DNA from: a bacterium
GTDB taxonomy: Bacteria > Armatimonadota > Zipacnadia > Zipacnadales > Zipacnadaceae
Direction of reading: 5' to 3'
Assembly (NCBI GenBank): GCA_030603495.1
Contig: JAUVXR010000025.1
Coordinates: 1 to 37,976, forward strand
Length of the DNA stretch: 37,976 nucleotides
The notes under the pieces were generated by a model that worked only from the letters and a program-made list of their open reading frames with translations, searched no databases and was not told where the DNA came from. Below, one piece after another: positions 1-37,976 of this stretch. Made by a program: the position numbers and the translations under genes. How positions within the stretch are numbered: the first letter of the stretch is position 1; each line of letters starts with the position of its first letter.

Positions 1-1726
1 CGAGTTCGCTATGGCGCTGAGCCGGATGCTGGATGCCATCGAGCAGACGCCGGGCCTGGCTGGTCCCAAGGGGGCCACGGGAGCTAGGGGCGCTGCAGGC
101 CCCCAGGGAGCCAAGGGCGCTACCGGTGCAGTTGGGCCGGCTGGCCCCAAGGGTGATCCGGGGGAAGTTGACTACGACGAGGTCCGTGCGATCGTCCAGG
201 AGTTGACCAAGGAGTTCGCGGATGAGCTTGCTGATCTGCGCGACGATGTGGACTATCTCCAGGACGACGTCTGGGATCTGGGTGACCGGGTAACTGCTCT
301 GGAGCAGGCCAAGGGACCCGAGGTGACAGGTTGGATTGACTATCGCCTCGGCCTGGCCAGCACCGTCGAGATGGAGGAGTACTACAACAACGGGCTAGTT
401 ACTGAACAGCTGCCGGGAGAGCCAATGTTCTATCCGGCCTATCCATATATCGATGACGACCTCGATATGGGTGGTGAGTTCGACAACCTCACGGCCAAGA
501 TCGGTATTGAGGGAGCGATCACCGACGAGCTGTCCGGCAAGGTCGTCCTGAAGGTCCGCGACACCAGCGATCCGCGGTACTGGACAATGATCGCCCCGGA
601 CGGAATCATGCTGGGGCAACCACGGATCCCGCAGTGGACCATCCTGCCGGCGGTAGATGGACGGCGTGCGGAGACGGTGTGGCTGGATGAGGCCATCCTG
701 CAGTTCCCGACCAGCGGTCTCATCAACGGTGACTGGACAGTAGGTCGCCAGTTCCAGAGCCATGGACTGGGCTTGTTGGTCAACAACGAGCGGATGTCCC
801 AGCAGGGCGTTCGCGGCGAGTTCGACAATGCGCTTGGCTTCCTGGACTGGGAGTTCTTCGCAGGTGGTGCAGGCTATGACTTCTCGAGCCTTGGCATCGA
901 GTCCATCGAGGAGCTGATCTTCTCCGACACCACCTATGGGAACTGGTTTGGTGGGTCGGGGGCGGACGATGGCTACCTGTCGGCTCGTGTCGGCTTGGAC
1001 AATGGGAGCTGGGCGATTGGTGGTAACTGGCTAGTGGATGGCTTTGGCAAGGAGGAAGGCTATAGCGCCGACCTCTGGCTGAAGTTCTGGGGGGGCCGCA
1101 ACCTCTACGTCGAGTACGCCCAGATGAAGGAGAACATGTGGGGAATGGACTCTGGTATCTACGACGATCCCACGGGCGTGATGGGGATGGTGGATATCGT
1201 GGGCGGAGCAGGCTGGGGCCTGCGCGGATACTATTCCGACCTGGACCCCGGCTTCGATCCCTACTTCTCGAGCGTCCATCCGTACTGGGAACCGTACGGA
1301 GACGACTATCAGCCGGCTATTTCCACTGCGCTGATGGGGGGTAGCACGAAGTGGCAACCGTGGCTACCCTGGGAGAAGTGGCTGCGCAATCCGTTGGCGA
1401 TGCCTAACGTCGAGGTTATCGGCGGACAGCTCGCCTTCACGGTCGCCGGCACCCCGTTCGAGGCAATGTACTACAGCCTCGACGCCAACAGTCCCAACTG
1501 GGGTCACACCCAGTGGGCGCCGTATCTGGACTGGATGGCCGATGCTAGCGCGCCGCTGTACGATACCCTGTGGGGTATTCGGATGACCAAGACAGTCGCT
1601 GACGGCGTAGATGTCACAGTGACCTACGCCCGTCAGGAACCGTCAGCTGTAAGCCATCACAGCGAGTTCGGAGATGCCTTCAGCGACGTGCAGCTCTTGG
1701 TCGCCGGTGTCGTAGTTCCGTTCTAA
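1..1726 (+). CDS. SLH-type outer-membrane porin with collagen-like linker (5' partial)
   Basis: The reading frame is open to the left window edge, so the N-terminus, including most of an SLH domain, is missing. The first residues (EFAMALSRMLDAIEQ) look like the end of an SLH repeat, which in this family binds peptidoglycan-linked polymer. Next come 13 uninterrupted Gly-X-Y triplets (53-169), a heptad-rich acidic coiled coil (about 175-310), then some 470 residues rich in aromatics, Gly and Asp with alternating polar/apolar strands, ending in Phe as outer-membrane barrels do. Family knowledge: SLH, coiled coil and barrel is the layout of cyanobacterial SomA-like and Armatimonadota porins that tie the outer membrane to the wall. 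The collagen-like insert between SLH and coiled coil is unusual. The substrate cannot be read from sequence. The gene is followed by its own terminator, so it is probably transcribed separately from what follows. Confidence 0.85.
   Translation, partial: EFAMALSRMLDAIEQTPGLAGPKGATGARGAAGPQGAKGATGAVGPAGPKGDPGEVDYDEVRAIVQELTKEFADELADLRDDVDYLQDDVWDLGDRVTALEQAKGPEVTGWIDYRLGLASTVEMEEYYNNGLVTEQLPGEPMFYPAYPYIDDDLDMGGEFDNLTAKIGIEGAITDELSGKVVLKVRDTSDPRYWTMIAPDGIMLGQPRIPQWTILPAVDGRRAETVWLDEAILQFPTSGLINGDWTVGRQFQSHGLGLLVNNERMSQQGVRGEFDNALGFLDWEFFAGGAGYDFSSLGIESIEELIFSDTTYGNWFGGSGADDGYLSARVGLDNGSWAIGGNWLVDGFGKEEGYSADLWLKFWGGRNLYVEYAQMKENMWGMDSGIYDDPTGVMGMVDIVGGAGWGLRGYYSDLDPGFDPYFSSVHPYWEPYGDDYQPAISTALMGGSTKWQPWLPWEKWLRNPLAMPNVEVIGGQLAFTVAGTPFEAMYYSLDANSPNWGHTQWAPYLDWMADASAPLYDTLWGIRMTKTVADGVDVTVTYARQEPSAVSHHSEFGDAFSDVQLLVAGVVVPF
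53..169 (+). repeat. Collagen-like Gly-X-Y repeat (13 triplets)
   Basis: Thirteen successive codon triplets encode Gly-X-Y with frequent GPK, GAT and GPA units and end at GEV. They sit between the SLH tail and the coiled coil of the porin. Bacterial collagen-like tracts form stable trimeric rods, which matches a trimeric porin. That structural role is inferred. Confidence 0.9.
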
Positions 1727-1758
1727 CTAAGGGACGCGACAGCCGACTGAACCGATAC

Positions 1759-1791
1759 GGGGACCTGGGTAACCAGGTCCCCGTTTTCTTT
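1759..1791 (+). terminator. Intrinsic terminator of the porin gene
   Basis: A perfect 10-bp inverted repeat (GGGGACCTGG / CCAGGTCCCC) closes over a GTAA tetraloop and is followed by the T-rich run GTTTTCTTT. It lies 32 bases after the porin stop codon. The stem is mostly G:C and the tail suits Rho-independent termination. Confidence 0.93.
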
Positions 1792-2082
1792 ATGCGCGAG
1801 AGGGCCACGCAGCAAGCGGTAACCCGACCGTGCGGGTAGAGCGTCGGCAGAAGTGCTTGTGTCTGTCTGAAGATGATGGAAGCAATCGAGTGCTCAGTGA
1901 ATTCCTGGGTGGCGGAACGTGGCTGCTGGCTGGCCTCATCTTCGACTTCAACGTATACGGATTCTGGGTATAGCAATGGGGCAGTAGCTAGCGGGCTGGT
2001 GTTGTGGGACGCCGCTCAGGAAATCAGGCCGCAAGCCCCCCATTTGTGGGGGAGCATTTCACCTGCGATGATCTCCGGCAGC
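1792..2082. other. Non-coding spacer between porin terminator and ALDH
   Basis: No credible gene is seen here. A plus-strand open frame starting at 1873 crosses into the ALDH gene with no family resemblance, so it is treated as chance. A small hairpin (CCCCC, ATTTGT, GGGGG at 2037-2052) lies about 30 bases past the minus-strand ALDH stop and could aid termination or pausing, but it has no T-run. Confidence 0.6.
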
Positions 2083-3537
2083 TCAGCTCCCATCAGAACA
2101 GCAGTACACCACTTTGTGTTCAGTGTAGAATTGGATTCCGGTTTCACCGGCCTCAGGCAGACCCGACCCGGAAGCTTTCCGCCCCCCGAACGGAAGCTGA
2201 GGCTCCTTGTAGGCAGTATGCAGGTTCACATGCACCAGGCCCGCCTCGATTCCGTCAACAAAGCGCTGGGCCCGGCTGAGATCGCGGGTGTACACGGAGG
2301 CGCTTAGCCCAAACTCCACACTGTTGGCCACTTCTAGAGCACCGTCCAGGTCCGGCACCTCAATGCAGCAGACTACCGGCCCGAAAATCTCCTCTTGAGC
2401 AATTTGCATCTCAGGCTCAACGCCCTCGAACACAGTGGGCTGGAAGAAGTAGCCATGATCGTAGCTGTTGCCCTCTAGCCGCTTCCCGCCGCAGAGCAGG
2501 CGCGCTCCCTCCTCTTGACCGATTGCGACATAACGGGCAACCCGCTCGAGCTGACCCTGGCTGGCTACAGGCCCCATATCCGTCTGCTCATCTGTTCCTG
2601 ACCCAACCCGAATGGCTTCCACTCGTGAGATGAACTGGTCCATAAAATCGGCAGCAATGGGCTGCTCAAGTATAATTCGACTGGTGGAAGTACACCATTG
2701 GCCTGCGCAACTGAACGCGGCGGTTATGCAGTCTTCGACGGCTAGATTCAAGTCCGCATCCCGCAGGACTATCGCAGGGTTCTTGCCCCCCATTTCTAGT
2801 TGCGTGGGCGTGAGATTCTGGGCGGCCATTTGGTGGATTTGCCTGCCTACCTCCGTCGAGCCAGTGAAGGAAATGGCCTTTACCTGCGGATCTGTTACGA
2901 GCCTGGTGCCAATCCGGCCGCCCGCACCGCAGACCAGGTTCAGTACCCCCGACGGCAACCCCGCCTGATCAAACAGGCGCACGAACTCCATACCTATCAA
3001 GGGCGTAATACTGGCGGGCTTGAATACTACGGTATTCCCTGCGATCAGGGCCGGGACAATCTTACGCCCGGGAACGTTCAAAGGAAAATTCCACGGAGAA
3101 ATCACCGAGACTACTCCCCGAGGCTCGCGCACCATATAGCTATGAATACCGCGGCGGCGCGAGGGAGCCACCAGACCTCCCAGGCGCTCCGCATGGTGCA
3201 TCTGGAATTCCATTTCGGTAATAGCAGCCTCGACCTCCGCCTGGGATTCGCGGAGCGTTTTGCCATTCTCCCGGGTGATTAGCTCAGCAATTGGGCCCCG
3301 CTTTTCCTTGAGTAGGTTGCACGCCTGTGACACAATCTCAAGCCGCCGGGGGAAGGGAAGCTCTCGCCATTCAGAAAAGGCCTGCGCCGCTGCTTCCAGA
3401 GCTGCGTCTACTTCCGCCTCACCTGACGAGGGTATCTCGGCGAGCACATCTCGAGTGTCGGCGGGATTTATATCAATTATGGTATTTTCCGAAGCGGCCG
3501 ATTGCCATTGGCCCGCAATGTAGTTGCCTATTTCCAT
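2083..3537 (-). CDS. NAD(P)-dependent aldehyde dehydrogenase, KGSADH-like
   Basis: This 484-residue protein has the full ALDH superfamily layout. Visible residues are the oxyanion Asn150 (SPWNFP), the cofactor Lys173 (FKPAS), the general base Glu248 (LEMGGK) and the nucleophile Cys282 in GQWCTS. The C-terminal stretch (VHVNL..., QLPFGGRKASG) resembles 2-oxoglutarate semialdehyde dehydrogenases and the Bacillus YcbD group. Such enzymes oxidise a small or sugar-acid-derived aldehyde to the acid in the cytoplasm. It is the last gene of the minus-strand operon, 59 bases after E1-beta. A role in removing an aldehyde made by the E1 pair, as AcoD does beside acetoin dehydrogenase, is possible. The exact substrate is unknown. 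Confidence 0.92.
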   Translation of the reverse strand: MEIGNYIAGQWQSAASENTIIDINPADTRDVLAEIPSSGEAEVDAALEAAAQAFSEWRELPFPRRLEIVSQACNLLKEKRGPIAELITRENGKTLRESQAEVEAAITEMEFQMHHAERLGGLVAPSRRRGIHSYMVREPRGVVSVISPWNFPLNVPGRKIVPALIAGNTVVFKPASITPLIGMEFVRLFDQAGLPSGVLNLVCGAGGRIGTRLVTDPQVKAISFTGSTEVGRQIHQMAAQNLTPTQLEMGGKNPAIVLRDADLNLAVEDCITAAFSCAGQWCTSTSRIILEQPIAADFMDQFISRVEAIRVGSGTDEQTDMGPVASQGQLERVARYVAIGQEEGARLLCGGKRLEGNSYDHGYFFQPTVFEGVEPEMQIAQEEIFGPVVCCIEVPDLDGALEVANSVEFGLSASVYTRDLSRAQRFVDGIEAGLVHVNLHTAYKEPQLPFGGRKASGSGLPEAGETGIQFYTEHKVVYCCSDGS

Positions 3538-3596
3538 GGGCTAGCCCTTCGTTGCTAAGATCTGTGTGCTCTCAGAGTATTGCCCGACGGAGTGGT

Positions 3597-4586
3597 CTAC
3601 CGAGTGGGTTTGCCTTGCATACATTTCCATGCTGCCGCAGTCACGTCCTCAACCTGGGGAATCACGGCCTTTTCTAGAGGGGGACTGAAGGGAACCGGGG
3701 TTGCCAAAGCCCCCACACGACTGACTGGAGCTAATAGTTCGCCGAAGAGTTCAGTAGAAATCAAGGCAGCGATCTCTGCCGTTACCCCAAAATCAATCAC
3801 TCCCTCGTCGACCACTACCGCCCGTCGTGTCCGCGCCACCGATGCCAGCACCGTCTCCCGATCCAGAGGTACCAAGCTCCTTAGGTCCACCACCTCCGCA
3901 TCTACGTCCTGGTTGGCCAGCTCTTCCGCCGCCTGCAGAGCGATCTGGGTCATACGAGAAAGCCCTATCAGGGTCAAATCGGTGCCCGGGCGCTTGACCT
4001 CGGCCTTGCCGAGCGGAACCCGGTGGCGTCCCGCCGGGACCAAGCCTTTTTCCCCGTAGAGTAACTTGTGCTCCAGAACGACTACGGGATCATCACACTC
4101 GATAGCGGTGGCCAACAATCCCAGAGCGTCGGCGGGCGTCGCCGGCAGGACCACACGCAGTCCAGGAGTGTGGGCGAACCAGGCCTGGGGAGATTGAGAA
4201 TGCTGTGCCGCAGCGGAATTGCGAGCGCCAATCGGAGCGCGGACGGTAAGCGGTATCGTGGCCTGCCCCCCACTCATATAGCGCAGCTTAGCGGCCTGAT
4301 TGCACAACTGATCCATGCACATGGTGAGAAAATCAGAAAACATAATCTCAACTACTGGTCGCCACCCACACAGGGCCAAACCAATGCCGCAACCCATGAA
4401 ACTGGCTTCGGAAAGGGGAGTCTCGCGGATGCGCTCAGGCCCGAATTCCGCCAACAAGCCGTCTGTAACTGTGAAAATACCGCCCAATGACCCGATGTCT
4501 TCGCCCAGGATTAGGACCTTCGGGTCCTCCCGCATGGCCTCGGCCAGCGCTCGGTTAAGAGCGGCAGCGTAGGTTATCTCGGGCAT
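3597..4586 (-). CDS. 2-oxoacid/acetoin dehydrogenase E1 component, beta subunit
   Basis: The 329-residue protein matches the transketolase-like pyrimidine-binding and C-terminal domains of E1-beta (PdhB, AcoB, BkdB type). Features are GEDIG near residue 28, the RIRETPLSE segment that contacts thiamine diphosphate, APIGAR, and the C-terminal LRSLVPLDRETV strand typical of transketolase_C. It forms an alpha2beta2 heterotetramer with the neighbouring alpha subunit and uses ThDP to decarboxylate a 2-oxoacid or cleave acetoin. Its ATG overlaps the TGA of the alpha gene (TGATG), so the two are translationally coupled, as expected for a 1:1 complex. No E2 or E3 gene follows; the next gene is an aldehyde dehydrogenase. 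Confidence 0.92.
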   Translation of the reverse strand: MPEITYAAALNRALAEAMREDPKVLILGEDIGSLGGIFTVTDGLLAEFGPERIRETPLSEASFMGCGIGLALCGWRPVVEIMFSDFLTMCMDQLCNQAAKLRYMSGGQATIPLTVRAPIGARNSAAAQHSQSPQAWFAHTPGLRVVLPATPADALGLLATAIECDDPVVVLEHKLLYGEKGLVPAGRHRVPLGKAEVKRPGTDLTLIGLSRMTQIALQAAEELANQDVDAEVVDLRSLVPLDRETVLASVARTRRAVVVDEGVIDFGVTAEIAALISTELFGELLAPVSRVGALATPVPFSPPLEKAVIPQVEDVTAAAWKCMQGKPTR

Positions 4587-5548
4587 CAGCCGCTACCCTC
4601 CTGCGTCGCGTACACGTCCTCGGTCGCCGCGCCCGGTTCGGGAAAGGGGCTTTGCCGAGCAAAACGCTCGGCCTCATCAACTTGAGCTATTATCGCGGCG
4701 TTGATTTCTAATAGCTCCTCAGGGGTAGCCTCGCCCTGGGCTATCAATCGCTTTTCCAGTCGAGCGAGGGGACAGGCAGCCTGAGCCGCTTGTAGCTCTT
4801 CGCGGGAACGGTATCTGCGAGTGGGCTGAGCTGAATGATGGCCGCCCCATCGGATGGTAGCGCATTCCAGTAAAACAGGTTTACCTTCTCGGACCCGCTG
4901 CACGGCCCACTGGCTGGCTTCGAGCATCGCCACAGCATCGTTGCCGTCCACTCTTCGGGTCTCCAGGCCGTGGGCCTGGGCAATAGCCGCAGCACCTCTG
5001 CCGCCTTGGCGCTTCTGAACTGGCACCGAAATGGCATACTGGTTATTCTCGCAGACAAAGAGGAGCGGCAGGTGCCACAAACTCGCCAGGTTCAGGCTCT
5101 CGTGAAAAGGACCTTCTTCGACGGCGGCATCACCAAAGAAAACAACGGTCACTCGCCCGTCGTCTGCCAAGCCGCTGGCCAGAGCAACTCCTGTCGCAAT
5201 AGGTATGCTCGCGGCGACAATGCCATTAGCGCCTAGTATGCCCCGCTCGAACGCCGCGACATGCATTGACCCTCCCTTGCCTCGACAATAGCCGGTGGCG
5301 CGTCCCATAATCTCGGCTAAGGTACGAGCCGGATCGGCCCCCTTGGCTAAGCAGTGACCATGCCCACGGTGAGTGCTGAGGATATGGTCATCGTCTCTCA
5401 ACCAGTGACACACGCCGACGGCGATGGCCTCCTGGCCCCAGTATAGATGCGCGAATCCAGGAACCAGGCCGGCACGGTGCAGCTCCGCGACCCGCTCTTC
5501 GAAGCGACGAATCAACAGCATTTTGCGATAGGCTGGCAGGTATTTCAT
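4586..5548 (-). CDS. 2-oxoacid/acetoin dehydrogenase E1 component, alpha subunit
   Basis: This 320-residue E1-alpha has the RRFEERV start region, the HRGHGH segment near residue 60, and a ThDP/Mg motif running from GDA (139-141) to ENN (167-169). Family members usually read GDG, so Ala141 is a mild deviation. Overall it looks closest to AcoA or PdhA. It combines with E1-beta to make the ThDP decarboxylase of a 2-oxoacid or acetoin dehydrogenase. The gene is first in its operon and begins only about 8 bases after the predicted transcription start of the promoter at 5563-5591, with no Shine-Dalgarno visible. Its partner E2/E3 subunits must be elsewhere, or the pair acts alone. Confidence 0.92.
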   Translation of the reverse strand: MKYLPAYRKMLLIRRFEERVAELHRAGLVPGFAHLYWGQEAIAVGVCHWLRDDDHILSTHRGHGHCLAKGADPARTLAEIMGRATGYCRGKGGSMHVAAFERGILGANGIVAASIPIATGVALASGLADDGRVTVVFFGDAAVEEGPFHESLNLASLWHLPLLFVCENNQYAISVPVQKRQGGRGAAAIAQAHGLETRRVDGNDAVAMLEASQWAVQRVREGKPVLLECATIRWGGHHSAQPTRRYRSREELQAAQAACPLARLEKRLIAQGEATPEELLEINAAIIAQVDEAERFARQSPFPEPGAATEDVYATQEGSG

Positions 5549-5562
5549 GTCGCTATCGTAAT

Positions 5563-5591
5563 ATTATGCTATACTGCTATTTGTTTGTCAA
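5563..5591 (-). promoter_or_regulatory. Sigma70-type promoter for the E1/ALDH operon
   Basis: On the minus strand a perfect -35 box TTGACA (5586-5591) is followed by exactly 17 bases and the -10 box CATAAT (5563-5568). The expected start is near 5556, leaving about 8 bases before the E1-alpha ATG at 5548. The element lies in the 70-bp divergent gap and its -35 box touches the leader of the plus-strand SDR. Confidence 0.82.
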
Positions 5592-5601
5592 ATGGATGAT
5601 C

Positions 5602-5611
5602 CTGAGGGAGT
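5602..5611 (+). promoter_or_regulatory. Ribosome binding site fixing the SDR start
   Basis: GAGGGAG sits about 8 bases before the ATG at 5619. The upstream in-frame ATG at 5592 has no such site and would place the Shine-Dalgarno inside the coding sequence. Confidence 0.75.
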
Positions 5612-5618
5612 TATTACA

Positions 5619-6377
5619 ATGTTTGAGCTCACTGACAAGACAGCACTGGTTACTGGCGCCGGTTCGGGAATCGGGCGTGGCATCGCAGAAACATTCGTCG
5701 CCCAGGGCGCCCGCGTGGGCATCGCCGACATTGACCTCGAAGCCGCCGAGACCGTGGCTGAGCATCTCGGCGAGGCCGCACAGGACCTTCAGTGCGATGT
5801 CACTAACCGTGCCCAGTGCAGTAAGGCCCTTGGTGCTGTAGTAGACACCTGGGGCCACTGTGATATCGTCGTTTGTAGCGCCGGGATCAGTTTCGTCGGA
5901 GATATCGAAGCCACTCAGGATGCTGATTGGGACCGCGTTCTAGCAGTCAATCTAACCGGCTCGTTCAACGTCGCCAAGGAGGCCATTCCCCAGTTCCGAA
6001 CTCAGGGTGGCGGTGTACTCATCTTTGTCGCATCGGTTCTGGGAATCGTTGGTAGTCGCGAGCGGATAGCCTACTGTGCAAGCAAGGGTGGCGTAGTCTC
6101 CCTGACCCGCGCTCTGGCTCTTGACCATGCCCACGAGAACATCCGGGTTAACGCAATTTGCCCAGGGACAATTCATACCGGAATGACCGAAATCCTCATC
6201 GAGGAGCACTACGAAGATCGCGAAGCTGCCCTGAAAATGTTCCATTCCCGCCAGCCTACCGGGAAAATGGGTGAGCCTGCCGATGTGGCCGCCGCTGCAG
6301 TATATCTGGCTAGCGACAATGCCAAGTTTGTGACCGGCAGTCTGCTTACCGTAGATGGGGCCTGGACGACAGGCTAA
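5619..6377 (+). CDS. SDR family NAD(P)-dependent oxidoreductase
   Basis: This is a classical short-chain dehydrogenase of 252 residues with TGAGSGIG (12-19) and the triad Ser139, Tyr152 and Lys156 in AYCASK. The NNAG motif is changed to CSAG. The frame opens upstream at 5592, but GAGGGAG lies 8 bases before the ATG at 5619, which gives the standard SDR N-terminus, so 5619 is preferred. It likely oxidises or reduces a sugar, polyol or keto-acid hydroxyl; CPGTIHTGMTE resembles BDH2 and 2-keto-3-deoxy-fuconate dehydrogenase-like enzymes only weakly. The gene is divergent from the E1/ALDH operon and its 3' end overlaps the convergent M24 gene by 4 bases. Confidence 0.9.
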   Translation: MFELTDKTALVTGAGSGIGRGIAETFVAQGARVGIADIDLEAAETVAEHLGEAAQDLQCDVTNRAQCSKALGAVVDTWGHCDIVVCSAGISFVGDIEATQDADWDRVLAVNLTGSFNVAKEAIPQFRTQGGGVLIFVASVLGIVGSRERIAYCASKGGVVSLTRALALDHAHENIRVNAICPGTIHTGMTEILIEEHYEDREAALKMFHSRQPTGKMGEPADVAAAAVYLASDNAKFVTGSLLTVDGAWTTG

Positions 6378-7543
6378 ACCAACGAACGGTCGCCGCTCGA
6401 AAGAACCCGATGAGTGCCTCCCTGTTCGGCGACAATGTCTTCGATGCGGATTCCCCCGAAGCCCTCCTGGTATAGTCCGGGCTCGACCGAGTGGACATAG
6501 CCGTCCCGCAGAGGTTCGGGGTTGCCTGGAGCGACAAAGGGTACCGGTTCGTGGTAACGCCACCCGATGCCGTGGCCGGTGATGTGCACGAAATAGTCGC
6601 CCAGCCCGCGGTGCTCAATGACGGAGCGAGCAGCCCGGTCTACCTCGTCACAGGGCACTCCCGCCTGGCAAGCGCCAATGGCGGACTGCTGGGCTTCCCT
6701 GACAATCGCGTGCCACTCAAGCTGCTGCTCGGACGCTTCGCCCCCCGCGACGCGAGTCCGCGTGTTATCAGCCCAGAAACCATCTACTACCACGCCCAGT
6801 TCGAGCACTACTATCTCGCCGGCATGAATGGTCCGGTCGGTACTGATTACACAGGGCCGCCAGGCAAAAGCGGTATCAGGCCCACTGGAAACCTGAGCGA
6901 AGGCCCGCACCCGGGATACTTCCTCCAGCCGCGTGCCTTCGGACACGATCGCGGCTTCGACGAGGCCGACCATTTCGGCGTCGGTCCGGCCCGGCTCAAG
7001 GGTCTGGGTGAATCGGGTCAGTCCAATCGCGGCAACCTGGTTGGCCAACGCCAAGCGCTCAAGCTCGCAGTCGGTCTTGACCGCCCGTTGATCCATGAGC
7101 AGATTGGTAGCATCAACTAGTGTTGCGCCTTCTATCGCTGACTCTACCATGCGCCAGGTTAGCTCTGACGGGACCGCCATTTCGCCGGCATTGGTCGCGG
7201 GGGCCACCCACTCGAATTCGCGCTCCACACCGATCCGCTTCATCCCCCGACAGGCCTGTTTGAGGTAGACACCGATCTGCTCATAGGGATCGGGCGCTCC
7301 CACCAGCGCCCACTCAAACAACTGCCGATCGCTGATCCAGGTGTCGGCGGATTCAGCCTCCTCAGCCGACGGCACGATCAAAGTCGCCTCACCATCGGCG
7401 CGATACACTACAAAGCTGAATCCGCTCATCGGCCAGTAGCCGCTCAGCAGCAGGACGTTTTCCGGCAGCCGGCAGACCAGCGCATTGAGGTCGGCGGTGC
7501 GCAGCGCTTCGACCAGCCGGTGGTGCCGCGCGGAGTCTCTCAT
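6374..7543 (-). CDS. M24-family (Xaa-Pro aminopeptidase/creatinase-like) protein
   Basis: The 389-residue protein has a creatinase-type N-terminal domain (about 1-150) and a pita-bread M24 domain. The metal-ligand positions read Glu248 (VLELG), Asp259 (ADNTRT), His324 (GHGIG), Glu354 (SVEPG) and Glu368 (RIEDI). In typical aminopeptidase P/prolidase the first ligand is Asp, so Glu248 is a deviation that may alter metal binding or mark a creatinase-like or other C-N hydrolase subgroup. It is cytoplasmic with no signal peptide. The start is supported by GGGAGGAG 9 bases upstream, inside the end of the preceding SDR gene, so the two are co-transcribed and probably coupled. A peptidase working among sugar enzymes is odd; it may hydrolyse a non-peptide amide. 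Confidence 0.88.
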   Translation of the reverse strand: MRDSARHHRLVEALRTADLNALVCRLPENVLLLSGYWPMSGFSFVVYRADGEATLIVPSAEEAESADTWISDRQLFEWALVGAPDPYEQIGVYLKQACRGMKRIGVEREFEWVAPATNAGEMAVPSELTWRMVESAIEGATLVDATNLLMDQRAVKTDCELERLALANQVAAIGLTRFTQTLEPGRTDAEMVGLVEAAIVSEGTRLEEVSRVRAFAQVSSGPDTAFAWRPCVISTDRTIHAGEIVVLELGVVVDGFWADNTRTRVAGGEASEQQLEWHAIVREAQQSAIGACQAGVPCDEVDRAARSVIEHRGLGDYFVHITGHGIGWRYHEPVPFVAPGNPEPLRDGYVHSVEPGLYQEGFGGIRIEDIVAEQGGTHRVLSSGDRSLV

Positions 7544-7549
7544 AGCGTG

Positions 7550-8323
7550 CTACTCCTCCCAGTAGGCTGCCCCGGGCAGCGACCCGTCCATTACGTATCC
7601 GCCGTCGAGCACAAGGACTTGCCCAGTCATATAGCGGCTGTCGTCACTGGCCAAAAAGACTGCCCCGGAAGCGATCCACTCCGGCTGAGCGATCTCCTTC
7701 ATGGGAACTCGCTGGTATAGAGCCTCGACCACCGCTTCAGTGTACATTGGGATGGTCAGTTCGGTGTAGGTAGCCCCCGGCTCAATGCAGTTCACGCGGA
7801 TCTTGTGCAGCGCTAGCTCCGATGCTGCCGTCCGCGAAAAGGCTTCCATGCCCCCCTTGGCCGCGGTGTACGCCCCCGCCGACGGCTCGGAGATCTGGGC
7901 GTGAATCGAGCTGATGTTGATGATTGAGCCGCCTGTACCTTGCTCGATCATCTGCCGGGCAGCCGCCCGCGTGCCCAGGAAACAGCTTGTGAGGTTATTG
8001 TGCAGAATACGGTCCCACTCCTCCAGACTCATGTCCACAACCGGGCGTTGCAGGATAATTCCAGCGTTATTAACCCAAATGTCAAGCTTGCCGAAATGAC
8101 TGATGGTCTCTTCAACGGCCTGATTCACCGCCTCTTCGGCGGCGGCGTCCCCGACAAACGCTATCCCGGCTGCGCCCAGTTCATTGGCCACCGACTGGGC
8201 TGTATCGCCGTTCAGATCAAAGATGCACACCTCCCCGCCCTCGGCCACAAAGGCCTGAGCAATCGCCTTGCCGATCCCCACACCGGCACCGGTTACAACC
8301 GCAGCCTTGTCTTGCAGCTTCAT
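7550..8323 (-). CDS. SDR family oxidoreductase (glucose dehydrogenase-like)
   Basis: This 257-residue classical SDR has TGAGVGIG (11-18), NNAG (85-88), Ser139, Tyr152 and Lys156. The C-terminus (LVLDGGYVMDGSLPG) is of the kind found in sugar and polyol dehydrogenases. An in-frame GTG at 8332 is possible but overlaps the Shine-Dalgarno GGAGGTG, which is 8 bases before the ATG at 8323, so the ATG is chosen. It is followed 6 bases later by the M24 gene and preceded by the URO-D-like gene, all on the minus strand. It probably acts on a sugar or a keto-sugar in the cytoplasm; the specificity is unknown. Confidence 0.9.
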   Translation of the reverse strand: MKLQDKAAVVTGAGVGIGKAIAQAFVAEGGEVCIFDLNGDTAQSVANELGAAGIAFVGDAAAEEAVNQAVEETISHFGKLDIWVNNAGIILQRPVVDMSLEEWDRILHNNLTSCFLGTRAAARQMIEQGTGGSIINISSIHAQISEPSAGAYTAAKGGMEAFSRTAASELALHKIRVNCIEPGATYTELTIPMYTEAVVEALYQRVPMKEIAQPEWIASGAVFLASDDSRYMTGQVLVLDGGYVMDGSLPGAAYWEE

Positions 8324-8471
8324 TGTCAACACCTCCGTGAGAAAAAGTGATCTCCAACAACGAATTCTGTGTCTAGGTAAACCTTCTTGAACATATCGCT
8401 ACTCTGGTAGCTGCGCCTCGCTCGCCCTGGAGAGTTCTACGTTGCATATCCATTCTCCTGCGCATAGACTA

Positions 8472-9404
8472 TTATGGGGAAGCTGTGCAGAACTCGTGAT
8501 ACACATCGAGCATGTATTCGTAATTTTCAAGGGGCATCCCCGGGAATATCGTATTCGAACTGCTGAAGATGTAACCTCCCCCAGGCGAGGCGTGCTCGAG
8601 GCAGTACCGGGCCGACCGACGGATGGCCTCATCAGGACCGTTCTGTAGCAGGCTGCACTGGACATTACCCATAAGTGCTATCTTCCCATAGGTGCGGCGT
8701 TTTACCTCTGCAATGTCCATCCTGGCCATAGGGTCAACCGACTGGAACAAGGCGGCTCCCAACGATAGATAGTCGTCCAGCAGGGACATGATATTTCCGT
8801 CTGTGTGCACGAACGGAATCGCGTCATCGTCCTTGATCCGTTGTACCTGACGCTGCAGGTATGGCAGGACGAACTGACGGAAGTGCGCAGGTGAAATAAA
8901 CGGGCCGTCGTTGCCGGCCACATCATTTGCTACGTGGATGAAGTCAGCACCGGCGTCCGCCAGACGATCGAATTTCTCAAACGCTCGCTGCGTCATCTCC
9001 TCGGCCACTTTATGGATATGCTCCGGATGTTCGTAAAGGCCCAGGGCGAACTGACTCCAGTCCTCAATGTTCTCGAGGGACCAGACCGAGCCACCAACTA
9101 TGCTGCCGATGAGGATGTCGTCCCCAAAAGTCTTTTTGGCCGCTACAACGCCATCTGGGTCACTCCAGGGCCAGAAAACCGCCAGGGCATCCCACCGATA
9201 ACGCTCGATGATCTTCTGATATATCTCCATGCACTGGTCGATCATGCACTCTTTCTCGCCAGGCGAGCAGTGCGCCCATGCCTCCCTGTCGGGGAAGGAT
9301 AACCCGAAGGCCTCCTGTTCCAGCTCGAACATGGCCTCAAAGTGAGGCGGACAGTCCGGTTCCTCAAAGCGCAACGTCTTGAGCATCCGTTCTCTGCCAG
9401 TCAC
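8472..9404 (-). CDS. Uroporphyrinogen decarboxylase/MtaA-like superfamily protein
   Basis: A 310-residue TIM-barrel protein of the URO-D/cobalamin methyltransferase superfamily, starting at GTG with AGGGG 8 bases upstream. In MtaA/MtbA the zinc site is His-x-Cys plus a later Cys. Here the first motif reads His200-Thr-Asp202-Gly-Asn and the later Cys position falls in the SSSN run (281-284), so the thiol zinc ligands are absent. The N-terminal RQAGR arginines of true HemE are also missing. It therefore belongs to the divergent environmental clade often found next to sugar-degradation genes and has no assigned reaction. No corrinoid protein lies nearby. Its neighbours on the same strand are two SDR genes. 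Confidence 0.87.
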   Translation of the reverse strand: MTGRERMLKTLRFEEPDCPPHFEAMFELEQEAFGLSFPDREAWAHCSPGEKECMIDQCMEIYQKIIERYRWDALAVFWPWSDPDGVVAAKKTFGDDILIGSIVGGSVWSLENIEDWSQFALGLYEHPEHIHKVAEEMTQRAFEKFDRLADAGADFIHVANDVAGNDGPFISPAHFRQFVLPYLQRQVQRIKDDDAIPFVHTDGNIMSLLDDYLSLGAALFQSVDPMARMDIAEVKRRTYGKIALMGNVQCSLLQNGPDEAIRRSARYCLEHASPGGGYIFSSSNTIFPGMPLENYEYMLDVYHEFCTASP

Positions 9405-9525
9405 TGGTTGTCCCCTATTGAAGGATGAACCACGCCGGATCTCTGCGGGTACAAGGCGAGTTACGAGGCTAGGCCTGGCGAAGTTCTGCCTCCCCGCCGG
9501 CCGGGTTCACAGGCTACTTATCGGG

Positions 9526-10284
9526 TCAGATAGCCGGCATCACGTTCCCGCCGCAAACGGGGATGAAAGCTCCCGTGATGAAACTCGACAAATCCGACGC
9601 CAGGAAGGCCACCACGTTAGCGATCTCCTGGGCGGTCCCCCGTCGCTTCAGAGGCACCGCCTCGCGGTACCACTCGGGAGTCTCTTCATCCGGCTTGTTC
9701 TCGCTGATAGTATATCCCGGAGCCACCTGGTTCACGGTGATGCCGTGCATACCCACCTCCCTGGCCAGCACGCGCATCAAGCCATCCATGCCCCGCTTGC
9801 CAGAGATGTAGGCGGACTGCTTCTCCCAGTACTGCATCGAACACTCCGTGTTGATGCCGATCATCCTGCCCCATCCCTTCTCTATCATCCCCGGCACAAA
9901 AGCTTGAGCCAGTAGCACGGCATGAACCACACACGAGCGAAACTGACTCTCATAATCCGCGATGTCCTGTTCGAGCACCTTGGTCCAATCATACTGGATG
10001 ACCGCATTCGCAACCACGATGTCCGGGCTACCCAACTCATCCACAACAGCAGACCTCATCGCTTCCACCGAGTTCGCGTCCGTCACGTCCGCCGGTACGA
10101 CGTGCGCACGAGCTCCCATCTTTTCCAGTTCATCCTTAAGCGAGGCAGCTCGAGCCTGGCTGGAATGATAATGAATTGCCACGGCGGCGCCTGCCTGCGC
10201 GAGCGTGCGGACCATCACCCGGCCCAGCTCGCCGGTCGCTCCTGTTACCAGCACTGTCCTACCTGACAAGTCTATCTCGAGCAT
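9526..10284 (-). CDS. SDR family oxidoreductase with substituted catalytic Ser
   Basis: The 252-residue SDR starts at the ATG at 10284 with AGAGGAGG 7 bases upstream; the longer frame to 10413 has no supporting site and runs through pseudogene remains. It shows TGATGELG (14-21), Tyr159 and Lys163 (AYISGK). The position 13 residues before the Tyr, normally Ser, is Thr146. The NNAG motif is ANAV. It may still be active, since Thr can replace Ser in some SDRs. It precedes the URO-D-like gene by 121 bases on the same strand and directly follows a truncated SDR start. The substrate is unknown. Confidence 0.88.
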   Translation of the reverse strand: MLEIDLSGRTVLVTGATGELGRVMVRTLAQAGAAVAIHYHSSQARAASLKDELEKMGARAHVVPADVTDANSVEAMRSAVVDELGSPDIVVANAVIQYDWTKVLEQDIADYESQFRSCVVHAVLLAQAFVPGMIEKGWGRMIGINTECSMQYWEKQSAYISGKRGMDGLMRVLAREVGMHGITVNQVAPGYTISENKPDEETPEWYREAVPLKRRGTAQEIANVVAFLASDLSSFITGAFIPVCGGNVMPAI

Positions 10285-10388
10285 ACGAGTGCCTCCTCTA
10301 GAGTTTCGTGGACTGCCCATGACCTGTGAGCCGACTTTCGCTGCGCACGTAATCGGCGGCTCTGTGTCAGGAGGTGACATCTGAACTG

Positions 10389-10478
10389 TGTTCCGCCTCG
10401 TGCAGTGAAACATTCCCCGATGCCGAAGCCAATCCCTCGTCCCCCTCCAGTGATAATAACCACTATTGGATCACTCAT
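10389..10478 (-). pseudogene. Truncated SDR gene: N-terminal Rossmann start only
   Basis: The ATG at 10478 has a good Shine-Dalgarno (AAGGAG, 7 bases upstream) and encodes a classical SDR start, with ITGGGRGIGFGIG as the cofactor loop. After about 30 residues all resemblance to the fold ends, and the frame continues as unrelated sequence to 10272. The next complete SDR begins at 10284 in another frame with its own cofactor loop. I read this as the 5' remnant of an SDR whose body was deleted, perhaps by recombination between neighbouring SDR copies. A translated 68-residue peptide is possible but unlikely to be functional. Confidence 0.65.
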
Positions 10479-10766
10479 GGCTTAGCTCCTTAGTGTTGTC
10501 GTCGGGGGACTGGGTCGTAGCCGACATTTCCACTCCAGTCAGTATACACAGTATTGGAGCAAGATGGTAGTGTTATCATCCTAAAGCATCAGGCGGCGCG
10601 TTACATATTGCTCCATAATGGTGTGTGGCTGATGTTGTTACTCTCTTTTAGCGTAATCGATCCTTCTCAGCGCAGAGCATCAGTCTTACAGTTTAGTCAC
10701 CACAAGCATCTGGGAGGCATTTGATGACCGATTCCCCACCTGTGGAAAGCGGAGTCAAGGCAAGAG
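10479..10766. other. Intergenic region with possible regulatory repeats
   Basis: No gene is seen. An inverted repeat TGGAGCAA (10555-10562) / TTGCTCCA (10608-10615) with a 45-base spacer, and a minus-strand TATACT element near 10540-10546 flanked by a repeated ATACTG, lie upstream of the SDR block. The matching -35 box is poor, so a promoter here is only plausible. Confidence 0.4.
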
Positions 10767-11636
10767 TTACTCCCTCAACTGCCCCGGTCGCGGAATTTTT
10801 TGCTCTACCTCATCCGAGGAAACACTAACGAACCGGCGCAAGTTCTCGGAAAAAATCTGCTCAACAGTCTGCTCACTCAAGTCCAGCGAACGGTAGATGT
10901 CGCGATCGCGCTTTATCCACTCCTGCGCCCATTCCACGTTGTATTCAGTGATTCTGCAATCAGTGCCGAAAATGACGTTGTGTTCGACGTCATAACCGGC
11001 CGTTAACAACTTCGTCAGCACCTCAGTTCGGTAAATGGGCGGTGTGCCCGGAGTGAGGTCAATGAACATTTCCACCGAGAGATCAGGACGAAAGGTATAG
11101 GCGTTCAGGAACTTCCCGTAGACGGCGATAAGTTCGTCGCACCAGGGCCAAGATATGTGCGCCAGAGAGAACTTGAGGCCCGCTACCTCCAGCAGTACTT
11201 CAAACTGTTCGGGATGGTTGTACTGCGCTGATGGTCGGCCGTTCCATAAGATGCCCGAGTGAAAAAGGATGGGTCGGTCCATTCGCGCAATCTCTCTGAA
11301 TACCTCCAGAGCTTGCGGCTCACCCGCGGAAAAGGAGTCGCAAATCACCTTAAACCCCGCTACCCCGCGCTCTGCCGCCAGATGTACCTGCTCACGAGCA
11401 CTATCCTCCAGCGGGTGGATCCAAAAGAAAGGGTACAGATTGGGCAGACTATCCGCCCAGAAAAACAGGTTATCTAAGCGTTCGGCGACACTGGGCGGGC
11501 TGGGAATGCCGGACCAGTGGGGTGGGGGAAGGGACATCACCAGCCCCCCATCAATGCCGGCAGCTTTCAGCCGCGGGCCAAAGTCGCCCTGATCTTCGCA
11601 GACGTCAGTAATATGCATATGGCCATCCAGGATCAT
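10767..11636 (-). CDS. Amidohydrolase family 2 (lactonase/decarboxylase-type TIM barrel)
   Basis: The 289-residue protein begins DGHMHIT, giving the HxH metal motif at His6 and His8. It continues with FHSG, a later LAHISWP histidine and FGTD, the family's late catalytic Asp. This is the COG2159/COG3618 layout: a single-metal TIM barrel that hydrolyses lactones or decarboxylates ring acids. AAGGAG lies 8 bases before the ATG at 11636, so the 32-residue upstream extension is rejected. There is no signal peptide. It is divergent from the alpha-L-fucosidase, and COG3618 includes L-fucono-1,5-lactonase, so a sugar lactonase role is a reasonable guess. It is not demonstrated. Confidence 0.87.
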   Translation of the reverse strand: MILDGHMHITDVCEDQGDFGPRLKAAGIDGGLVMSLPPPHWSGIPSPPSVAERLDNLFFWADSLPNLYPFFWIHPLEDSAREQVHLAAERGVAGFKVICDSFSAGEPQALEVFREIARMDRPILFHSGILWNGRPSAQYNHPEQFEVLLEVAGLKFSLAHISWPWCDELIAVYGKFLNAYTFRPDLSVEMFIDLTPGTPPIYRTEVLTKLLTAGYDVEHNVIFGTDCRITEYNVEWAQEWIKRDRDIYRSLDLSEQTVEQIFSENLRRFVSVSSDEVEQKIPRPGQLRE

Positions 11637-12143
11637 GACATATTCTCCTTCTGAACTGGGATTTCCCGTATGCTTTGTTGTTCCGTTTAGCATTCTCTGT
11701 CTCCTGCACTGATTCCTCGTGCTGCGGATCATTTAGCTAGAAAGCCCCCACATTAGAAGACTTCTGACCAGGATTTTGCCCCGAATTGAACAAGTATGAC
11801 AGCTCTGGAGCGATAGCAGACCAATCCCGCCTGGGCACAAGCAAAACTACGCATCCCGAGCCGCTGAAGGTCATAGTCACCCAGCGCCGGGCACCGGGTG
11901 ACAGTGCAGTCGACGCCCGAATTATTGATAGCTACTGTCTGGCCCAGGGAGCAGTGTGCCTGTTAGTCGCCCACCGGCTACCAAGGTTACCCAGTTGGGC
12001 CTCAGAGGACTGCCGGTGCAGTCAAAATCTGGGGTTTTTCTACACAAATGGTCGGTAGGGGGAGGAATTAGTGCGTCGAGCAGAGAATACTAGACGCAAC
12101 AAGCAACTATATGAGAAATGTCCGTTCGAGGAGGTTATCAGAG
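11637..12143. other. 507-bp divergent spacer between amidohydrolase and fucosidase
   Basis: No ORF with family resemblance is seen on either strand. The spacer should hold promoters for both flanking genes, but I find no convincing -35/-10 pair. It contains the inverted repeat listed separately at 11876-11902. Confidence 0.6.
11876..11902. promoter_or_regulatory. Inverted repeat, candidate operator
   Basis: GTCACCC and GGGTGAC form perfect 7-base arms around 13 bases, near the middle of the divergent spacer. The spacing would suit a dimeric regulator binding one helical turn or two apart, or a short hairpin. There is no direct evidence of binding. Confidence 0.35.
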
Positions 12144-13367
12144 ATGTCTGATGCTGAACAGAAGGACCAAGAACGCCGGTTGGCGTGGTTTCGGCGGGCG
12201 CGATTTGGTATGTTCATCCACTGGGGGCTGTACGCCCAACTCGGGCGACACGAGTGGGTGATGAACCGCGAGCGTATCCCTGTCGAGGCGTACGAGAAGC
12301 TGGCTGATACCTGGCAGCCCAAGCCTAACGCCGCCCGTGACTGGGCGAAGTTGGCTAAGGCTGCCGGGATGCGCTACATGGTGATGACCACCAAGCACCA
12401 CGAGGGTTTTTGCCTGTTTGATTCGGAACTGACCGACTATAATGCGGTCAAGCGCAGCCCGGGGCGTGACCTGGTTGCCGAGTATGTGGCCGCGGCGCGG
12501 GCCGAGGGTCTGCGGGTGGGTTTTTACTATTCGCTGCTGGACTGGCATCACCCGGATGGTGCGCGCTGCGCCAACGATGAGGCCGCGCGGCGGCGCTTTG
12601 TGGAATACACTCACGGGATGGTGCGTGAGCTGTGCACGAACTACGGTAAGCTGGACATTATTTGGTACGACGGGGGCTGGCCACTGGACGCCGAGGGCTG
12701 GGAATCAGTTAGGCTGAATGCAATGGTGCGCGAGTTGCAGCCGGATATCATCATTAACAACCGCTCGCGTATTGACGAGGATTTCGGCACTCCTGAGCAG
12801 CATATCACGCCCGAAGCGGGCGGGCGGATGTGGGAAGCATGTATGACGATGAATGACAGTTGGGGCTACACCCCGATTGATCGGAACTGGAAGACGGCCT
12901 GGGACGTGGTGGGGATGCTGCGCCGGGTGGCCGCCGGTGGGGGCAACCTGCTGCTGAACATCGGCCCTCTGCCCGACGGCAGTGTGCCCTATCAGTGCAT
13001 TGGTGTGTTTAATGAGGTGGGACAGTGGCTGGCCAAGTACGGCCCGACGATATATGACGCAACCGACTCGATGCAGCAGGAGTGGCAGACTCCCGGCGCC
13101 TTCACTCGGCGGGGTAGCACGATCTACTTCCACTGCAATCGCTGGCCGGGAAGTGAGCTGGCCATCGGCGGGCTGCGCAACAAGCTGCTCGCGGCCCGCT
13201 TGTTCGCCGGCCCGGCGATTGATTTCACCCAGGAAGCCGACCGGCTTGTATTGGCAGGCTTGCCTGAGGTCGCGCCGGACCCGCTGGCTACCGTCATTGA
13301 ACTGGAGGTCGCCGGCGAACCCCGGCAAGAGCTGGGACCCGGTTGCGTCTTGCTAGATGAAGTGTAG
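12144..13367 (+). CDS. Alpha-L-fucosidase, GH29 (cytoplasmic)
   Basis: This 407-residue glycoside hydrolase shows the GH29 signatures FIHWG (24-28), TKHHEGF, GFYYSLLDW and IIWYDGGW, whose Asp176 fits the family nucleophile, followed by the NLLLNIGP motif of the barrel end. It should release L-fucose from alpha-linked glycans with retention. GAGGAGG 9 bases upstream supports the ATG at 12144 rather than the one at 12111. There is no signal peptide, so it acts on imported fucosylated oligosaccharides. A small C-terminal beta domain is present (about 320-407). The gene stands alone on the plus strand, divergent from the amidohydrolase and convergent with the aminotransferase. Confidence 0.94.
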   Translation: MSDAEQKDQERRLAWFRRARFGMFIHWGLYAQLGRHEWVMNRERIPVEAYEKLADTWQPKPNAARDWAKLAKAAGMRYMVMTTKHHEGFCLFDSELTDYNAVKRSPGRDLVAEYVAAARAEGLRVGFYYSLLDWHHPDGARCANDEAARRRFVEYTHGMVRELCTNYGKLDIIWYDGGWPLDAEGWESVRLNAMVRELQPDIIINNRSRIDEDFGTPEQHITPEAGGRMWEACMTMNDSWGYTPIDRNWKTAWDVVGMLRRVAAGGGNLLLNIGPLPDGSVPYQCIGVFNEVGQWLAKYGPTIYDATDSMQQEWQTPGAFTRRGSTIYFHCNRWPGSELAIGGLRNKLLAARLFAGPAIDFTQEADRLVLAGLPEVAPDPLATVIELEVAGEPRQELGPGCVLLDEV

Positions 13368-13372
13368 TCCCA

Positions 13373-13390
13373 GCTAACCCTGCTGTTAGC
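13373..13390 (+). terminator. Weak hairpin after the fucosidase gene
   Basis: GCTAAC, the 6-base loop CCTGCT and GTTAGC form a perfect 6-bp stem 5 bases after the stop codon. No T-run follows, so it is at best a weak terminator or 3'-end stabiliser in the convergent gap 13368-13502. Confidence 0.35.
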
Positions 13391-13502
13391 CCCTTCAACC
13401 CCCGATTTGTTCCACAAACGCCGATGACGAAGAACGCGGGCCCACAGGGGACTTGGGGAGAACGTCTTTCCATGCCCAACTGTGCCCGTTCGTGGACAAA
13501 TC

Positions 13503-14846
13503 CTACGCCGCCACTTGTTCCTGAACTGTCGTTGTATCGTCGCCCTTAACCGCGTATTCCCCATGCTGCATGACAATATTAGTGAATGTTGTCAGCGCCT
13601 GCTGCAGCAAATCAGCCTCGATTGTCAAGGCCGGAAGAAGTCGGATCATATTGCCATGGACTCCGCCATTCACGGTAAGCAGGCCGGCTTCCCATAGCTT
13701 TGTACGAATCTCGGCAGCAACCTCCGGCGCGGGGGAGCTTGTCGCCTTGTCGGAGACAAATTCTACCCCCCAGAATGCACCCATTCCTCGGACATCTCCA
13801 ACGTTCGGGAGATTGCCAAGTGACCGCAGGTGCTCCTGAATAGCGCCTCCGATCTCCTGCGAGCGGTCTACGATATCATCGTTCACGATTGTATCAAGGA
13901 CTGCCAGCGCCGCAGCGCAAGCTAGAGGATTCCCTCCGAACGTACTGCTGTGGGCATCAGTCCCCCAATGGGCGAGAAGATCACTCCTCGCCACTACGGC
14001 GGACATAGGAAACCCATTAGCAATGGCTTTGGATAGGACTATGATGTCGGGCACAACGCCGTAGTGTTGAAAGGCATAGAGTTTGCCGGTTCGGCCAAAT
14101 CCCGTCTGGATTTCGTCGAAGATGAGCAGAATATCATGTTGGGCCAGGATGTCCTGCACGCGGGCCCAGTACCCCGTAGGCGGAATAATGACTCCTGCCG
14201 AGCCCTGCATAGGCTCTGCTATCAGGGCGGCGATACTACCGGCGCTGGCGTAATCTATCACCTCACTGATGAGATCCGCGCAACGCAGGTCGCATTCGGG
14301 AAAGGATTGCCCCAGCGCACAGCGATAGCAATAAGGATAGGGCACGAAGTGAACTCTTTCTCCAAGGAAATAGCCTTCCTTGTACTTACGTTCACCCGTG
14401 AGCGCGAGAGCCCCGAATGTCCCGCCGTGAAAGCCTCCGTGGAAAGCAATGAACTCGTTCCTCCGCGTTTCAAACTGGGCGAGGAGCATGCTCGTGTCTA
14501 TCGCTTCGCCGCCGGTGGTCTTGAACAGGACGCGCCCGTTGCCAAAGGGAAGTGTATCAAGCAGCCGTTCGGCATACTCGGTCCTATTCGGATGCGGGAA
14601 CTCGTAACAGAACATTAGATCCTGGAGTTGACGAGTGAGTGCAGACGTCACTTGGGGGTGACAATGACCTAAGCTCGTCACGCAGATGCCGCAGGTCAAA
14701 TCGGTATACTCGTTGCCCTCAACATCCCATACTCTCGAACCTACCCCCCGATCCCACACCATCGGCAAATGACTGCCCAGGGACGTGGACAGAACTTTTC
14801 GGTCGCCTTCGAGAATTCTCTTAGTGAAAGTGGCGTTCTTGCTCAT
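13503..14846 (-). CDS. Class III PLP-dependent aminotransferase
   Basis: The 447-residue fold-type I enzyme has TTGGEAID (phosphate binding), [16 protein letters not shown], Asp244 in [12 protein letters not shown] and the PLP Lys273 in LSKAIANG. The Cys pattern CYRC (173-176) and CDLRC (185-189) is the one seen in many GABA/omega-amino-acid aminotransferases. It transfers a terminal amine from a small molecule to 2-oxoglutarate or pyruvate. GAGGGGG upstream of the ATG is a strong Shine-Dalgarno. It lies 47 bases after the last polysaccharide glycosyltransferase on the same strand, so it may be the distal gene of that operon. A sugar-aminotransferase role is unlikely because those enzymes belong to the DegT/AHBA family. 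Confidence 0.92.
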
Positions 14847-14893
14847 TGCTTATCCCCCTCTTGTAGTCAGGGCACATAAATACCAGTGTGTCG

Positions 14894-16036
14894 CTAGCCA
14901 GGGCCTCTGTCACTGGCTGTGCTTGTATCGTCGGCTGAACACGCAGCTGGTGCCCTTTCATCCTGCGTAGTGCTACAGCCTGTGGTAGCATGCCAGCTAA
15001 GAGATGGAAACCTTTGCAGGTTCGTTAGTCGCGGAGATGCCAAGATCCCATATAGCAAACCTAACCCGTACGACAAATGCATCGTCGCGAATACAGGCGG
15101 GAGTAGGAAGGTCCCGCTTAGCCCATGCGTCAATCCTGAATGCACTGCCGCGCCAACGTTCGCCAACGTGTAAGCGCCAGCGATTCCCGCTATCATGTAG
15201 AGACCGGCCCCCCGCACAGGGATAAGAGCCAGACTGATCAGCAAGCTGGCCACGAAGGCTGCTGGCACAAAATGCCGGATGGACAAAGCCCCGGGTGAAC
15301 GTCTCCGTGTGATGACGTTCCACCGCCCTGTCTGGAAGTGTTGTCTGGCCAATGATATCAGGGACGAGCGGGGATGATAGTGAACAATGATGTCTTTGGA
15401 CAAGTACACATCTTGACTGTTGCTGCGGATTCGCGAGTTAAGCTCGATGTCCTGATTGCGATAGAGACTCTCATCAAACATCCCCACAGTCTGGAAAACC
15501 TCTCGTGGCCAGCATCCCAAATATACCGTGTCAGCGGGACCCTCGTAGCTCAAGTCGTGAAACTTACCTCCCCCCAGGCCAAAAGGGGACAAATGAGCCG
15601 CGGCGATAGCGCCGCCCACCAGCCCGGAGCCGACAGGCCGCATGTGGCCTCCCACGCAACCGGCCCCAGTTTCAGCCAGGACCTCCACACATTTTCTCAC
15701 ATAGTCCCTCGCGATTGTTGCATGACCGTCCACCCGCACAATTACCTGACCACTAGCGGCCTCTATCCCTCTATTCAACGCTGCGGGCGTGACTTTGGCG
15801 GGATTTGCCAATACGCGCCAGCCGAGTAACCCGTTGCTCTCAAGCGTCCTTCTTGCTGTCTTGCGCGTGTCATCTTTGGATAAGCCGTCAACGACAATAA
15901 CCTCCATCTTCTCGGCAGGATAGTCTTGCCCTACGACACTCATCAAGCACTGCTCGATGTATTCCTGCTCGTTACGAACGGGAACGATCACCGACACCCG
16001 TGGCAATTGTTCACGGTATTGCGCATAACAACCCAT
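14894..16036 (-). CDS. ExoA-like family 2 glycosyltransferase with C-terminal membrane helices
   Basis: The 380-residue protein opens with VSVIVPVRNE and continues with VVDGLSKDDT and the acidic RVDGHA motif that coordinates the nucleotide sugar. GCWPREVF and QDIELNSRI follow as the acceptor and QxxxRW-like region. From about residue 255 two to three hydrophobic segments (VPAAFVASLLISLALIPV and later) anchor it in the membrane. This is the layout of succinoglycan ExoA beta-1,3-glucosyltransferase. It should extend a lipid-linked oligosaccharide on the cytoplasmic face. The last 40 residues are polar and low in structure. It is separated by 116 bases from the CapK-like gene upstream. Confidence 0.88.
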   Translation of the reverse strand: MGCYAQYREQLPRVSVIVPVRNEQEYIEQCLMSVVGQDYPAEKMEVIVVDGLSKDDTRKTARRTLESNGLLGWRVLANPAKVTPAALNRGIEAASGQVIVRVDGHATIARDYVRKCVEVLAETGAGCVGGHMRPVGSGLVGGAIAAAHLSPFGLGGGKFHDLSYEGPADTVYLGCWPREVFQTVGMFDESLYRNQDIELNSRIRSNSQDVYLSKDIIVHYHPRSSLISLARQHFQTGRWNVITRRRSPGALSIRHFVPAAFVASLLISLALIPVRGAGLYMIAGIAGAYTLANVGAAVHSGLTHGLSGTFLLPPVFATMHLSYGLGLLYGILASPRLTNLQRFPSLSWHATTGCSTTQDERAPAACSADDTSTASDRGPG

Positions 16037-16152
16037 GGCGCTGCTCTCTACAGCTCAGTGTTTGGAAGCCGCTGCTATACAGCCCGCGCCTACGTCGGGC
16101 CTTGACCACACATTCACCATTATCTCCGCCCCTGCCCGGCAGAAAGCCGCAA

Positions 16153-17568
16153 CTAATTGTCCACGCAACCGGCTCGGTGAGCCAGGTGCTCTTCCAGGCT
16201 AAGAGATGACTCTACCAGCTTGTATTTCCCTGCCTGCGTCCTGGATATCTCCTTCACTACACAGAGCTCGATTTCTATCGCAGCGCCAAGGCGCTGTCTT
16301 AGTTCCGCTTTCAAGGCATTCTGCTGATGAGATTCGAATGCTCCTTGAGGCACGACGTTGACACGGATACCGTCAACTCTGTCTTGTACGACTTGAGCCT
16401 CAGCGATCTGAGGAAAGGTGGCGATACTCAGGTCCAAGACATTTCCCACCACACAGCCATTGGGAAGAATTACCATATCATCGCAGCGGCCTATTATGTC
16501 AGTGAGGATTGTCGAGCGGTTGCCGCAAGGACATTCTGCGGGGCCCAGTACTGCGCGATCCCCAACGCGGTAGCGAATAAGGGACATTGCCGAGTTACTT
16601 AGTGAAGTGGCCACAATATCGCCCTCTTCACCTACCTTGACTGGCTTGCCACCTTCGAGGACCTCCACTATCCCAAACTCCTCAAACACGTGATAGTTCC
16701 CGTATTGGCACTGGGCAGCATAGCAGCAGTTCTCAGCTACGCCGTACCAGTCGAATACGGGGGCGTTGAAAGCTCTTTCGATTATCTCGCGCTGAAAATC
16801 GTATAGCTTTTCACCCCAGGTTCTTATGACTGTTGGCTGCGGTAAAGGAAGACTTTGGGCTAGGCTCATGCGAGCGATTGAATAAATGGCCGAGGGGAAG
16901 CCATCGAGGTCCTGCGGCTGATGCTCGTTCAGCCTGCGGCAGTAGTAAGGAACTGATGCGGGCGAAATGTGGTGGACAGAAAACACCATCTGTCGCCCGG
17001 GCTTGTTGTACCGCCAGAAGGGAGGAGCCGACTGCTCGACTGGGACCGTCAACTTACCGCTAAAGGTGGCCCGGCGGGCATTCCGGCCTATGCCAGCCCA
17101 GCCTCTTGCCACATCCATTGCCGCGTAGCAATCGCGCAGGCCGGCGACAGAAACAGCGATGCGCAGGGGAGAGCCAGTAGTCCCGCTGGTACAGTCATAG
17201 AAAACCTGCCTGGGGCTGAGCGCCCTATTGAAGAAACGGTCAGGATTGGCTCTGACTTCGTCCTTTTCCAGAATCGGCAGCTTCTGTACGTCAGTCCAGT
17301 GAGAGATATCATTTGGGGATAGAGCGTGTCTCTCAGATAGTTGCCGGCCATACAGTGTGTGTTGGATAGCAATTCCCAGGATGTTGCGGAGCCTCTCGGT
17401 AACAAGGAGATCTCGCTCTTCGCGACTTAGCTGCTGCAGCTTGCTCCACCAAACTAGACGCCGCTCGAAGTGGCCCCCGTATCGCAAGCGCTGCAAATGC
17501 CAGCCATAAGCGGAAACGGCCAGATGCTGCGCGCATATCGGCAATCTCTTGTACAGGGCTTCAAACAT
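16153..17568 (-). CDS. CapK/PaaK-like adenylate-forming enzyme
   Basis: This ANL-superfamily protein of 471 residues has the AMP-binding loop SGTTGSP (near 129-136), YGVAEN and RYRVGD, followed by an ECPCGN zinc-type Cys pair and a C-terminal lid domain with a basic terminus (QAGKYKLV). It resembles phenylacetate-CoA ligase relatives found in capsule and exopolysaccharide loci (CapK). It probably activates a carboxylic acid as acyl-AMP for transfer to CoA or directly to a sugar or amine. The first ATG at 17568, preceded by GGGGG, is preferred to the GTG at 17574. The neighbours are all glycosyltransferases, which supports acylation of the glycan. The acid is unknown. Confidence 0.87.
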   Translation of the reverse strand: MFEALYKRLPICAQHLAVSAYGWHLQRLRYGGHFERRLVWWSKLQQLSREERDLLVTERLRNILGIAIQHTLYGRQLSERHALSPNDISHWTDVQKLPILEKDEVRANPDRFFNRALSPRQVFYDCTSGTTGSPLRIAVSVAGLRDCYAAMDVARGWAGIGRNARRATFSGKLTVPVEQSAPPFWRYNKPGRQMVFSVHHISPASVPYYCRRLNEHQPQDLDGFPSAIYSIARMSLAQSLPLPQPTVIRTWGEKLYDFQREIIERAFNAPVFDWYGVAENCCYAAQCQYGNYHVFEEFGIVEVLEGGKPVKVGEEGDIVATSLSNSAMSLIRYRVGDRAVLGPAECPCGNRSTILTDIIGRCDDMVILPNGCVVGNVLDLSIATFPQIAEAQVVQDRVDGIRVNVVPQGAFESHQQNALKAELRQRLGAAIEIELCVVKEISRTQAGKYKLVESSLSLEEHLAHRAGCVDN

Positions 17569-17603
17569 CCGCACCCCCGCTTACTAAGTGAACAGACCCC
17601 AAG

Positions 17604-18758
17604 CTATACATTTGCCAACTCTCCGTACAGCTGGCCATATTCTGTAGCCATTCGTGTTGCGGCAAAATGCTCCCCGACACGTTGTTGCCCCCCACGGGCC
17701 AGTCGTCCGGCTAGTTCAGTGTCGTGCAGTAGCCTTGTTATCTGCTTGGCCAAGGCGGGCACATTGCCTTTCTCGACAAGCAAGCCTGACGTGCCGTGTT
17801 CGATAATTTCGGCTACTCCATCAACATTGAATGCAACAACCGGCGTACCCACATTCATAGCCTCGCACACAACCAGCCCAAAGCCCTCGTCAAGAGCTGG
17901 GTGTACAAATACATCCATCGCGTGCATTAGGTTCGGTACGTCGCGACGGAATCCGGTGAGAAGCACGTCGTCGCCGACTCCCAGCTCACATGCAAGCCGA
18001 GGCAAGTTGCCAGCAGTTGCTGGCTCGAACCAGGCTTCCCCCCCAACCACGAGGAGTTTCGTGTCAGGCAGATGCTGCTTGACCTCGACTAGAGCACGAA
18101 TTGCAGAGTCGTGTCCCTTACGTTCTTCAAGCATCCCCACTGTTCCAATCAGTGGTGTATCATCGCCCAGACCGAGTTCGCAGCGTACTGCTTCAGAGGG
18201 CATATCCCAAATTGTCTGCCTCGTGTCAATTCCGTCGTAGATCGTGAGGCACTTGCTCTGATGTATAGGGTATCTCTTGCGTAGCGTGTCGGTAATATAT
18301 CGGCTGATCCCGACAACGCTCTGGGCCCGGCCAATTGCCCGCTCTTGCAGCAGTCGGCGAACCCAGCCGGCCCTGGACAAGAAATCGGTCCCGTGGATCG
18401 TCTGTACGACCGGAAGACCCCTGCTGCATTCAGAAGCATATAGTCCAGAGAAGAAGTTGTGCCCGTGTACAATGTCGAAGTTCCCCTTAAGGACCAACTT
18501 GCGTACTTGGGCAGCGGCCCGACCATTGGACAAGAAGTGCCTGGGATGAGCAGAACTGACCGCATTCAAGACAAAATACTCCGCATCGGCTTGATCCAGT
18601 TCCCGCCGGATAGAGTTGTCTGCCTGCCCATTCAGGAATAGGAATGTAGTCTCGAACGTGTCAGGAGCAAGATTCGTACCAATGAGTCTTCCTATACGAC
18701 AAACGCCGTCTCCTTCCAAGCCACTGGGCAGAATGTGGAGAATGCGTAGGCGTGACAA
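17604..18758 (-). CDS. Family 4 glycosyltransferase
   Basis: The 384-residue GT-B enzyme starts with ILHILPSGLEGDGV, a typical donor/acceptor N-lobe, and has HGHNFFSG and QTIHGTDF. The C-terminal lobe shows GTVGMLEERKGHD and the GT4 signature HPALDEGFGLVVCEAMNVGTPVVAF, whose E-x7-E pair binds the nucleotide sugar. It transfers one sugar to the growing lipid-linked unit in the cytoplasm. The start is a TTG at 18758 with GGAGGAG 7 bases upstream, inside the last codons of the preceding transferase, so translation is coupled across a 1-base gap. Confidence 0.92.
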   Translation of the reverse strand: MSRLRILHILPSGLEGDGVCRIGRLIGTNLAPDTFETTFLFLNGQADNSIRRELDQADAEYFVLNAVSSAHPRHFLSNGRAAAQVRKLVLKGNFDIVHGHNFFSGLYASECSRGLPVVQTIHGTDFLSRAGWVRRLLQERAIGRAQSVVGISRYITDTLRKRYPIHQSKCLTIYDGIDTRQTIWDMPSEAVRCELGLGDDTPLIGTVGMLEERKGHDSAIRALVEVKQHLPDTKLLVVGGEAWFEPATAGNLPRLACELGVGDDVLLTGFRRDVPNLMHAMDVFVHPALDEGFGLVVCEAMNVGTPVVAFNVDGVAEIIEHGTSGLLVEKGNVPALAKQITRLLHDTELAGRLARGGQQRVGEHFAATRMATEYGQLYGELANV

Positions 18759-18759
18759 G

Positions 18760-19986
18760 TCACTTCTCCTCCCTTGGAGTATGGCGTGCCCGCCTCATCG
18801 CCTTCAATATTGCCTGCGCTCGGTTCTCCCAGGAGTTCTCCCGTGCTGTTTGGATTCGGTGTTCCTGAAGCTCGGGAGAGTCCTCTGCCAGGGCCTTCTC
18901 CGTCATCTGCTCGAATTCCCGAGCGTTGCGGGCGATGTAAACGACGTCGGAGAATTGCCGCACGTCGGGCAAATCAGTGGAGACCACCGGCTTGCCTGTG
19001 GCCAGGTACTCATGCAGCTTCAGTGGATATGTTGCTTCCGTCAACGCATTCACCGCGAACGGTATAGTACAAACGTCAAAGGTGCTCACGATCGCTGGAA
19101 TCCGGTCATATGGCTGCTGCCCTAGCAAATGAACGTTGTCTCGAGCCTTGACACGTTTGTACGCAGTTGCTGATTGCAGCTCAGGTTGCCCGTCAAAGGG
19201 GCCGACCATTGTGAAGGTCCACTCGGGCCGACGCGCTGAAATTGTGTCCAAGATGGACAGATCAAGCTTCTCGTTTATCTTCCCCACAAAGCCGATTCGG
19301 GGTGAGTTGCCCTTCGGGGAGACCGGGTCACACTGCTCAGTAGGGACAGCCGCATTGAAATGCTCAAAGTCCACTCCATTGGCGCACATCACCACATTGC
19401 TATGCATCGCTGACATTTTTCTGGCAAGGGCGGCCGAGGTGGCAAACACCAAATCAGCTTCTTCGCAAATGCGTCGCTCCAGTTCACCAATCCACTGACG
19501 CAAGACGGCATCGGCCTTGACGGCGGGGAATTCCTGATGGTCATCCCAGCACTCGTAAACGCGAAGAGCCGCCGGCATCAACTGCAAATACTCAACCTGA
19601 TATGGATGGAAGATCCACAGCACCAAGTCCGACCTCAGTGTCATGCCGATTTTGTCCAGCACAGCGTCTAGTCCACGTCGTACTAATTTCATATTCAGGC
19701 GTTCGATAGCCGGTCTCTTGAGGGCTACGATGTCGTGAATCAACACCCACGGTGTCCAGGCCCAGACGTTCTCCTGCACTCGGCGCAGACCACGCCGGCC
19801 AGCCAGCCATTCCAGGTACTTGCCCGGATGCTTCACCGGCGTTGAGAGCGGACACACCGGTCGGTCCACACACAGCATCTTCTCCCCCCGGCCCCGCCTC
19901 CCTAGCTTAGCAGCCACTGCTGCCAGCATGCGCCGCCGGGTGTTGCCCTCATAGTCGCCGCTGGGAACAAATGCTACGATATCCAT
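18760..19986 (-). CDS. TuaH-like glycosyltransferase (tandem copy 1)
   Basis: The 408-residue GT-B protein contains the YECWDDHQEF segment typical of TuaH-like transferases, a GVDFEHF linker, RIGFVGKINEKLD, LGQQPYDRIP and the donor site PLKLHEYLATGKPVVST. It is clearly related to the next gene upstream along most of its length, so the two are probably an old tandem duplication. The ATG at 19986 follows the upstream stop by one base; the GTG at 19998 is an alternative that would overlap by 11 bases. It should add a sugar to the polysaccharide repeat; donor unknown. Confidence 0.88.
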   Translation of the reverse strand: MDIVAFVPSGDYEGNTRRRMLAAVAAKLGRRGRGEKMLCVDRPVCPLSTPVKHPGKYLEWLAGRRGLRRVQENVWAWTPWVLIHDIVALKRPAIERLNMKLVRRGLDAVLDKIGMTLRSDLVLWIFHPYQVEYLQLMPAALRVYECWDDHQEFPAVKADAVLRQWIGELERRICEEADLVFATSAALARKMSAMHSNVVMCANGVDFEHFNAAVPTEQCDPVSPKGNSPRIGFVGKINEKLDLSILDTISARRPEWTFTMVGPFDGQPELQSATAYKRVKARDNVHLLGQQPYDRIPAIVSTFDVCTIPFAVNALTEATYPLKLHEYLATGKPVVSTDLPDVRQFSDVVYIARNAREFEQMTEKALAEDSPELQEHRIQTARENSWENRAQAILKAMRRARHTPREEK

Positions 19987-19987
19987 C

Positions 19988-21190
19988 TCACCCTGCACTA
20001 GCCTTTCGCTGTGCTATCTTCTCGGAGAGATGTGCGGTGATGATCTCCCACATCTGCTCCACGCGTACAGTCCACGAATTCTGCGCAGCCACCATCCGCC
20101 GCGTCTGTTCCAGTTTCGGGCAATCCTCGGCGGCAGCCCGTTTGACGGCCAGGCATAAATCATCATGGTGATTGGCAATTCGGACCCATGGCTCCAACTC
20201 TCCCACATTGGCGCCATTCGTCGCGACAATTGGCTTGCCGGCGGCGAGATAGTCAAACAGCTTCAAAGGGCTTTGCGAGATGGTCAGACTCGTGGCACAA
20301 AAAGGAATAATACAGACACTCATACCATCCAGATAAGCAGGGATTTGCTGGTACGGTCGCGGGCCCAGAAAGTGTATGTTTCCGTAGCGATGGGCCAGGT
20401 ACTCGCACTTGGCATTCCCCGCGCTGTTACCGATAAACACGAGATTGAACTGGGGGAGGCACCTGAGTATGTGCTCAACCAGATCCCAGTCTATTCGGTA
20501 GTTGATGGAGCCGACATAGCCAATGCGGGGGTCAGGAATACATTCTAAATCAACCGGGAGGCTGTTTGCGGGAATGTCAAACTGATCCACATCTGCTGCA
20601 TTGGGCATCAGAAATACATTCACTCCTTCGGCTTGCTTTTCCCGAAGGTGTTCCTCAGTCTGGACAAACACTACGTCCGCGCGGCGAGCAAGTCGTTCGT
20701 CCTGCTGCCGCCAAAGCTGTCGCACACGAAGGGGAGCATCTTCGAACTCCCAGAACCTTTCCGTGGAATCGTAGCAGATAAGCCTCGGCTCAAAGGCGTC
20801 TATCCAGGGCAAGTCCATTGGCTTAGAAAGCCACAGCAATACTTGTTTGCCGCGATTGGCGCGAGCCACGCGGCTTACAGCCTGCCGATGCGTCCAGTGG
20901 TTCACCCAGCGACCAAGGGTATTGGCCGTAGTGGGCAAGGGCGTCAGCGGCGTGACGACATGTAGACTATCTGTCTCGAACTGTAGTCCTTTCTCCCGAA
21001 TCCGCCGCCAGCGGTCGCAGGCGTCACCGTCAGCCCTTCCCAACCAATGTTTCGCCAACGATGTTAGCGTCAAGGGCCCCTCGATGTACCAGGTCTCGTC
21101 AATGGGTTCTTTCTGGCTCAGCCGCCAGGCGATCTGCTGGCGCCGCCGCCACAGGTCATCCCACTGGTCGCCGAAATACACGATATTCAC
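19988..21190 (-). CDS. TuaH-like glycosyltransferase (tandem copy 2)
   Basis: The 400-residue GT-B protein starts at GTG with GAGGG 6 bases upstream. It carries CYDSTERFWEF, RIGYVGSINYRIDW, LGPRPYQQIP and SPLKLFDYLAAGKPIVAT, each matching the corresponding block in the adjacent copy. The donor-binding Lys-Leu-x-[DE]-Tyr motif is intact. As a duplicate it may add the same sugar twice or have diverged to a new donor. It lies 24 bases after the methyltransferase gene in the same operon. Confidence 0.88.
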   Translation of the reverse strand: MNIVYFGDQWDDLWRRRQQIAWRLSQKEPIDETWYIEGPLTLTSLAKHWLGRADGDACDRWRRIREKGLQFETDSLHVVTPLTPLPTTANTLGRWVNHWTHRQAVSRVARANRGKQVLLWLSKPMDLPWIDAFEPRLICYDSTERFWEFEDAPLRVRQLWRQQDERLARRADVVFVQTEEHLREKQAEGVNVFLMPNAADVDQFDIPANSLPVDLECIPDPRIGYVGSINYRIDWDLVEHILRCLPQFNLVFIGNSAGNAKCEYLAHRYGNIHFLGPRPYQQIPAYLDGMSVCIIPFCATSLTISQSPLKLFDYLAAGKPIVATNGANVGELEPWVRIANHHDDLCLAVKRAAAEDCPKLEQTRRMVAAQNSWTVRVEQMWEIITAHLSEKIAQRKASAG

Positions 21191-21214
21191 AATAATCCCT
21201 CGGATGGAGCAAAG

Positions 21215-22216
21215 CTATCCTAGCTGGCTTTGGTGACCTGTACTGCCGCGTAGAACTTCGCCGTCCGTCATATGCAATAGCGCCTCAGGGACAAAGCCGT
21301 CGTCCTTGGCCACAAACATGCGCAAGGCGTGCTGCGATTTAGCAGCAATTGCCCACACGTCATTGGCGAAAAACGGGGACAGCCAGTTGACTCGGCTGCC
21401 TGTTCGCCGGATATTGCTGACTAGGCTCGGGTAGGCAGCATAATCGTCCGCAGACGTTCGCACATGGCAGGGCATCGAACAGTTGGCCAGTAGACGTCGC
21501 AAGGAAAACGGATTCCATAGGTGCAAGTGGCCGCTACATCTCTCAGTAGCGATACGCTCGCTATAGGCGGGTAGTTTTCGGTGCAGAAGCCAGTCAGCAA
21601 AGGGCCGCAGAACACCGTGGGCCAATCGTATGGGCAGCTCGTTTGGACCAGTAGATATCACCAGAACCCCGTTGGGACGCAATACTCGCTTAGCTTCTGC
21701 CACAAACAACTCCGCTTGCCACCGCTCGATATGCTCCAGGAAAGCGAAGCTCATGATTCTGTCAAAAGTCTCGTCAGCAAAGGGCAGCCGGCAGCCATCG
21801 GCACAAATCAACGATACGTAGCTGACAGCTCGGCTCTGGACCTGAAGTTGCTCGATCAGCTCCCGGCCAATGGCTATGGCTGTGCAGGAGAAGTCAATGC
21901 CGACAGCGTTGAGACCACGCAGAGCACAGTATATGCACAATTCGCCTCGCCCGCAGCCCACGTCCAGGACTGTCATACCCGGCTCCAGCTTCGCCCGGGC
22001 CAGGCCTTGGAGACGGTTGGGAAGAAGGGCCGCACCTCTGTGCTTGCAGAAATACGCACAGTTCGCCGGCGCCATCGCCTCATAATAGTCTTCGTGATAC
22101 AAAGACCGTACCGAGCTACTACCTCCATCGGCCATCCTGGCAAACGCCTCCTGTTCTGCCAATCTCTTACTGGTTAGCTGCAATTCCTCACTGTCCGTCA
22201 CGTGAACTAATGACAA
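21215..22216 (-). CDS. Class I SAM-dependent methyltransferase (Methyltransf_11 type)
   Basis: This 333-residue protein shows motif I VLDVGCGRGE (83-92), the acidic GIDFS strand, CADGCRLPFADETFD and SFAFLEHIE with the VLRPNGVLVIST post-motif, the standard Rossmann methyltransferase set. The start is uncertain. A TTG at 22216 directly abuts the previous stop but has no Shine-Dalgarno; a GTG at 22201 and an ATG at 22135, with GGAGG 11 bases upstream, are alternatives. It probably O-methylates a sugar or a chain terminus of the polysaccharide. It lies next to a second, unrelated-type methyltransferase. Confidence 0.88.
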   Translation of the reverse strand: MSLVHVTDSEELQLTSKRLAEQEAFARMADGGSSSVRSLYHEDYYEAMAPANCAYFCKHRGAALLPNRLQGLARAKLEPGMTVLDVGCGRGELCIYCALRGLNAVGIDFSCTAIAIGRELIEQLQVQSRAVSYVSLICADGCRLPFADETFDRIMSFAFLEHIERWQAELFVAEAKRVLRPNGVLVISTGPNELPIRLAHGVLRPFADWLLHRKLPAYSERIATERCSGHLHLWNPFSLRRLLANCSMPCHVRTSADDYAAYPSLVSNIRRTGSRVNWLSPFFANDVWAIAAKSQHALRMFVAKDDGFVPEALLHMTDGEVLRGSTGHQSQLG

Positions 22217-23125
22217 TCAAGAACAACGGCGTATCCAAAAGCTGCTCGACTGGTAGTTGATCTGCTGACCAAGCGGGTTGGGGAGCAGCCGCTCAACATC
22301 GTCAAGCCAGCGAGTCGCCGCGTATGTACCTGACCAAAGCACCTCAAACGCAGTGTTGAAGGCGAGGAATGCCTGCAACAGGTATTGTTCAGTCCAGAAG
22401 CGCCGCAAGTCGACCACCCAGCGTCTTGGGTGACTCCGTGGCAGATACACGTCGTGAACATGTATAAGCACCCCAGGGGCCAGCCGCGGAAGGACCTCCA
22501 AGTAGAGATAGACCACATCGCCGCCCAGACGGACTACGTGAGAAGAGTCGATGAACAGAATATCCCTATCATGTAGTGCTTCGAAAAAGGAGAGCGGGAC
22601 ATCTTGAACCGGTTGTTGCACAAGCTCGCTCAACCCCGGGAAACCTGTCTTTAGTACCGCATTAGGGTTAGGCTCTATTGCGATCAATCGGTCATCAGCG
22701 AGATCATTCATCCTCATTGCTCTTGCAGCGACATAAGTCGAATTGCCTGCCCCCACCTCGATGACAGTACGCGGCTTGTAGTGACGGATCATACAATGAT
22801 AGACCGCTGCGCTTACCAGTCCAAAAAGGTTATTATTGACGTGGTATTCGTGAGGACAGTCAGTAGGTGTCAAGGGGAACTTGCATTCCTCTTTGTACCG
22901 AGGGATGATTTCGTCAATCAGTCGGCGTTGCTCCTGCTCGTTGACATCGAGTCCTACCATGGCTGACTGATAATTCCACAAGCCATTGCGCTTTGCCAAT
23001 TGAGCCGTGTCGGGGATTGGACTGTACCAGTCATTGTGAAGCAAGTGAATCCCTCTTGCCTGTAGCCACTCGAAGACTCGCTTGGAAAAGAGCACTCGAC
23101 CGACCGCGCGCTTGATGATCGACAC
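22217..23125 (-). CDS. Class I SAM-dependent methyltransferase (Methyltransf_24 type)
   Basis: The 302-residue protein has motif I VIEVGAGNST (121-130), AIEPNPN for the ribose-binding acid and LFIDSSHVV plus HVHDVYLP, which in the Methyltransf_24/cephalosporin hydroxylase-like group place metal and acceptor. It starts at GTG with AAAGGAGG 7 bases upstream, a very strong site. It is expected to methylate a sugar hydroxyl of the surface polysaccharide. The gene is joined to the downstream methyltransferase without a gap. Confidence 0.87.
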   Translation of the reverse strand: MSIIKRAVGRVLFSKRVFEWLQARGIHLLHNDWYSPIPDTAQLAKRNGLWNYQSAMVGLDVNEQEQRRLIDEIIPRYKEECKFPLTPTDCPHEYHVNNNLFGLVSAAVYHCMIRHYKPRTVIEVGAGNSTYVAARAMRMNDLADDRLIAIEPNPNAVLKTGFPGLSELVQQPVQDVPLSFFEALHDRDILFIDSSHVVRLGGDVVYLYLEVLPRLAPGVLIHVHDVYLPRSHPRRWVVDLRRFWTEQYLLQAFLAFNTAFEVLWSGTYAATRWLDDVERLLPNPLGQQINYQSSSFWIRRCS

Positions 23126-23153
23126 TACTGGACCTCCTTTGGGTCAACGCCGG

Positions 23154-24746
23154 CTAGTATGATATCGCGTAGTTGTTGCAGGCACGTCCGTCCCGATACC
23201 AACAGTAGTTGGTATCGCGGATGCCTTGCACTATTTCAGCGCTATCAGGAAAAGCAGGCCGCACGTAGTAGTGGTGCGTACGGCCCGGCTCAGTGCCAAA
23301 TGCCGCCGCAAGTACGTATTTGTGCTTCTCTGCGTAGCTCTTGAGGGTCAGGCACATTGCCATGAAATCGCTGCCACCTTGCGGTGCTGCCAGAGGGGAG
23401 AAGTCCGCCCGAAAAGCAATGACTTCGGGCTTGTAGCGGTCCAGATATGCCTCCGTGATTCTCCCACTATGAGCTATCCATTGGTCATTTAGTCCCCAGG
23501 TGTCTATGGCGCGCCAATTCGAATAGAGCGGTAGCAAACCGGCCTCTGATACAGCCATTGTGTAGCCTTTACTCTCATACTTGCCAAGCATAATTGCCAC
23601 ATCATATCTGCCATCTCTTCCCGTGCCGGAACTGTGGGTGAAACTGCTATAGGCGTACAAGAGTACCGCTAGCATAAGGGCAGTTCTGGTAACTAGCGCC
23701 GCGATCCGTCCACATCTAGGCAAGGTCGGCTCTTGGGGCAACTCAACCCCTCGAGCCAGTGCCGGCCACGATATCAATAGCATGGGCAGAACCGGATACT
23801 GCAACCGCATCCGGAAGTTCATTTCGTTGGACAACAGTATCCACATCCCGACAAACGCAGCCATCGGCATAAGCGAGAACAGCGCTTCTCTCAGGGTATC
23901 TATTGAACGAATTGTGGCCAGAAGATAGGCCAGCAGAAAAGGTGCCCCCATGACTACAGCGTGGTACACGCTGGCTCTGAGACTGCCAGGATAAAGATGC
24001 CCGCCGCCCTTCTTGTAGAACGGGTTGGGCAGGGGCTGGCCAAAATAGTTCCAACGCCAGACAAAATAGAGTCCCCCGATTACTACAAAGACCACTGCAA
24101 AATGCAGAACAATAGTCTTCGAATTCTGAATTGTGCGGAAATAGAGCAGCGCGCCTAGCATAAACAGCGCCAATAACACACCTTCGGGTCTGACTAGGCC
24201 CATCAAGAGGGCACATAGGGCGAAGATCAGTGAGAGCAAGTGCGACTCGTCGCTCTTTAGCATGTAGTTGGCCACGCACCACGTTATGGCGACGAATAGC
24301 CCAAAAAAGGGAGTGCCAAAATAGGCGGAGATGTAGGCTACCCCGGGGCCGATGGCCAGGTATGCAGCGGACAAAACTGCCAGCCACCTACTGACGGCGT
24401 GAATCCTTACGATAGCTACGTACACGATTATGACAGTAAGCACGTGCGACAGAGCTACCAATAGGCGCACGGCCTGTTCTAGTGGCATCCCAGTCTTGTT
24501 GAGACCGGCCACAGCCACCATAAACAGGAAATCAGTTGCCCCATCAACCGGCTTCTCACCTATGTTCCAGACAATACCGTGGCCTTCAGCCAGGTGTTTC
24601 GAGTAGCGCATGAGTATCGCCGCATCCTCGAACGGATGTTGAGAGAAGTTGACGTATCTGGCCGCGTATAGGAGCGTCAGACAGATCAGCCCCGCAATGA
24701 TGGCGTAGTCTGCGCTCTTCAGTTTAGCAGTTTGCTTTTGAGCCAT
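23154..24746 (-). CDS. GT-C fold membrane glycosyltransferase (AftB/GT39-like)
   Basis: The 530-residue protein has about ten hydrophobic segments in the first 385 residues and a soluble C-terminal domain of about 130. The first external loop carries Glu40-Asp41 within FEDAAILMRYSKHLAEGHG, the acidic motif of polyprenyl-phosphate-sugar dependent GT-C enzymes, followed by GEKPVDGATDFLF, close to the EGYT-N/DFLW block of AftB-like arabinosyltransferases. It would transfer a sugar from a polyprenyl-phosphate donor on the outer face of the inner membrane. A DPM1-like GT2 further upstream in the operon could make that donor. The Shine-Dalgarno is weak. Confidence 0.86.
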   Translation of the reverse strand: MAQKQTAKLKSADYAIIAGLICLTLLYAARYVNFSQHPFEDAAILMRYSKHLAEGHGIVWNIGEKPVDGATDFLFMVAVAGLNKTGMPLEQAVRLLVALSHVLTVIIVYVAIVRIHAVSRWLAVLSAAYLAIGPGVAYISAYFGTPFFGLFVAITWCVANYMLKSDESHLLSLIFALCALLMGLVRPEGVLLALFMLGALLYFRTIQNSKTIVLHFAVVFVVIGGLYFVWRWNYFGQPLPNPFYKKGGGHLYPGSLRASVYHAVVMGAPFLLAYLLATIRSIDTLREALFSLMPMAAFVGMWILLSNEMNFRMRLQYPVLPMLLISWPALARGVELPQEPTLPRCGRIAALVTRTALMLAVLLYAYSSFTHSSGTGRDGRYDVAIMLGKYESKGYTMAVSEAGLLPLYSNWRAIDTWGLNDQWIAHSGRITEAYLDRYKPEVIAFRADFSPLAAPQGGSDFMAMCLTLKSYAEKHKYVLAAAFGTEPGRTHHYYVRPAFPDSAEIVQGIRDTNYCWYRDGRACNNYAISY

Positions 24747-24819
24747 AGCATATCATCCACTGGTATAAGTTTCGGGCATCACCTGGACCGCTGCGGTTGC
24801 AGGAGTCGCTGCTAATCAG

Positions 24820-26754
24820 CTACTCCCTGTCAACCCAGTTGCCGATGTCGAGCTTGATGTCGAAGCGATGTGTCCCGCCACTGTGCAACAGTTCTCTGGG
24901 CAATTCTGCTGACAGGATTCGCGCCATTCCGCAGGCGTTGGGAACCTCCTCCTTCACCTGCAAGGGCCCCAGGCCCTCGCTGACAACTACGCGCAGCCCG
25001 GCACTCTTGCTGGCCCCAAGGAAAAGGACAGCTTCTCGAGCTGAAGGGCAGATGCAGTGCCAACTGTCCAGCATTGGCAGGTTAAGTACTCTCAGTTCCA
25101 CGATTCCCTCGTCCAGTGCACCCCTGATTTGGCCAAAACACTTAAGGGCATTGCGCTGGAACACGAGCACTTGCTCAATTGAGAACTGGCCGAACTCCAG
25201 TGTTACCGAGTACGTGTCGTTCGATTTGCGGCTTAGGCGACCAGTTGCTTCATGGCACGAGAGCCATCGTCCGTTGGACAGCCGCGCGATAGGCCCGAAG
25301 AAGTTTGCACCTGCCAGCGAGTGGCCATACCTCTGCCCGTACCGCCCGTCTGGCGAGGGACCACCGGGGCAGGAGAAGAGTAAGCCGTGCGGCTGGATCA
25401 GAAGATGCTGAAAGGAAGGTCCAGTGTCGGCTAAGTAGGGCGACCCCTGCCCGCTCTCGCCAAAAGCGGCAAAATATTGGGGCATACGCACCACCAGGCA
25501 GTTTGATGGTTCGAGAAACGTAAATGCTGCAGCATCGTAAGGTGTGGGCGCGCAATGAACTTGTGAGATCTGTGCCGCCAAGGCCACCCAAGCGCCAAAG
25601 GCGGCATTGTAGACGGACAGATGGTGGTAGTCATACCACCCCATCTTTGTCTGGTCTGCTCCTTGGGTGAGAATCAAGGGCAGGTGTCCGTCCGGTTGCT
25701 GATGGGCCATAACGAATTTCCACACTTGGCGCCTGACGAATTCAAGTCGCCCGGCACGGTCGGGTGCGAGACTCTTAGCAGCTTCCAGAGCATAAATGGC
25801 GCACGCGTAGCCAAAAAGCTGGCGCTGGCCTCTGCCGGTGTAGTTGAAATCGCCCCAGGGGTCAATCCAATGGCAGAGGTACTCGACCCCGCGCAAGAAC
25901 GCTTCGCGCACACTCGTATCGTTAGTGACCATCCATATCCGGTGAAGCAGCGCCAGGACGTACGCATGATATTGGATAGGACGGCTTTGCCCGGGGACGT
26001 CCTCAAAACAGCCGTCACCAAGCTGACGACGTTTCAGCCTCCATAGATACCTGCGGTATCGAAGGTAGTCTGTTGGACGATGCAGCAACTTGTATCTTAG
26101 AAGATGCGATAGAGCTCTCATTGCAATCCAATTGGTTGACTGATTGTCGTTCGACTTCCATGAGCCGATCGTGCGGAGGCAATCCGCCCGTATTCCCGGC
26201 GGCAGCTCCTGCCACAACATCCGAGATGTTTCCGCGAAAGCCAAGTTGTTGAAGTCCCAATGATAGTCCCAATCGGCGAAGACATACTCATCCGGAGCGG
26301 TCCGTATGTGGAATTGCATGGCTGCTCGCGCTCTTCCAAGATAGTCCGGTTCTTGGGTCAGGTGATACATTGCCGCGCTAAACAGTCCAAAAAAGGTGGT
26401 CGAATAATGCTCGCCTTGGACCCGGCAGTCTAAGTGATCGTAAATACCACCTATGTCGTACGGCAGACGAGCGCCCGGTAGCGACGCATCTGTCCAAGCC
26501 TCACTCACGGCACTGGCCGTGTGGGCACCGACTAATGGGTCGGGCACTTGCAGATTCGCCAGCCACGTGTAGAGCCGGGCCAGGACCGACATATACTGGT
26601 CCCCTGACTCGGGGGGCTCTCCCGGCTCCTTAGTTGGCAAAGTCAATGACCGGTAATGATTCATCTGGCCGTGCGCCTCCGGCACGGGTTGTAGAGCGGA
26701 AAACTCATGATAGCGGCCATCAAGACTTGTGCCATATTCTGCTGCGAGTAGCAA
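24820..26754 (-). CDS. Alpha/alpha-toroid protein, putative polysaccharide lyase or hydrolase
   Basis: A 644-residue protein whose first 410 residues are helix-rich with repeated aromatic helices (WDFNNLAFAETSRMLW, NQSTNWIAMRALSHLL, IQYHAYVLALLHRIW), as in (alpha/alpha) toroids of heparinase II/III-like and related lyases. The last 230 residues look beta-rich. The Tyr/His/Asn/Arg-rich motifs (QYHAY, WYDYHH) are lyase-like, but I cannot place it in a named family. There is no signal peptide. It starts at TTG with AAGGAG 7 bases upstream, inside the DUF362 gene (35-base overlap); the first ATG is at 26664 with GGAGG 11 bases upstream. It may trim or edit the polymer or an intermediate. Confidence 0.7.
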   Translation of the reverse strand: MLLAAEYGTSLDGRYHEFSALQPVPEAHGQMNHYRSLTLPTKEPGEPPESGDQYMSVLARLYTWLANLQVPDPLVGAHTASAVSEAWTDASLPGARLPYDIGGIYDHLDCRVQGEHYSTTFFGLFSAAMYHLTQEPDYLGRARAAMQFHIRTAPDEYVFADWDYHWDFNNLAFAETSRMLWQELPPGIRADCLRTIGSWKSNDNQSTNWIAMRALSHLLRYKLLHRPTDYLRYRRYLWRLKRRQLGDGCFEDVPGQSRPIQYHAYVLALLHRIWMVTNDTSVREAFLRGVEYLCHWIDPWGDFNYTGRGQRQLFGYACAIYALEAAKSLAPDRAGRLEFVRRQVWKFVMAHQQPDGHLPLILTQGADQTKMGWYDYHHLSVYNAAFGAWVALAAQISQVHCAPTPYDAAAFTFLEPSNCLVVRMPQYFAAFGESGQGSPYLADTGPSFQHLLIQPHGLLFSCPGGPSPDGRYGQRYGHSLAGANFFGPIARLSNGRWLSCHEATGRLSRKSNDTYSVTLEFGQFSIEQVLVFQRNALKCFGQIRGALDEGIVELRVLNLPMLDSWHCICPSAREAVLFLGASKSAGLRVVVSEGLGPLQVKEEVPNACGMARILSAELPRELLHSGGTHRFDIKLDIGNWVDRE

Positions 26755-27730
26755 ACCATAACTCCTTAGCTACGCGCCTCGGCTCCCCCCCTGAGGATAA
26801 CAGCGCCCCAACCTTGTTCAGTAGCCACGACGTGCGCAGCAGGCCTAGCCCCCCCGCGATCAGACACTTCTCGCCAAACGAGATGAATCGGAACTTCGGG
26901 CGGCACGACACTAGGTCACCGACTATCCTGATCCGGTCGGGGTCACCACACCCCAAACCTTGCGACGCGGCATACGCCAAGTGTGGTATCCTCTTAGCAG
27001 GAATCCCAATCAACCCGGCGGCAACGGTGTCAATGGCTACCGGGTCCGCCGCGACCAACACGGTTGATATGCTGCGAGCAATGCCGTGCACTGGACCGGG
27101 GCCCTCCATCGCGGGATTCCCATCTAGTATGTACATCTCCGCCGGCTTGGCCTGGATCAGATCAGTGATAACCTCGCTCAGGAAGGGATGGTATTTCTGC
27201 TTGTCGCCATCGGGTAGCAGTCCGAAGTGATTCTTCAGTGCGCCGGAAAATCCGGCCAGACGATGCGTCTTGATCTTGGAAAGCGAAACGAGCAGATCAC
27301 ACTCGTGCAGCCGCTGCGAAAGCAGCATCGGCTTCACTATGCGCGATTCTAACGGAACGTGAGTCATTGTATCGCGAGAAAGATCCAGAAGTTGGACCTG
27401 CGGGTCGAACGATCTTACCAGATCCGGGTATCCCTGGAACTCGAACTTGTCGCTCGCGAGGCAGCCGCCCGAGCTGTCGGACTCAGCAATCCAAATCTTT
27501 GCTGTAGCATTGATCTCGCGGACAGCTTGGATGAGGGCTTTGAGCATATGGGGGCTGACTACAACGCCTGATTGCCACGCGAACCGATTGCCGGCCGCGA
27601 GATTAGGCTTGATCACGACGCTATTGGCCCGTCTCAGTTTCTCGACGAGGCCCATCTCCTCGATGAAGGCAAACACTTCTGCTGCCGTGACCGAAGACGT
27701 ATGGAGTGCTAGTACCGTCGGCTCCGTCAC
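26720..27730 (-). CDS. DUF362 domain-containing protein
   Basis: The 336-residue protein matches DUF362: VVIKPNLAAG, IAESDSSGG, LVSLSKIKTHRLAGFSGALKNHFGLLP and ILDGNPAMEGPGP, followed by AADPVAIDTVAA. Many DUF362 proteins carry a ferredoxin-type Cys cluster; this one does not, having only scattered Cys. The function of the family is unknown, although it recurs in anaerobe and polysaccharide loci. It starts at GTG with AGAGG 5 bases upstream and lies 22 bases after the GT2 gene, and its 3' end holds the ribosome site of the toroid protein, which implies linked expression. Confidence 0.87.
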   Translation of the reverse strand: MTEPTVLALHTSSVTAAEVFAFIEEMGLVEKLRRANSVVIKPNLAAGNRFAWQSGVVVSPHMLKALIQAVREINATAKIWIAESDSSGGCLASDKFEFQGYPDLVRSFDPQVQLLDLSRDTMTHVPLESRIVKPMLLSQRLHECDLLVSLSKIKTHRLAGFSGALKNHFGLLPDGDKQKYHPFLSEVITDLIQAKPAEMYILDGNPAMEGPGPVHGIARSISTVLVAADPVAIDTVAAGLIGIPAKRIPHLAYAASQGLGCGDPDRIRIVGDLVSCRPKFRFISFGEKCLIAGGLGLLRTSWLLNKVGALLSSGGEPRRVAKELWFATRSRIWHKS

Positions 27731-27752
27731 TATGACCTCTCAGTGCAGTATC

Positions 27753-28505
27753 CTAGCTGCTGAAGCGGTAGCGAATCAGCGTCCAGACAGCTTGGATTCC
27801 GTCCCTTAATTTGATCTTCTTGCCTTGTTTCGTCGAGCGGGGGGCGTAGGTAATCGGTACCTCAACGATATCTATCCCTGCCTTCAAGACCTTCGCTGTC
27901 ACCTCAGGGCAAAACTCAAAGCCAGTGCACTTCAGGTCAAGCTTCTTGAGAACCTCCGCTCTAAAGGCTTTGTAGCAGGTAGGTTCGTCCGTGATCCGGC
28001 TTCCGTACAGGCAGTTTGTGATGAACGACAGGACGCGGCCGCCCCAGTAGAATGCCGCGCTCGACATTGGGTTGTCACCGGAGATCCTCGATCCATAGAC
28101 CACGTTGGCATCCCCGTTGGCTATGGGTGCTACCACCTGTTGGTAGTCCGAGGGATCATACTCAAGGTCGGCGTCCTGAATGATAACAACGTCGCCGGAC
28201 ACGTACTTCAGACCTGTGCGAATTGCTGCTCCCTTTCCTTGGTTATTGTCGTGGTATATGCACTTGATTCGCCGATCGTCCATACGAGCGAGCAGATCTC
28301 GCGAGCCGTCAGTTGACCCATCGTCCACCATGATCAACTCATGACAGATCGGATTAGCGAGCACACGTTCCACAATGGCGGTAAGTGTCCAGACCTCATT
28401 GAACACAGGCATTATTACCGACAGCTTCACATCCATCGGTTGGTAATCTCGCGATGGACTTGTCTCGACATTCGTGTTGAAGTTCAAGCGTTCGGGCTGG
28501 GCCAT
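27753..28505 (-). CDS. DPM1-like family 2 glycosyltransferase (polyprenyl-phosphate sugar synthase)
   Basis: The 250-residue soluble GT2 has LSVIMPVFNE, VDDGSTDGS (60-68), the DAD metal motif (111-113) in QDADLEYDP, and GSRISG and PTCYKAFR blocks of the DPM1/dolichyl-phosphate mannosyltransferase group. It lacks the C-terminal membrane helices of GtrB-type enzymes. It should load a sugar from a nucleotide donor onto undecaprenyl phosphate on the cytoplasmic face, supplying the GT-C enzymes in this operon. AGGAG is 8 bases before the ATG. Confidence 0.9.
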   Translation of the reverse strand: MAQPERLNFNTNVETSPSRDYQPMDVKLSVIMPVFNEVWTLTAIVERVLANPICHELIMVDDGSTDGSRDLLARMDDRRIKCIYHDNNQGKGAAIRTGLKYVSGDVVIIQDADLEYDPSDYQQVVAPIANGDANVVYGSRISGDNPMSSAAFYWGGRVLSFITNCLYGSRITDEPTCYKAFRAEVLKKLDLKCTGFEFCPEVTAKVLKAGIDIVEVPITYAPRSTKQGKKIKLRDGIQAVWTLIRYRFSS

Positions 28506-28544
28506 GTCAGTTGCTCCTATCTGCCGTTCCTGAAAGATGACGGA

Positions 28545-30197
28545 CTACCACGGCCCCCTTGGCCCAGAGGGCATCCGATGTGCCTCGCAATGTCGCGATA
28601 CAGAGGTGTCGCCGTGGTTAACTCCCACTCTGGCTGCTGGCCCTATCTCGTAAACCAGAGTAGGCCGTGAACCGCTTGTCTGGGCAACGTCCATCCGGCG
28701 ATAAGTCAGAGGCCGACGCTGTGCTATGTCCTGAAAAGCAGCGGTGCGTTTGTCTCGCCAGCCAAAGCTATCTATGACCAGATGCGTCGCCTGGGTGTAT
28801 CTCACCCAAGACTCAAGGGTTGCCGGCCGTGCTGTAATGGGAAACCCTTCGGTCCTTCGGCCAGCCCATAGATACATGTAGAATGGCTTCACACACAGAA
28901 TGATGGAATCGTCGGGGGTGTTGGTAGCAATCCACGTGCCAGCCCTCTTGTAGTCGGCAACTTCCGGCAGACTCATCAGTTTGTCTGGCTTTGTCACCGC
29001 TGTGTGGATACCCCCCACCAGTCCACCAATGACCAGCAGGGCAGCCAGTCCGTTGCGAGCATTGGTCGGGCTGATATTGAGAAAGAGGCTTTGCGTCCGA
29101 GCCGCTACCGCCCCCATGCCGCGAATAGTGAACCAGGCCAACATAGGTACTACTGGCAGCAAATACCGGGGCTCGCACGCAGGCTGGGGTAAGAGAAACA
29201 GGATGTACAAGGGAGTGAACATGGCCAGCAACCTGCGCCCAGTTCGGAAGTCCGCCTTGATGCCCACCCCAACCAGTGCTGCCATTGCCAGAGCGAGAGC
29301 ATATGCCACGGCAGTCAGGCCGGCTCTGTGCAGAGCGGCGGCAAAGGGCAGCAACAGTAGCTCGGACAGATCCCGAGCGTACCTCCATGCATGGGCAGCG
29401 AGACGAGCCGCCATCTCCCGGCCGCTAAGCATCCGCGACTCCTCGAGGTTAGGCTCAACGTGCAACGCCCGAAACAGATAATTGGTGTCTTGTGGCGTGG
29501 AAGACTGTCCTAGTACTAAGAACGGTGCTGCTGTCACTGCGATCATGGCGGCGAGGAATAGAGCCTTCTTGTTGCGCTGCTCAAACCACAAGTAGGGGAT
29601 CATCGCAAGCACGAGAACAACGCCTATTGTTCTAGTGAGCAAGGCAAACCACAACGCCAAAGCCAGAATGACACAGCGCACCGTCAACCCATCTCTTTCC
29701 CGTGCGCAGCCAATCGCCAGAGCCAAACATAACGTAGTTAGGGCAAGGGAAAGAGCCTCGCTGCGCAGCTGCGTCGAGAAAGAGACGACCAACGGGCAAC
29801 TCGCCACGATTAGGGCCAGCACCGAAGCCCAAACTCGGCCCACACTAAGCGCGAACAGCCAATAGGTGGCGGCCACCGCGGCCATGGTACATACCGCGGG
29901 CACGAGCTTCAGCGCAGCAATGCTGACCCCGAAGATTTTTATGATAGGAGCCAGCAGAAGCGGGAAACCAAAGGGGAAGGTGGTCTCCATAGGCATGCGC
30001 GGCGAATTGATCTGACGAAATCCTTTGCCTTCAGCAATGGACTTGGCCAGCACCACGTAATGGGCATCGTCGCCTTTCCCTCTGAGTGACGAGTCGAGGG
30101 AGATGGCAGCCAAACTGGCGATGATCACCATAGCGACCACCAGGATCGGCCCATGGCGGAGGGCAGTTCTTAGCGACGCTTGTCCACTACTCTTCAT
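28545..30197 (-). CDS. GT39/ArnT-like GT-C membrane glycosyltransferase
   Basis: The 550-residue protein begins with a membrane helix and then GKGDDAHYVVLAKSIAEGKGF, whose Asp43-Asp44 pair is the PMT/ArnT-type catalytic loop motif, followed by FPFGFPLLLAPI. About ten to twelve hydrophobic segments and a C-terminal soluble domain complete the GT-C layout. It transfers a sugar from polyprenyl phosphate outside the inner membrane. The ATG at 30197, with AGAGGG 8 bases upstream, is preferred to a TTG at 30230; this leaves an 11-base overlap with the GH88-like gene. The donor is probably made by the DPM1-like enzyme directly downstream. Confidence 0.87.
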   Translation of the reverse strand: MKSSGQASLRTALRHGPILVVAMVIIASLAAISLDSSLRGKGDDAHYVVLAKSIAEGKGFRQINSPRMPMETTFPFGFPLLLAPIIKIFGVSIAALKLVPAVCTMAAVAATYWLFALSVGRVWASVLALIVASCPLVVSFSTQLRSEALSLALTTLCLALAIGCARERDGLTVRCVILALALWFALLTRTIGVVLVLAMIPYLWFEQRNKKALFLAAMIAVTAAPFLVLGQSSTPQDTNYLFRALHVEPNLEESRMLSGREMAARLAAHAWRYARDLSELLLLPFAAALHRAGLTAVAYALALAMAALVGVGIKADFRTGRRLLAMFTPLYILFLLPQPACEPRYLLPVVPMLAWFTIRGMGAVAARTQSLFLNISPTNARNGLAALLVIGGLVGGIHTAVTKPDKLMSLPEVADYKRAGTWIATNTPDDSIILCVKPFYMYLWAGRRTEGFPITARPATLESWVRYTQATHLVIDSFGWRDKRTAAFQDIAQRRPLTYRRMDVAQTSGSRPTLVYEIGPAARVGVNHGDTSVSRHCEAHRMPSGPRGPW

Positions 30198-31857
30198 CCG
30201 GCCGACCCTCTCGTCCACGAGCGAGTGCAACCATCGGTCCAGGTGGCCGAGGCTCGCGGTCAGCCAACTCGTACCGGGCCATCAGGTAGTATGCAGCGGA
30301 GTACAGGAACCCACAATTCACGTTCCTGGCGCCCACGATGCAGCCTTCAGTGGTATGGGACGTGATAGCACCTCTGGCGCAGGAGTCGTCGCCATCATAG
30401 ATGTGAAGCTGGCACCAATCGAGTGCCCTCTCCGCTGCTTGGCGATAGGCTGAAGACCCGGTCACCTTGAATAGACGCGTCAGATTGTAGGCGAGGATGG
30501 AAGTCGCCTTCGCGCATTCGCCGCTGCCCGCGTCGTCCATAATGTAGTACCAACTGCCATTTCTATTCTGAAGGCACAGTAGTACATCTGCACATTCGAT
30601 AGCCCGTGCCTGCCATCTTTCCGTCGGAACGGCCTCGTACGCACATAGCAGCCCCAACAGGGCCCAAGCCTGCCCGCGTGCCCACTTCACAGTATCCAGT
30701 TCGACGCTGCTGCACCATGTCTTGGCGAACAGCCCGTTCAGTAATGAGAATCGTCGGACAGCGTCATCCAGCGTGCTGCGGAGAACTTCCTGCCAAGGTC
30801 CGTCACGGTCTCTGACGGCCAATCCGGCAAACAGGCCAGCTACGAACATAGAATCAACATAGAGCCACGAATCATCCCATCTCTCCGTAGCAGCGTCGCA
30901 TCCCACCAGGAGTCTGCCCGACCGATGCATGCCCTTCTCGCTGATCCATGTAGCCGCTCGTCTGGCCGCTTCCAGGTATGCCGTCTCGCCTGTGGCGTCG
31001 TAGAGTGGCAGAAACGCCTCCGAAGCGATGAACGCTGTATCGTTGGGCGCCAGCCACCGGACTATTCCATAGCTGTCGCCTCGGCTGGCGTCCAAGTCCC
31101 AACGCACCTCGACGCCCCCGGCGTTAGGCCCAGTGGTGAGCTGCCGTTCTCGCAGCGCATCACCTACTATCACGGCCATTTGATAGACAGACCTGTCACC
31201 TGTGCGTGACCATTCACTTAGCAGAGCTCGCACTGCTGCCGCGCTGCACCAGACCCACGAGTTGAGACGGTAGGTACGCTGGGTCAAATCGTAGCACGCG
31301 TGGAAGGTATTGCGGAAAGCGCTACCCGAAGCTTCATTGAAAGACCTCATTATGAACGCAAGCGGCGACGCTTCTGATGGGGGCCTTCTTGGCACTGCCG
31401 GCGAGGGAAATGTCTCCCCGGCAATGTCTAGCAATCGGCACGGCATATCGCCGAGCAATAGCGCTGCATCTACGCGACTGCGATCCCTGAATGCGGGATA
31501 CAACTGGACTTCTCGCACCCCTGGGTCCACCCACAAGACGTTCTCCCAAGGCTCAAACGGCAGCGGCGCGAAAGCAACAAACTGAGTGCCCCGAACCTTG
31601 GTAGCGCGGATAGGCTGACCATTTACTGCTCGCACTCCTCCTCGGCCTTCGAGGCGCGCGAGTACTAAATCACATTCTGCGGGGTCATAACGCAGCGGGC
31701 ACAGAATGATCCGGCCTCCACGGTGACGTCGCGGATTGAACCAACGCCGCAGGGCTCGCCCGCGGCTCCGGTCAGGTGCCCCGGTCCGCGTATCATCCTC
31801 CGCCACCAGGTAGACAGTCCTGGTTGTTACCTCTTCGCCATACCCCACCGACTGCAT
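30187..31857 (-). CDS. GH88/GH105-like unsaturated uronyl hydrolase
   Basis: This 556-residue protein has a 190-residue N-terminal extension of unknown fold, then a six-hairpin (alpha/alpha)6 barrel. Family-typical blocks are WLYVDSMFVAGLFAGLA with a candidate catalytic Asp335, VKWARGQAWALLGLL (near 391-404), GSWYYIMDD and a helix corresponding to SSATAIFAYGL. GH88 and GH105 hydrate and remove 4,5-unsaturated uronic acid left by polysaccharide lyases. No signal peptide is seen, so it would act in the cytoplasm. The ATG at 31857 overlaps the preceding TGA (TGATG). Its presence between glycosyltransferases is unusual and fits with the lyase-like toroid gene further down the operon. Confidence 0.8.
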   Translation of the reverse strand: MQSVGYGEEVTTRTVYLVAEDDTRTGAPDRSRGRALRRWFNPRRHRGGRIILCPLRYDPAECDLVLARLEGRGGVRAVNGQPIRATKVRGTQFVAFAPLPFEPWENVLWVDPGVREVQLYPAFRDRSRVDAALLLGDMPCRLLDIAGETFPSPAVPRRPPSEASPLAFIMRSFNEASGSAFRNTFHACYDLTQRTYRLNSWVWCSAAAVRALLSEWSRTGDRSVYQMAVIVGDALRERQLTTGPNAGGVEVRWDLDASRGDSYGIVRWLAPNDTAFIASEAFLPLYDATGETAYLEAARRAATWISEKGMHRSGRLLVGCDAATERWDDSWLYVDSMFVAGLFAGLAVRDRDGPWQEVLRSTLDDAVRRFSLLNGLFAKTWCSSVELDTVKWARGQAWALLGLLCAYEAVPTERWQARAIECADVLLCLQNRNGSWYYIMDDAGSGECAKATSILAYNLTRLFKVTGSSAYRQAAERALDWCQLHIYDGDDSCARGAITSHTTEGCIVGARNVNCGFLYSAAYYLMARYELADREPRPPGPMVALARGREGRPDEE

Positions 31858-32999
31858 CAAACGCTACCTACTCCTAAGAGTCGCATATATACTTTCTCGA
31901 CCTCGTCAGCCACACGTTCCCACGTGTACTTGCTCTCGACCATACGCTGGGCCCGGGCTGCTATCGTCCCTGCTAGCTGGCGATCGGACAGCAAGGTGGT
32001 AATGGCCTGGGCCAGGGCTTCCGGGGCGGCGGGTGGCACCAACAGGCCAGTCTGTCCGTTGGCAATGAACTCCCGCGGGCCAAACGTATCAGTTGCGACT
32101 ACGGGCGTCCCGCATGCCATCGCCTCCAAGTAAACAAGTCCAAACGCCTCGTAGCGGGAGGGGCCGACCAACAGATCAGCCGCTGAGTAGAGACGGGCGA
32201 GTTGCTTATGACGCACACAAGGGTGGACCCTGACGAACGGCTCCAGTTTGGCCGCCGATATTGTGCTGAGTACTCTTTCGACTTCCTCACCGTCCGCCTC
32301 GCGCGATGGCCCTCCGACGAGCAAGAACGTTGTATCTGGCCGCCTGGCGACCACGGCGGGAACTGCCTCAAGCAAGTCATAGATCCCCTTGTGCTCCTGG
32401 AACCGCCCCACGAAGAGAACCAACGGGCCGCTGATTCCCAGGTCCCGGCGCAATGCTGAACCGTCACTGGGTCTGAAGGTGGATAGATCAACACCGTTGT
32501 ACGTTGGCCAGAGCCTTCCACTGCCTACTCCCGCCTCTTCAAGTGACTGGCGCTCGCCGCTGTTCAAGTACAGGACTGCATGGCTGTTTCGGGCGATCGC
32601 ATACCAAAGCCACCTCCGCAGCGGTGTAAGCCGGCCTCGGGGCACACGCTGAAACCAAAAAGCCTGAGTGTGATGGGGCGTCATAACAAAGGGACAGCCG
32701 CGAATTTGCGCCGCCAAGAAGGCAGAACGCACGTGAGGCCATATCGCATGCGCGTGGATAACATCCACATCCTTTTCACTAAGCAGTGCCCTCAGCATCG
32801 TGCCATCCGCAAAAGCGTGCCGCATCCTAACAACCTTCGCTCCTCCTATAGTCTCCGGGGCCGGTTGGTCGCCCCAATCGTACGTGTATATCGTTACTTC
32901 ATGACCTCGGCTGGCAAGCTGACGGCTAAGCTGCTCGACATGCACACCCGCTCCGGTCTGGAATGGTCTGAAGTATCTCGTGACCTGGACGATCTTCAT
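31857..32999 (-). CDS. Family 4 glycosyltransferase (N-lobe acceptor type)
   Basis: The 380-residue GT-B enzyme opens with IVQVTRYFRPFQTGAGVHVEQLSRQLASRGHEV, the glycine-rich N-lobe of many GT4 enzymes, has HAHAIWP and GVDLSTF, and ends with VLFVGRFQEHKGIYDLL and PSRYEAFGLVYLEAMACGTPVVA, the E-x7-E nucleotide-sugar site. The ATG at 32999 is preferred; a GTG at 33002 is in frame. It shares its last base with the start of the GH88-like gene, so both are coupled. The sugar added is unknown. Confidence 0.92.
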   Translation of the reverse strand: MKIVQVTRYFRPFQTGAGVHVEQLSRQLASRGHEVTIYTYDWGDQPAPETIGGAKVVRMRHAFADGTMLRALLSEKDVDVIHAHAIWPHVRSAFLAAQIRGCPFVMTPHHTQAFWFQRVPRGRLTPLRRWLWYAIARNSHAVLYLNSGERQSLEEAGVGSGRLWPTYNGVDLSTFRPSDGSALRRDLGISGPLVLFVGRFQEHKGIYDLLEAVPAVVARRPDTTFLLVGGPSREADGEEVERVLSTISAAKLEPFVRVHPCVRHKQLARLYSAADLLVGPSRYEAFGLVYLEAMACGTPVVATDTFGPREFIANGQTGLLVPPAAPEALAQAITTLLSDRQLAGTIAARAQRMVESKYTWERVADEVEKVYMRLLGVGSV

Positions 33000-33042
33000 C
33001 ACAGGGCCTCTGATAGCACCAGTGAACGCACGGCCGGATTGC

Positions 33043-34647
33043 CTAGATGCCTCGGGCGGCGCGGAAGCCTTTTAGCCATTGCCCAAACGTGGTCTGGTTT
33101 AGGCCTCGCCGCATTAGAGCCGATTCTTCTGGAGTTACGAACCGCAGGAGCCACAGCAGGACAGCGTAGGCCGCATAGGCACACAAACCCACCACGGCTG
33201 TTGTCAGCAAGCTCTCAATGCTGGCAATGTCTCTGATAAGGGCAACTGTGGCGCTAACAACAGATGCGGCGATAAGAATCTTCCCCAGCGCGGCCCACGG
33301 AAACCACACGAGAGTGCACCCCGTACATCTGCGCAGCAGCACGAGAGAACTACACCATCCCACCAACTGAGTTATTGCCATGGCCAAGGCTGCACCAACG
33401 GCCCCATATCTGGGTATCAGGAGAAGATTGAGACCGACACTTGATGCCATACCTAAACCCATGACAATGCCCTGGTAGCCGCTACGGCCGAGGCCCGCCA
33501 CCAGAGACAGATAAATGACTACGCTCACTCCTCTCACAGCAAAAACGGGGCCAAGCACAGATAGTGCGGGGGCACCCCGCGCGTACTCGACGCCATAAAC
33601 GCCGCCGAGCAGTTGCTGACGGAGCAGGGCGATTCCTATGCCAAGGGGGACCAACGTGCCAGCAAAGTACTTCAGCAAGAATGAAAAACTCTTCCGTGCG
33701 GACTCGGTGCCGCCGGACGTATATCCAGCTGTAACTGCGGGAAACAGCACTGCCCGAAGCAGGTTAGGGATAACCATGATTGCTGAAGCAATGGCTAAGC
33801 TGGCCCGATAGTAGCTGAGCTCGTGAATGTCGCGTATCATTCCTAAGAACACAGTGTCAAACCATGAGAGCACGAAGTAGCCTGCTTCACCCGCAGCCAG
33901 AGGCAGCCCGAACTTGAACGCAGAAACGAGTTCCGAACAGATCAGCTGGCGGCTGGCGTCTCGTTTGGCCAGCGCCGGGATTTGTCGGGCGCTCAGCTCA
34001 GCAGCCAGCCATGCCACCCCCGAGCTCAAGGCCAGCGCCAGACATACTCCGGAAACCCCCCACTCTAACCTGAGGAACAAGTATACGAGTGCTGCGACTG
34101 AGATTGACCGCGTGATGCTGACGTAGAAGTAGTAGTTCCACTTCTGCAGCCCGGCGAAGACTGCCAGAATCATTACACTAACGCCGGCCAGCAACACACT
34201 TAGTGAGTACGCCTGGATGGGCCCCTCAAGCGCGTTTTGATGGAAAATGACTCGGGAAAGCCAGCCGGCCGAAAGGGCAAGCGCAATCGCACCTGCGGCG
34301 CCTGCTATCATTCGGTGAGTTCGAAGAGCCCGGTATAGGGCTGAAATTCTCCCAGTCTCACCTCGAGCGTCGTGCTGGGCAGCCGCCCTTGTGGCGCTGA
34401 CGGTCGTTCCGAGATTGATCAACATATGGACGAAACCGACGGCTGCGCCAGCCAATGCCACAAGCCCATATCGGCCGGGTCCTAGGCCCCGGCCACTCAT
34501 CACATTCACTAACAACCCCGAAGCCACTTCCACCGGCGCAGCCAGGGCTTTATAGCCTAGTCCCGCCAGTATCGTCCCAAGCTGAGGGGATGTGGCATCA
34601 TCAGATTCGCTCAGGTTCACTGCAGCTTGGCCTTCTGTCTTGCTCAT
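33043..34647 (-). CDS. MOP/Wzx-type polysaccharide flippase
   Basis: The 534-residue protein is hydrophobic throughout with about 12-14 membrane segments, and an N-lobe like that of Wzx/MVIN transporters (ILAGLGYKALAAPVEVASGLLVN, GLGPGRYGLVALAGA). It has the paired-half layout of MOP-superfamily flippases, with a central loop near FSFLLKYFAGTLV. It should move the lipid-linked repeat across the inner membrane for polymerisation by the Wzy-like gene at the right end. The ribosome site is weak. It lies 40 bases upstream of the GT4 gene that follows it. Confidence 0.9.
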   Translation of the reverse strand: MSKTEGQAAVNLSESDDATSPQLGTILAGLGYKALAAPVEVASGLLVNVMSGRGLGPGRYGLVALAGAAVGFVHMLINLGTTVSATRAAAQHDARGETGRISALYRALRTHRMIAGAAGAIALALSAGWLSRVIFHQNALEGPIQAYSLSVLLAGVSVMILAVFAGLQKWNYYFYVSITRSISVAALVYLFLRLEWGVSGVCLALALSSGVAWLAAELSARQIPALAKRDASRQLICSELVSAFKFGLPLAAGEAGYFVLSWFDTVFLGMIRDIHELSYYRASLAIASAIMVIPNLLRAVLFPAVTAGYTSGGTESARKSFSFLLKYFAGTLVPLGIGIALLRQQLLGGVYGVEYARGAPALSVLGPVFAVRGVSVVIYLSLVAGLGRSGYQGIVMGLGMASSVGLNLLLIPRYGAVGAALAMAITQLVGWCSSLVLLRRCTGCTLVWFPWAALGKILIAASVVSATVALIRDIASIESLLTTAVVGLCAYAAYAVLLWLLRFVTPEESALMRRGLNQTTFGQWLKGFRAARGI

Positions 34648-34677
34648 ATTGAATCGTTTCGTTGCCTTCCCGAGCGC

Positions 34678-35961
34678 CTAGAGCGTGAGACTCTTGGCGA
34701 TGGATAGTACCTCGCGAGCGGTTATCTCCCAGGTATGCGATTTGCTCACCCAGTCGTGGGCTGCTTCTCCCAGGCGATCGCGCAACGTCGGCGACTGAGA
34801 GAGCGCAACCACGGCCTTGGCCAACGCAACGGGATCTTCCGGCGGGACCAGGATTCCCGTTACCCCGTCCCGGATCACCTCTTCTAGCTGACCAACACTC
34901 GAGGCAATCACTGGCTTGGCCATACACATATACTCAAAGACCTTTATTGGAGAGAAGTAGAAGGTCGCTAACTTCGGGTGCGGCGCAACTGCAATGTCCA
35001 TCACAGAGATGTAGTCAGGTATCTGCTCGTAGTCCACAGCTCCCACAAAAATGGCCTCGATACCACAGAGCTGCGACTGTCGTTCAAACTCCAACCGCCG
35101 GGGACCATCTCCTACGGCCAGCAGGCATAGGTCTGCGGCATCCGCGCCCGCAATTTTCAGTGCCCCAATCAGCGTGGCAACGTCATGCCACGCCTTCATA
35201 GTGCCGACAAAGCCGATAACGGTCTTCCCGTTCAGCCCCAGTTGAGATTGAAGCGAGGGCGAGCAGATTGTCGGATCGAATAGCCCCGGAGCGACACCGT
35301 TGGGAACGACGTGCAGCTTCTTGCTGGCGAACGGATGCGCCTTCAGGAGCCAGTCGGCGAGCTGTTCCGACACGCATACCGCTGCGTCAGACGATGCCAG
35401 GACCGCGGTCTCCCAGCCCAGAAGAGCCTTCTTGAATAGCCGTCCCCGGTCCGGAAATTCAAGCGCGAATGGCGCGTTGAACTCTATCAGGACTGGGACG
35501 TGCAAAACCTTGCCAAGCTTTGGCCCGACCAGGCTGAATAGCGACGCCCGTTCGTATACCAGATCAACACGGCGATCACCGAGGGCGTTGAGAACCATAC
35601 GACGGAACTGCCACAAGCGCATTCGCCGGGCGGCGTAGTCTAACGCGGTGGCAACTGACCTCAATGGGAGCCGGGAGTCAGTAGTTTTTGCTCCGGTCCG
35701 CTGAGAACGCGAGTCAACTGGATGCGCCCCTGGACGTGGAAACCAACTCCTGAGCCATTCCCGTAATCGGAGTTTGGGCGCGAATACGTGAAGCTGTACC
35801 CGCTTGGACAACCGCGCCGGCCCGCCTGCATTTGCGCAGCACAGGGTGACGTGGTGCCCCAGTGAGGCAAATGTCTCACACATCTGCCGCACGTGCACCG
35901 AGGATCCGCTCCGTCCCAATACATCCACCTCCCAATCCGCACAGACGTAAAGTATGTGCAT
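34678..35961 (-). CDS. Family 4 glycosyltransferase
   Basis: The 427-residue GT-B enzyme has ILYVCADWEVDVLGRSGSSVHVRQM in the N-lobe, a variable insert of about 60 residues (near 75-130), then VVPNGVAPGLF, GFVGTMKAWHDVATLI and a C-lobe site in PHPKLATFYFSPIKVFEYMCMAKPVIAS. The acidic pair is less regular than in the neighbouring GT4 genes. GGAGA 9 bases before the ATG supports the start. It belongs to the same operon, 13 bases after the next GT4 gene. The sugar is unknown. Confidence 0.9.
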   Translation of the reverse strand: MHILYVCADWEVDVLGRSGSSVHVRQMCETFASLGHHVTLCCANAGGPARLSKRVQLHVFAPKLRLREWLRSWFPRPGAHPVDSRSQRTGAKTTDSRLPLRSVATALDYAARRMRLWQFRRMVLNALGDRRVDLVYERASLFSLVGPKLGKVLHVPVLIEFNAPFALEFPDRGRLFKKALLGWETAVLASSDAAVCVSEQLADWLLKAHPFASKKLHVVPNGVAPGLFDPTICSPSLQSQLGLNGKTVIGFVGTMKAWHDVATLIGALKIAGADAADLCLLAVGDGPRRLEFERQSQLCGIEAIFVGAVDYEQIPDYISVMDIAVAPHPKLATFYFSPIKVFEYMCMAKPVIASSVGQLEEVIRDGVTGILVPPEDPVALAKAVVALSQSPTLRDRLGEAAHDWVSKSHTWEITAREVLSIAKSLTL

Positions 35962-35974
35962 GCAGGTGCTTCTC

Positions 35975-37189
35975 CTAAGATGTCCGCTCAGTACAGCTAT
36001 GCTCTTCGAACAAGTCCAATAGCTGGCTTGCCGACGTGTTACTGTTAAACTCAGAGACTACCTTTCGCCGCCCACCCGCACCGAGTTGTGCGCGGACCTC
36101 GGGCTGTTCAATCAGCCGCCTCAACGCCACCGTTAAAGCCTCAACACTCCCGGGCGGAACGAGAACTCCCGAGCTACCGTCATCAATCAGCTCCGGTATC
36201 CCAGTAATCTGTGTGCTCACGACAGGGAGCCCGGTCGCCATAGCTTCCATTAGGGAAACCGGGATGCCGTCCCGGTCACCGCTGGAATCAATTACACAGG
36301 GAAGGGCAAAAAGATGTGCGGCGTGGAGCTCCTCCAATACCGTTTCCTGTGAACAGTCACCGACAAATTCTATGCAGTCGGTTAGGTGCATTTCGGCAAC
36401 AAGGCGGAGTAGGCTGGGGTAGTCGGGGCCATTGCCGATGAGTTTGCAGTGAAAGGGGACTCCGAGTCTCTTAAGAACGGCGCAGGCCCGGATGAGGACA
36501 GCGATGCCCTTCTTGGGTATGAACCTGGCAACACACAGAATTGTCGGCACCTCCGTAGCTGGTCGCTTCACGGGGCGGAACTTCTCCACATCTACTCCGC
36601 AGTGAACCACATATACCGGCGTATTCCCCAGAGGAATATTGCGGTAGATGAACTCCCGGTTGAAACCAGAAACGGTCACGATGAAGGCAGCAGAGCCTGC
36701 TACTCGGGCCAAGGTAGAGTCGTAGACAAATAGGTCGGCAGCGTGAACGGTGAGGCTGAAGGGGATTCCCGTAATCGCAGAGACGTGGTAGGCAGCCAGA
36801 GCAGCATCAAAAGCAAAGTGAGCATGCATATGCACGACCCGTTGGAAAATCACTCGCGACGCGATGGCAGGTGAGAAGAATAGGGCCTGCTTGCCGCCAT
36901 GACGCCTGGCGTGGTGAAGCCACCGCATATATCGCACTGGATTGCGCAAAGCCGCCCCCGTGAGTAGGCATGCGTTACGACCCGGGTGATCCGCCGCATA
37001 CCACGTTTTCCTCGCCCACTGCTCTGCGACAGTGTGTCGGGGTGCAGAGGGAGGATGAGTCAGCGAGATGCTGCATACATCTGTGCCTAACTCCTTTAGT
37101 GCCGACATCTCTTGGGTGACAAATGTCTCGGATAGCTTGGGGAATGCTTCGTTTATGTAGGCTATTCGAATTGCTGACATAATCTCCAC
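35975..37189 (-). CDS. Family 4 glycosyltransferase (EPS AmsK/WcaL-like)
   Basis: The 404-residue GT-B enzyme opens with IAYINEAFPKLSETFVTQEM, the N-terminus typical of colanic/amylovoran WcaL/AmsK-type transferases. It contains HMHAHFAFDAALAA, VVHCGVDVEKF, FIPKKGIAVLI and ALPCVIDSSGDRDGIPVSLMEAMATGLPVVST, giving the E-x7-E-like donor site. It extends an exopolysaccharide repeat. A GTG at 37189 and an ATG at 37180 are both possible starts; the Shine-Dalgarno does not decide between them. It is separated by 82 bases from the ligase gene upstream. Confidence 0.91.
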   Translation of the reverse strand: MEIMSAIRIAYINEAFPKLSETFVTQEMSALKELGTDVCSISLTHPPSAPRHTVAEQWARKTWYAADHPGRNACLLTGAALRNPVRYMRWLHHARRHGGKQALFFSPAIASRVIFQRVVHMHAHFAFDAALAAYHVSAITGIPFSLTVHAADLFVYDSTLARVAGSAAFIVTVSGFNREFIYRNIPLGNTPVYVVHCGVDVEKFRPVKRPATEVPTILCVARFIPKKGIAVLIRACAVLKRLGVPFHCKLIGNGPDYPSLLRLVAEMHLTDCIEFVGDCSQETVLEELHAAHLFALPCVIDSSGDRDGIPVSLMEAMATGLPVVSTQITGIPELIDDGSSGVLVPPGSVEALTVALRRLIEQPEVRAQLGAGGRRKVVSEFNSNTSASQLLDLFEEHSCTERTS

Positions 37190-37271
37190 AATGGAACTGC
37201 CTGTCGCCCGCAGTCGTCGGTGCTAGGCCACCAAGGCGGAATGTACTTGGACTGCCCGCGGCAGTCCGCTA

Positions 37272-37976
37272 TCAAGTGTGCTCGCGCTCATTCGCTGATG
37301 AGTACCGACAGGAAGCCCACCCAGTCGCTACCACACATGCAGACAGCGTCATGTAGACGATGCCTGGGGTCGGATTCATCATGAACCCAAAAGGCTCGCC
37401 GTCGAAGAGCATGGTCACAGAGTACGCCAACCATCCTGAAGCCAGCCCAACGAACAGCCAGTTAACCCCCGCGAGGTTGGCGCGCCTTGCTAAGTGCCCA
37501 AAGGCGCGCCGGGCAACGAATAGCACGAAACTCATGAACCCGGCCAGTGCAATCAATCCGGACTCCGCACCAATTTGCAGATATGCATTATGCGAGTGCC
37601 CCGAGAAGTGTTGGTAGGATGGCAGAGGTCGCCCATATTGACCGTATGCGTCCCCGAACATGTCGACCCCCACGCCAAACAGGGGATGCGCAATCGTCAT
37701 GCGAAACGCTGCTTGCCAAAGATACCAGCGAGCTTCCGAATACGCGACCACGGGGTTCGATATGAATAACCCCGTGGCCATGCGCCAGTGGGAAGGCCAA
37801 ATAAGGTAAGAGATTCCACCCAGTCCGACCAAACCCACCGCAGCTATGACCATCCAACTGCGACGTCTTGTCGTTGTGGCCAGACCCAGAGCCGCCGCAT
37901 GCGCACGGATTTGATCTCGTTTGTATCGCACGAGCTGAACAACCCCTTGAGCGCATTGCAGGGCTTTGCTACGCTG
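37272..37976 (-). CDS. O-antigen ligase/polymerase (WaaL/Wzy-like), 5' partial at window edge
   Basis: The frame is open to the right edge with no start needed at 37931, so this is the C-terminal 234 residues of a larger membrane protein (family usual size 400-450). It holds RWYLWQAAFRMTIAHPLFGVGVDMFGDAYGQYG followed by HFSGHSHNAYLQIGAESGLIALAGF, the conserved outer loop of O-antigen ligase/polymerase (Wzy_C), with its catalytic Arg- and His-containing blocks. Two to three further helices follow. It should polymerise or ligate lipid-linked repeats at the outer face of the inner membrane, downstream of the flippase encoded at 33043. Confidence 0.9.
   Translation of the reverse strand, partial: QRSKALQCAQGVVQLVRYKRDQIRAHAAALGLATTTRRRSWMVIAAVGLVGLGGISYLIWPSHWRMATGLFISNPVVAYSEARWYLWQAAFRMTIAHPLFGVGVDMFGDAYGQYGRPLPSYQHFSGHSHNAYLQIGAESGLIALAGFMSFVLFVARRAFGHLARRANLAGVNWLFVGLASGWLAYSVTMLFDGEPFGFMMNPTPGIVYMTLSACVVATGWASCRYSSANEREHT

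Follow-up and report, generated by a model that had tools for sequence, protein, structure and literature searches.

A GH88-like protein and an alpha/alpha-toroid protein encoded in a bacterial glycan-assembly operon: a putative uronate-acting tailoring or editing pair

Several described systems combine glycan-cleaving protein folds with partners or settings that resemble those considered here. Proteins formerly classified in family GH154 were recognised in 2025 as beta-D-glucuronate dehydratases that prime terminal GlcA for GH88 enzymes, and their genes often co-localise with GH88/GH105 genes (PMC12269599). An unrelated dehydratase is paired with GH105 (PMC8511951). In the literature that we found, pairs of a uronate dehydratase and a GH88 enzyme are known only from the breakdown of acidic glycans. 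Synthesis operons that include a hydrolase or lyase are common (PMC9075953, PMC8829089); PslG, AlgL and PelA likewise have a degradative fold encoded among synthesis genes, although they work at the membrane or in the periplasm and belong to families other than those described below. In haloarchaeal N-glycosylation, Haloferax needs the soluble GH88-related protein AglQ, whose best Pfam match is GlcNAc 2-epimerase, to add the fourth sugar to its N-glycan (PMC3827465), and Agl32, a helical-domain C5-epimerase, acts on the Halobacterium N-glycan (PMC13308652). A first-pass annotation of the present locus had put forward synthesis plus editing as an undescribed system; that claim does not hold in this form, since synthesis-operon hydrolases and lyases, the dehydratase-GH88 pairing and a GH88-like assembly protein have each been described already.

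The locus lies in the window, by which we mean the whole stretch of 37,976 nucleotides that was analysed, from a genome of 2.67 Mb in 62 contigs that is 93.5% complete. Related loci bear the names Hebobacteria, WS1 and Armatimonadota, and the source may accordingly be an armatimonadote-type bacterium. Its glycan genes form a single minus-strand run from 37931 down to about 13503 (Table 1). The run begins with an O-antigen-ligase-like gene, two GT4 genes, a Wzx-like flippase gene and a further GT4 gene, and proceeds through the GH88-like gene, a PMT_2-type membrane glycosyltransferase, a GT2 and a DUF362 gene to the toroid gene. It continues with a GT-C-like membrane protein, two methyltransferases, three GT4 proteins, a CoA-ligase-like protein, a GT2 and a class-III aminotransferase. 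The cluster is cut off at the window end. The GH88-like and toroid reading frames exist where the first-pass annotation put them, interleaved with glycosyltransferases; they lie on the minus strand, and their neighbours also include the Wzx-like flippase gene and the O-antigen-ligase-like gene. The annotation was right, too, that neither product has a signal peptide; hydropathy analysis found neither a signal peptide nor a membrane helix in the two proteins.

Table 1. Genes of the glycan cluster in the window, in operon order
Feature	Coordinates	Strand	Remark
O-antigen ligase/Wzy-like C-terminal part	37272..37931	-	at window end
GT4 glycosyltransferase	35975..37189	-	one of two
GT4 glycosyltransferase	34678..35961	-	one of two
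Wzx-like flippase (Polysacc_synt)	33043..34647	-	
GT4 glycosyltransferase	31857..33002	-	translationally coupled to GH88-like gene
GH88-like protein, 556 aa	30190..31857	-	ATG start in TGATG with upstream GT4
GT-C / PMT_2-type membrane glycosyltransferase	28545..30230	-	likely ATG start within GH88 gene end
Family 2 glycosyltransferase	27753..28505	-	polyprenyl-phosphate sugar synthase type
DUF362 protein	26720..27730	-	between GH88-like and toroid genes
Toroid + beta-sandwich protein, 614 aa	24823..26664	-	distant GH154/DUF2264 homologue
GT-C-like membrane protein	23154..24746	-	directly downstream of toroid gene
Operon remainder: class-III aminotransferase, GT2, CoA-ligase-like, three GT4, two methyltransferases	13503..23125	-	

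A relative in the same genus (G006; JAUWYY010000004.1) keeps the operon core in the same order at about 65-89% protein identity, and the GH88-like and toroid genes are retained in it together, also in the same order. G006 differs in carrying a nucleotide sugar dehydrogenase gene inside the cluster, between the GT2 and aminotransferase genes. Between window and relative, dN/dS is 0.18 for the GH88-like gene and 0.14 for the toroid gene, with values of 0.11-0.20 for other cluster genes; purifying selection acts on these two genes as it does on the glycosyltransferases. The GH88-like protein occurs in 2 of the 291 genomes of the phylum, the window genome and G006, and within the phylum is therefore restricted to this cluster. 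Two scans of viral contigs confirmed no GH88 relatives there.

Comparison of the two genomes also bears on the gene starts. The GH88-like gene starts at ATG 31857, in a TGATG junction with the GT4 gene at 31857-33002 that is identical in G006, and the coupling proposed earlier is borne out. The toroid gene, on the other hand, had been assigned a TTG start within a 35-base overlap with the DUF362 gene, as the open frame 24820-26754 would allow. That start is unsupported, because in G006 an in-frame TGA parts the overlap stretch from the toroid homologue; the similarity of the two genomes across this stretch belongs to the DUF362 codons that overlap it. The toroid gene probably starts at ATG 26664, which is backed by both genomes (MNHYRS and MSHCRS), lies 55 bases past the DUF362 stop and is preceded in the window by GGAGG.

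The GH88-like protein is a true Pfam GH88 match and, as proposed earlier, a candidate unsaturated-uronyl hydrolase. PF07470 matches residues 198-481 at E 9e-18, with 64.8 bits against a curated cut-off of 26.6 (65.2 bits in the genome search). In an alignment of a profile of five GH88 proteins to solved structures, D335 (codon 30853-30855) falls on the catalytic Asp (YteR D143, UGL D149), a column that reads Asn in the D143N YteR structure 2gh4. D273, in the sequence NDTAF, is a candidate for the second active-site Asp (D88) and adjoins an alignment gap, while W392, R394, G395 and W398 are kept. The protein shares with the GH88/GH105 unsaturated uronyl hydrolases YteR and UGL the Pfam domain, the catalytic Asp, the W-x-R-G-x-x-W motif and the lack of a signal peptide, but unlike them it has about 160 extra N-terminal residues and is encoded between glycosyltransferases. 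These first residues (1-161) have no Pfam match, and the AF2 model, built from two sequences (pTM 0.56), is too weak for the N-terminal region; the top Foldseek matches of this weak model are GH76/GH88/GH105 proteins, at E 1e-4.

The toroid protein is modelled by AF2 (pTM 0.85) as a toroid with a C-terminal beta-sandwich. Over its full length the model resembles PL35, PL33 and PL12-type lyases and dermatan sulfate epimerase 1 in Foldseek searches: the best match is the PL35 GAGase II (8khv, E 4.5e-14), a PL35-type chondroitinase, PL33 and the heparan sulfate lyase HepC are further top matches, and human dermatan sulfate epimerase 1 matches the two-domain architecture at E 2e-10. The toroid with antiparallel beta-sandwich and a similar Asn/Tyr spacing are common to all of these, but the window protein has no detectable membership in their sequence families; no Hepar_II_III or PL profile matched it up to E 10. 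For the toroid domain alone, VIA-align ranked cellobiose 2-epimerase first, a likeness of fold that we do not take as function. The toroid fold and the lyase superfamily assigned by the first-pass annotation stand, while its term 'lyase-like' was too narrow: in sequence the closest relatives are uronate dehydratases, and a C5-epimerase has this fold as well.

The structural matches suggest one possible role, homeostatic degradation, in which the toroid protein would act in the cytoplasm as an endo- or exo-lyase on mis-routed polymer, and the GH88-like enzyme would clear the unsaturated ends, much as AlgL and PslG act within synthesis systems. Synthesis clusters often include genes for glycosyl hydrolases or lyases (PMC9075953, PMC8829089), the N178-Y232 spacing of 54 resembles that of N238-Y291 in PL33 (PMC11848413), and a beta-sandwich histidine, H420, is kept in the close clade, although in sequence comparisons it is missing in the wider toroid family. 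Considering that the toroid sequence is closer to the dehydratases than to any lyase family, that AlgL is periplasmic and PslG acts at the inner membrane or in the periplasm whereas the window proteins have no export signals, and that Wzx-type chains are polymerised outside the cytoplasm, we regard this role as improbable.

By sequence, the toroid protein is nearest, among solved structures, to the "GH154" beta-glucuronate dehydratases, as a distant homologue. Its DUF2264 Pfam score is 23.6 bits in hmmscan, against a cut-off of 25, and 25.6 in the genome search. A profile built from seven homologues gave the glucuronate dehydratase entries 9o4u and 9nwf as best PDB matches (E 0.0014 and 0.019). 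This link is thin when taken alone, since a second profile, from eleven homologues, did not recover the same entries, but it is backed by profile-profile comparison with DUF2264 proteins (hhalign against six true DUF2264/GH154 proteins, probability 92%, E 6e-7) and by agreement of motifs. In a tree with a small sample, the toroid family forms its own clade, split from the six GH154 proteins at 100/100.

The active-site residues agree with this in part. Ten such residues are listed for the dehydratase BcGDH, of which Y229 is the proposed base and R285 a helper (PMC12269599). All 13 toroid proteins compared keep N177, W178, Y229, R285 and Y354 of BcGDH, on which three MAFFT strategies agree; the match to Y229 depends on gap placement, and HMMER and hhalign set Y229 some residues away. 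The conserved toroid residues in the window protein are N178, W179, Y232, H233, R278, Q282 and Y346. Y289, the proposed acid of BcGDH, is replaced by Gln in 11 of the 13 and by Thr in the other two, a side branch; nor is R78 kept, and F181 is Met or Leu. In sum, the window protein has in common with BcGDH and its GH154 kin (PMC12269599; 9nwf, 9o4u) the toroid fold, the DG-x-x-x-D, N-W and GR motifs, the Tyr229 and Arg285 positions and a GH88 partner, but it differs in these substitutions, in its separate clade, in its extra beta-sandwich and in a locus that is biosynthetic rather than catabolic. We have not filed it as a GH154 member, because the proposed acid Tyr is Gln. Abstraction of the C5 proton of a uronate is the safest function to infer for it, because the characterised relatives act in that way (PMC11848413, PMC12269599); the next step may be loss of water, loss of a sugar, or epimerisation.

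How might the two proteins act together? The substrate, reaction, order of action and purpose that we infer for the pair are as follows. On a growing glycan that faces the cytoplasm, the toroid protein would take the C5 proton from a uronate that stands at the non-reducing end or close to it. Tyr232 would be the base, Asn178 and Arg278 would stabilise the enolate, and elimination of the C4 group would then give a 4,5-unsaturated residue. Hydrolysis by the GH88-like enzyme would remove this residue, so that the net result would be loss of the terminal uronate; chains would in this way be trimmed or proofread before the Wzx-like protein flips them. We favour this reading, in which an operon for lipid-linked glycan assembly encodes two cytoplasmic tailoring enzymes that act on uronates and a terminal uronate is removed, but only tentatively, and judge that it could well be wrong. 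True DUF2264 genes on plasmids, which sit near GH88 genes and in one case also near kduI, speak for it. Several observations weigh against it: loss of the Y289 acid and of R78 means that the exact dehydratase site is not kept, toroid homologues in other synthesis clusters have no GH88 next to them, and neither a uronate supply nor a means of disposing of the GH88 product was seen in the window's genome. As to supply, no convincing UDP-sugar 6-dehydrogenase was found in this genome, nor any match to the central domain; a candidate UDP-glucose dehydrogenase, with a weak Rossmann match, reads as an opine-type dehydrogenase. As to disposal, the only KduI-family protein is IolB. G006 has three UDP-sugar dehydrogenases, and its copy of the cluster contains one. 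Because the window's genome is incomplete and the cluster is truncated, the missing dehydrogenase is a caution about uronate trimming and not a disproof.

Loss of the acid that would protonate the leaving group, with the base Tyr and the Asn and Arg kept, is also consistent with non-cleaving tailoring. On this view the toroid protein would work on the glycan after assembly, as a uronate C5-epimerase or a similar isomerase, and the GH88-like protein would be an assembly factor like AglQ and not a hydrolase. Besides the match to human dermatan sulfate epimerase 1, this reading draws on the common catalytic apparatus of PL33-type lyases and DS-epi1 (PMC11848413) and on a weak C5-epim_C match (E 0.0035) in a toroid homologue from KSB1. 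It draws too on the work of Agl32 and AglQ in archaeal N-glycan assembly (PMC13308652, PMC3827465), these being, like the window pair, soluble helical-toroid proteins in glycan assembly with uronates, one of them GH88-related. AglQ, however, is only remotely GH88-like, whereas the window protein is a clear Pfam GH88 match with the catalytic Asp, and Agl32 has a single helical domain and its catalytic residues are unconserved. No sequence relation between the toroid protein and dermatan sulfate epimerase was found, and the apparent lack of a UDP-uronate dehydrogenase in the window's genome counts here as well. We consider non-cleaving tailoring rather unlikely. The earlier proposal that the pair jointly cuts and cleans uronate intermediates survives in part: two cytoplasmic enzyme candidates do lie in a synthesis operon, but cleavage is only a candidate role, and 'uronate-acting tailoring or editing pair' describes them more closely than 'two polysaccharide-cleaving enzymes'.

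The toroid family is rare: of 291 genomes in the phylum, 11 have it, and a GTDB scan with two patterns gave 11 toroid loci. Glycan-synthesis clusters with a toroid homologue recur in KSB1, in Thalassospira and in two further families, and most of them have no GH88. The KSB1 genes (L025, L026) neighbour Wzy_C, carbamoyltransferase, Wzx, asparagine synthase, GT4 and GH39 genes, with no GH88 within 10 kb flanks and GH88 elsewhere in those genomes; in two other genomes, G046 (L013) and G133 (L080), which have no GH88 at all, the toroid gene sits between GT4 and GT2 genes of similar type; and in Thalassospira profundimaris S25-3-2 (L034) it lies amid glycosyltransferases. The toroid protein can thus serve synthesis without GH88. 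Might it, then, install a permanent 4,5-unsaturated uronate, with the GH88-like protein removing unwanted ones or acting on another substrate? The GH88-free clusters would fit, but the acid residue and the uronate supply are uncertain and a neighbouring GH88 would destroy the product, and we think this very improbable. The first-pass annotation had named two outcomes that would tell against its own reading, a phylogeny placing both proteins with non-cleaving paralogues and a conserved location outside glycan loci. Neither is clearly seen: nothing places the toroid protein firmly among lyases or among non-cleaving paralogues, and its relatives recur in glycan loci together with some members outside them, in Hebobacteria and SpSt-1139. 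By names read from the sequences, the neighbours of the toroid gene in most Hebobacteria-type loci include SIS-type isomerases and a GH38-like protein, and one locus (L027) has it beside a nitroreductase.

It is possible, though we put it forward with some reserve, that an undescribed toroid family, recruited from the uronate dehydratase/lyase superfamily, works in the cytoplasm of bacteria of several phyla, with lipid-linked glycans as its substrates during surface-polysaccharide synthesis, and that in this genus it forms a GH88-coupled chain-editing module. As far as we searched the open literature (subscription papers and preprints lay outside the scope), two things are new: a toroid family that has a changed acid residue and occurs in synthesis clusters across several phyla, and the pairing of toroid and GH88 proteins inside one biosynthetic operon. 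If dehydratase-GH88 chemistry edits or tailors nascent glycan, this would account for synthesis clusters that contain genes of degradative appearance, and would predict unsaturated, epimerised or trimmed uronates in the surface glycans of uncultured bacteria; the family with the Tyr-to-Gln change offers a concrete target for assay.

A DUF362 gene is common to the window, where it is located between the GH88-like and toroid genes, and to a GH88 locus on a plasmid of the haloarchaeon Haloarcula sp. CBA1115. In the plasmid locus, the GH88 gene is found near genes for a nucleotide sugar dehydrogenase and a lipopolysaccharide-type protein, with the DUF362 gene two genes further on.

In two KSB1 synthesis clusters, the toroid gene has a gene for an FrhB/FdhB-type protein immediately upstream and a GH39 gene, the family of PslG, two genes downstream. 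Directly upstream of the toroid gene of Thalassospira profundimaris S25-3-2, and slightly overlapping it, is a 325-residue ORF that had no match in Pfam and might be a separate second domain.

The GT-C-like gene beside the toroid gene is shorter in the same-genus genome (G006) than in the window. Because residues 1-347 and 451-530 align in separate frames, the G006 copy may carry a frameshift or a sequencing error.

A catabolic-looking block of the window contains genes for an aldehyde dehydrogenase, an E1/transketolase-type dehydrogenase pair and three SDRs, together with members of the M24 peptidase, URO-D and amidohydrolase families.

Coordinates of the loci and genes discussed
Feature	Location	Strand	Remark
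Haloarcula GH88 locus	L021:5079-11833		
KSB1 synthesis clusters with toroid gene	L025:8310-14668; L026:8367-14869		
Thalassospira ORF	L034:8778-9755		
GT-C-like gene, window	23154-24746	-	
GT-C-like gene, G006	L024:11846-12916		
571-residue ORF	window 11-1726	+	N-terminal part with sub-threshold match to collagen triple-helix repeat
Catabolic-looking block	window 2083-11732		
Alpha-L-fucosidase family gene (PF01120)	window 12111-13367	+	just past distal end of glycan operon, opposite strand
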